This document shows, piece after piece, positions 1 through 37,636 of a DNA stretch of 37,636 nt. The notes beneath the pieces are model-generated. The model was not told where the DNA came from. It made no database searches and saw only the letters and a list, made by a program, of their open reading frames with translations. The stretch's first letter is position 1. Every line of letters begins with the position of its first letter. The DNA comes from a virus, in IMG/VR virus record IMGVR_UViG_3300023202_000158, positions 1-37,636 of that record. The stretch is one strand, 5' to 3'. The position numbers were made by a program, and so were the translations under genes.

Positions 1-30
1 TGTGATGCTTACGACGCTCGGAACCGCCAT
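1..30 (-). CDS. N-terminus of a probable tail protein (cut by window edge)
   Basis: An ATG at 30-28 opens a frame running off the left edge. The ten visible residues read MAVPSVVSIT. This resembles the start of phage tail proteins with a TIG/IPT-like opening (MAVPxVxSixP), and its place just downstream of the tail completion gene fits a tail tube, sheath or tail-terminator gene. No strong ribosome binding site is seen and only ten residues are available, so this is a weak call. Confidence 0.35.
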   Translation of the reverse strand, partial: MAVPSVVSIT

Positions 31-82
31 TCTGCGGCAGTCTATCAGGTGCCGGTGAACGCGACTACTCAGCCGCCCAGGG

Positions 83-772
83 CTACACGAACCCCAGATC
101 GCCGGCCAGGTTCAACGCCACCCGGCGGAGCACCCTGGTTCTGACGGCCGCCGGGTTCCCGAACTTCTGCTGCACGACCGGGGCGAAGAACGGGCGCGCC
201 GGGATGCGGATCACGAGGACCGCGCCCACGCTGAACCCGCCCCGGCTCACACCGACCACCGACACCCTCGAGCCCACCCGGGAGCCACCCGCACCGCTCG
301 GGCCGGGCGGCATCCCAGCCTTCGCGAGCATGGCGAAGAAGAACTGCTGCATCTTCCGGGTGACCGTGATGCGGATCGTGGCACCGTTCTCATGGACGAG
401 CGCGATGCTCACCATCGACTTGCCGTCGCGGGTGCGGGCGTTGCGCGAGATCCCCACGAAGACCGCACCGCTCGACCGAATGATGCGGATGGAGTTCCGC
501 ATGTTCCCCGTGTCGATCAGCGCCTTCGACGAGGAGCTTCCGCGCTTGGCCTTGCGCAGCGCGATCGTCAGCCTGCTCAGGGGTCGGAACCGGCGGCCAC
601 CCGGCGCCTGCTGCCGGATGCCCTGGACGACGTCCCTGCGGAACTCCTGGGCCTCCTGGAGAACCGCACGGTCGACGGCGCGGTTCAGCCGGCGCCCACC
701 GCGGAAGGAGTTGAGGATCCGCTGCGCCTTGCGCCAGTCGCCCTCGAGCGAGATGCGGTGTCGCATCACCAC
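83..772 (-). CDS. Tail completion / virion morphogenesis protein (Mu gpG / HK97 gp10-like)
   Basis: The 229-residue basic protein has the architecture of phage virion-morphogenesis proteins that close the tail-proximal end of the head-tail joint. An N-terminal helical segment is followed by a PLSxLTIALRKAKRG stretch, LIDTGNMRNSI (the conserved L-x-TG-x-LxxSI element), a VHENGATI motif and a C-terminal PARPFF motif. All of these are hallmarks of the gpG/gp10 superfamily. The frame opens with GTG GTG ATG (772, 769, 766), and the AGGTGA ribosome binding site could serve either the first GTG or the ATG. It lies 4 nt after the upstream connector-like gene, so the two are probably co-translated. 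Family assignment is fairly secure; exact neck position is inferred from order. Confidence 0.75.
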   Translation of the reverse strand: MVMRHRISLEGDWRKAQRILNSFRGGRRLNRAVDRAVLQEAQEFRRDVVQGIRQQAPGGRRFRPLSRLTIALRKAKRGSSSSKALIDTGNMRNSIRIIRSSGAVFVGISRNARTRDGKSMVSIALVHENGATIRITVTRKMQQFFFAMLAKAGMPPGPSGAGGSRVGSRVSVVGVSRGGFSVGAVLVIRIPARPFFAPVVQQKFGNPAAVRTRVLRRVALNLAGDLGFV

Positions 773-776
773 AACA

Positions 777-1307
777 TCACCTCGCCGCGCTCAGGTCTCT
801 GGGCTCGAACGTGCAGACCAGCAAGTTCCGGTGAGCGTTCTGCACCGCGAGCCCGAAGCTCCGTGGCATGGCCTCCACGCAGTAGAGCCCCGGCGGGGTC
901 CGGATGGTCTGCACCAGATCCCCACCGGGCCAGCGCCGGATCGCCTGGAGCCGATCGGTGACCCGGATGAGCGCCTCCCCCGTGACCCCGTCCACGAGGC
1001 CCTCGAGCTCGAGGACCTGGAAGTGGAACACCAGGATGACCTGACCCGTGGGCGATCGACCCGTCGCCAGCATCTCGAGCTGCTCGAAGCTCTCGTCCTC
1101 GATCTGCGCCCGCGTGGTGATGACCGACTCCTCCCGCGGCTTGCTCGGTGGGGCCGTGGTCCCTGACGGCACCAGGGCCGGCTCCTTGAAGTCGTCGTCG
1201 TAGCCACTGGTGAGCGGGCCGGCACCGTCCGGGTCCGCGTTCGTGGCGGTCGTGTCGAGCTGGGCGATCTCGACCTGAAACGGGAAGATGAGCCGGCCAC
1301 GGGGCAT
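777..1307 (-). CDS. Conserved structural protein, probable head-tail connector component
   Basis: This is a 176-residue protein starting MPRGRLIFPF. The ATG at 1307 is preferred because residues upstream in the same frame are low-complexity and unlike a protein. The body has an acidic Asp/Pro-rich loop (about residues 15-60) and then a compact beta-rich half containing a FHFQVLELEGLVD stretch. I do not recognise a named family. Its position immediately before the gpG-like tail completion gene, and after the adaptor once the inserted cassette is ignored, is where a stopper or neck protein usually sits. It follows a candidate promoter at 1427-1454, so it may start the downstream tail operon. 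Confidence 0.55.
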   Translation of the reverse strand: MPRGRLIFPFQVEIAQLDTTATNADPDGAGPLTSGYDDDFKEPALVPSGTTAPPSKPREESVITTRAQIEDESFEQLEMLATGRSPTGQVILVFHFQVLELEGLVDGVTGEALIRVTDRLQAIRRWPGGDLVQTIRTPPGLYCVEAMPRSFGLAVQNAHRNLLVCTFEPRDLSAAR

Positions 1308-1426
1308 GCCGGCAGGGTAGCAGCCCACGACGGGTCGCGCGCGCGCCCAGGTGCCGCCCCGTCGCGCGCAGGGCGCCTCGGATGGCCTGGCGTAGCGCCA
1401 GCCCCCCTCGGGCGGCTTACAGGACC

Positions 1427-1454
1427 GATATGGCGCGTCTGGGCGGCGTGTCAC
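1427..1454 (-). promoter_or_regulatory. Candidate promoter restarting late transcription
   Basis: On the minus strand GTGACA (1454-1449) is followed after 16 nt by CATATC (1432-1427). The -10 type resembles the TTGACA-N18-CATAC promoters near 27850 and 29550. It sits just downstream of the terminator at 1463-1504 and upstream of the structural genes at 1307-83, where transcription would need to restart. A small hairpin (CTGGCG-TAG-CGCCAG, 1387-1401) lies in the putative leader. Confidence 0.4.
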
Positions 1455-1462
1455 TGGTGCCA

Positions 1463-1504
1463 CAAAAAGTCGGCCCGGTCAGCGGGGGGGGGCTGACCGG
1501 GCCG
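1463..1504 (-). terminator. Intrinsic (rho-independent) terminator
   Basis: A perfect 13-bp stem (1492-1504 pairing with 1471-1483, CGGCCCGGTCAGC arm) encloses an 8-nt loop of C residues on the transcript. It is followed on the minus strand by ACTTTTTG, i.e. a U5 tract. This is the clearest terminator in the window and closes the cassette that ends with the pyrimidine-dimer glycosylase gene. The loop and the 3' flank are runs of eight G on the plus strand. Confidence 0.85.
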
Positions 1505-1543
1505 GGGGGGGCTTGCGCTTGGAGTGAACCCGAGGCGTCCAGG

Positions 1544-1999
1544 CTACGCGGCCTCCCGCCCCAGGTCCAGCCTCCGCCACCGGCTGAGCACGTCGTCCAG
1601 CAGAGCGGCGCGCTCGCCCTCGTGGAGCGTCTCGTCCTCCCGGGCGGCGCGGAGCTCGTGCAAGAGCTCGACGCGCGGGCGGCACCCGACCGGGCATCGT
1701 CTGATGAGCTCCTGCTCGTTCGCCCGTGCGTCGACCAGACCACGTTGCCCCAGGCCACGGAGGAGCTCCGCGTCCGCACCGACGATCGGCGACTTGTGCC
1801 GGTAGCCCCGGCGGCACATCTCGGTGACCAGGGTGTCGTGCCGCCCGAGCGCACGGTGGACCTCGACCAGACCGTCGCGCAGGTAGCCGGCCAAGCTGGT
1901 GCCGGCGCGGATGCATCCGACCAGCATGTGGAGCTCCTTGTGCTCGCCGAGCAGGTGGTCCCGGCAGAGCATCCGTGGGTCGACCATCCACATCCTCAC
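1544..1999 (-). CDS. Pyrimidine dimer DNA glycosylase / endonuclease V family
   Basis: The 151-residue protein matches the phage pyrimidine-dimer glycosylase family (T4 DenV-like), which excises UV photoproducts and nicks the backbone by beta-elimination. Visible signatures are MRMWMVDP at the start, HLLGEHKELH with Glu22 at the place of T4 catalytic Glu23, a VGCIRAG segment, and RRGYRHKSPI around residues 63-72. T4 DenV has 138 residues, so the length is right. In T4 the nucleophile is the amino group of Thr2 after Met removal; here residue 2 is Arg, so Met may be retained and the mechanism at the N-terminus needs care. Translation starts at GTG 1999, overlapping the stop of the preceding tiny frame (GTGA). 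It is the last gene before a strong terminator. Confidence 0.85.
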   Translation of the reverse strand: MRMWMVDPRMLCRDHLLGEHKELHMLVGCIRAGTSLAGYLRDGLVEVHRALGRHDTLVTEMCRRGYRHKSPIVGADAELLRGLGQRGLVDARANEQELIRRCPVGCRPRVELLHELRAAREDETLHEGERAALLDDVLSRWRRLDLGREAA

Positions 2000-2088
2000 G
2001 AGACGACCTCCCCCGCCCTCGCGACATCGAGGCCCTCGTCACCAGGCACCGACCGCGCGCAGGCGGCGATGAGCATGGCGACGGTCAC
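1996..2088 (-). CDS. Possible 30-residue small protein
   Basis: A GTG at 2088, one base after the stop of the 81-residue gene, opens a 30-codon frame. Its TGA (1998-1996) overlaps the GTG of the glycosylase gene. The product begins with a short hydrophobic stretch (VTVAMLIAAC) and then an acidic tail. The precise spacing on both sides argues for a translated coupling frame rather than chance, but there is no homology argument. An internal ATG at 2076 is an alternative start. Confidence 0.35.
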   Translation of the reverse strand: MTVAMLIAACARSVPGDEGLDVARAGEVVS

Positions 2089-2089
2089 G

Positions 2090-2335
2090 TCAGTGCCGGT
2101 CACGCCCGACCACGGTCAGCACGGGCGCGCCGTCCAGCAGCGCGATTTCGTCGACCTCGGGGTGGCGGACGCGCTCGGCCGCGAGCGCGTCCGCGTGGAT
2201 CCGCTGGTCGAGCTCGAGCTCGCGGAGCTGGCGGCGCAGGTGCGCGATGCGGTTCTGGATCGCCTCGTGCCGCGCCAGCATCGCTCGGCGGCGCTGGGTC
2301 GGCGTGGGTTCGGTGCGGCGGGCCTTCCTTGCCAT
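2090..2335 (-). CDS. Small basic coiled-coil protein, function unknown
   Basis: The 81-residue product starts MARKARRTEPTPTQRRR. It has a strongly basic N-terminus, then a heptad-like helix (about residues 18-55, HEAIQNRIAHLRRQLRELEL), then a short beta-like tail. The start is set by a textbook AGGAGG five bases before the ATG; an in-frame ATG further upstream has no such site. The leader also contains GCAACC and GAAGGAG elements shared with other genes of this genome. It lies between the 558-residue zinc protein and the DNA glycosylase and may be a nucleic-acid-binding accessory; that is only a guess. Confidence 0.65.
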   Translation of the reverse strand: MARKARRTEPTPTQRRRAMLARHEAIQNRIAHLRRQLRELELDQRIHADALAAERVRHPEVDEIALLDGAPVLTVVGRDRH

Positions 2336-2368
2336 GGGTTCCTCCTTCGTGGGTTGCTGACTCCTCAA

Positions 2369-2396
2369 GCCCCGGGGGCGCGTTTCCACCCGGGGC
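2369..2396 (-). terminator. GC-rich hairpin, terminator- or attenuator-like
   Basis: GCCCCGGG (2369-2376) pairs with CCCGGGGC (2389-2396) around a 12-nt loop. A second small hairpin (GTCCC-GTC-GGGGAC) lies near 2408-2421. Both fall in the gap after the 558-residue gene. No U tract follows, so it may only slow transcription or stabilise the message. Confidence 0.45.
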
Positions 2397-2429
2397 CGAA
2401 CGAAGTGTCCCGTCGGGGACCGAACGCGG

Positions 2430-4106
2430 TCAAGCCGCAGCGAAGGCGCCGTCGGTCTTGGTCAGCTCGCCGACCTTCACCAGCTTGCCGGCGTAGCGCC
2501 GGACCGCACACTCGCTCTTGCCGCTGTACTCGACCAACTCCGCGATGGTCTTCGGCCCGGTCGCGCACGCCTCCATGACCAGAGCGGCGGTGGTTCCCTC
2601 TCGCGGGGTGGCCTGGCTCGTCCCCTGCGCGTCGCTGGCGGGCACCGGGGTGCTCGGGGTGGCCTCCGCCTTCGCGGCCTTGGCGGCGGCCTTGGCGGCG
2701 CGCTTGGCGGCGCGGGCAGCCTTGCGCTCGGCCTTGGCCTTGGCCTCCGCCAGGTGCGCCTCCGTCTCCTCGACCGTGTAGACGGTGCATCGGGTGAGGG
2801 TGGTCTCGAGGACGCCCTTGTACTCACCGTGCTTCTTGACCGTGCCCCGGAGCCCGACCCGCTTGCCGTGCTCGAGGTCGGCACCCGAGCTCCACCACTT
2901 GAAGAGGTTGCCCTCGTCGTCGGTGAAGGTGACCAGCGTGGTGCCGCCCCAGTCGTTGGCGAAGAACCGGCAGGACTCGACGGTGGCGACGAACTCGATG
3001 CGCTCCTTCACCGCGCCGACGTGGCGCGAGTTCTCGCCGAGCCTGGCGTTGCGCTTCGCCTCGGTGACCCTGTCGACGTGGCGCTCGTAGCAGCGCAGGA
3101 GCGACGCGGCGAGGCCGGCGGTGCGGCTGCTGACCACCCCGCGCGAGGTCGCGGCGCGCAGGTTGAAGATGTAGTCGCTGAGCTCGCCCGCGTTCTTGTC
3201 CTCCCAGAGCTCAGTCCGCCAGGCGAAGGCGTCGCGCGCCCACTCCTTGTCGAGGTCGCTCACACCCGCCCAGAACTTCCGCTGCGCGTCGCGCTGCTCC
3301 GTGGTGAAGGGGGGCATGTGCATCGACCAGGCGATGTCCGAGGTCGACTCCCAGCCCATGTCCCGCGCGCGACCGCGGCTGACCCAGCCGTCCTCGCGCA
3401 TCGAAGCGCGGCAGGCCGTCAGGAACGACTCGAGCCCGACCGTCTCGATGCGACCCGTGGGCGAGCCCCAGGAGTCGGGGTCGCCATAGCGCGCCTCGAA
3501 GGTGTGCAGGTACTCGAAGAACCGGATGGCCGCCTTCGGGTCGTTGCCGAGGAAGTCGCGCAGGCAGTTGCGCCCGACCTGCATGATCCGGCCGTCGTCG
3601 TGCTGGACCATGAAGGTCTCCTTGCGGTGCCGCCGGCTCTGGCAGTGGTCGCACGTGGTCGCGTCGTGCGCATCGCTGCGCACGTGGTCGGGCACCGCGT
3701 ACCCGGGAGCCATGCGGACCATGTAGCCCTCGACCGCGGGGTCGGAGAAGTCGAGGACCCCGATGAAGGTCCAGCCGTCCAGGCGGGGCGCGGGGCCGTC
3801 GAGGCGCATCACGTTCCAGCGGCGGTGCCCGACGACCCGGGTGATCCCCAGGCCGTCCGTCGCGGTGATCTCCTGGAGCCAGTAGAAGCACACCGCGACG
3901 ACGAACTCGGCCAGCCCCAGCTTGCGCGCCTTGCGGTTCAGGCGCGCGAGCTCCTTGTCGAGCTGCTCGAGGTTCTCGTCCGGCACCGCGAAGGTGCGAC
4001 GCTCGTGCCCGTGCGCCTCGGCCGTCGCCTTGATGTAGTCGAAGTGAGCGCGCTCGAGCTCGGGGGCGCTCTCGGTGTCGGTGATGATCTGCGGGGTCTT
4101 GGTCAT
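2430..4106 (-). CDS. Zinc-finger / OB-fold-like / winged-helix-like protein, probable DNA-acting
   Basis: The 558-residue protein has four visible parts. There is an N-terminal helical region (1-110). A treble-clef-like zinc motif CDHCQSRRHRKETF near residue 150 is followed by RIMQVGRNCLRDFLG. A beta-rich OB-fold-like section (about 375-450; KERIEFVATVESCRFF, TLVTFTDDEGNLFKWW, LRGTVKKHGEYKGVLETTL) leads to an Ala/Lys-rich linker. A final 55-residue domain looks like a winged helix (TIAELVEYSGKSECAVRRYAGKLVKVGEL). That last domain is clearly related to the C-terminus of the SprT-like protein at 35932-36813 (shared GKSECA-x-x-RYA-x-K core). Similar large proteins occur in other phages without a known function. 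Context beside a DNA-repair glycosylase suggests a role on DNA. Start ATG 4106 has GGAGA upstream. Confidence 0.7.
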   Translation of the reverse strand: MTKTPQIITDTESAPELERAHFDYIKATAEAHGHERRTFAVPDENLEQLDKELARLNRKARKLGLAEFVVAVCFYWLQEITATDGLGITRVVGHRRWNVMRLDGPAPRLDGWTFIGVLDFSDPAVEGYMVRMAPGYAVPDHVRSDAHDATTCDHCQSRRHRKETFMVQHDDGRIMQVGRNCLRDFLGNDPKAAIRFFEYLHTFEARYGDPDSWGSPTGRIETVGLESFLTACRASMREDGWVSRGRARDMGWESTSDIAWSMHMPPFTTEQRDAQRKFWAGVSDLDKEWARDAFAWRTELWEDKNAGELSDYIFNLRAATSRGVVSSRTAGLAASLLRCYERHVDRVTEAKRNARLGENSRHVGAVKERIEFVATVESCRFFANDWGGTTLVTFTDDEGNLFKWWSSGADLEHGKRVGLRGTVKKHGEYKGVLETTLTRCTVYTVEETEAHLAEAKAKAERKAARAAKRAAKAAAKAAKAEATPSTPVPASDAQGTSQATPREGTTAALVMEACATGPKTIAELVEYSGKSECAVRRYAGKLVKVGELTKTDGAFAAA

Positions 4107-4220
4107 GGTCTGTCTCCGGTTGCTGTGTCGCGTGGTAGTAACCTCACGCCGTCCACCCGGAGAGTCAAACTTTATTTTTGCCCCGCCCGAAACTTTGGTC
4201 GTCGGATGGAGTCGGCCGAC
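4107..4220 (-). promoter_or_regulatory. Control region A, near-duplicate of that before the SprT-like gene
   Basis: Reading toward the gene, this gap holds GACTCCATCCG, then CAAAGTTTC, then TTGACT, and then a leader ACGCGACACAGCAACCGGAGA ahead of the ATG (split as ACGCGACAC and AGCAACCGGAGA). The same elements occur in the same order in control region B (36814-36933). The distance from TTGAC to the ACGCGACAC element is identical in both. A -10 box is not obvious: TTACTA at 4136-4141 sits too far (about 21 nt) from TTGACT. It may therefore be an activated promoter. Confidence 0.55.
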
Positions 4221-5303
4221 CTACACCGACCGCATGGTCGGGGGCCGACGGAAGCCCATGAGGATCGTGTCGATCTCGGGGTCACCGGTGAACCGACCGA
4301 CCCCGCGCCGGCCCAACGTGGTCCCGCTTGCCGCGGCCCACTTGATCGTCTGGTCCCTGGTCTTCAGCTCGGTGATGCGCCAGGCGTTCTGATACGTGCT
4401 CACGCCGTCCAGGTCGGCGAGCTTTGCGATGTTGCGGATCGTGAGGAGCTTGCACGCCCAGCAGATCATGAGCGGCACGCGCCCCTCGCTCGACCCGTCG
4501 TGCTCGCGATAACCGAACAGCCCGTCGATGCGGATGTTCTGCTGGCCCTCGGGGAACTTCTTGAGCCCGATCTTGAACAGCAGGTCGTCATCGAGGGGCT
4601 GGCGGATCTCGATGCGCGGGTTGTCCGCGTCGTTCGGGTACCGGAGGTTCTCCGAGATGTGCCGGTTGTAGACGATGATGTCGGAGCTCAGAAACGCGAC
4701 GTCGTCGATGAACACGTCGCTGATGGCGACGATCGGCTGCTCCAGATGCATGGACGGCTGACCGCTGCCGTCGAGAGTGAAGCTCAGGGTGCGGTTGTCG
4801 AAGAAGCGGCCGGTGAACTGGTCGATCATCCGGCTCGCGAGCGCGATGCGTTCCTGGAGGAAGGCGTCGTCCGCCATCGCCACCGTGACGCCCTCCGCGC
4901 GCAGATCGGCGATCGAGCAGTAGCCCTCGCCGAACGACGCCGTGACCGACGCCAGGACCTCGAACTCCTCCTTCGCCGTCTGCTCGTTGGACGTCGCGGT
5001 GAGCTTGAAGAACCACCGGATCTCGTGCGTGCCGATTGGTTCCGAGATCGGCACCGTCCACTTCGCGACGTAGCGGCCCGTCGAGATCTTGTCGCCGGTC
5101 GGACAGAGCGTGGTGACGTCTACCGGCTCGCGATCACCTGGGGTCGCGGGGAACACCTGCACCGGGGTCCCCGGGGTGGTCACCTTCTCGAAGATCTGGA
5201 ACTCGAGGACCTCGACGTCGGTCAGCACCCCCGACACGGCGGTGAAGATGTCCAGGACCGGGTTCGTGCAGTCGGAGCTCTGTTCGCGGGCAAGGGCGGG
5301 CAT
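4221..5303 (-). CDS. Head-tail adaptor (gp6/gp15-like) with extra N-terminal beta domain
   Basis: This is a 360-residue protein. Residues 1-125 look like an immunoglobulin-like beta sandwich (TNPVLDIFTAVSG; KWTVPISEPIGTHEIRWFFKLTAT). Residues from about 135 on match the helical head-tail connector family (SIADLRAEGV, then RIALASRMIDQFTGRFFDNRT, LEQPIVAISDVFIDD). In HK97 gp6 or SPP1 gp15 this protein forms the ring that docks onto the portal, and those are only about 100-150 residues long, so the N-terminal domain and long C-terminal part are additions. ATG 5303 overlaps the stop of the preceding gene (TGATG), fixing the start. Assignment is good for the central domain, inferred for the extra domain. 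Confidence 0.7.
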   Translation of the reverse strand: MPALAREQSSDCTNPVLDIFTAVSGVLTDVEVLEFQIFEKVTTPGTPVQVFPATPGDREPVDVTTLCPTGDKISTGRYVAKWTVPISEPIGTHEIRWFFKLTATSNEQTAKEEFEVLASVTASFGEGYCSIADLRAEGVTVAMADDAFLQERIALASRMIDQFTGRFFDNRTLSFTLDGSGQPSMHLEQPIVAISDVFIDDVAFLSSDIIVYNRHISENLRYPNDADNPRIEIRQPLDDDLLFKIGLKKFPEGQQNIRIDGLFGYREHDGSSEGRVPLMICWACKLLTIRNIAKLADLDGVSTYQNAWRITELKTRDQTIKWAAASGTTLGRRGVGRFTGDPEIDTILMGFRRPPTMRSV

Positions 5304-5605
5304 CAGCAGTCCTCGATGAAGAAGGCCTGGACGACCGGGAACGAAACGCCGGGCGTCGCCTCCTCGTACTGTACCTGCAACGTGTCCGAGCCGAAGGGCG
5401 GGTCGGGGCAGGTCCAAAGGAAGCTCGTGTTCGCCGGCCCGACCTCCTCGAAGTCACCGTCGCCCGCGCCGGGTGCGCTGGCCCGCTTGAGCCGCACCCC
5501 GTTGAGGTGGACCTCGAGCGTTCCCGTGGCGTAGCTGCCCGTCAGCGTGAAGGTCGTCGCGGCGCCGTCCACCTGGCCCGTGATGTCCTCGGTGACGGTC
5601 GCCAT
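5303..5605 (-). CDS. Small beta-rich virion protein
   Basis: The 100-residue product contains VDGAATTFTLTG, then LEVHLNGVRLKR and a C-terminal SDTLQVQYEEA. This V-x-LNG-x-x-L pattern recurs in appendage proteins of phages, and also appears near the C-terminus of the 528-residue protein at 9760-11346 (VEVYLNGELLR). A surface-exposed decoration or connector accessory is therefore likely. It is coupled by TGATG to the adaptor gene and starts two bases after the phospholipase gene ends. Confidence 0.5.
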   Translation of the reverse strand: MATVTEDITGQVDGAATTFTLTGSYATGTLEVHLNGVRLKRASAPGAGDGDFEEVGPANTSFLWTCPDPPFGSDTLQVQYEEATPGVSFPVVQAFFIEDC

Positions 5606-5606
5606 C

Positions 5607-6476
5607 TCAGAACACCGCCTGCGCGTCCGCGCGCCCCTGGGCCATGAGGTCGGCGCTCTGGTCGGGCTCGAACTTGGCGGCGTCCCCCGGCAGCGGTTGT
5701 GCCGGGCGCACGACCCGCATCGTCACGATGCGCTTGCCGACCCCCTTGGGATGGCGCGCCTCGACGGCCGCGTTGTAGAGCTCCACGCGGTCGAGGTCCG
5801 CCTCGACGATCTCGCGGAACATGACGTCGAAGACGCGGAGCCCAGTGTTCCAGACCCGGTCGGGCTCGGGCTCCCAGGGTTTGAGGTTCGGGCTCTGGCA
5901 CAGCACCAGGTCCACCTCGGTCGCCCCGAGCCGGATCGCCTGGCGGATCGGGCTCACGTCTCGGATGCCCCCGTCGTAGAGGACCTGCCCGGTCGGCGTG
6001 CGGATGTTCGGGTGCAGGATCGGAGTCGCGCTACTGCCGAGCATCCCACGGACGAGCTGGGGCTTCGGCATGTCCTCGCCGTAGCACCGGAACTCCCCGG
6101 AGCAGATGTCGACGGCGACCGCCCGGTAGACGCGCCCGGACGCGCGCATCCGGTCCACGTCCAGGAGCTCGTTCAGCAGTCGCTCGAGGGGCTCGAATCC
6201 GTGCGTGCTGGGCTGCCACAGCAGCGACGCCGGCTGGAGGAACCGCGCGTCCATCACCTGCTCGGTGCGCAGGTCCGACCATAGCTCGGTCAGCATCGCG
6301 ACCGCGTCGGCTTCTTGGCCGAGCGGGGCCATCGCGACGGCTGCACCGTTGATGCACCCGACGCTCACGCCGGTGATGATCTGGTGCCGTCGACCCAGGT
6401 TGCCGAGGAGGTGCTGGAGCGCGCCCACCTGGTACGCGCCCAGCCCCCCTCCACCGCTGAGCACGAGCGCCCGCAT
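5607..6476 (-). CDS. Patatin-like phospholipase
   Basis: The 289-residue protein carries the full patatin signature. There is a glycine-rich oxyanion loop SGGGGLGAYQVGAL (7-20), the nucleophile elbow GVSVG with Ser38, an SSATPILHP segment (148-156), and the DGG motif with catalytic Asp168 (YDGGIRDVSP). Such enzymes are Ser-Asp dyad lipid acyl hydrolases acting on phospholipids. No signal peptide or membrane segment is present, so export would be by lysis or by virion incorporation. The ATG at 6476 overlaps the stop of the upstream fibre-like gene (TGATG), and the next structural gene starts two bases after the stop, so it is embedded in the structural operon. Family call is secure; a role in entry, lysis or membrane remodelling is inference. 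Confidence 0.9.
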   Translation of the reverse strand: MRALVLSGGGGLGAYQVGALQHLLGNLGRRHQIITGVSVGCINGAAVAMAPLGQEADAVAMLTELWSDLRTEQVMDARFLQPASLLWQPSTHGFEPLERLLNELLDVDRMRASGRVYRAVAVDICSGEFRCYGEDMPKPQLVRGMLGSSATPILHPNIRTPTGQVLYDGGIRDVSPIRQAIRLGATEVDLVLCQSPNLKPWEPEPDRVWNTGLRVFDVMFREIVEADLDRVELYNAAVEARHPKGVGKRIVTMRVVRPAQPLPGDAAKFEPDQSADLMAQGRADAQAVF

Positions 6477-7627
6477 CACTCGTCCACGCTGACGGCGTAG
6501 AAGGTCGCGCTCGCGTGGCCGCCGCCGAACCCGGCACCGGCAACCGCGCTGTCCGCTTCCACCTTGTCGATCACGATCTGGCCGGACCCGTTGTAGTCGA
6601 CATGGCCGAGGTAGAGCAGCATGCGCACCCCGAGCGACGACGGGAGATCCTTCACCGCGTTGTAGACGAGCGGGGCGTGCTCGAGCTGCTGGCCGCTCGT
6701 CCCGCGCCACGCGGGCGAGCCGCCGACGGGACCCTGCTTCGGGAACGAACCCCGTGCCTCCAGCAGGATCGCCCAGAAGCTCTGATAGAAGGTGCGCTCG
6801 TAGACGACCCAGCCGCCCTGCCCGTCCGGCACCTGCACCTCTTGGACGATCTCGCAGTTGAAGTCCGCGTCGGCCGACCACTGCACCTCGGCCATCTCGA
6901 TCTCGATGCGCTTGCCGGCCTTGGGTGCGAGGACGAGCGCGCTGCCCTCCGCGTAGTGGAAGGTGGCTTGCGGTGTCTGGGCCGGAGCGGACTGGAACGT
7001 CACCACGCCGTTGAGATGGTCGATGACGTAGTCACCGCCCAGCGACCAGTCCGACGCGCGTCGCGGACGAGGTTCCTGCACCACACCACCGACCCGCACC
7101 TGCGGGAGGTAGCCCCACTGGTCGCCGACCGCCGCCTTGCCCTCCTCTACGACGCGCAGGGCGTGGTGGAGCTTCGGGTGCAGAGGGTTGATCCAGTTCT
7201 TCTTCGAGCTCACCCAGGTCACACCGTCGGCCGACGGGTTGGTCAGAACCTCCACGACGCGCACCGACTCCGAATACCACGTGGTCGGGTCCGAGAAGTC
7301 GTGGGTCGCCTGGATGAACTCGCTGCCCTTACGGCCCACGACCTGGACCCGGTTCTCCTGGCCGTCGAGCACGACCTTCGGGATGCCGTTCGAGCTGACC
7401 GGGTTCGGTAGCGCGACGCCCGAGTGGGCGGCGACCACGGCGTCGAGCACCGACTGCTCCGCTCCCGAGAGCGCCGCCTTGAACGCGACGGTGACGTCGT
7501 CGGCGCTGACGGTGATCCCGTCGAGCGCCACCGCGATCGTGGACTGGCGGACCTCCAGTGTCAGGCGGTCGACCGCCACAGCGTTGGCCGGGAAGTCGCC
7601 GGTGACGGAGTAGTTGTAATCGACCAT
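6476..7627 (-). CDS. Tail or appendage structural protein
   Basis: The 383-residue protein opens with YSVTGDFPANAVAVDRL followed by TVAFKAALSGAEQSVLDAVV. This kind of N-terminus is seen on phage appendage proteins that bind the virion. The middle is beta-rich with many aromatic residues (WVSSKKNWINP, GDQWGYLPQV), and the C-terminus reads LLYLGHVDYNGSGQIVIDKVE, suggestive of a carbohydrate-binding or jelly-roll fold. It lies between the H-x-H fibre gene and the phospholipase, directly coupled to both. No specific receptor-binding family is recognised. Confidence 0.55.
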   Translation of the reverse strand: MVDYNYSVTGDFPANAVAVDRLTLEVRQSTIAVALDGITVSADDVTVAFKAALSGAEQSVLDAVVAAHSGVALPNPVSSNGIPKVVLDGQENRVQVVGRKGSEFIQATHDFSDPTTWYSESVRVVEVLTNPSADGVTWVSSKKNWINPLHPKLHHALRVVEEGKAAVGDQWGYLPQVRVGGVVQEPRPRRASDWSLGGDYVIDHLNGVVTFQSAPAQTPQATFHYAEGSALVLAPKAGKRIEIEMAEVQWSADADFNCEIVQEVQVPDGQGGWVVYERTFYQSFWAILLEARGSFPKQGPVGGSPAWRGTSGQQLEHAPLVYNAVKDLPSSLGVRMLLYLGHVDYNGSGQIVIDKVEADSAVAGAGFGGGHASATFYAVSVDE

Positions 7628-8779
7628 CTAGGACACCCTCCAGATCGTGATGCGGGCGTTCTTGATGAAGACGGTCCCGCCGAGGCTTCGGTACCGGATG
7701 ATGAACGTCCGCGCTCCCGAGAACGTGACTTGCTTGAACCCGCTCTCGGTCTGGAACTTGTCGGTCCCTCGGTGCTCGGGTTGCGCCTGGTCCAACGCGG
7801 TGCCGCCGGTGGAGTCCCAAAGCTGGACTTCCATCTCGTTGTAGTTGTTCGCGCACTTGCAGCACCACGAGACGAGGTAGGTCCCCGACGGCAGGCCGCT
7901 TACCGTGAGCGTCGCCTTCGTCTGGAAGCTGCCCGAGCTGGTCGACACCTCCGCATCAGACTCGACGTAGTCGTACTCGGTGCCGAAGACGAGCGCGTCG
8001 AGCTTCGCCTTGTCCGCGGCGCTTAGGAAACCGGCGGCGCTGGGCGTGGCCGCCGAGTGCAGCGTTCCGCCGCCCTGGTTGCCGTGGCTGTGGACGTGGT
8101 CGGAGCGTGCGAGCGACGCCGAGGACCCTTCCTGATTCGAGCTACCAACCGCTGCCGGCGTAGCCGTGTCGATGTCGTGCTTGTGGTCGGAACGGGCTGC
8201 CTGCGAAGAGACCCCAGCGTTCGCCGTGGCCTTCGTGACGTTGGTCGGCGCCGACGCGGTCAGCGGTGTGGCCGTCGCGTTCGGTGCGACCCCGTCGATC
8301 TTCGACTTGTCCGACGACGACATGAACCCGTTATCGGACGGCGTCGCGACCGCGTGGTGAGTCGGCTCGCTCTGCGTACCATGGCTGTGAACGTGATCGG
8401 AGCGCGCAAGCGAGTTTGCCGACCCGGCGGCGTTGGACGTCCCGACAGCAGACGGAGCCGCGACGGGGACCTGATGCTTGTGATCGGCGCGCGCTGCATC
8501 ACCAGACGACCCGACGTTCGGAGCGGTCGGAGTGGCGTCCTCTGGGGCAGACCCGGTCAGGGTGACCGACGCCCCAGCAAACGGCGCCCAGACGACCGAT
8601 GGAGTGATCTGGACGATGTAGAAGAGGAGGTCGGTGTCCTGATCCCGAGCCACCTTCAACAGGTCGTCCGGATCAACGAACCCGGTGGCGGCGAGGCGCG
8701 TCGCAGCATCGGCGTACTCGAACGCGACGGGTGTATGAATCCCATCGACTGGCCTCTGCTTGCTGTGCGCTCCGCCCAT
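7628..8779 (-). CDS. Tail fibre with duplicated H-x-H metal-binding repeats
   Basis: The 383-residue fibre begins with DGIHTPVAFEYADAATRLAATGF, a common virion-attachment start of fibre proteins. Residues 96-162 and 195-262 are two copies of one unit, each containing DHKH, then LARSDHVHSHG, then ATPSxxGFxSxxDKxKxD. H-x-H pairs in trimeric fibres such as T4 gp37 coordinate iron ions along the shaft. Here six H-x-H motifs are visible. The C-terminal 110 residues (from about 275) form a beta-rich domain with a WCCKC cluster and ARTFIIRYRSLGG, probably the receptor-binding tip. It is separated by one base from the gene before and adjacent to the one after. Confidence 0.8.
   Translation of the reverse strand: MGGAHSKQRPVDGIHTPVAFEYADAATRLAATGFVDPDDLLKVARDQDTDLLFYIVQITPSVVWAPFAGASVTLTGSAPEDATPTAPNVGSSGDAARADHKHQVPVAAPSAVGTSNAAGSANSLARSDHVHSHGTQSEPTHHAVATPSDNGFMSSSDKSKIDGVAPNATATPLTASAPTNVTKATANAGVSSQAARSDHKHDIDTATPAAVGSSNQEGSSASLARSDHVHSHGNQGGGTLHSAATPSAAGFLSAADKAKLDALVFGTEYDYVESDAEVSTSSGSFQTKATLTVSGLPSGTYLVSWCCKCANNYNEMEVQLWDSTGGTALDQAQPEHRGTDKFQTESGFKQVTFSGARTFIIRYRSLGGTVFIKNARITIWRVS
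7994..8494 (-). repeat. Two tandem fibre repeat units (297-nt period)
   Basis: Units at 8494-8291 and 8197-7994 encode the duplicated H-x-H shaft segments of the fibre. The offset is 99 codons. Divergence between the copies shows the duplication is not recent. Confidence 0.7.
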
Positions 8780-8780
8780 C

Positions 8781-9050
8781 TCAGCCCCTGTAGATCAGTT
8801 CGCCGTCATCGTTCGTGAGGAAGTCTAGTGGCACCACCTGCTCGAACGACGTGCCGTCTTCGGAGTACAGGATGACGCACGGCTCAGTCGGTGTCGGGAG
8901 CGCACCCGATGTCAGACTCCTCACCTGCCCGCCCAGGAAAACGACGAGGTCGTTCCCGACACGGCGCGCCATCCCCTCTTCGTTGGGACTCCCCGCCGCC
9001 GTCTGGTCCTCGTAGAAGAGGTCTCTGACGCGCTCGTCGCGGGCGGACAC
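8781..9050 (-). CDS. Small acidic protein, probable fibre accessory
   Basis: The 89-residue product starts at a GTG (9050) directly after the stop of the preceding gene. It has an N-terminal helix (DERVRDLFYEDQT) and then a beta-rich part with VGNDLVVFLGGQVRSL and a short EDGTSFEQVVPLDFL stretch. I do not recognise a family. Its tight placement between the lysine-tailed protein and the fibre suggests a fibre attachment or chaperone role, which is inference from order only. Confidence 0.5.
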   Translation of the reverse strand: MSARDERVRDLFYEDQTAAGSPNEEGMARRVGNDLVVFLGGQVRSLTSGALPTPTEPCVILYSEDGTSFEQVVPLDFLTNDDGELIYRG

Positions 9051-9731
9051 CTAACCCTTCCCGGCCGACTTCGCGCGCTTCTTCGTGGTCTTCTTGGCCG
9101 CCTTCTTGGCCGTCTTCTTCTTGCGCGCGGCCTTGCGCCGACCGTCGAGCTTGGAGCTCCCCGGGCGCTCACCAGGGCGCCGCTGTCGCCCGCGGGGACC
9201 GTCGGAGGTGTCTTCGTCCCCCGAGTCATCGGCGGCTTCCTGGGCCGCCTCCAGCTCCGAGAGCTCGAGCTGCTTCGTTCGGACCACCGCGGACGTGTGA
9301 TGGCGCTGCACGAGCTCGAGCGCCGAGCGCGCCGCCGCCACCTTCCCGCTGGCGACCAGCATCGCGCTGTCCGACTTGTTCGCGAGGTTCAGCAGCGCCT
9401 CGATGGCGCGCGTCACGTAGAGCTTGGCGTAGCGCGCCGCGACGAGCTCCGGATCGGTCTCCTTGAGCTCCTCGGCGAGCTTGCCCTGCTCCCGGTCCTT
9501 GTCGATATGCTCGTGCAGCTTCCGCAGGGCCTCGGACGCTCCACGGAGCGCCTGGCGGCCACCCCTGGCCTGCTCGACCTCCGCCTGTGCCTTCTCGAGG
9601 TGCGCGTCGAAGCTCTCGCCGAGCTCCCCCGTGACGCGCGCCTTCACGGAGAAGTCCGACCGCGACGACAGCTTGGTCGCCGCGGCCGCCTTCTTGGTGC
9701 CCGCGGACCCGGGCTCGGTGTGTTCGCTCAT
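9051..9731 (-). CDS. Helical virion protein with histone-like lysine-rich tail
   Basis: The 226-residue protein has a long helical body (residues 30-150; KARVTGELGESFDAHLEKAQAEVEQ region) with coiled-coil character, then an acidic patch (EAADDSGDEDTSD). It ends in about 30 residues of KK-A/T repeats (RKKKTAKKAAKKTTKKRAK) like the tails of histone H1 or bacterial AlgP/Hc1 proteins. Such tails bind DNA or polyanions. In a structural operon it may bind packaged DNA inside the head or tether to surface polysaccharide; neither is shown. ATG 9731 has GAGGGA upstream. Confidence 0.55.
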   Translation of the reverse strand: MSEHTEPGSAGTKKAAAATKLSSRSDFSVKARVTGELGESFDAHLEKAQAEVEQARGGRQALRGASEALRKLHEHIDKDREQGKLAEELKETDPELVAARYAKLYVTRAIEALLNLANKSDSAMLVASGKVAAARSALELVQRHHTSAVVRTKQLELSELEAAQEAADDSGDEDTSDGPRGRQRRPGERPGSSKLDGRRKAARKKKTAKKAAKKTTKKRAKSAGKG

Positions 9732-9759
9732 GCTTCCCTCATGAGCCAGCGCCGAGGGG

Positions 9760-11346
9760 CTACTGGCCGTTGACGATCACCGTGAGCTGGTCGGGCTTGG
9801 AGCCCGTGCCCTTGAGCTGGAACTGGAAGGCCAGATCGCCGTCCGCCGGCGTGCCGCCGGGGTAGACGTCCTCGCCGCCGCCATCGTTCGCCGCGTTCCG
9901 CAGCAGCTCGCCGTTGAGGTAGACCTCGACGTCGTCCACGAAGGTGACCTGGTCGAACGGGGCGAGGTCGACGTCCGTGTTGCTGTGCGGGGTGCCCGGG
10001 CCGTTGACGTCGGTGTCGGCGGAGACGTTCGCCGTGAGCACCGCCTGGACCTTCGTGCGCTGATCGTTCGCGAACGCCTGGTTGATGGCGTTGAGCAGCG
10101 ACACCTCGCCGAAGTTCGTCTCGAAGGTGTCCCACTCGGTCGGCGTGTCCGAGAGCTTGATGCCGTCGGTCTGCGCCCAGGTCGACGTCGCCTGGTTCAC
10201 GTCGTCGAGGAACAGCTCGGCCGCCGCGAGGAGCCGCAGGTCGCCCGCGGTGGACTCGATGACGCCGTCGTTCTCCCCGACATCGATCGGCCGGGTCTTG
10301 CCCGTCGCGACGCTGATGCCGGCGTCGAAGTCGACGTCGGGAGCGTCCACGTCGAAGACGTCGGTCGCTGCCGAGATCTCGACCTCGCTGGTGCCCCCGG
10401 CGCTGCCCTCGACGATGCGGAAGAGGATGGCCTCCAGGTCGTCCCGGATCTGCCACTCGAGCCCCGCTCCCTCGAGGTCGAGAACCGCGTTCGTGGTCTG
10501 GTCGACCGGGGTCGCGCCCTGGTTATCGTAGGCGACCTGACGAGTGACCGTGGCGCTGCTCGGCACGTCGACCTTGGAGTCGTTGAGCAGGTCCGCCTCG
10601 TTGAGGTCCTCGAACGCGATGCGCTCGGTGAACGTCAGGTTGACGGTCTGGTTCTCGATGTCGCTGACCGGCACAGCCTCGAGGTCGTCGCCCGTCGCGT
10701 TGAGACGCACGAACGACACCTGGAGCCGGTTCGGGGTGGTAGCGGTGGCGGTGTGGCCGTCGGCCGCGTTCTCGCTCTGGAGCAGCGCGTAGATCGTCCG
10801 GCTGGAGCTGGCGAGCTCGTCACGGCTGGAGCCGTCGACCACCCGCACGAGGTTGTCGGGACCGATGGCGGTCGGACCACCGACCTCGTCGAGAGCGTGG
10901 TTGCCGAAGGTGCCGCCGTGCGCCGCCGCCACCGTGCCGCGGGTCTGCACGGCACCGACCGCGATGGTCGTGTTCGCCGGGAGCTCGCCGCCGCCGAGGA
11001 TCGCGAAGTTGTCGCCCGCGCCGACCGTGATGTCCACGAGCTGCACGTCGCGACGCAGGAACCGCTTCCGAGCCAGGACGTGCAGGTCCAGGTTCAGATC
11101 GTCGACGCCGCGCTGGGCCTCACCCTCGCCGGTGAACGTGCCGGGCGTTGCGAGATCGTCGTACCAGTTGCCGGCCTGCACATCCTTGAGCAGCGAGAGA
11201 ATGCTGCGGAGGTTGTTGAGGTCATCGGCGATCGTGGACGCCCCGGACTCCATTGTGGCGCCGGGTGTGACCCCGTCGTTGAAGCCGATGATCGAGTCCT
11301 GGGTCGACCCGACCTGAGCGTCCTGTCGGATGAACGTGCGTCCCAT
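9760..11346 (-). CDS. Large beta-rich virion appendage protein
   Basis: The 528-residue acidic protein has an N-terminal helical part (DDLNNLRSILSLLKDV, residues 41-56) typical of appendage proteins that trimerise. Long beta-rich and Ala/Asp-rich repeats follow, and it ends with VEVYLNGELLRNAA and FQFQLKGTGSKPDQLTVIVNG. The C-terminal module resembles the 100-residue protein at 5303-5605. A head fibre, whisker or tail appendage is likely. Start ATG 11346 has an AGAAGG-type site. It is the first gene after the hairpin at 11461-11500, so it may form its own transcript. No enzymatic motif seen. Confidence 0.5.
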   Translation of the reverse strand: MGRTFIRQDAQVGSTQDSIIGFNDGVTPGATMESGASTIADDLNNLRSILSLLKDVQAGNWYDDLATPGTFTGEGEAQRGVDDLNLDLHVLARKRFLRRDVQLVDITVGAGDNFAILGGGELPANTTIAVGAVQTRGTVAAAHGGTFGNHALDEVGGPTAIGPDNLVRVVDGSSRDELASSSRTIYALLQSENAADGHTATATTPNRLQVSFVRLNATGDDLEAVPVSDIENQTVNLTFTERIAFEDLNEADLLNDSKVDVPSSATVTRQVAYDNQGATPVDQTTNAVLDLEGAGLEWQIRDDLEAILFRIVEGSAGGTSEVEISAATDVFDVDAPDVDFDAGISVATGKTRPIDVGENDGVIESTAGDLRLLAAAELFLDDVNQATSTWAQTDGIKLSDTPTEWDTFETNFGEVSLLNAINQAFANDQRTKVQAVLTANVSADTDVNGPGTPHSNTDVDLAPFDQVTFVDDVEVYLNGELLRNAANDGGGEDVYPGGTPADGDLAFQFQLKGTGSKPDQLTVIVNGQ

Positions 11347-11432
11347 CGTGTGCCTTCTCTCTTCCCCTCGGAGTAGCGGTTGCCGCTCTGAATGTACCCG
11401 GTGAGCCGCGCGGCGTCATCCGAGCGCGCATG

Positions 11433-11457
11433 GCGCCAGGTTGCCGCCTGCGCGCCT
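11433..11457 (+). repeat. Copy 1 of a 25-bp repeat (core GCGCCAGGTTGCCGCC)
   Basis: This 25-bp sequence occurs again, inverted and identical, at 29652-29676. Its first 16 bases also occur at 20478-20493. The first ten bases (GCGCCAGGTT) also pair with AACCTGGCGC at 11513-11522, framing the terminator-like hairpin. Confidence 0.6.
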
Positions 11458-11460
11458 ACA

Positions 11461-11500
11461 GGAACGGCCCGAGGGCTAGTGCCTCCCGGGCCGTTCTCGC
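11461..11500 (-). terminator. Strong hairpin after the capsid gene group
   Basis: The arms GAACGGCCCG and CGGGCCGTTC form a 10-bp perfect stem, extended by AGG/CCT past a bulge, within the 204-base gap 11347-11550. The hairpin is nested in a wider inverted repeat (11433-11442 with 11513-11522). There is no U tract on either strand. I see no gene in this gap; it contains only these inverted repeats and the leader of the 9760-11346 gene. Confidence 0.6.
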
Positions 11501-11550
11501 GCGACAGGGGCGAACCTGGCGCGCGCGGGGCGGTGTGAAGGCGTAGCTGC

Positions 11551-12147
11551 CTACTCGTCCCCGTAGATCTCGGCGGTCAGCCGATCCTTCATCTCGCTCA
11601 GCTTGGCGTCGGGGTCGAGTTCGATCCCGTAGTCCTCGCCGAGCGCGACCGCGTCCTTCTTCGTGCGAAGGCCGTCGATGTCGGGTCCGGTGTCCGCGTC
11701 GGGATCGGGACCGTCCGCCACGTCGGCATCGAGGTCCTCGTCCCCGTCGTCGACTCCGACGTCCGAGGTCGCCTTGGAGATGCCCTCGCCCGCGCCGAGC
11801 TCGTCCGCCTCGAGCCCCTCGAAGGAGCTCTTGGTCGGGCCGGTCTTGGGCGACGAGCTCACCTGCGGGCCGCCGACGAGTCCCTGGAGCGCCGCGATGG
11901 CGTCACCCCCGAGCTGACCGGCCATCGCCGCCGCGAGCTCCTTGCGAGTCGTCTCCCGCCACTCCTTCTCCGTGAGGACCTGGAAGTAGGGGATGCCGCG
12001 CGCCTGCATGAGCGGCCGGACCATCTGGAGGCTCCGGTCGTTCATCCGGTACCAGCGCCCGGCCATGAACGTCTGCCCCGAGATCGTGAGACGCTTGCAC
12101 TTGCCCCCCTCGCTCTCCGGCATCAGTCGTGTGTACATCGTCGTCAT
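11551..12147 (-). CDS. Head-associated protein with C-terminal HeH/SAP-like domain
   Basis: The 198-residue protein has an N-terminal beta domain (KCKRLTISGQTFMAGRWYRM), a helical middle, and a very acidic Asp/Gly linker (about 130-155). It ends with LRTKKDAVALGEDYGIELDPDAKLSEMKDRL, the helix-extended-loop-helix pattern of HeH/SAP domains found at the ends of phage neck and head proteins. Those domains bind nucleic acid or pack against the connector. It lies in the row of small genes following the major capsid gene. ATG 12147 follows a GAAGGGA site. Confidence 0.55.
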   Translation of the reverse strand: MTTMYTRLMPESEGGKCKRLTISGQTFMAGRWYRMNDRSLQMVRPLMQARGIPYFQVLTEKEWRETTRKELAAAMAGQLGGDAIAALQGLVGGPQVSSSPKTGPTKSSFEGLEADELGAGEGISKATSDVGVDDGDEDLDADVADGPDPDADTGPDIDGLRTKKDAVALGEDYGIELDPDAKLSEMKDRLTAEIYGDE

Positions 12148-12197
12148 CGTGCGTCCCTTCTACCGCAAGGCGGCTGCTTCCCCCAGGGGTTTCCCGG

Positions 12198-12422
12198 TCA
12201 GCCCTTGATGGTCAGGAGCGCGACCGGGGTGAGGCTCGACTCGTAGTCGGTGTCGGTGACGCCCGCGTCCGCGTCGAGCTTGGCGAGCGTCGCGATGAGC
12301 TGCGTGCGCAGCTCGGTCAGGTCGTCCGCGACGTCGCGGAGCGCGCCCGCGAGGTTCGGCTCGCCGTGGGTCGGTTGGAGCCCGACGCCGCCGGCGAACG
12401 AGGTCTCGGTGATGGTTGCCAT
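12198..12422 (-). CDS. Small head-region protein
   Basis: The 74-residue product has an N-terminal FAGGVGLQPTHGEPNLA turn-rich segment and a helix (ALRDVADDLTELRTQLIATLAKLDAD) of coiled-coil character. Proteins of this pattern are frequent beside phage capsid genes and may be fibre-anchoring or decoration subunits. A GGGAGA site precedes the ATG. Function not known. Confidence 0.5.
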   Translation of the reverse strand: MATITETSFAGGVGLQPTHGEPNLAGALRDVADDLTELRTQLIATLAKLDADAGVTDTDYESSLTPVALLTIKG

Positions 12423-12496
12423 GTCGGTCTCCCGCTTGGGTCAGAGGTTGAGATGGTGCGGGCACCCCAAGGGGGGGGCACCCGGCGCCGCCACGA

Positions 12497-12820
12497 TCAC
12501 TCGTGGACGGCGCTGAGCTCCACCGTCGTGTGGCCGCTGACGTCGGTCGCACCGGCGACCTCCGACCCCGGCGAACCGTTGTTGTCGGCGAAGACCTGGA
12601 CGGTCTTGGTCGCGCTGATCTTGAGCCAGCGCAGCGCCGCGCCGTCGTAGTCGGGCACGAACGGCGAGTGGACGATCGACGCCCCGTCGGGGAGGTCGTC
12701 CGAGATGTCGTAGCCCCCGGCGGGGTACGAGTTGTCGAGGGTGACGTCGACCACGGCGACACGGAGCGGGGCGCTCGGCTGGCCGTTGGAGTTCGACGTG
12801 CTGTTGACGGTGATTGCCAT
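12497..12820 (-). CDS. Probable capsid decoration protein
   Basis: The 107-residue beta-rich protein directly downstream of the major capsid gene contains RVAVVDVTLDNSYPAGGYDI. A V-T-L-D-x-S-Y-P-x-G-G motif is typical of a small phage family encoded next to the capsid gene. It has an excellent AGGAGGAA ribosome binding site, consistent with high expression. Decoration or cement protein is the best guess; it has no cysteine or catalytic motif. Confidence 0.6.
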   Translation of the reverse strand: MAITVNSTSNSNGQPSAPLRVAVVDVTLDNSYPAGGYDISDDLPDGASIVHSPFVPDYDGAALRWLKISATKTVQVFADNNGSPGSEVAGATDVSGHTTVELSAVHE

Positions 12821-12885
12821 GAGATTCCTCCTGGGGTCTGAGCCTCTGGGTTCTGGTCCTGGTTAGGGTCCGGTGCCGAAGCGGC

Positions 12886-13818
12886 TCAGACCGCCCGGAT
12901 GCCCGTGGTCTTCACGACCGCCGGCTCGTGCGCGAACTTGAAGTCCACGCGGGCCGTCGCGACGATGATGAACACGCCCGCGCTGACGTCGCGGTCGGTG
13001 TCGATGCGGATGCTCCGCCAGACCCCGAACAGCATGTTCGTCGGGTCGGTGAACAGCATGTCCGTCTCGTTGCTCCCGCCGCCCAGGTCGGTCGGGAAGA
13101 CCGGAACCTCGAGCACGGGGATGCCGTTGAACGGACGGGTCTCGGGCTGCACGACGTGCTCGTCACCGAGCCCGGTCGCACGGTCACCGATCGACTCGTG
13201 GTAGTCGATCGCCGCCTCGTCCGCCGTCATGAAGCGGAGGCTCCGCTTGTCGCGGCGGAACTCGCTGGGCATCGTCTTGAGCGTGTCCTTGAGCACGGGA
13301 CGCGCCAGGGTCGCCCCGCCCGCGAGGACCGTGTTCGTGACCGCCTGGACCCGGAGGCCGTCGAGGGTCTTGAGCAGGTCGTCGGCGGACGTGACGTCGC
13401 CGTTGAACGCGAGGTCCTCCAGGTCGAGCGAGATCCGCTCCGCCATCGTCTGGCGAACCGTGCTCTCGAAGTTGCCCCGCTCGATGGAGTCCTCGAGCGC
13501 CTCGAAGCTGATGCGCGTCTCGGCCTTCACGAGCTGGGCGTCGAGCTCGACCTTGGAGGTGTCCGGGGTCGTCCGCTGCGCGGTCGGCAGCGCGACGGCC
13601 TCGGTGCCCTTGCGGAGCGCGCGGGACCCGTAACGGATCTTCTCCCGCAGCTCCTTCGGGCTGTTCATGTCGACGCGCGTCATCAGCGGCAAGATGACCG
13701 ACTGGTCGATCGCGAGCTGGATGAAACGATCCGCCTGTGCGGGCTCGAGCAGGCCACCCGGAGCGAGGTTGGCCAGCAGGAAGTCCGCCTTCTGAATCAG
13801 GGTTCGGTTGTCCTTCAT
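12886..13818 (-). CDS. Major capsid protein (HK97 fold)
   Basis: The 310-residue protein matches the HK97-fold capsid family. An N-terminal arm (KADFLLANLAPGGLLEPAQA) leads to the E-loop region with TSKVELDAQLVKAETRISFEALED, then the spine helix (NFESTVRQTMAERISLDLEDLAFNGD, given in parts) and the P-domain/A-domain core with PVLKDTLKTMPSEFR. It ends with SIRIDTDRDVSAGVFIIVATARVDFKF, a common capsid C-terminus. ATG 13818 is chosen because CAGGAGA lies just upstream; an in-frame ATG 22 codons earlier lacks one. It follows the scaffold-like gene and precedes the decoration gene, the usual order. Confidence 0.88.
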   Translation of the reverse strand: MKDNRTLIQKADFLLANLAPGGLLEPAQADRFIQLAIDQSVILPLMTRVDMNSPKELREKIRYGSRALRKGTEAVALPTAQRTTPDTSKVELDAQLVKAETRISFEALEDSIERGNFESTVRQTMAERISLDLEDLAFNGDVTSADDLLKTLDGLRVQAVTNTVLAGGATLARPVLKDTLKTMPSEFRRDKRSLRFMTADEAAIDYHESIGDRATGLGDEHVVQPETRPFNGIPVLEVPVFPTDLGGGSNETDMLFTDPTNMLFGVWRSIRIDTDRDVSAGVFIIVATARVDFKFAHEPAVVKTTGIRAV

Positions 13819-13864
13819 GGCTGTCTCCTGAGAGAGGGTTTTCGGGGTGTTCCTGTGGCCCTCG

Positions 13865-15208
13865 TTACATGATCCAGGGACCACCGCGCCGCTTGCGCGG
13901 CTGGTGATCCCCGTTCCCGTTGGTGCCCTCGGGGGGCTCCGGGCTCGATGCCGGCGGCGCGGGCCGCTCGGCGAGCTTCGCGACCTGCGTCTGGAGCGCG
14001 TCGAGGCGCTTCATCACGTCGCCGATGACCTCGTCGTCCTGCGCGCCGCCGGGCGTGTCGTCGTCGGGGCCGGTGCCGACGTTGCCGAGGTCGCCGCCCT
14101 CACCCTCGTTCGGGTTGCGCGGCTGGCCCGCCACGGCGCGCTTCTTCTGGTTCTTCTTGTCGCTCGGCTCGACCTCGTCGAGGAGCGCCATGATCTGCTG
14201 GAAGCCGCCCTGGAGGGTCTTGAGCGCCTCCTTGAGCTTCTTGCGCCGAGCGGCGCTCATCTTTGCCCCGCGCTTGCCGATCTCGGCGTACGCCTCGGAG
14301 ATCGTCGCGACGTTCTTCATGAGGCCGTCGTCACCCTCGGGCTGACCGTCACCGCCGCCGGAGGTCTTGTCCTCCATGTCGCCACCCTCGGTGGCGTCCG
14401 CGTCGCCGTCGCCGTCACCCGCGTCACCACCGGCGAGCTCCATGAGTCGCTCGGCGAGCTGGACCATCGTGGTCATCATGTCCTCGGGCATGTCGGCGCC
14501 CTCTTCGAGCTGCGCCGCCATCTGCGCCATGACCATCGCGACCTCGGCGACCTCCTGGAGGGCCATCGCGAGGGCCTGGTTCTTCGCGACCGGCTTGACC
14601 AGCGCGAGCGCCGCCTTCGCGATCCCACCGAGCGCACCGGCGTCGACCGTCTCCGACTTGGAGAGCGTGAACGCCACGTCGCTGAGCGCACGGAGCGCCT
14701 TGGCGTGGTCGCTCAGGCCGTCGGGCTGCGGCGTCCGGTACTTGACCAGGGAGCCGCGGAGTGTCTCGCTCGCGGTGAGCATACCGAGCGCGAGCTCGGA
14801 CGGGAGGGCGTAGTCGTCGCCGGGGGCGTCGTCGCTCTCCGTCGCGGCCTTCACCAGCTCGGTGACGGCCACCATCTTCTCGAGGTTCTGGGTCAGGACC
14901 CCGAGCAGCTCGTCCTTCACGCCCTTGGCGAGCACGAGCTCGGGCTCGCTCCCGTCGGCGTTCGGCTGCGGCTGGTCGCCCTGGCCCTGCGGGTTCGTCT
15001 CACCGGGCATGTCGCCTCCTGCGTTCTTCACCATAATGAATCGCCGCGTGTTCGCGGCACGGTCCACCACCGACACCTCTTCGACGAGGATGTCTCGCAG
15101 ACGGAACTTCGCTTCCTCCGGGGAGAGCCCCATCGTTACGAGCGCCCGCTCGAGAGCGTCTGTTTCAGTCGTGGACATGGTTACGGCGAGAAATATAGCG
15201 GATCTCAT
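13865..15208 (-). CDS. Scaffold-like protein downstream of prohead protease
   Basis: The 447-residue, very acidic, Ala/Met/Gln/Gly-rich protein is predicted mostly helical and ends in a basic tail (QPRKRRGGPWIM). Its N-terminus has VEEVSVVDRAANTRRFIMVK, the motif that begins protease or scaffold modules in this phage type. Low-complexity linkers (about 255-295 and 355-390) separate helical blocks, one of which (MSAARRKKLKEALKTLQGGF) is basic. Position between protease and major capsid gene fits a scaffold that is cleaved during maturation. ATG 15208 overlaps the protease stop (ATGA); ATG 15178 is an alternative start. Confidence 0.65.
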   Translation of the reverse strand: MRSAIFLAVTMSTTETDALERALVTMGLSPEEAKFRLRDILVEEVSVVDRAANTRRFIMVKNAGGDMPGETNPQGQGDQPQPNADGSEPELVLAKGVKDELLGVLTQNLEKMVAVTELVKAATESDDAPGDDYALPSELALGMLTASETLRGSLVKYRTPQPDGLSDHAKALRALSDVAFTLSKSETVDAGALGGIAKAALALVKPVAKNQALAMALQEVAEVAMVMAQMAAQLEEGADMPEDMMTTMVQLAERLMELAGGDAGDGDGDADATEGGDMEDKTSGGGDGQPEGDDGLMKNVATISEAYAEIGKRGAKMSAARRKKLKEALKTLQGGFQQIMALLDEVEPSDKKNQKKRAVAGQPRNPNEGEGGDLGNVGTGPDDDTPGGAQDDEVIGDVMKRLDALQTQVAKLAERPAPPASSPEPPEGTNGNGDHQPRKRRGGPWIM

Positions 15209-18006
15209 CCATCTGGCGATAGGGGCTCACGAACAGCGGTACCACCGATGGAGAAGCCCGTGAAATCGCCACGCTTCACAGCCTGCCAGAGATCGTCGTC
15301 TTTTACCCGCACCGCCAGGAACCACGTGCCGACGGGGAACGTCTCGCCGCCGTGCTCCTCCTCGACCTTGCTGACGTACGACTCGAGCACGACCAGACCG
15401 TCGACGGCCTCGCCCGAGTGCATGATCTTCATGCCGCCGCCGAAGAACTCGAGGAAGGAGTGCGCCGCGTCGCGCACGGTCGCCTCGTCGTAGATGTCGC
15501 CCTGCGCGTCGACCTCGTTCGGGACCAGGACCACGCCGAAGACGAACCGCTCCTCCTGGCCGAGCGCGTCCTTCTGGATCTGCGCCGAGCGGTTGATGAG
15601 GCGCACCGAGCGCGATCGCTTCTCGGCCTGCTCCAGGCGCAGTACCTCGGCGAAGATGACGTCGTCCTCGTCGAGCGGCTCCGTCGTCGTCAGGTCGTAG
15701 ACCTTCTCGGTCACGCGCCGGAACTCGCCGTGCTCGTCCAAGGCGACGTTGCCACCGTGGATCCACCTGGCGTCGGCGAGCGCGTCGCGCACGCGCGCCG
15801 CCTCCGTGCCGCTGTCAGTCTCCCAGAACCGCAGGTCGGGGGGTACGACCGCTGCCAGGCTGGCGGGGAGCAGAGGGGCACCTGGCGCCACCGTGGGGCC
15901 GTCCTTCTCCAGCACCGCCGGCACGAGCTCCTCGAAGCGACCGCGCCACTGGTTGCCGCCCTCGGGACCGAACCGCTGGTCGTCGCCCAGGCGCTTGAAG
16001 ACCAGGCGGCCGGCGAACCGCGGGTCCTGGCTGACGAACAGCTCCACCGTGTCCGCGGTGCAGACCCCGAGCTCCACGCTCGGTCGGGCGGCGTCGATCA
16101 CGAGGTCGCCGTCGACCACCTCCTCGAGGGAACCACCCTTCTCCACGCGAGGGATCGCGTAGACGCGCGACGGTGCCACGAGAGGTCGGTTGAAGTCGGA
16201 GCCCAGGACGTCGAACGTCTTGGCGATCTCGCGCGCCGTCTCCACGTCCGTGGCGCGCGCGCCGTCCTTGCCGAGCGCCATGCGCCAGCTCAGCACGTCG
16301 TCGCCGATCGCGATCCGAAGATCGCCGTGCAACGTCCCCCTCTCGAAGCGGTACTGCATGCGGGCGTCGAGCCGACCCTGCGCGGTCTTCACGAGCTCCA
16401 TGAGCCCGTCGTCATCGATCGGCTTGGGCTCCACCGTGGCGCGCTCGGTGGTCGGGGTCAGGTGGAGCTCGAACAGCTTCACGTGAGGCTGGTGAACACC
16501 GGTCGGGGCGCGCCGGAACTTCACCGACTTCACCACCCGCTTCGGCAACGCGCGCCGGACGTGGAACTTCACGACGTCGAACAGCTCCAGGTCGACCGGC
16601 CCGGTGACCACGATCTCGAACGGTGCGTCGTGCGTCCCCTTGCCGACGAGGTAGACCGCCGGCAGCGCGCGGCCCCGCAGCACCTCGGATAAGCGCGACA
16701 CGATCGCGTCGCGCTTCACCGTCTTCTCCTCGTCCTGGTCGCGGCGCGACGACAGGCGCTCTCGGGCGGCACGGGTGAGCTCGTCGTCGCGCCGGTACGC
16801 CTTGCCCCGCCGCTCGTACTCCCGCATGACCACGGCGCATGCCCGGACGATCTGGTCGCGGCTGATCCCCTTCTCCTCGGCGCGACCGAAGACCGAGTGC
16901 AGCTCCGCGTCGAGCGCGTCGAGCTGCGTGTCGCTGAGCTCGCGGAGCTTGCCCTGCTCCGGGGCGGAGATGAAGTCGGTCGCGGACTTGTCCACCGCCT
17001 GGGTGAACAGCGCGTCCATGTCGAGCTGCCGTTCGTCGCGCTTCGCCAGGTCGGATCCGAAGTCGACGTGCCGAGCGAACCGCCGTCCACCCGGCGGGCG
17101 CCCGAGCGCGATCGGTGCCTCGAACACGACCTCAAGCTCGAGCGGCAGGTAGAAGATCCGGGGCTCGCCCGCGAACTCCTTGACCACGTCCTCGACGATC
17201 GACTGGCGCAGGGCGGGCTCGAGCTCGTCCAGGGATGCCACCTCGATCGGCTCCTTCTGGCGAACCACGCCCCAGACGTGCGCCGTGGAGAAGCCACCCG
17301 CGATCTCGTTGACGAGCGCCTGCTGCTTGCCGACCCGCGTCGTCCGGTTGCGCACCGAGAGCAGGCCCGCCGGCTCACCATCTGTCAGCCGTCGGATCAT
17401 CTCGCGTGGATCGCGCACCTTGAGCGCAGGCAGTCGGCCGGTCGGCACCCCCTTGCGGAGCTTGAACGGCTCGGGCTTGACCAGGCGACGGATCGCCACG
17501 ACCGCGCTCTCGGCCTTGCGCGCCTCGGAGCGCGCGTTGCGGACGTGCGCCTTGCAGGTGGGCACGAACGCTTTGCCGCCGTGGACGATGGTGGCGTGGT
17601 CCGCGGACGCACCACAGAACGCGCAGGCGTGGTCGCGGTCCAGGACGTCGCGCTTCATCGACTGGAAGAAACCGAAGAGGTGCAGGTGCGCCCCGTCGAC
17701 CTTGGTCTTGCCGTTCTCGCGCTCGAGGGCGTGCAGGTGGATACCGACCTCGGGCGCACCGCTGGGGAGGAACTTCTGGGCCTTGTCCTCGTCGCCGAAC
17801 CGCTCGATCTGCCGCAGCCGCTCCTCGGCCTCCTCGCGCGTCTCGAAGCACCCGAAGTTCCGGCCCGACTCCTCGCCGATCACGCAGTATTCACCGGCCG
17901 CGTTCTGCCGGATGAACTTGGACGCCGACACCGGCGCGGACGACTGCACCGTCGCCCGGGCTCGGGCGATGATGTCGTCCAGTCGCTTGGAGATGGGCTC
18001 TCGCAT
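15205..18006 (-). CDS. Giant XkdF-type prohead protease fusion
   Basis: This 933-residue protein ends (823-933) in an XkdF-like serine protease domain, with FGVVLVPNEVDAQGD, the His in KIMHSGE (863) and the Ser in GFSIGG (919). Ahead of it are several unexplained parts. Residues 31-70 form a small domain (NAAGEYCVIGEESG, REEAEERLRQIERFG). A HLHALERENGKTK stretch at 90-102 leads into HLHLF. A zinc site near 128-154 has CAFC and TCKAH. Central alpha/beta regions include LHGDLRIAIGDDVLSWRM around 575-595, faintly like the 3'-phosphoesterase domain of LigD. Typical prohead proteases have about 200-300 residues. It follows the 116-residue gene and overlaps the scaffold gene by ATGA. Protease call is strong, other domains tentative. 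Confidence 0.8.
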   Translation of the reverse strand: MREPISKRLDDIIARARATVQSSAPVSASKFIRQNAAGEYCVIGEESGRNFGCFETREEAEERLRQIERFGDEDKAQKFLPSGAPEVGIHLHALERENGKTKVDGAHLHLFGFFQSMKRDVLDRDHACAFCGASADHATIVHGGKAFVPTCKAHVRNARSEARKAESAVVAIRRLVKPEPFKLRKGVPTGRLPALKVRDPREMIRRLTDGEPAGLLSVRNRTTRVGKQQALVNEIAGGFSTAHVWGVVRQKEPIEVASLDELEPALRQSIVEDVVKEFAGEPRIFYLPLELEVVFEAPIALGRPPGGRRFARHVDFGSDLAKRDERQLDMDALFTQAVDKSATDFISAPEQGKLRELSDTQLDALDAELHSVFGRAEEKGISRDQIVRACAVVMREYERRGKAYRRDDELTRAARERLSSRRDQDEEKTVKRDAIVSRLSEVLRGRALPAVYLVGKGTHDAPFEIVVTGPVDLELFDVVKFHVRRALPKRVVKSVKFRRAPTGVHQPHVKLFELHLTPTTERATVEPKPIDDDGLMELVKTAQGRLDARMQYRFERGTLHGDLRIAIGDDVLSWRMALGKDGARATDVETAREIAKTFDVLGSDFNRPLVAPSRVYAIPRVEKGGSLEEVVDGDLVIDAARPSVELGVCTADTVELFVSQDPRFAGRLVFKRLGDDQRFGPEGGNQWRGRFEELVPAVLEKDGPTVAPGAPLLPASLAAVVPPDLRFWETDSGTEAARVRDALADARWIHGGNVALDEHGEFRRVTEKVYDLTTTEPLDEDDVIFAEVLRLEQAEKRSRSVRLINRSAQIQKDALGQEERFVFGVVLVPNEVDAQGDIYDEATVRDAAHSFLEFFGGGMKIMHSGEAVDGLVVLESYVSKVEEEHGGETFPVGTWFLAVRVKDDDLWQAVKRGDFTGFSIGGTAVREPLSPDG

Positions 18007-18066
18007 GGGTCGTCTCCCCCGGCTCAGTCTGCCCTGTTCGGGCGCCGACGTCAGGTGGTCGATCGC

Positions 18067-18417
18067 TCAGCCCCCGCCCGCGACCCGCACGCCCCAGCTC
18101 TTGTCGGCCGGCGGCGGGGTCCAGTCGTCGCCGTCGAGCTCGTGGCGGAGCGCCCGCGGAAGTGTGTCCACCGCCTTCTCGAACCCGTAGCTCAGGTCGC
18201 CACGGAGCCGGATGAACCAGTCGTAGCAGAGCAGGGTCCGGTCGCGGATGTCCGACGTGGTCGGGTTGAGCATCCGGGGGGTCACGAGCGACGCGCGCCG
18301 CAGGTCCTCCTTGAACGAGTCGCGCACGCAAATCGTGATCGCGATCGTGAGTCGTTGGAGGTTGCGCCCGTTGTTCGTGAACTCGCGCAGGACGCGCTTC
18401 TTGGTTTCGGTGTCCAC
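18067..18417 (-). CDS. Small head-module protein, function unknown
   Basis: The 116-residue helical product begins at GTG 18417. Visible features are a basic amphipathic N-terminus (KKRVLREFTNNGRNLQRLT) and a conserved-looking RTLLCYDWFIRLRGDLSYGFEKA segment. It lies between the gpF-like and protease genes. No family recognised; the location suggests a minor head or assembly role. Confidence 0.5.
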   Translation of the reverse strand: MDTETKKRVLREFTNNGRNLQRLTIAITICVRDSFKEDLRRASLVTPRMLNPTTSDIRDRTLLCYDWFIRLRGDLSYGFEKAVDTLPRALRHELDGDDWTPPPADKSWGVRVAGGG

Positions 18418-18460
18418 GCTGGCCCCGTTCTATCGCGCAGGTGAACGCCAGTCCAGGCGC

Positions 18461-19777
18461 TCAGAGGTCGGGCACCGTGGTGCAGCGGCAGAGCCCGTGC
18501 GCCGGCGGCATCTCCGACCCGCCTGCGTTCTCCGGGCGCCGGAAGGTCTGGAAGCTCCCGCGCTCATCGACCCGACCCATCGCCGACTCGGTCACGCGCG
18601 CGACCCGCTCCCCGAGTTCACCGCCGCGTGGCTGGACGTGGATGTCGCCCCCCATGCGTCGGCCCTCGTCGTCGGTCGTACCGCCGACGACCCGGTACCA
18701 GGGGAAGAGGTTGATCGCCTCCTCGGGGTCGTCGATCTCGCGAGCGCGTTCGAACCGAGCGAGGTTGTCACCAACCGAGAACCGCTGCCCGTGGAGGAAC
18801 CTACACACCTCGCAGGTGCGCTCGTCCAGGACCGCCTCCCAGATGTAGAACCCGGCACCCGCGTCCCGGTAGCTGAGCATCTGCCCATAGCTCCGCGCGC
18901 GGGAAACGGCCGAGCTCGAGACGACCCGGTAATACCACTCGCTCCGCCCCGACACCCGGCCTCGGAATGCGGTGCTGAGCCGCTGGGCGATCACCTCGTC
19001 GCCGACACCCTGGGTCGTGCCACGCGCGATGATGTCGCGAGCCATCGCGTCGAACTGGTCGCTCCGCCGGCCGAACTCGTCGGTGATGAAGACCATCGCG
19101 TCACCACCGAGCGCGCGCGCCGTGGCCGCCTCGGGTGCAAGGAAGGTCGTGCGCACCCCAGGCAGGTTCGCCAGCACGCGCGACTGACGGGCGACGTTCA
19201 GCGTCGCCGCCTCGAGCCGCCTGGTCATCGCGCGCCGGGTCGCACCGCTCGGCACGTTGGCGATCATCCCTCCGAGCCCCCCGAGCACCCGGTCGATCTG
19301 GGCGGCGTTCATGGTGGGCCAGTTCTGCGCGCCGATCCGGTCGAGTGCGCGCCGGGCGACGCGACGCTCGGCGGCACTGCTGTCGCCGAGGAGCCCGTTC
19401 CAGAGCTGCTCCACGAGGTCCGCGAACCCCGATCGGGTCAACGGGTTGTCCACCTTGAAGACGTCGATCCGGTCCTTGACGATCGGCCAGAGGTAGGCGT
19501 TGGCGCCCGTGCGGATCACGCCCTGGAGGATGAGCGCGGACCCGTCCCCCTTCGCCGCCAGGATGCGCGCGCGCTGCTCCACCTCTTCGGGCGTGCGTGC
19601 GCGCTCTAGGCGGCCCGTAGACGGGCTGAACGCCGCCAGCGCGAGGTGACCGCCGCCGCACGTGCTCCTCACGCCCTGGGCGGCTAGCACGGCGCGCGGG
19701 TCGGCCACGATGCGCCACGGTGGACCGACCACCGCCAGCTCGCTCTCCAGGGCGGTCCCGTCGCGGGGTAGCTCCAC
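18461..19777 (-). CDS. Minor head protein, Mu gpF-like
   Basis: The 438-residue protein shows the C-terminal head-morphogenesis motif of Mu gpF / SPP1 gp7. AVSRARSYGQMLSYRDAG is followed by YIWEAVLDERTCEVCRFLHGQ and finally PPAHGLCRCTTV, i.e. the Cys-x-x-Cys and H-x-x-CRC zinc-like residues typical of PF04233. The N-terminal 200 residues are helical and less conserved. Family members bind the portal, aid assembly and may be ejected with DNA. Translation begins at GTG 19777, three bases after the preceding stop. Confidence 0.85.
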   Translation of the reverse strand: MELPRDGTALESELAVVGPPWRIVADPRAVLAAQGVRSTCGGGHLALAAFSPSTGRLERARTPEEVEQRARILAAKGDGSALILQGVIRTGANAYLWPIVKDRIDVFKVDNPLTRSGFADLVEQLWNGLLGDSSAAERRVARRALDRIGAQNWPTMNAAQIDRVLGGLGGMIANVPSGATRRAMTRRLEAATLNVARQSRVLANLPGVRTTFLAPEAATARALGGDAMVFITDEFGRRSDQFDAMARDIIARGTTQGVGDEVIAQRLSTAFRGRVSGRSEWYYRVVSSSAVSRARSYGQMLSYRDAGAGFYIWEAVLDERTCEVCRFLHGQRFSVGDNLARFERAREIDDPEEAINLFPWYRVVGGTTDDEGRRMGGDIHVQPRGGELGERVARVTESAMGRVDERGSFQTFRRPENAGGSEMPPAHGLCRCTTVPDL

Positions 19778-19780
19778 CGG

Positions 19781-20464
19781 CTACTCCGCGAGGATGTTGA
19801 TGAGCAGGCTCGGATCGCCGTACGGGTCCTCGCGATCCTCGCGCTTCTCGGCCATGACGCGCTCCTTGGCCTCCGCGGGGCTGCCCTCGATCGTCGTGTA
19901 GTTCGCGTCCGCGTCCTCGAGCCCGCAGTCGCCTCGCGTGGCGTGGTCGTCGCAGAACGCGCGGAGGAGGTGCTGGCCCCAGTCCGGCGGGGACTGGAAC
20001 TCGAACCCCTCGCGGCTGAACTCCTTCTGGAGCTCGTAGACCACGGTCGACGGGTTGGCGCACCCGGGCTGCATGCAGATCTCGCCGCTCGACAGGCGGT
20101 CGGCGATGTGGCTGAGGTGCCTCTCCATTTCCTCGTCGTGGACGCCCATCTCACCGACGGTCTTCACCAGCCACGGCAAGTGCGAGGCGGCGTCTTCCAT
20201 CCGGTGGTAGGGCCGCTGATAGAGCAGCATGCCCTTGCAGTAGAGCCGCACGACGGAGCTGACGCGCCACTCGTCGCCACTGAGGTGAGACGACTTCCAC
20301 CGCGGCACCACCTCGAGCTCGACCCGGTCGACGTACTCGAAGTCCCTGTGCTGCTTCCAGTGGACCCAGCCCTTGCCCTTACGCACCGCGACGACCCGCC
20401 GCGCGCCGTGCTGCGCGCGGAAGAGGGTCGCGACGTTGCTGTCCTCGGGGTCCACCACGATCAC
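19781..20464 (-). CDS. Conserved head-region protein with Cys-rich C-terminus
   Basis: The 227-residue protein begins at GTG 20464, overlapping the preceding stop (GTGA). Its N-terminal half is basic and beta-rich (RRVVAVRKGKGWVHWKQHRDFEYV; RVSSVVRLYCKGMLLYQRPYHR, given in parts). The C-terminal part holds ICMQPGCANPS and FCDDHATRGDCG, a likely zinc site. No family known to me. It lies between the beta-rich 138-residue protein and gpF, so a virion or assembly role is likely. Confidence 0.5.
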   Translation of the reverse strand: MIVVDPEDSNVATLFRAQHGARRVVAVRKGKGWVHWKQHRDFEYVDRVELEVVPRWKSSHLSGDEWRVSSVVRLYCKGMLLYQRPYHRMEDAASHLPWLVKTVGEMGVHDEEMERHLSHIADRLSSGEICMQPGCANPSTVVYELQKEFSREGFEFQSPPDWGQHLLRAFCDDHATRGDCGLEDADANYTTIEGSPAEAKERVMAEKREDREDPYGDPSLLINILAE

Positions 20465-20877
20465 CCGTTCCGCACGCGCGCCAGGTTGCCGCCGGTCGCG
20501 CGCATTACGACGTCGGTCGCACCGCCAAGGGTGACCGTGGTCACCCGCACGGCGGCGTTGTGCCCATCGATCTCGACCTCGAACGCCTCACCGTCGTTGA
20601 TCGTCTGCGAGCTCACGACCTCGAGCCAGCGGTAGCCGGCCGGGTTCGCCGGCTCCGGGACCTGGAGCAGGACATCGACCACGACGCTCGTGCCCGCCGT
20701 CTGCTCCGGAGTCGCGTCTCGGAACGTCGGGAACAGGCGGACGCTGTCCCACTCGCGTCCGTCGAGGATGTGGACGTCGGACGGATCCTCGTCGTCCGGG
20801 GTCCAGGTGCCGGCGTCCGACGCGGCCTTCGGGGGGCGGACGTCGGTGGCGGCGTCAGAACTGTAGAGCCGTCGCAT
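20461..20877 (-). CDS. Beta-rich virion protein near portal
   Basis: The 138-residue protein has a flexible acidic start and then a beta-sandwich-like stretch (TSVVVDVLLQVPEP, GYRWLEVVSSQTIND, FEVEIDGHNAAVRVTTVTLG). Its style resembles the decoration-type protein at 12497-12820. The ATG lies inside the last 23 bases of the portal gene with AGGAG just upstream. The last codons coincide with a 16-bp genome repeat (20478-20493). Function unknown; a portal- or head-surface protein is likely. Confidence 0.5.
   Translation of the reverse strand: MRRLYSSDAATDVRPPKAASDAGTWTPDDEDPSDVHILDGREWDSVRLFPTFRDATPEQTAGTSVVVDVLLQVPEPANPAGYRWLEVVSSQTINDGEAFEVEIDGHNAAVRVTTVTLGGATDVVMRATGGNLARVRNG
20478..20493 (+). 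repeat. Short copy of the GCGCCAGGTTGCCGCC repeat, inside a gene
   Basis: Identical for 16 bases to the repeats at 11433 and 29661-29676. Here it encodes the GGNLAR residues near the C-terminus of the 138-residue protein, so it may be coincidence. Confidence 0.35.
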
Positions 20878-22741
20878 GGCGCTTCTCCTTCACGAGCAGA
20901 TCCTTGCCGATCCCGGCGAGGGCGGCGTCGTCGACGTTCTGGCGGGCTACCCGGGACGCCGCCTCCCGCATGGCCTCGGCTCGAGCGACGGCCTGGTTTG
21001 CCTCGCTGGTGAGCAACCGTAGACGAGCCGCGGCAGACGTGCCCGCGAGCTCTGCACCTTCGGCCTCCATTTCGTCGCGTCGCGTCGCCACGTCCTCTTC
21101 GAGCTCCGGGGCCGGGAAGCCGGCGAGCGTGAGCTGGAGCGGCTGCTGCGCCCAGCCGGCAGTGATGGGGTCGAAATCCATGCCCAGGATGTCACCGAAG
21201 ATCCGGCGCACCTCGTTGGTCATGAGGATGCCCTGCTCGTGCGCCTTGAGGGTCAGTTCGGCGACGGTCTCCGGGTCGCGGGTCTTCGGACCGAGCGACC
21301 GGAACTTCCAGAGCGTGATGTCGATGCACGGGAGGATCTGCCGGTTGATCCACGAGTCGAACTCGGTGCGCTCGGGCTCGAACACCTGTTCGTCGGCGAA
21401 CCGGATCGCGGCGTTGGCCGTCGCCCGGTTGAAGTCGCGGATGTCTCCGCGCATGAGCCGGGGCATACGGAACGACGAGCCCACCTTGTCGATGTTCCTC
21501 TCGTCGTAGTTCTGGAAGAGGGCGTCCCCCTTCTGCACGTCGCTGAGCCGTTCGAAAGTGAGCTTCGGGTGCTCCTGGGTCCCCATCGGATCGGAGTCGT
21601 CGTCCGCCTCGATGACGAGGATCTTGTGGAAGTTCTCGCGCCCCTTGATGTTGTCGCGGATGAACGTCTCGATGCGGTGGACCGACTCCTCCGCGAGACG
21701 CCCGCCGGACACCATGAGCGCCAGGGGTGGGATGCTCTTGTTGTCGAAGTAAGCGAAGTTGACCTCGTCGGCGGCACGCGAGCCCAGGACCGACAGCAGG
21801 TTCCCGATCCACCGGGGCACCCCGTACGCCTCGGCGGTCTTGTGGATCTTGAAGTGGATGATCTCGCTCGCGGGCGTCTCGCTCGACTTGTCCTTCTTGC
21901 GCTCGAACGTCTCCATGTCGGGGTAGGTCTTGCCGGTCTGCGCCGACACGACCCGCGGGTCCCCGAACTGCTTGAACCAGACCGTCTTCTGTCCGACGAC
22001 CTGGACATAGCGGCGGAAGAACTTGGGCTGCTCGACCGACTCGAACCCGAGCGGCCCCACCTGCACCTTCTCGTCCACCATCGTTGGTCGGTCATCGATC
22101 GACGTCAGTCGTACGTGCGTCGGGCTCACCAACACGAAGCGGGCGACCTCGTTGCGCCCATTGCGCAGGACCTCCCAGAAGGCGTTGCCCGTGGACTCGA
22201 GGTCCTGCCTGGTCTGACGCCGGAGTTGAACGAACGAACCGGTCGGGGAGGCGAAGTCGAAGAAGCTCTGTGCGCGGATCTTCTGGAGCCGTGCCTGCCG
22301 ACGAAGCCCCTCCACCTTGAGCGTGATCGTGTCGTCGTCAGGGTGGAGCTGGGCAGCGTCGACCGTGCCCGCCTCGTCGATCGTGGCAACCGCACGCTCG
22401 GCCCGCCTGATGCGCTCGATCCAAACCGCCTCCCGCACCTGCTCGAACGACTCGTCGGAGTCGAGGTCGATCCGGGGCTCGAGCCGAAAGCCCAGGCCGT
22501 CGATGTTGGTGACGTAAGCCTGGATGTTCTGCCCGAGGGAGCTCGAGTTCTCCCAGATGCGGAGCAGGGTCTTCGGGTCGTACGGTGGGTCGAGGACATC
22601 CTTCTGAGCAAGCAGGGTACGGAGCTGGTCCGAGTCCTCGTCGCGGACCGACTGCTGCGCGTGAACGTCCTCACCAATAAGGTGCGCCTTGTAGACGCGA
22701 CGCGCCCGGTCGTCCCGGTCGTCTCCGCCCTGCTCGCTCAT
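20855..22741 (-). CDS. Portal protein
   Basis: The 628-residue protein carries the phage portal pattern. AYVTNIDGLGFRLEP lies near residue 80, TGNAFWEVLRNGRNEV and FVLVSPTHVRLT form the wing region, and SEIIHFKIHKTAEAYGVPRW and NFAYFDNKSIPPLALMVSGG form the stem/clip section. GSSFRMPRLMRGDIRDFNRATANAA follows (in parts). It is a dodecameric ring at one capsid vertex through which DNA is packaged and ejected. ATG 22741 is selected because GGGTGA lies just before it; a GTG three codons upstream also exists. No terminase gene lies between it and the accessory region, which is unusual. Confidence 0.88.
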   Translation of the reverse strand: MSEQGGDDRDDRARRVYKAHLIGEDVHAQQSVRDEDSDQLRTLLAQKDVLDPPYDPKTLLRIWENSSSLGQNIQAYVTNIDGLGFRLEPRIDLDSDESFEQVREAVWIERIRRAERAVATIDEAGTVDAAQLHPDDDTITLKVEGLRRQARLQKIRAQSFFDFASPTGSFVQLRRQTRQDLESTGNAFWEVLRNGRNEVARFVLVSPTHVRLTSIDDRPTMVDEKVQVGPLGFESVEQPKFFRRYVQVVGQKTVWFKQFGDPRVVSAQTGKTYPDMETFERKKDKSSETPASEIIHFKIHKTAEAYGVPRWIGNLLSVLGSRAADEVNFAYFDNKSIPPLALMVSGGRLAEESVHRIETFIRDNIKGRENFHKILVIEADDDSDPMGTQEHPKLTFERLSDVQKGDALFQNYDERNIDKVGSSFRMPRLMRGDIRDFNRATANAAIRFADEQVFEPERTEFDSWINRQILPCIDITLWKFRSLGPKTRDPETVAELTLKAHEQGILMTNEVRRIFGDILGMDFDPITAGWAQQPLQLTLAGFPAPELEEDVATRRDEMEAEGAELAGTSAAARLRLLTSEANQAVARAEAMREAASRVARQNVDDAALAGIGKDLLVKEKRHATALQF

Positions 22742-22759
22742 GCCGGTCACCCTATCACG

Positions 22760-22798
22760 CGCGCGCCCCGGACGGCAGGAGCCAGCCCGGGGCGCGCG
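22760..22798 (-). terminator. 12-bp GC hairpin before the portal gene
   Basis: CGCGCGCCCCGG (22760-22771) pairs perfectly with CCGGGGCGCGCG (22787-22798) across a 15-nt loop. It lies between the small gene at 22817-23005 and the portal ribosome binding site. No U tract follows on the minus strand. It may separate accessory from head transcripts. Confidence 0.5.
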
Positions 22799-22816
22799 AT
22801 GGGTTGAAGAGGGGGG

Positions 22817-23005
22817 TCAGGCGGCGTCGATGTCGACCGCGAGGTCGAGCCGGTTCGCGATCTTCTGCTCGGCGCGCTGGTACGAGGTCGCGTGGACCTC
22901 GAGCTCGGGCCGTCCGACGACCTGAGCACGCACGAGACCGTCGACCTCACGGAAGGTGACGACGGCGGTGCACCCGGAACGGGTGATGACTTCCTTCGTG
23001 ACCAT
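22817..23005 (-). CDS. Small basic/beta protein, function unknown
   Basis: The 62-residue product reads as a beta-hairpin part (CTAVVTFREVDGLVRAQVVG) and a helix (TSYQRAEQKIANRLDL). ATG 23005 has AAGGGGGTC upstream. The 78-base gap before it (23006-23083) holds a weak promoter candidate (GTGAAC-N16-TACAAA) and no other feature. No family recognised. Confidence 0.5.
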   Translation of the reverse strand: MVTKEVITRSGCTAVVTFREVDGLVRAQVVGRPELEVHATSYQRAEQKIANRLDLAVDIDAA

Positions 23006-23083
23006 GATGACCCCCTTTGCCTGGGTCGTTTGTAGGCGCACGCCAAGTCTGTTCACTGTCGGGATCGAATGCAAGCCACTTCG

Positions 23084-23761
23084 TTAGGGTGAACCGTAGC
23101 GATCGCGGACCCGCTCCACGTCCTGGTCGCTCAGGCGCGGAGGAAACGCACGGTCCGGGGTCGGCACCTGGCGCTCGCGCATGATGCTCGTCTGCGGCCG
23201 GTCGTGCGCCAGGCCGAGGCAGTGCCAGAGCTCGTGCTCGGCCACGAGCCACCAGAGCTCGACCGACCCCGTGTTTGCCGTGCGCGCCTGGCACTGCATC
23301 GAACCGTCGGGTCGACGGGTGTGGAAGGCGTCGCCCCCAGAACCTTCTCCGTCGACCCCCGTCGATCCACCGACCAGGACCGGCTCGCCGACCAGGACCA
23401 TCACGTCCGCGTCGCGGTGGGTCGTGTACTCGAACAGCGCGACGCCCGCGCGATGGTTCATGCGCTCGAGCAAATCGGGGACTGCGTCCTGGTGATCGAC
23501 GGGCGGGTGCGGGTTGCTGCTCACGGACCGGACGGTGATGGGCAACTCCCACTCGGGGAGCTCCGGGCACGGTTCCTCGTCGTCGTAGCCGTGCGAGTAC
23601 CGCTCGACCGTGGACCCGGACCAGCACGCGCCCATCCAGCCGCGATCGTCGCTCGTGCCCATCGGGATGAAGACCGCGAGCATGACGGTCACGGTGACGA
23701 ACAGCACCGCGATGACCACCGCTGTGACCTTCGTCCCCGTGCTCCACTTCTTCCAGTTCAT
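23084..23761 (-). CDS. Membrane-anchored zinc metalloprotease (metzincin/matrixin-like)
   Basis: The 225-residue protein has a basic start (MNWKKWSTGTK) and one transmembrane helix (about 12-34, VTAVVIAVLFVTVTVMLAVF), giving an N-in topology with the rest outside the cytoplasm. The ectodomain carries HELWHCLGLAH (176-186), the HExxHxxGxxH zinc motif of metzincins, and a Met-turn SIM (192-194). Four cysteines outside the zinc motif (46, 65, 157, 181) could form disulfides after export. ATG 23761 overlaps the previous stop (ATGA) and has GGGGGAGGA upstream. Family call is strong; substrate is unknown, with peptidoglycan-linked or surface proteins of the host as possibilities. Confidence 0.82.
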   Translation of the reverse strand: MNWKKWSTGTKVTAVVIAVLFVTVTVMLAVFIPMGTSDDRGWMGACWSGSTVERYSHGYDDEEPCPELPEWELPITVRSVSSNPHPPVDHQDAVPDLLERMNHRAGVALFEYTTHRDADVMVLVGEPVLVGGSTGVDGEGSGGDAFHTRRPDGSMQCQARTANTGSVELWWLVAEHELWHCLGLAHDRPQTSIMRERQVPTPDRAFPPRLSDQDVERVRDRYGSP

Positions 23762-23979
23762 GACGTCCTCCCCCTGAGCGGTGCCGTGTAGTCCCGCAGG
23801 ACCCCAGCGTGGCACACGTCGGAGCAGGCGTGGAAGTCCCCGACCCAGCCGTCAAGGCGGATCGCCAACCACCCTTCGGTCAACACGACCACGAGCCCCG
23901 GGTCGTGCAGGACCTCGGTCCGTCCGCAGTGGTCGCAGGTCAAGATCGCCGCGCCACCCTTCGCGCCCGTGATGCTCAC
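23758..23979 (-). CDS. Small zinc-ribbon protein
   Basis: The 73-residue product starts at GTG 23979 and has CDHCGRTE (15-22) and HACSDVCHAG (50-59), a four-cysteine zinc knuckle around a beta sheet (LVVVLTEGWLAIRLDGWVG). It is coupled by ATGA to the metalloprotease gene. Such modules mediate protein or nucleic acid contact; no specific role can be given. Confidence 0.6.
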   Translation of the reverse strand: MSITGAKGGAAILTCDHCGRTEVLHDPGLVVVLTEGWLAIRLDGWVGDFHACSDVCHAGVLRDYTAPLRGRTS

Positions 23980-23994
23980 GGGGTGAGCGTACGA

Positions 23995-24231
23995 CTACAG
24001 AACCGCGAGGTCCGGTGGAAGACCCGAGATCGTCGCAGGGCGGCCGGGTACCGAGTCGGGGACCGCACCCCAGACCCACTTCTCGACCTCGGGTACGCGA
24101 GAGCGCCTACTGTGCCCGTCGTACTCCCCGGCACAGTCGGGACCGCAGGTGGCCGGCATGGGGCCGCCGTGAAGGCGCATCCCGAGCAGGCACCCGGACG
24201 TCATGGTCACCCCGCAGTTCACGCACTTCAT
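23995..24231 (-). CDS. Small zinc-knuckle protein
   Basis: The 78-residue product starts MKCVNCGVTMTSG and has a second pair CGPDC near residues 29-33, making a treble-clef-type zinc site. The remainder is Pro/Val-rich. ATG 24231 overlaps the preceding stop (ATGA). Function unknown. Confidence 0.6.
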   Translation of the reverse strand: MKCVNCGVTMTSGCLLGMRLHGGPMPATCGPDCAGEYDGHSRRSRVPEVEKWVWGAVPDSVPGRPATISGLPPDLAVL

Positions 24232-24509
24232 CGCCGACCCTTCCGGCGCGCCTCGAGCGCGATCGCGCCCGCCCGCGCACGCTCCTCGGCCTCCGCCATG
24301 TACTCCCTGAGCCGCTCGGTGACCTGCGTCTGACTGAGCCCCGCGCGCCATGCCAGGTAAGCCGTGCAGTAGCAGAGGACGTCGATGGCGGCGGCGGGGT
24401 CGGGTAGACGGTCGACGACGATGACGAGCACGTCGTCCGCGACGCGCCGAGCTCGGTCCTGGAGTTCTTGCGCTTCGGGGTCAGGCGGGGGCAACGTCGG
24501 ATCGTCCAT
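24228..24509 (-). CDS. Small helical protein, function unknown
   Basis: The 93-residue product has two long helices (EAQELQDRARRVADDVLVIV; ERLREYMAEAEERARAGAIAL given separately) around a hydrophobic CYCTAYLAWRAGLS turn. ATG 24509 is preferred over one four codons upstream because of the GAGGGG site. No family recognised. Confidence 0.55.
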   Translation of the reverse strand: MDDPTLPPPDPEAQELQDRARRVADDVLVIVVDRLPDPAAAIDVLCYCTAYLAWRAGLSQTQVTERLREYMAEAEERARAGAIALEARRKGRR

Positions 24510-24554
24510 CGGTCCCCTCATCCTGCACTTCTGCGGGCACGCTGCAAGGACGGA

Positions 24555-24845
24555 CTACTTGAACAACTGCTTGCCGCGGCTGACCGAACCGTCGGCTCGT
24601 GTGATCTCGAGCGCCTTGAGCCGGCGCTTGCCGTCGGTGTCGAACACGGTCACGACGCGCGCCGCCGGGTCCTGGCGCTGCTCCTCGCGGAAGGTCCAGC
24701 CCTTGGGGAGCGAAAGCTCGACCGTGTCCTCGTTGATCGGCACCAGCGCGATCCCCATGTCCTCGACCGCCTTGTCCCACCGATCCGGGTCGCCGTCCGC
24801 GAACCCACCCCAGGATCGGGGCACCTTCACCGTGCTCTTGCTCAT
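24555..24845 (-). CDS. Small conserved-type phage protein
   Basis: The 96-residue product begins STVKVPRSWGGFADGDPDRW, followed by LVPINEDTVELSLPKGW and a beta-rich VVTVFDTDGKRRLKALEI. The ATG overlaps the stop of the ribbon-helix-helix gene (ATGA), so it may be produced with it. No named family is apparent. Confidence 0.55.
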   Translation of the reverse strand: MSKSTVKVPRSWGGFADGDPDRWDKAVEDMGIALVPINEDTVELSLPKGWTFREEQRQDPAARVVTVFDTDGKRRLKALEITRADGSVSRGKQLFK

Positions 24846-25144
24846 CGTTCGTCCTCCGAGTTGTGGATCGCCCCAGGTTGGCCCGTATCGGCCGAGAGCG
24901 CGACCGGATGACGCCTGGGAGCGACACAGACGTTCACGGGTGCCACGGGCGCACCTGGCGCGAGCGGCAACGGGGTCCGGTCGGCGGCGGCGGGCTCGAC
25001 CCAGCCAGTCCCGCCCAGGACCACGTCGAGCGCGTAGCGGACGATCTGGCTCTTGGGGATGCCGTGCTCCGCCGTCAGCACCGCGAGCGCGTCGTGCTGG
25101 TCCGGCCGGATGTACGTGCTGAGGAACTCCTTGCGCCGGCTCAT
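24842..25144 (-). CDS. Ribbon-helix-helix DNA-binding protein (CopG/Arc type)
   Basis: The 100-residue product starts MSRRKEFLSTYIRPDQHDAL. It shows the RHH pattern: a short strand (FLSTYIRP), helix A (DQHDALAVLTAEHG) and helix B (KSQIVRYALDVVL). A Pro/Ala-rich tail of about 55 residues follows. RHH dimers bind operator half-sites through the strand, so it may regulate phage promoters. Start is fixed by ATGA overlap with the preceding gene. Confidence 0.65.
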   Translation of the reverse strand: MSRRKEFLSTYIRPDQHDALAVLTAEHGIPKSQIVRYALDVVLGGTGWVEPAAADRTPLPLAPGAPVAPVNVCVAPRRHPVALSADTGQPGAIHNSEDER

Positions 25145-25605
25145 GGTTCTCGCTTGGGTCGGAGCTCGGGCAGGACGTGCAGGAGCCACTTCACGCGGAC
25201 CGGGTTCGCGATGCGCTCGGTCACGAGCTGTGCAAGGCGCTGCGGGTCGCGCATCGTCTCCAGTGCCGCCTCGAGCTCGTCCGCGCGGTCGCGCCCGCGT
25301 CGCTCCTCGCGGAAAACCACCGCCACCTCGCGCATGATCTCCAGCGCGGCAAGCGAGCGGAGCAGGTCGGTCCGCACGTCCTCGATCTCGTTGGCCGTGA
25401 AGTCGGGTGGGTCGGGTTCGGGTTGCGTCGCCGCCGCGCGCAGGTCGCGCACCCGCTCGAGCAGGAGCGGCCAGTTCGGCACCCCGACCGACCCGACGTC
25501 GCACCCGAGTTCTCGTGCGAGCTCGACCAGGTGTCGGTCGGCGTCGTCACTGGAGAGGCGGTTCTGGGCGCTGCGCAGCAGGTCGGGCAAGGCGTCGTCG
25601 GTCAT
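25141..25605 (-). CDS. Helical accessory protein, function unknown
   Basis: The 154-residue product begins MTDDALPDLLRSAQNRLSS. It is mainly helical, with ANEIEDVRTDLLRSLAALEIM and a basic ERRGRDRADELEAAL stretch. AAGGAG precedes the ATG. It overlaps the RHH gene by ATGA. I do not recognise a family. Confidence 0.55.
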   Translation of the reverse strand: MTDDALPDLLRSAQNRLSSDDADRHLVELARELGCDVGSVGVPNWPLLLERVRDLRAAATQPEPDPPDFTANEIEDVRTDLLRSLAALEIMREVAVVFREERRGRDRADELEAALETMRDPQRLAQLVTERIANPVRVKWLLHVLPELRPKREP

Positions 25606-25658
25606 CGGTGCTCCTTCGTGTAGGCGAGTCGATGAGCGTAGAGCAGGTGCAGTGCCAT
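25602..25658 (-). CDS. Possible 18-residue coupling peptide
   Basis: A frame MALHLLYAHRLAYTKEHR fills the gap between the 79-residue and 154-residue genes. Its TGA overlaps the next ATG. It begins two bases after the preceding stop. It also contains the next gene's ribosome binding site, so it may only be a coupling leader. Confidence 0.3.
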   Translation of the reverse strand: MALHLLYAHRLAYTKEHR

Positions 25659-25660
25659 CG

Positions 25661-25900
25661 TCAGTCTTCGGCAGCACGGTCGCGCTCCCACTGGGCCCGG
25701 CGCGCGCGCTGGCGCTCGAGCGTGCGCTTCATGATCTGGATCTTCTTGGTCAGGTTCGCGCGCACCTCGGGGCGAGCGCGCGCGATGACCGCCACGTCGC
25801 CGCCGCGAAGGATCGTGCGGAAGAGCTGGTCCATCCACTCGATCTCCGCCGCGGTGAACGACTGCGACGCGGCGAGACGGGGTGCGCCACGATCAGCCAT
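25661..25900 (-). CDS. Small basic helical protein
   Basis: The 79-residue product has a helical N-half (FTAAEIEWMDQLFRTIL) and a very basic C-half (KKIQIMKRTLERQRARRAQW). This suits nucleic acid binding, but no motif proves it. It overlaps the preceding gene by 8 bases. Confidence 0.55.
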   Translation of the reverse strand: MADRGAPRLAASQSFTAAEIEWMDQLFRTILRGGDVAVIARARPEVRANLTKKIQIMKRTLERQRARRAQWERDRAAED

Positions 25901-26120
25901 CGAACGTCTCCCGGTAGTCGACCTCGCGATCGTCAGCGAGCCAGCGCGGGATCGCCACGACGATCTCGGCGCCCTCCTCGTCGTGGTCGCTCGACGTCTC
26001 GTCGCGGAGCTGGCTCATCGGGAGCAGGACCTCCTCACCGTCGTCGGTGAGGACGATGATCGAGGCGTCCAGGACGCTTTCGACTCGGGCGTCGAAGTAG
26101 ACGGTGTCACGGGTGCTCAT
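25893..26120 (-). CDS. Small acidic beta protein
   Basis: The 75-residue product starts MSTRDTVYFDARVESVLD and has a SIIVLTDDGEEVLLPMSQL stretch. This is the look of a small SH3- or OB-like barrel. AAAGGAA precedes ATG 26120, which overlaps the YkgJ-type gene stop (ATGA). Function unknown. Confidence 0.55.
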   Translation of the reverse strand: MSTRDTVYFDARVESVLDASIIVLTDDGEEVLLPMSQLRDETSSDHDEEGAEIVVAIPRWLADDREVDYRETFDG

Positions 26121-26929
26121 CGCGTTCCTTTCGGTGGAGCGCCTCGCTGGCGCTGCTCGTGGTAGAGGTGGCAGCTTCCGCAATAGCGGTGCGCCACATC
26201 CTCGGGGTGGTAGGAGACGGTTCCGCAGACCCGGCACCCGATCGCCTCGCCGTCCTCGGTCGTGCGGATGTCGTAGGTCTTGCCGTCCATCGTCTCGAGG
26301 CGCGCCCAGTAGAGCGTCGCCCGGTCAGGGTCCTCGTACGGGTTGCCGGGATGTCCGCGCAGGAGCGCACGCAACGCGCCCTCTCCCTGGAGAACGAGGA
26401 TTGCCCCCCACTGGAGCCCGACCGGGAGCGGGAGCATCGTGGGCGGCACCTGGGGCGACGACAGGTGCAGGAGCGCCTCGAGCCCCTCCCCGCGGAGCTG
26501 GCGGCGATCGGGCACCAGGACGTCGCCACCCGGCACCGCGCAGTCCCTCGGGTCGCTGATCACGCTGTAGCAGCGGCACGTCAACGGGCGCTGCTCGTAG
26601 ACCGTGCAGGTGCCGTTCGGTGCGAGCATGGGGCAACGCTCGTGGCGCTGGACGTAGCTGAGCGTGTTCGTGTCCGGGTGCTCCATCACCTCCGCGAGCT
26701 GAGCGAGGCGCGGACCCTCCACGCGCAGGAACTCGTCGAGCCGGCCCTGGTCGCGCAGGTGCCGGATGATGCTCACCGCCTCCACGAACATCGCGGTCAC
26801 CAGCAGGTAGCAGCAATGCGTGCAGCCCTTGGTGCAGCTCACGCTCTGTCCGTGCAGCTCCCCTTGTCGGTCCTGTCGCTCGATCGCCCGGTCGACCGCG
26901 TCGTAGAGCACGGGCAACGTCAACTTCAC
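26117..26929 (-). CDS. YkgJ-type cysteine-cluster protein with extra zinc ribbon
   Basis: The 270-residue protein has the CxxxCxxCC cluster (SCTKGCTHCC, Cys32/36/39/40). It also has the partner motif CPMLAPNGTCTVYEQRPLTCRCY around residues 98-120 (two parts), defining the zinc/iron-binding YkgJ/CxxCxxCC family. A second site near the C-terminus (CRVCGTVSYHPE, YCGSCHLYH) is an added zinc ribbon. Family members are usually uncharacterised; some occur with protein or RNA modification genes. Start is GTG 26929, coupled by GTGA to the upstream gene. Confidence 0.8.
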   Translation of the reverse strand: MKLTLPVLYDAVDRAIERQDRQGELHGQSVSCTKGCTHCCYLLVTAMFVEAVSIIRHLRDQGRLDEFLRVEGPRLAQLAEVMEHPDTNTLSYVQRHERCPMLAPNGTCTVYEQRPLTCRCYSVISDPRDCAVPGGDVLVPDRRQLRGEGLEALLHLSSPQVPPTMLPLPVGLQWGAILVLQGEGALRALLRGHPGNPYEDPDRATLYWARLETMDGKTYDIRTTEDGEAIGCRVCGTVSYHPEDVAHRYCGSCHLYHEQRQRGAPPKGTR

Positions 26930-27807
26930 GAGCGCCTCCAGTCCGGCACGTCACCGTGCAGAATCTCGAGCGCACGCCGGCAGGCGGCCCATGCGTAGTA
27001 GACCGCGGGGTCGCAGACGAACGGGGTCGTGCAGAACATCGCCGGCTCCCACCCCTGCAACGCGGTCGTGTGATCGATGAACGCGCGCCACCCCTGCTCG
27101 TCGTACGGGGGACGCTGCCGCTTGAGCGCGCAGAAGATGTCGTCGTCCTCCGCGAGCTGCATCTCACGCTGACGGGCGTAGTCGCGTGCGAGGGCGGTGC
27201 GTGCCTCGTTGTCGTCGGCGCCTCGGAGCTCCTGGAGCCACGCCCGGTGATGCGTGGCCCAGCCGTCGGTCTGCCGCTGTACCGCCTGCACCAGATCGTC
27301 GAAGAGGTCGGTCACCTCCTCCAGGTCCGCGTTCGGCACGTCCGCGGCGAACTGGTCGAGCGCGCAGTAGACGTCGTCGTGCGGGGGACCCGAGCCGTCG
27401 TAGCAGTCGCGGAGCTCCTGGAGCCGCTCGTCGACGAGCTCCTCGAGCGCGCACTTCGCGCCGTGCTGGTCGTACTTCTTCCACGGCACGCGCGTGCCCA
27501 TGCTCGCCTTCTGGTGGATGTAGTAGTCGACGTCGGTGGTGCCCCCGATCCAACGCAGGCGCGACTCCATGTCCCCGCCGCTGTACCCGAACGCGACGAG
27601 CGGGATGTCACCGTGAACGATCAGCCGCCCCGCCTCCGCAGCGATGATCTCGGCGAGGTACGTCGAGTCCCATCTGCGGTCCGGGTCGTCCCACCCGCTA
27701 TCGTGCGTGCGCTGGAGCAGGATCGAGCGGTCGTCCTGCCTACGCACGATGTGCCCTGCGAACGCATCGGTCGCGAGCTTCTTCATCTGCTGGTCGTGCT
27801 TGTCCAT
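26926..27807 (-). CDS. Conserved-type phage protein, function unknown
   Basis: The 293-residue product is acidic and rich in Asp, Trp and Tyr. Segments worth noting are LIVHGDIPLVAFGYSGGDME, WIGGTTDVDYYIHQK and a C-terminal CTTPFVCDPAVYYAWAACRRAL. No catalytic motif is evident. It is the first gene behind the TTGACA-N18-CATACA promoter, and GGAGG precedes its ATG at 27807, so it is probably well expressed. It is coupled to the YkgJ-type gene. Confidence 0.55.
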   Translation of the reverse strand: MDKHDQQMKKLATDAFAGHIVRRQDDRSILLQRTHDSGWDDPDRRWDSTYLAEIIAAEAGRLIVHGDIPLVAFGYSGGDMESRLRWIGGTTDVDYYIHQKASMGTRVPWKKYDQHGAKCALEELVDERLQELRDCYDGSGPPHDDVYCALDQFAADVPNADLEEVTDLFDDLVQAVQRQTDGWATHHRAWLQELRGADDNEARTALARDYARQREMQLAEDDDIFCALKRQRPPYDEQGWRAFIDHTTALQGWEPAMFCTTPFVCDPAVYYAWAACRRALEILHGDVPDWRRS

Positions 27808-27835
27808 CGTCCCTCCTGGTGCTGTGCGTCCAGAC

Positions 27836-27865
27836 TGTATGGCGTGGACAGCGTGCGCCTGTCAA
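27836..27865 (-). promoter_or_regulatory. Sigma70-like promoter TTGACA-N18-CATACA
   Basis: TTGACA (27865-27860) and CATACA (27841-27836) are separated by 18 nt, upstream of the gene at 27807. Same layout as the promoter at 29538-29567. Confidence 0.6.
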
Positions 27866-27897
27866 CGGCTCACGGTGAACGTGGTTTGCCGCCGCGT

Positions 27898-28278
27898 CTA
27901 GAACGGCGGAGGAGGGTGGTGCAGCTCGTCCAGCTTGGCCCGCGCGAGCTCGATCACCCGCTCGCACTCCTCCGCCGACATCTCGCCGATGTGCGGGGCG
28001 TCGTACCCGAGCGCCGTGGCGAGCCACCCGTAGGCGTGACCGCGCTTCATGAGCGCGCCGTGCTCCTTCTTCCAGAGCCGGTCGAACCATCCGTGCGCCC
28101 GACGCCGCGCCGACTTCGTGCGCTGGTCCGCAGGCACGCCCAGGGGACGCCCGTCGGGGTGCGCGCCGTGGGTCCCGGGGCAACGGGTGTCGTGCCACGT
28201 CTCGCACCCGTAGAACAACCCGTGGCGCGACGCCTTGAGCACGAGGGCCGCGTCGCACCCGGGCTCGGGGCACCCCAG
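27898..28278 (-). CDS. DUF3268-type zinc-finger protein, start codon unclear
   Basis: About 126 residues resemble the phage/plasmid zinc-finger family PF11672 (DUF3268). The pattern is CPEPGCDAAL, then FYGCETWHDTRCPGTHG, DGRPLGVPADQRTKSARRRAH, FDRLWKKE, AYGWLATALGY, HIGEMSAEECERVIEL. No ATG, GTG or TTG exists in frame between the preceding stop and the first cysteine. The nearest plausible initiator is CTG at 28278, three bases after the upstream TAG. Either a CTG start, a frameshift from the upstream gene or a sequence error must be assumed. Family assignment rests on the motif order. Confidence 0.6.
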   Translation of the reverse strand: MGCPEPGCDAALVLKASRHGLFYGCETWHDTRCPGTHGAHPDGRPLGVPADQRTKSARRRAHGWFDRLWKKEHGALMKRGHAYGWLATALGYDAPHIGEMSAEECERVIELARAKLDELHHPPPPF

Positions 28279-28280
28279 GT

Positions 28281-28535
28281 CTACTCGCCGTCCGGGCGCC
28301 TGGTCAGGTCGCGCTCGGGTGGCGCCGCGGTGTCCTCCGTTGCGACCGGCTCGGCCTCCGCGAGATCCTCGACACTGAGCCCGACGTTGCCTAGCTGCGC
28401 GTCCAGGAGCTTCGCCTGCGCGCGGTTGCCCGCCGCCGCGATCTGCGCCGGGGTCAGGTTGGCCACCTCGACCCCCTGCTCCTTCGCCAGCTCCGCCAGT
28501 TCCGCGGCGATCGCGTCCTCGAGTGTGTTGCTCAT
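28281..28535 (-). CDS. Small acidic helical protein
   Basis: The 84-residue product (MSNTLEDAIAAELAELAKEQ start) has a helical N-half. It contains EVANLTPAQIAAAGNRAQAKLL, which could be a small three-helix domain, and an acidic disordered tail. A GGAGGAGGA site lies before the ATG. Function unknown. It ends three bases before the DUF3268-type frame begins. Confidence 0.55.
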   Translation of the reverse strand: MSNTLEDAIAAELAELAKEQGVEVANLTPAQIAAAGNRAQAKLLDAQLGNVGLSVEDLAEAEPVATEDTAAPPERDLTRRPDGE

Positions 28536-28553
28536 CCTGGTCCTCCTCCTCGC

Positions 28554-29195
28554 TCACAGCATGTGCCCCAGACCAACCTCGCGGACCGCGAGCATCATCT
28601 GGTGCAGCGCGTAGCCGCGCGTCCACTCGTGGTGCAGGTGGCGCAGCCCGATCGCAAGCGCCTCGTTCTCCCGGCCGCCCAGCCCGGGCCGCGTGGCGCT
28701 GGTCAACTCGTCACCCCAGAGCCGATGCATCTCCACCCGAAGCGCCACCCGGTCGATCTCCTTGACCGCGTCGGGCATCGGGTCGAGGAGCCCGAACTTG
28801 CGCGCGCAGACGTGCCAGAAGCGGTCTTCGATCACGCGGTAGCCGTCGAGCTCCGGGAGCTTCTTGAGCGGACCCAGCACGTCGCCGATCCAACCCTCGG
28901 GCATGTCGTGCAGGAGCACGGTCCGCAGGAGCGCCTCGGTCCCGTCGGTGCCTGCGCCGTCGCGCCACAGCTCCCGACCGATCCGGTAGCAGAGGACCGA
29001 GTGCTGCCCGACGCAGTAGTTCTCCTCGGTGTGGTTGCCGTAGCGAGGAAACCCGCACATCCCCCAGAGCGCGTCCGCCAGGTGGAGCTCGTCGGGACGC
29101 GGGTCGCTGAGGCACACCTGCTGGCGCGACCTGGTCCGCATGAATGCGCCTCGCTCGTTGCGAGCCCGCACGTGGTAGTCGACGGGGTCAGCCAC
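28554..29195 (-). CDS. HD-domain hydrolase (YfbR / 5'-nucleotidase-like)
   Basis: The 213-residue protein has the HD metal-site pattern of the YfbR-like nucleotidase group. HTEENYCVGQHSVL supplies the first His (His65), LLRTVLLHDMPEGWIGDVLGPLK the His96-Asp97 pair and following Glu/Asp, and VKEIDRVALRVEMH a later Asp. Phage members dephosphorylate nucleoside monophosphates, for example to skew dNTP pools, though activity here is unproven. GTG 29195 overlaps the previous gene by 8 bases; an ATG at 29141 is an alternative. Confidence 0.78.
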   Translation of the reverse strand: MADPVDYHVRARNERGAFMRTRSRQQVCLSDPRPDELHLADALWGMCGFPRYGNHTEENYCVGQHSVLCYRIGRELWRDGAGTDGTEALLRTVLLHDMPEGWIGDVLGPLKKLPELDGYRVIEDRFWHVCARKFGLLDPMPDAVKEIDRVALRVEMHRLWGDELTSATRPGLGGRENEALAIGLRHLHHEWTRGYALHQMMLAVREVGLGHML

Positions 29196-29511
29196 GGGCG
29201 GCCACCCGGTCGAGCTCGGGCCATACGTGGTCCTCGCAGACGACGCACCAGCACCGCTCGAGGGGCCCCTCCTCCTGGAGCAGCTCCCCAGTACGGAGCT
29301 CGACCCAGGCGGTCGCGTGGAGGTCGTCCTGCCCGCAGTTCGGGCACACGAGCAGGCTCGGGGTCGACTTCGGCACGAAGTCGCGCGCCATCTTGCAGGC
29401 GTCGAGAATGGCGCGGGCAGGTTCCCTGCGACCGGCCAAGGCGTGCGCCTTGGCGATGCCGGCGAGGTAGTGCAGGACGTCGTTCGCGGTCCTCAGTTGC
29501 GGGTCGGGCAT
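29188..29511 (-). CDS. Zinc-ribbon accessory protein
   Basis: The 107-residue product has a helical N-half (DVLHYLAGIAKAHALAG; ARAILDACKMARDF) and a C-terminal zinc ribbon (LVCPNCGQDDL, RCWCVVCEDH). GGAGG precedes its ATG and a strong promoter lies 27 bases upstream. Unknown function; may lead a transcript with the HD hydrolase gene. Confidence 0.6.
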   Translation of the reverse strand: MPDPQLRTANDVLHYLAGIAKAHALAGRREPARAILDACKMARDFVPKSTPSLLVCPNCGQDDLHATAWVELRTGELLQEEGPLERCWCVVCEDHVWPELDRVAARG

Positions 29512-29537
29512 GGTCCTCCGGTGCTGGTCGGTGCCTC

Positions 29538-29567
29538 GGTATGGCGCGGCCCCGGCGTGAGTGTCAA
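29538..29567 (-). promoter_or_regulatory. Sigma70-like promoter TTGACA-N18-CATACC
   Basis: TTGACA at 29567-29562 and CATACC at 29543-29538 drive the gene at 29511. The rest of the 186-base gap (to 29697) holds CCAGGT-type repeats and no coding frame. Confidence 0.6.
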
Positions 29568-29609
29568 GCGTCGGGCACCGTACAGCGTCCCAGGTGCGCG
29601 CCTAACGCG

Positions 29610-29650
29610 CCCCAGGTCCCGGATGGCCGTAGCCCCTGCCCCAGGTCCCG
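29610..29650 (+). repeat. Direct repeat CCCCAGGTCCCG (two copies)
   Basis: Identical 12-base copies lie at 29610-29621 and 29639-29650, start to start 29 bases. A related CCCAGGTGCGCG is at 29589. They precede the plus-strand lipoprotein gene and could be regulator sites. Confidence 0.4.
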
Positions 29651-29651
29651 C

Positions 29652-29676
29652 AGGCGCGCAGGCGGCAACCTGGCGC
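29652..29676 (-). repeat. Copy 2 of the 25-bp repeat, inverted
   Basis: The reverse complement is identical to 11433-11457. It ends 21 bases before the lipoprotein ATG. Confidence 0.6.
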
Positions 29677-29697
29677 GCCGTGGCGTACCCTTCGGCC

Positions 29698-29973
29698 ATG
29701 CGTGCCGCACTCGTCGCCCTGGCGCTCCTGCTCTGCGGGTGCCCCCGACCGACCACCGGCCCCGTCGAACCCGACCCGTTCTGCACCAGCGACGAACAGT
29801 GCGACGACGCCTGCGTCGAGGGGGAGTGCCGCCAGTCCTGCACCACCGTGGAGCAGTGCCAGGCGCTCGGTCCTTATCGCTGGTGTGCCGGCGGGCTGTG
29901 CTGGGCGGAGCGTCCACCCGACCACCTGCTCCGGCGGTGCGACACGGACCCGCCCCTGCGGTCCTGCACCTGA
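29698..29973 (+). CDS. Cysteine-rich lipoprotein on the plus strand
   Basis: The 91-residue product has a short hydrophobic signal peptide and lipobox (MRAALVALALLLCGCP), with Cys13 or Cys15 as the lipid-attached residue. A Pro-rich spacer follows, then a disulfide-rich module with the spacing FCTSDEQCDDACVEGECRQS and CTTVEQCQALGPYRWC. Such short Cys-rich surface lipoproteins are typical of Myxococcota proteomes. It is one of only two plus-strand genes and sits between a repeat array and a convergent hairpin, so it looks like an independently transcribed moron. It may alter the host surface; the effect is unknown. Confidence 0.7.
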   Translation: MRAALVALALLLCGCPRPTTGPVEPDPFCTSDEQCDDACVEGECRQSCTTVEQCQALGPYRWCAGGLCWAERPPDHLLRRCDTDPPLRSCT

Positions 29974-29980
29974 ACGCAAC

Positions 29981-30012
29981 GAACCCCGCCGAGCAGGTGC
30001 CGGGCGGGGTTC
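29981..30012. terminator. Hairpin between convergent genes
   Basis: GAACCCCGCC (29981-29990) pairs with GGCGGGGTTC (30003-30012), a 10-bp stem with 12-nt loop, between the lipoprotein stop and the stop of the 99-residue minus-strand gene. Neither side has a U tract. It probably serves as a bidirectional block. Confidence 0.6.
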
Positions 30013-30034
30013 CGGGGGGGGAGGCGCGCGCCGG

Positions 30035-30334
30035 TCAGGCGACGCGGCGGAGCGGGCGCTCCACGTCGGAGGGGGAGAGCGTGCGCTGGTCGCACGCGGC
30101 CCGGCGCCAGCGGCGCGCGAACGTCTTGGCCTCCGCGACCGTGCGGAAGCCCCGACCGCCGTCGATGGCTTCCCAGGGCTCGAAGGAGAGGGTCTTCGTG
30201 TCGACCCGGTAGTCGCCCCGGCGCCCGTCGATGCGGAACGCCACCCGGGTCGTCCGGGTACGGCCGACGAGGTCGGCGAAGGTGACCGCCGCGATGGCGG
30301 TGTAGATGCGGGTGTCGCGCTTGGTCCAGTTCAT
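30035..30334 (-). CDS. Small basic protein, function unknown
   Basis: The 99-residue product has a start MNWTKRDTRIYTAIAAVTFA, a beta-rich VAFRIDGRRGDYRVDTKTLSF middle (two parts) and a very basic C-terminal helix (AKTFARRWRRAAC). It carries the shared ACGCGAACC-GCAACC leader before its ATG. No family recognised. Confidence 0.55.
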   Translation of the reverse strand: MNWTKRDTRIYTAIAAVTFADLVGRTRTTRVAFRIDGRRGDYRVDTKTLSFEPWEAIDGGRGFRTVAEAKTFARRWRRAACDQRTLSPSDVERPLRRVA

Positions 30335-30364
30335 GAGGTTCTCCTTCGGTTGCGGGTTCGCGTG
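30335..30364 (-). promoter_or_regulatory. Shared leader element
   Basis: ACGCGAACCCGCAACC followed by GAAGGAGAA precedes ATG 30334. This is one of the clearest copies of the leader family described in the findings. Confidence 0.55.
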
Positions 30365-30372
30365 AGTGGTGA

Positions 30373-30840
30373 TCAGAGCCAGGTGGAACCGGCGTTCGGG
30401 CCGACCAGGTCGAGCAGCTCGCGCTCGGCCTTCGCGAGCGCGCGACCCTGGTCCACCTTCTGCGCCGCCTGCTCGGTGATGTAGCGGACCGCGTCCTGCT
30501 GCTTGGCGGTGAGATCCGCGAGGTCGCGACCGGCACGGAGCGCCTTGCGAGCGAGGTAGCCGGCGAGCTTGCAGCGGTCGGCCGCCTTCTTGTCGACGTT
30601 CGCCCAGGCGCGGTCGAGCAGGACCGGGTCCGCCATGAGCGCCGCCGCCGCCTCGGGGCAGTGCGTGTCCGCGAGCTCCTCGAGCAGGCAGCGGCGGTTC
30701 CAACCGGTAGTGAGCTCCCCGGCCGCCCAGCCGACCCAGCGGGCGACCTCCTCGGTCACCTCCGCCTCGGGGTACTGCGAGAGCGCCTCCTCGGGGGTCA
30801 GCAGCTCGTCCTCGTCGTCCCAGTGCATCGCGTCGGCCAT
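30373..30840 (-). CDS. Acidic helical protein, probably leaderless mRNA
   Basis: The 155-residue product is acidic at the N-terminus (HWDDEDELLTPEEALSQYPE) and helical throughout, with ADTHCPEAAAALMADP and DRCKLAGYLARKALRAGRDL segments. No catalytic motif. A promoter (GAGACA-N17-GATACA) ends six bases before the ATG and no Shine-Dalgarno site exists, so translation is probably leaderless. Confidence 0.6.
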   Translation of the reverse strand: MADAMHWDDEDELLTPEEALSQYPEAEVTEEVARWVGWAAGELTTGWNRRCLLEELADTHCPEAAAALMADPVLLDRAWANVDKKAADRCKLAGYLARKALRAGRDLADLTAKQQDAVRYITEQAAQKVDQGRALAKAERELLDLVGPNAGSTWL

Positions 30841-30846
30841 GAGCTA

Positions 30847-30875
30847 TGTATCACCTCACGGCGCGACGCTGTCTC
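30847..30875 (-). promoter_or_regulatory. Leaderless-type promoter GAGACA-N17-GATACA
   Basis: -35 at 30875-30870, -10 at 30852-30847, exactly six bases before ATG 30840. Nearly the same sequence stands before the gene at 35238. Confidence 0.6.
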
Positions 30876-30928
30876 CCCCTTTCACCAAACTCTGTTCAGA
30901 AAGGTGGGCGATGTAGGTCTGGTGGAGC

Positions 30929-31567
30929 TCAGTCCCAGTGCTCGTCGAGATAGACCTGGACCGAGCACCCGGTCCGCCGGACGACGAGGACCTCCCACGG
31001 CTCCGCGTGCCTGAGCAGGCGGTCCGCTTCGCTCTCGATTCGGTGGAAGGCATACGCGAGCTCGGCGCTCGTGCAGGCGCGCCACCGCCGACGTGACTCG
31101 CGGTAGCCCTTGCGGAGCCAGCCGCGCACCCGGGTCAGGTACTCGTCGACCTCGCGGTGGTCCTGCTCGTACTCGTCGACGAGCACCGACCGGGCGTCGC
31201 GGAGTGCGTGCGCGATCCAGTCCTCCACCTGCTCCCCGAGCGCGCGCGTGCCGCCGGGCGCGTGCAGGCCCTCGAGCCCACCGAACTCGGTCGCAAGGCG
31301 CGCGAGGTCCGGCGCGACGTTCTCGCCGGGGTCGAAGTGGGACTGTGTGAACTGGTGCCAGTAGCCGCCCTCCCCCCGGACGTACAGCGCCGCCCCGAGC
31401 GCGAGGAGCTCGTCCTCGACCGACCCGTCGTCGTTCGCGCGATGCTCGAGCAGGTCGTGTGCGACCCCCATCCCGTGGAGCGGTTCGTAGGTCGACGGCG
31501 CGCCCTCGAGGAGCCAGCCGTCGCACCCCTGTTCGGGGTGTTCGGTCTTGCGGAATCGGTACTCCAT
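30929..31567 (-). CDS. Accessory protein, function unknown
   Basis: The 212-residue product starts MEYRFRKTEHPEQGCDGW. Notable segments are AHDLLEHRANDDGSVEDELLA, YVRGEGGYWHQF and a long helical Arg-rich part (VDEYLTRVRGWLRKGYRESR). It ends CSVQVYLDEHWD. ATG 31567 was chosen since upstream residues in the frame belong to neighbouring genes. No recognised family. Confidence 0.55.
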   Translation of the reverse strand: MEYRFRKTEHPEQGCDGWLLEGAPSTYEPLHGMGVAHDLLEHRANDDGSVEDELLALGAALYVRGEGGYWHQFTQSHFDPGENVAPDLARLATEFGGLEGLHAPGGTRALGEQVEDWIAHALRDARSVLVDEYEQDHREVDEYLTRVRGWLRKGYRESRRRWRACTSAELAYAFHRIESEADRLLRHAEPWEVLVVRRTGCSVQVYLDEHWD

Positions 31568-31572
31568 CGCGT

Positions 31573-31794
31573 TCACATGCAGTCGTGACACGGTCGGTCG
31601 GCCGTGCAGACGTGGCCATCGACGGGACACCGGTACCCGCAGAAGTCGACCCCGCGTCGGGGGCGGTCGAGCGACTCGGTGGCGCAGATCGAGACCCCGT
31701 CGCCGGACCACACCACACGGGTGACCTTGGCCTCGCGGTAGACGCGGACCCTCTTCGCCGGACGGACCTCCGGCGGCGTTCCCTCCTTCTTCAC
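31573..31794 (-). CDS. Small Cys-rich protein
   Basis: The 73-residue product has a basic start (MKKEGTPPEVRPAKRVRVYR) and a C-terminal cysteine cluster (FCGYRCPVDGHVCTADRPC, then HDCM), likely one zinc site. GTG 31794 overlaps the preceding stop (GTGA). Function unknown. Confidence 0.55.
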   Translation of the reverse strand: MKKEGTPPEVRPAKRVRVYREAKVTRVVWSGDGVSICATESLDRPRRGVDFCGYRCPVDGHVCTADRPCHDCM

Positions 31795-31979
31795 GCCTTC
31801 TTCGCCCCCTTCTGCGTCGCCTTGATCCAGGCGTCGCGTGCGTTCGCTATCGCGAGAACGCGTTCGTTGAAAGGGAGATCTTCGGTGACCGTCGAGAGGA
31901 TCTCGATCGCGACCTTCTCGACGTCCGCCTCAGCGTCCTGTAGGGCCTGCGCCAGGTTCCGCGCGCGCTCCTGCGCCAC
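31791..31979 (-). CDS. Small helical protein
   Basis: The 62-residue product is a helical hairpin (ARNLAQALQDAEADVEKVAI; ERVLAIANARDAWIKATQ) beginning at GTG 31979. An open frame continues upstream to the previous stop but has no ATG or GTG. Function unknown. Confidence 0.5.
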   Translation of the reverse strand: MAQERARNLAQALQDAEADVEKVAIEILSTVTEDLPFNERVLAIANARDAWIKATQKGAKKA

Positions 31980-32027
31980 CTTCGCCTCGAGGAAGGGGAG
32001 AAGCGCCGCGGTGACGCGCTCGACGCC

Positions 32028-32234
32028 CTACAGGACGAGGTCGCGCGGGACGATCCGCTCCGCCTCGACGCTGACGGTCCAGAAGGCGTCCCCGTAGGAG
32101 TCGACGTCAAGGCGCGCGACGACCCGCTCGAGGTCGACCCCGAGCTTCTTGGCGACGAGGCGCTCCACCTCGTGGTCGTCGGTGCTGTCGAAGTCGTTGT
32201 CAAAGGTGAGGGTGAAGGTCTCGGTCTCGGCCAC
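32028..32234 (-). CDS. First gene of the leftward transcript at the regulatory switch
   Basis: The 68-residue acidic product (FTLTFDNDFDSTDDHEVERL, then VVARLDVDSYGDAFW) looks like a small alpha/beta protein. Translation starts at GTG 32234 behind GGAGG. It is transcribed divergently from the Xre-type gene by the TGGACA-N17-TACTGT promoter. Function unknown; the place would suit an early regulator or antirepressor. Confidence 0.55.
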   Translation of the reverse strand: MAETETFTLTFDNDFDSTDDHEVERLVAKKLGVDLERVVARLDVDSYGDAFWTVSVEAERIVPRDLVL

Positions 32235-32349
32235 GTTCTTGTCCTCCGGTAACTGGGGCGTGTTGCTCAGTAACAGTAACCAAACCGGTCGCCCTTGTCC
32301 AGCTTTTTAGCGCTAGCTTTCGTGATTTGGTGCTGTTAGGGTCAGTCTT
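32235..32349. promoter_or_regulatory. Divergent control region between early gene and Xre regulator
   Basis: The minus promoter is TGGACA (32301-32296), 17 nt, TACTGT (32278-32273). Three GTAAC boxes (32250-32254, 32270-32274, 32276-32280) cover the -10 and start area. Two small palindromes (AGCGCT, GCTAGC) lie at about 32309-32317. GTTAGG (32335-32340) and CCTAAC (32361-32366) form an inverted repeat across the Xre start codon. These are good operator candidates for autoregulation. Confidence 0.55.
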
Positions 32350-32616
32350 GTGCGACAGAACCTAACGTTTGGGGCTTGGCTGCGGGGCCGCCGCGCCGAG
32401 AAGGGACAGACCCAGGAGGAGGCGCGCGCCGAGGTCGGCGTCTCGAGGGCGAACTGGGCTCAGTGGGAAACTGAGGCACGGCTGCCGAAGAAGATCCGCG
32501 ACCTGACGCGGCTTTCTGCGTGGGCAGAGAACGTCACGGCGACGCAGCTCTTCGAGTTGGTGATCGCGGACCTCGACCGCCAGCCGGGCGTCGGCGAGAC
32601 GCCCGCCGCTTCGTAG
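32350..32616 (+). CDS. Xre/Cro-type helix-turn-helix regulator
   Basis: The 88-residue product has the Xre HTH pattern. FGAWLRGRRAEKGQTQEEAR forms helices 1-2 and VGVSRANWAQWETEARLPK the recognition helix and following turn. A short dimerisation tail follows. It begins at GTG 32350 with no ribosome binding site, like lambda cI from PRM, and is on the opposite strand to the rest. It probably binds the adjacent operators and controls the leftward transcript. Full-size phage repressors are longer, so it is Cro-like or a minimal repressor. Confidence 0.75.
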   Translation: MRQNLTFGAWLRGRRAEKGQTQEEARAEVGVSRANWAQWETEARLPKKIRDLTRLSAWAENVTATQLFELVIADLDRQPGVGETPAAS

Positions 32617-32716
32617 TCGCCCGGTGCCGTGGCGGCAGATAGACGACGCCTTCGACGTCCACCCGAAGGTCGAGTCGGTAGACGTGCGTCGGTTCGGTGT
32701 GGATGTGAACGCTCAT
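32534..32716 (-). CDS. 60-residue protein overlapping the Xre gene antisense
   Basis: The product begins MSVHIHTEPTHVYRLDLRVD and becomes strongly basic (RATTKRRASRRRPAGGR). It overlaps the 3' end of the Xre gene by 83 bases tail to tail. Support is its ATGA overlap with the upstream gene and a shared-leader ATG with GGAGA. If real, it constrains both strands. Confidence 0.5.
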   Translation of the reverse strand: MSVHIHTEPTHVYRLDLRVDVEGVVYLPPRHRATTKRRASRRRPAGGRGPRSPTRRAASP

Positions 32717-33030
32717 GTCTGGTCTCCAGTTGTGGTTCGCGTGATGGTCCACTCGGCCGCGGCACCGCCGCCGCCCGTGTAGCTCTGGCCAGGTTCGAGC
32801 GCGCGGATGGCGTCGACCTCCTCCGGGTCCAGGTCCTCGTTGACCGCGAGGAACTCCGCCAGGGTGAACGCGCCCTTCGGGTCGTCGGACAGCACGTAGC
32901 GGGCGGGCTCTCGCGGTTCGCGACATGCGTCGCCCTCGTTGCTCTCCCAGTCCACGGTCCCGCACTTCGAGCACCGGACGAACCGCTTGCCGGGGCCGTT
33001 GTAGAGCGTGCCGTTGCAGGTGGCGGTCAT
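32713..33030 (-). CDS. Small zinc-knuckle protein
   Basis: The 105-residue product begins MTATCNGTLYNGPGKRFVRC. It carries C-x(n)-C and CSKC cysteines in the first 25 residues, then an acidic part (VNEDLDPEEVDAIRALEPG) and a Gly-rich tail. ATG 33030 overlaps the preceding stop (ATGA). Unknown function. Confidence 0.55.
   Translation of the reverse strand: MTATCNGTLYNGPGKRFVRCSKCGTVDWESNEGDACREPREPARYVLSDDPKGAFTLAEFLAVNEDLDPEEVDAIRALEPGQSYTGGGGAAAEWTITRTTTGDQT
32717..32745 (-). promoter_or_regulatory. Shared leader element inside an upstream gene
   Basis: ACGCGAACCACAAC then TGGAGACC precedes ATG 32716. This copy lies within the coding end of the upstream gene, so the leader acts at translation rather than as a promoter. 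Confidence 0.45.
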
Positions 33031-33356
33031 CGCTCGTCGTCCTTCCACGGGTTGCGGCGGTACTCCTCCTCGAGCACGTCGACCCCACGCTTGGCGAGCG
33101 CCTCGGCCACCTTGAGCCCGAGCTGCTGGTCGATGACCTTGCCGACGCACCCCGCACAGAACCGGGCGTGGTTCCGCCCGCAGTTCTCGCAGCGGTTCGG
33201 TGCGTCGCTCGCGAGCACGGGGGTCGCGAGGTTCGCGCAGGACTGGCACACCGTCTGGCGGAGCGACCCCGCGAGCGTGAGCCGGAGCACGATCTTGCCC
33301 TTGCGGAAGTTCGCGCCGCACGAGGGGCAGGCGCGGGTCTTCTTGCGGCGCGCCAT
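33027..33356 (-). CDS. Multi-zinc-ribbon protein
   Basis: The 109-residue basic product holds four CxxC pairs: CPSC, CQSC, CENC and CAGC (about residues 10-70), i.e. two zinc ribbons, then a helical tail (KVAEALAKRGVDVLEEEYRR). It overlaps its neighbours by ATGA and TGATG. It may bind nucleic acid or the host polymerase; unproven. Confidence 0.65.
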   Translation of the reverse strand: MARRKKTRACPSCGANFRKGKIVLRLTLAGSLRQTVCQSCANLATPVLASDAPNRCENCGRNHARFCAGCVGKVIDQQLGLKVAEALAKRGVDVLEEEYRRNPWKDDER

Positions 33357-33775
33357 CACGCACCTCCCCAGGGGGACGGCGCGAGCGACTCGCGCACGAG
33401 CCGGTCGAAGTCGGAGAGGTTGCGGGCGCCGCTGGCCTGGATGAACCGGTTGAGCTCCTCGGTGAGCTCGCGGATCCGGACGTTGAGCTGCGCGCGCGCG
33501 GCGTAGCACCCGGGGTTCGACACCCGGCACCGCTCGAGCTCCTCGCGGATCGCGAGCACCCGGCGCGCGCGACACGGGCTCGACAGGAACAGGGCGCGCG
33601 CGACGGCGTCGGCGTCCTTGCGGTCCTGCTCGCAGGCGCCCTTGCAGTCCCCGGTCCCGCAGACACGGTCGCAGCGATCCGCGGTGCGCTCGGTGAACCG
33701 AGAGCAGCTCGGGACGGTTCCGAGCCCGTGCGTCGCTTCGGGGTGGTTGCAGTTCTGGCAGGTGGTGAGGGTCAT
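33356..33775 (-). CDS. Cys-rich helical protein
   Basis: The 139-residue product has an N-terminal cysteine cluster (CQNCNHPEATHG; CDRVCGTGDCKGAC) and a helical C-half (RVLAIREELERC; LNVRIRELTEELNRFIQ). Two more cysteines in the helix may pair. It carries the shared leader before its ATG. Function unknown. Confidence 0.6.
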   Translation of the reverse strand: MTLTTCQNCNHPEATHGLGTVPSCSRFTERTADRCDRVCGTGDCKGACEQDRKDADAVARALFLSSPCRARRVLAIREELERCRVSNPGCYAARAQLNVRIRELTEELNRFIQASGARNLSDFDRLVRESLAPSPWGGA

Positions 33776-33810
33776 CGGTGGTCTCCTGGGGTTGCTGGTT
33801 CGCGTTGTTT
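33776..33810 (-). promoter_or_regulatory. Shared leader element
   Basis: ACGCGAACCAGCAACC followed by CCAGGAGACC leads to ATG 33775. Confidence 0.55.
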
Positions 33811-34210
33811 ACTGGGACCCGAGCCGGAGGCAGGCGCCGCCGTTCCACGTCCGAACGTGGAGCCCGTGTCGTCCATCCTGGATCGCCTCGGCGATCCGCT
33901 TCGCCTCGGCCAGGTTCGCGCCGAGGATCCGGTGGTTGCAGTCCTCCACCCGGACCCACCCGTCGCGCACGGTCGCGCACGATGGCAGGTTGATACCGAG
34001 CGACGCGAGCGCCGCCACCTGCACATCGACGGTCGACCATCGCGTGGTGACCGTCGACCGACCGACGGCGAAGCGCCCGTCCCGATGCGTGACCGAGCGC
34101 GACCTTGCATGCCTGGTCACCCGGACCATGCCGCTCGCGTGCTGGTAGACCTTCCGGTCCCAGACGTTGGTGACCTTGGTCCAGCCGGTCGGGTTGGTCG
34201 CGTCGCTCAT
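33809..34210 (-). CDS. Accessory protein, probably leaderless mRNA
   Basis: The 133-residue product (MSDATNPTGWTKVTNVWDRK start) is beta-rich in its first half, with VYQHASGMVRVTRHARSRSV, and helical later (LGANLAEAKRIAEAIQDG). No family recognised. A strong promoter ends six bases before the ATG and there is no Shine-Dalgarno site. Confidence 0.6.
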   Translation of the reverse strand: MSDATNPTGWTKVTNVWDRKVYQHASGMVRVTRHARSRSVTHRDGRFAVGRSTVTTRWSTVDVQVAALASLGINLPSCATVRDGWVRVEDCNHRILGANLAEAKRIAEAIQDGRHGLHVRTWNGGACLRLGSQ

Positions 34211-34216
34211 GGGTCT

Positions 34217-34245
34217 GTTATCACCGTCCCCGTGGACCCTGTCAA
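34217..34245 (-). promoter_or_regulatory. Leaderless-type promoter TTGACA-N17-GATAAC
   Basis: -35 at 34245-34240, -10 at 34222-34217, six bases before ATG 34210. AAAGTTT lies 11 bases upstream of the -35. In the rest of the 164-base gap are hairpins at 34301-34315 (GCACCC-GCG-GGGTGC) and at 34344-34374, the second directly after the stop of the 149-residue gene and probably its terminator. Confidence 0.65.
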
Positions 34246-34374
34246 GCGCCCTCGGCAAACTTTGTGCGCGAGCCGTGCTCAACGCCTGGGCGGCGCTGTA
34301 GCACCCGCGGGGTGCAGGACGGCCGGAGGTCCCGCCCGCGCACGGTCGGCGCGACAGGCGGGCACCTGCGCGAC

Positions 34375-34824
34375 CTACGCGTCCCCCTCGTGCCAGGGTC
34401 CCCAGGTGCCCTCGCGGACGATGATCCGGGACGCCTCCTCGCGGGTGTACCGCCGGCACTCGGCGGGGTCGATCTGGCCGAGCCGGTAGTACGCGTCGCG
34501 GGGGACGGTCACGTCGACCGTCGGGTCGTGGACCATCGCGCCGACGTGCAGGACCACGAGGCCGGACGGGAGCTGCACGGGGAGCGGGCCGTCGTGCTCG
34601 AGCCAGGCGTGCCCGTACTTCCGGTGCGGGGGCACCTGGAGGGTCGGCCGCCCGTGGACCAGGAGCCACCCGTCCCACGCACGGTCGAACGGGTGCGTCA
34701 CCAGGTTGCCGGCCTGCACGTAGCAGTCGCCGCCTGCCTCGAGCCCGTGCTCCGCGACCCAGCACCCGGGAGCGTGCTCCCCAGACGACGGGCGCCCGCA
34801 CGCCTCGCAGGTGCCCTCACCCAC
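34375..34824 (-). CDS. Cys/His-containing accessory protein
   Basis: The 149-residue product begins at GTG 34824 with a CEACGRPSSGEHAPGC zinc knuckle, then a beta-rich part (WDGWLLVHGRPTLQVPPHRK; LVVLHVGAMVHDPTVDVTVP). It ends EGTWGPWHEGDA. It overlaps the preceding gene by 8 bases. No family recognised. Confidence 0.55.
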   Translation of the reverse strand: MGEGTCEACGRPSSGEHAPGCWVAEHGLEAGGDCYVQAGNLVTHPFDRAWDGWLLVHGRPTLQVPPHRKYGHAWLEHDGPLPVQLPSGLVVLHVGAMVHDPTVDVTVPRDAYYRLGQIDPAECRRYTREEASRIIVREGTWGPWHEGDA

Positions 34825-35086
34825 GGGGCAGCTCCGCGACCGGCCCGAACGCCGCGACCCAGTGCTCCGCGTCCACCGACTCCGCGACCGCCCGGCGGAG
34901 CGCGTCGTGCTGGTCGGCGGGCACGCCGTAGAGCTTGGCCGCCATCTCGGTCGCGAGCTCGATGAGCTGCTCGGTGGTGCCGTCGCGCTCGGCGTGCGCC
35001 AGGGCGACCACGAGAGCGAGCTTGCGCTGGTCGAAGGTGGGGGCCGGGACCTGGCTCGGGGTCGGGGTCGGGGTCGGGGTGTTCAC
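34817..35086 (-). CDS. Small helical protein with Thr/Pro start
   Basis: The 89-residue product begins at GTG 35086 (NTPTPTPTPSQVPAPTF). It has one helical domain (QRKLALVVALAHAERDG; QLIELATEMAAKLYGVP). The start is fixed by AGGAGG and the GTGA overlap with the 51-residue gene. Function unknown. Confidence 0.55.
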   Translation of the reverse strand: MNTPTPTPTPSQVPAPTFDQRKLALVVALAHAERDGTTEQLIELATEMAAKLYGVPADQHDALRRAVAESVDAEHWVAAFGPVAELPRG

Positions 35087-35238
35087 TTGCTCGCCTCCTT
35101 GACCAGCTCGCTCCACTCGGTCTGCGTGTAGTTCGCGCGATGACGCGCGCTGGCGATGGCGGCCCGGGGGTCGCCCTTGATCGCCTTGCGCAGGAGCGCG
35201 ATGAGGCGGGCTCGGTCGTTGCTGTTCGCGTTGCTCAT
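35083..35238 (-). CDS. 51-residue basic protein, probably leaderless mRNA
   Basis: The product (MSNANSNDRARLIALLRKAI start) is a small helical protein. Its SARHRANYTQTEWSELVKEA part resembles one helix-turn-helix-like pair. The promoter -10 ends six bases before the ATG and no ribosome binding site is visible. Confidence 0.55.
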   Translation of the reverse strand: MSNANSNDRARLIALLRKAIKGDPRAAIASARHRANYTQTEWSELVKEASK

Positions 35239-35244
35239 GTATTG

Positions 35245-35273
35245 TGTATCACATAGATCCCGCACGGTGTCTC
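35245..35273 (-). promoter_or_regulatory. Leaderless-type promoter GAGACA-N17-GATACA
   Basis: -35 at 35273-35268, -10 at 35250-35245, six bases before ATG 35238. The surrounding sequence resembles 30841-30900 over about 55 bases. Confidence 0.6.
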
Positions 35274-35293
35274 CACACTTCGGTCAACTCGGT

Positions 35294-35318
35294 GAAGAAA
35301 AGTAGGCGAGTGACCTAC
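35294..35318 (-). terminator. Terminator of the DUF3228 gene
   Basis: GTAGGT-CACTC-GCCTAC followed by TTTTCTTC on the minus strand makes a short hairpin with a U-rich tail. It overlaps the TAG stop codon of the DUF3228-type gene. Confidence 0.5.
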
Positions 35319-35860
35319 ACGTCCTCGGGCGCCGGGTGTGCGTGCGTCGCGGCGTACCAGACCGCCTGAGCCCACTGCTCCGGGGTGTAGGTCGCGGTGG
35401 TCCCACCCGGGAGGCCGAGCTGGTTCCGCGCCATCGCGACCGGGTCCATCGGCTCGGGCTCGACGGTCGGGCGCGCGTTGACCGAGACGATCTCCCAGTC
35501 CGCGTCGCCCGAGGCGTCCCCGTCCTCCGCGAGGGTGGCGTGCGAGTACAGCACCACGTCGACCGCCTGGGCGCGCGCCTGCGGTGCGTGAGCGCGCACC
35601 TGGACCACCGGGTCCTCCCCGGGCCGGCGCGGCTCGTAGGCGGCCGACAGGCGCACCCCAGGCTCGAGCGCGACCGAGCCCGACACGAAGCGGTCCGGGG
35701 GGACCGGCACCAGGACCACGCCGTCGCGATAGCCCGGCGCGCGATCGGCGAAGTGGTCCTGCACGAGCTGCACGAGCTCGCCCCAGGTGCCCTCGAAGTA
35801 GCTGAGCCCCGTGCCGCGCTGGTGCCGGCCCTGGGCGAACGGATGGATGTCGATCTGCAT
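35315..35860 (-). CDS. DUF3228 family protein
   Basis: The 181-residue product matches the DUF3228 pattern nearly end to end. Motifs are GTGLSYFEGTWGELVQLVQ near residue 16, PGYRDGVVLVPVPPDRFVSG, AYEPRRPGED, VDVVLYSHATLAED, WEIVSVNARP, EPMDPVAMARNQL and a C-terminal GGTTATYTPEQWAQAVWY. This family is known from bacterial genomes without an assigned biochemical role, and its presence in a phage is unusual. A GAAGGAG site precedes the ATG. Its position between two promoters suggests a gene with its own regulation. Confidence 0.75.
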   Translation of the reverse strand: MQIDIHPFAQGRHQRGTGLSYFEGTWGELVQLVQDHFADRAPGYRDGVVLVPVPPDRFVSGSVALEPGVRLSAAYEPRRPGEDPVVQVRAHAPQARAQAVDVVLYSHATLAEDGDASGDADWEIVSVNARPTVEPEPMDPVAMARNQLGLPGGTTATYTPEQWAQAVWYAATHAHPAPEDV

Positions 35861-35931
35861 GGGTACTCCTTCGACGGCTCAAGCCCGCCGATCTGACGAC
35901 CGACGGGCGAGCGCGCGTGGCTCGTGAGCAC

Positions 35932-36813
35932 CTACCGGCTGAACCGTGCGGGCGTGCCGGGGACGAGCCGGATGAGCCCCGCCTTGACCATCTTCCGGGC
36001 GTAGCGGTTGGTCGCACACTCGCTCTTGCCGATGGCGGCGGCGAGCTCGGCGACCGTGAGCGCGCCGACCCCGGCCGAGTGCAGGTGGGTCACGACCAGG
36101 TCGGCGGTGGTGCCCTTGCGCTTCGCGGGGGCGGCGGCGCGCGCCGCGACCTTGACCGGCGCCGGGGTGGCGACCGTGTCCTCCTGGCGGCGCGGCACCC
36201 GGCGCGGGGTGCAGGCGGAGCGAGGCGCCCAGGCACGCGCGCTCGCAGGCGCCTCGACGCGCTCGACGATGCGCAGGTGACCGCGGCAGGAGCGGCAGGA
36301 GTACGCCTTGGGGTTGCGGCGCAGGCGGGCGGCGCGGGTCGAGCCGATGATGTACTCGCGGCAGTCGCACTCGGTCCGGACCTGACCGCGCTTGAGCCCC
36401 GTGCGGTCCACGGTGTGACAGCGCGCGCCGGTCCCGCCCGCGAGGCGCATGAGCAGCTTCCACTCCGCGCCGTGCGCGCTGGCCCGCGGGAAGAGGTGCG
36501 AGCAGACGATGTGGCACATCTCGTGGATGGCGGTCTCGGTGCGCTCCGCCTCGTCCGCCCGCGGCCACAGCGGCGCGCTGAAACGCACCCGGCGCATGCC
36601 GTAGCAGGCGTCGCCCATCCGCGCGGTGAACCCGTTGCGGAACTGCGCGGTCACCCGGTCGCGAAGGTCGTCGACCCGGACCCCGTCGCGCGTCGGGTGG
36701 ATGGCACCGCGGTCCTGCGCCGCCTGGAGCAGCTCGACCGTCGTGCGCATCGTGCGGAGGATGCGGTCCAGCTCGGCGTCGAAGTCGAAGGTCTTGTCGG
36801 TGCGGTTGGTCAT
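35932..36813 (-). CDS. SprT-like metalloprotease with winged-helix-like C-terminus
   Basis: The 293-residue protein has the SprT/Spartan zinc-protease motif ETAIHEMCHIV (His97, Glu98, His101) with the third ligand in SAHGAEWKLL (His114). A zinc ribbon follows (ECDC at 149-151, CRSC at 173-176), as in SprT proteins that cleave DNA-crosslinked proteins. After a basic Ala/Pro linker, the last 60 residues (VAELAAAIGKSECATNRYAR) form a winged-helix-like domain shared with the 558-residue protein at 2430-4106. It carries the shared leader and control region B. DNA-protein crosslink repair or removal of host roadblocks is the likely role; not shown for phage members. Confidence 0.82.
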   Translation of the reverse strand: MTNRTDKTFDFDAELDRILRTMRTTVELLQAAQDRGAIHPTRDGVRVDDLRDRVTAQFRNGFTARMGDACYGMRRVRFSAPLWPRADEAERTETAIHEMCHIVCSHLFPRASAHGAEWKLLMRLAGGTGARCHTVDRTGLKRGQVRTECDCREYIIGSTRAARLRRNPKAYSCRSCRGHLRIVERVEAPASARAWAPRSACTPRRVPRRQEDTVATPAPVKVAARAAAPAKRKGTTADLVVTHLHSAGVGALTVAELAAAIGKSECATNRYARKMVKAGLIRLVPGTPARFSR

Positions 36814-36933
36814 CGTGGCTCTCCCTGGTTGCCGTGTCGCGTATTGGTACCTTCCGACGTTTACGCCCGACGGTCAACTCCTTTCTGGGGTCACGTGAAA
36901 CTTTCGTAGGCGAATGGAGTCGTGTCGACTACA
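36814..36933 (-). promoter_or_regulatory. Control region B, duplicate of region A
   Basis: In order it has GACTCCATTCG, GAAAGTTTC, TTGACC, and a leader ACGCGACACGGCAACC with GGGAGAG before the ATG. All elements match region A (4107-4220) in order and spacing. No ordinary -10 box at 17 nt from TTGACC. Confidence 0.55.
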
Positions 36934-37170
36934 TCAGTCGCCGGGAGGGAGGGACGCGCCGAACAGGAACCCGAGCTCCCCGGCGGTGAGCACGACCTCG
37001 AGCGACGGGTGCCCGGGGACGACGCGCTCCTGCCCACGGATGTCGCGCCCGCGGGTCGGGGGCGGGTCGATGCGGACGGCGTAACGGCCGTCGGCGCGAC
37101 GCTCGAGGGTGAGGCGCTCCCCGCGCGCACCCTCCCAGGTCGCGCCCGCCGCAGTGCTGGTGACCGCCAT
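36934..37170 (-). CDS. Small beta-rich protein, function unknown
   Basis: The 78-residue product reads MAVTSTAAGATWEGARGERL and continues beta-rich (LTLERRADGRYAVRID; SLEVVLTAGELGFLFG). ATG 37170 overlaps a preceding TGA (TGATG). No family recognised. Confidence 0.55.
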   Translation of the reverse strand: MAVTSTAAGATWEGARGERLTLERRADGRYAVRIDPPPTRGRDIRGQERVVPGHPSLEVVLTAGELGFLFGASLPPGD

Positions 37171-37217
37171 CAGCGCCGGCCCCAGCCGGTCGCGGGCTTG
37201 CGGATCTCGATGCTCAC
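37170..37217 (-). CDS. Possible 15-residue coupling peptide
   Basis: GTG 37217 overlaps the upstream stop and the frame (MSIEIRKPATGWGRR) ends in TGATG with the next gene. It has ideal overlaps on both sides; it may serve to carry ribosomes across the gap. Confidence 0.3.
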   Translation of the reverse strand: MSIEIRKPATGWGRR

Positions 37218-37636
37218 AGCGCACCTCCCAGACGGCGCTCGAGCGCCTCGGCCATCGCGTAGAACGCGCGCTCGGCGAACTCGGCCTGCGCGCGCGTCTC
37301 GCAGAACGAGTTCACCCCGTTCCAGTAGTCGAAGTCGGCGTCCTGCACGCACGCCAGGAGCAGCTCGACCAGGTGGCGCTCCGCGTCCATGTACGTCCGC
37401 CCGAAGGTCGGCGCGGTCGCCCCGAGCTCGTCTGCCTTCTCGGCGGCACCCAGCTCGTGGGTGAGGAACATGACGGCGCGATCGGTGAGGCCGCGCACCC
37501 GGACGACCTCGCGCGGGTCGCGGTCGGCGTCGAGCTTGGCCTGCACGGCATCGGCGTTGGCGGCGGCGCGCGCCCGAGCGTGCTCGTCGTAGGCGGTGGC
37601 CGCCTGCGCGCGCCAGTGGGCGGCGGCGGCGGTCAG
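37214..37636 (-). CDS. Helical protein, 5' end beyond window
   Basis: At least 140 residues are open to the right edge. An Ala/Arg-rich helix (RAQAATAYDEHARARAAAN) precedes HLVELLLACVQDADFDYWNG and EFAERAFYAMAEALERRLG. The open frame at the edge means the start is not in the window. The C-terminal FETRAQAEFAE-like helix packs like a small bundle; function unknown. Confidence 0.6.
   Translation of the reverse strand: MTAAAAHWRAQAATAYDEHARARAAANADAVQAKLDADRDPREVVRVRGLTDRAVMFLTHELGAAEKADELGATAPTFGRTYMDAERHLVELLLACVQDADFDYWNGVNSFCETRAQAEFAERAFYAMAEALERRLGGAL

Follow-up and report, generated by a model that had tools for sequence, protein, structure and literature searches.

A phage family of patatin-like acyl hydrolases, recurrently encoded next to a fibre-like gene, with a member in a head-to-neck operon

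A patatin-like acyl hydrolase was found to be encoded inside the canonical head-to-neck late operon of an IMG/VR viral record (the window, 37,636 bases). The gene has intact catalytic motifs and is under purifying selection, its product has a patatin fold in the predicted model, and its relatives in otherwise unrelated phages recur beside homologues of the same fibre-like neighbour, g6476. Our analysis indicates a widespread, apparently undescribed phage family of a known enzyme kind, repeatedly partnered with a fibre-like gene. We tentatively propose that the enzyme is borne by the virion and acts on host membrane lipids.

Gene order in the window

The patatin gene, predicted in the initial annotation at 5607–6476, proved to be a real open reading frame, running from 6476 to 5607 on the minus strand and encoding 289 aa; the plus-strand reading of the same interval holds a stop. 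Its codon-position GC content (0.74/0.45/0.93) was typical of a coding gene in this genome. Comparison with a 66%-identical relative in contig L130 (NG86) gave a dN/dS of about 0.29/0.98 = 0.30, which indicates purifying selection on the protein. The order on the minus strand was portal, MuF-type head protein, maturation protease, capsid, several unassigned or fibre-like genes, g6476, and patatin, followed by a 100-aa gene, an adaptor, an insert (2430–4106), a phrog_14218 protein, and Neck1:

20855..22750, minus strand: portal protein (phrog_12, E=3.4e-33)
18461..19777, minus strand: minor head/head morphogenesis (MuF-type) protein (PHROG scan)
15205..18006, minus strand: head maturation protease, C-terminal protease domain (PHROG scan)
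12886..13884, minus strand: major capsid-type protein (phrog_1623, E=3.4e-85)
9760..11346, minus strand: g9760, structural-type protein; recurs in the same order upstream of patatin
9051..9731, minus strand: g9051, Lys/Ala-rich; also upstream of patatin in L071, L080, L090, L095, L099, L102, L104, L105, and L130
8781..9050, minus strand: small gene between fibre-like genes; no family match
7628..8779, minus strand: g7628, fibre-like, Gly/His-rich repeats; weak PHROG hits, including minor head protein
6476..7627, minus strand: g6476, 383 aa, beta-rich and fibre-like; its translation is coupled to that of patatin; matched by neither Pfam nor PHROG
5607..6476, minus strand: patatin-like acyl hydrolase, 289 aa (Pfam E=1.5e-21; pLDDT 93.5; PDB fold and profile matches)
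5303..5605, minus strand: g5303, 100-aa gene directly 3' of patatin; same place in L069 and L080
4221..5303, minus strand: head-tail adaptor (phrog_442, E=8.6e-13); its ATG at 5303 overlaps the g5303 stop
777..1463, minus strand: phrog_14218 protein between adaptor and neck genes (PHROG match)
83..772, minus strand: tail completion/Neck1 protein (phrog_222)

Thus, the patatin gene lies within a virion structural operon, with portal, MuF, protease, and capsid genes upstream and adaptor and neck genes downstream. The TGA of g6476 (6478–6476) overlaps the patatin ATG as TGATG, and the coupling with a fibre-like gene that had been claimed before was confirmed from the sequence. On the 3' side, the gap had been given as two bases and is actually one (5606), after which g5303 begins. 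The claimed place between a fibre-like gene and the head-tail adaptor also held, the adaptor belonging to phrog_442 and the 100-aa gene intervening. Inspection by eye agreed with the initial annotation that the patatin has no signal peptide; hydropathy revealed no transmembrane-like segment in the window patatin, and none was seen by eye in g5303. The fold search with g6476 returned no structural match at E<=0.001; therefore, it is described here only as beta-rich and fibre-like, from its context and beta content.

Several other minus-strand genes of the window were recorded. A predicted membrane-anchored zinc metalloprotease (23084–23815; HELWHCLGLAH, of the HExxHxxGxxH type), with no PHROG match, was encoded just upstream of the portal. 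The products of 2430–4106 and 35932–36813 are different proteins with a common C-terminal winged-helix-like module (GKSECAxxRYAxKxVKxGxL); the former (phrog_2319) is the insert between the adaptor and neck genes and is missing in the relatives L004 and L011. A deoxyribonucleoside 5'-monophosphate phosphatase (28554–29195; phrog_318, E=2.5e-31) and a Cys-rich protein without a PHROG match (26117–26929), whose CTKGCTHCCY cluster resembles by eye those of metal-cluster-binding proteins, were also found.

Catalytic motifs and predicted structure

The Pfam Patatin profile (PF01734) matched residues 4–181 over its full length (E=1.5e-21, 77.9 bits vs. a cut-off of 27.7). Four segments of the protein were located in the gene:

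6447..6455, minus strand: Gly8-Gly9-Gly10 codons of the oxyanion-hole motif GGGGLG; G8 and G9 invariant and G10 at least 90% conserved in 70 sequences
6357..6371, minus strand: GVSVG codons with the nucleophile Ser38 (codon 6365–6363); invariant in 70 relatives
6192..6260, minus strand: loop residues 73–95, aromatic/hydrophobic, family consensus WFPFGxLxxLWKxSxYDS (alignment of relatives)
5967..5975, minus strand: DGG codons with the catalytic Asp168 (codon 5975–5973); D168 and G169 invariant in 70 relatives

The complete set of invariant residues in the 70 relatives was L4, L6, G8, G9, G36, S38, G40, S148, D168, G169, P176, and P258. The AlphaFold2 model, built with these 70 relatives as input, had a pLDDT of 93.5 and a pTM of 0.92, and all 30 PDB chains that matched it at E<=0.001 were of patatin or PLA2 type, including CBASS lipases, AbCapV, CapE, PlpD, plant patatin, VipD, iPLA2, and ExoU; the nearest folds were CBASS lipases, CapV, CapE, and PlpD. 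The family profile matched PlpD best (E=7.6e-23) and AbCapV at 2.2e-15. The Ser38 column aligned with the catalytic serine of AbCapV, the residue replaced in the S58A structure 9kej, and the DGG of Asp168 aligned with the DGG of PlpD and CapV. The Ser38–Asp168 dyad, reported as complete in the initial annotation, is thus present, and structure prediction upheld the patatin assignment, the fold and the profile alignment both supporting the dyad, which is genuine as judged by sequence and profile. A catalytic role at lipid membranes is well supported, catalysis itself being predicted from motifs and fold; lipid is the probable substrate by analogy with the family. Loop 73–95 is a putative membrane-docking segment.

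Comparison with known patatins

CBASS phospholipases CapV and CapE (PDB 8zr9, 9jeh, 9ion) share with the window protein the patatin fold, the GxSxG serine, the DG(G) aspartate, and a similar segment before the S-x-Y-x-S-x-P-L motif. Unlike them, the window patatin is encoded in a phage late operon, and it is shorter (289 aa vs. about 340–364 aa for CapV chains). Membership in CBASS CapV was rejected, the NF041079 model giving 22.2 bits vs. a curated cut-off of 200. No CD-NTase was seen among the part of the ORFs scanned in the window, itself a fragment, and the neighbours are structural.

The likeness to CapV and CapE, the closest folds, bears on the reading of the patatin as an anti-defence, superinfection-exclusion, or effector gene, acting on membrane-based host defence or on rival phages. 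The CapV segment that matches loop 73–95 is similar, one neighbour of a patatin relative matches a Tad2-like anti-Thoeris domain (E=3e-19), and the accessory distribution fits such a gene. However, the CapV model scored far below its threshold, invariant catalytic residues would be superfluous in a decoy, and constant placement among structural genes is unusual, anti-defence genes usually being early. We consider this role improbable.

The best profile match, the patatin domain of PlpD from Pseudomonas aeruginosa (PDB 5fqu, 5fya), has its catalytic motifs aligned with those of the family. PlpD is a secreted protein with a signal peptide and an outer-membrane barrel, both of which the window patatin lacks. 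Protein p022 of Rhodothermus phage RM378 (NP_835609.1) had 27% identity to the L067 patatin over the full length; it is encoded beside a DNA polymerase, not structural genes. An uncultured-phage protein annotated as 'RssA' (A0A6J5LA49) resembled the model of the window patatin in fold (TM about 0.8).

Patatin-like phospholipases of megaphage Mar_Mega_1 and of LR745206 were reported as auxiliary metabolic or virulence genes, with no linkage or mechanism described, in a study that called a megaphage gene the first in phages (PMC9723777); they occur in huge phages, and they may belong to the present family. Patatin genes of Caudovirales were reported from an Arctic lake (PMC9469726), and patatin morons from Burkholderia prophages (PMC2920897). 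In the literature searched, neither this patatin family nor its link with g6476 was described, and no purified phage particle was reported to contain a patatin. The initial annotation considered lipid hydrolases rare in phage structural clusters; this view should be softened in the light of the 142 IMG/VR loci described below and the published phage patatins, although the present family is absent from PHROG (0 of the 70 members scanned had a match).

Relatives in phages and bacteria

About 110 IMG/VR contigs of 5–530 kb and 29–68% GC encoded relatives of the patatin, mostly full length. Single-sequence scans with the window protein (P0001) gave no match in viral or genome contigs, an alignment of nine diverse patatins showed no stretch conserved enough for searching, and only alignment-based scans succeeded, with 89 loci in IMG/VR and 142 with a broader alignment. 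Identity among the IMG/VR matches listed was 29–41%, mostly over the full length. A detectable TerL was carried by 17 of 50 relative records, which identifies the relatives as phages; its distance from the patatin was approximately 4 kb in the L050 contig and 2 kb in L059. PHROG models detected a portal in 6 and TerL in 17 of the 50 records and missed many huge phages; therefore, the lack of a match was not taken as the absence of a gene. In L043 (3676–6477), TerL was 933 aa long vs. 587 aa in an 86–88% identical relative (L046), with an intein-like insert in the middle of the protein. Tandem patatin pairs were found in L079, L086, L088, and L120, directly consecutive (8–50 nt apart) in the last three, indicating that duplication occurred in several phages.

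In GTDB genomes, 4 of 79 loci reached the C-terminal part at an identity of at least 30% (L130, L131, L132, and L133). L130 (contig JAJDDX010000500.1; about 65–66% identity to the window patatin) contained tape measure and baseplate-like genes by eye and is, from its gene content, a phage contig that had been placed in a Phycisphaerae MAG. L131 is a 3-kb piece with phage-type neighbours. L132 and L133 come from Zixibacteria, and L132 at least has chromosomal neighbours; this pair scored 260–270 bits with the family profile vs. 140 bits for RM378 p022. The first phage match, L034 (MT837002.1, 'Bacteriophage sp.'), was dropped as a bacterial chromosome by its neighbours, which by eye were an NTP-transferase-like protein, a PTS enzyme I-like protein, and RNA/protein methyltransferases, and similar human-faecal records were left out of the evidence.

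In a quick tree, one branch (SH-aLRT 90) separated 72 of 73 phage sequences, together with L131 and the two Zixibacteria sequences, from 40 bacterial patatins and the remaining phage sequence (L121); the bacterial patatins had been picked by motif, and the tree shows separation, not origin.

Linkage with g6476 and the downstream slot

Other phages, too, were found to encode patatin homologues between fibre-like and connector genes, which answers the objection foreseen in the initial annotation that such homologues might never occur in phage structural operons. The exact window order of patatin, g5303, adaptor, phrog_14218 protein, and neck gene recurred in L069 and L080, and the order g9760–g9051–g7628–g6476–patatin in L130. 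In the patatin scan, a g6476 homologue lay no more than 200 nt upstream in 21 of about 88 loci, which spanned 29–68% GC. After contigs from later scans were added and clustered at 90% identity, it was found within 200 nt in 27 of 95 clusters and within 1.1 kb in 34 of 95, the latter figure being biased upward by contigs found through g6476 itself; no recurrent neighbour was seen in 23 of the 95. The reciprocal scan was a fairer test of linkage: at loci found by g6476 alone, a patatin followed downstream in 25 of 42 cases, 20 of them within 200 nt. The association of the two genes greatly exceeds what chance would give, and the phages concerned have little else in common. Patatin–fibre fusions, which would have been decisive for a virion location, were sought and none was genuine. 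The extended ORFs in L097, in L109, and in the window resulted from alternative-start read-through or short tails, and those in L123, L219, and L223 contained an internal transmembrane hairpin instead.

At g6476 loci without patatin, one of the next two genes often encoded another enzyme: a SNase (L209, L220), a C92 permuted-papain amidase (Peptidase_C92 in L239; similar by eye in L214, L220, L228, L230, and L240), an Exo_endo_phos protein (L240), or a calcineurin-type phosphoesterase (L228; similar by eye in L230). A small membrane protein occupied this slot in L244, L248, and L249. A further set of patatin loci had C1, a conserved beta-type gene of 116 aa, directly downstream; in L226, an 880-aa fibre-like protein (8526–11168) has C1 as its N-terminal part. 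Between the patatin and its neighbours, GIY-YIG and HNH homing endonucleases were repeatedly found (L081, L226, L075, and others), which marks this stretch as a hot spot of recombination.

The patatin was absent from all 24 IMG/VR loci whose capsid protein was 46–82% identical to that of the window; these loci keep the head genes, and the whole capsid-to-adaptor interval, present in 12 of them, measured 0.4 to 9 kb. The fibre-to-adaptor interval is variable, and the patatin is accessory there. Such an absence, together with the other enzymes and homing endonucleases at similar places, would suit moron cargo: a bacterial-type lipase that settled where insertions are tolerated, at the fibre module's end, and that contributes to the metabolism of host or phage without any tie to the virion. 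Against this stand the deep reciprocal linkage with one neighbour family, the translational coupling to it, the largely separate phage group in the tree, and the near lack of bacterial genes of the family, with the exception of two Zixibacteria MAGs. There is little likelihood that the gene is cargo of this kind.

Proposed function

We propose that the window protein is an active Ser–Asp patatin acyl hydrolase of a phage family, made late and coupled to a fibre-like virion protein. The enzyme would most likely travel with the particle, bound to the fibre or neck region through g6476, and would hydrolyze lipids of the host membrane during entry or shortly thereafter. The initial annotation had offered three roles, namely a virion enzyme acting on the host outer membrane, a lysis factor, and an effector of the host response. 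Virion association is favoured by the conserved linkage and coupling with a fibre-like gene, the enzyme slot, the lack of a signal peptide, and the adjoining connector genes; both incorporation into the particle and the time of action are inferred, and we regard a virion-borne patatin acting on host membrane lipids as a serious but tentative possibility, rated somewhat below even chances.

Several observations argue against a virion enzyme. Four relatives (L123, L219, L222, and L223), each from a locus that also holds g6476, contain two strongly hydrophobic helices within loop 73–95, and the distant relative in the cultured phage RM378 adjoins a DNA polymerase gene. The 23 of 95 clusters without a recurrent neighbour, the lack of a true patatin–fibre fusion, and the lack of a structural match for g6476 also count against it. 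The hairpin suits a membrane protein of the producing cell better than a part of the virion. The linkage with g6476 favours a virion component, and the hairpin favours a late intracellular membrane enzyme, which would remain unpackaged and would degrade or remodel the inner membrane from the cytoplasm, aiding lysis or release. The hairpin lies next to the active site, the patatins of known function (CapV and PlpD) act on membranes, and the operon implies late expression. A precedent exists in phage WO, where a patatin is part of a putative lytic cassette adjoining the tail module (PMC9203015). Of the window proteins scanned, none matched a lysis PHROG; the window is a fragment, so this absence says little.

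However, the window patatin lies between fibre-like and connector genes and not beside a holin: no holin-like protein adjoins it, its neighbours being the beta-rich 383-aa g6476 and the 100-aa gene. The unbiased scan of 146 neighbours listed fibre, lectin-like, head-tail adaptor, and homing-endonuclease families among the 25 most frequent and no lysis family among these 25; such scans annotate only a minority of neighbours. The WO patatin, although likewise encoded next to tail genes of a phage, belongs to another subfamily (MKKYILSVDGGGIRG...) with ankyrin, holin-like, and phospholipase D genes as neighbours. Its homology to the present family was rejected, since it fell outside the 20 best family-profile matches, which include RM378 and bacterial patatins. 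In addition, an uncontrolled lipase made together with capsid proteins would risk early lysis. We rate an unpackaged intracellular enzyme as somewhat less likely than a virion-borne one.

The proposal of a virion-borne enzyme can be widened to a modular arrangement, in which a dedicated patatin family of tailed phages, huge ones among them, would be delivered with the particle via its g6476 partner and the same slot would also take nuclease, papain-like amidase, and phosphatase-type enzymes. We regard this wider arrangement as rather unlikely.

Biological significance

The prevailing view is that tailed phages breach the cell envelope by means of enzymes directed at peptidoglycan and polysaccharides. 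A membrane-lipid hydrolase among the particle genes would mean that lipids, too, are attacked during entry or exit. The family occurs on contigs of up to 530 kb, has no PHROG, and is tied to the unannotated g6476, which provides a testable function for both proteins. If the slot downstream of g6476 does exchange enzymes, it would be a place in which new phage effectors may be sought by position alone.
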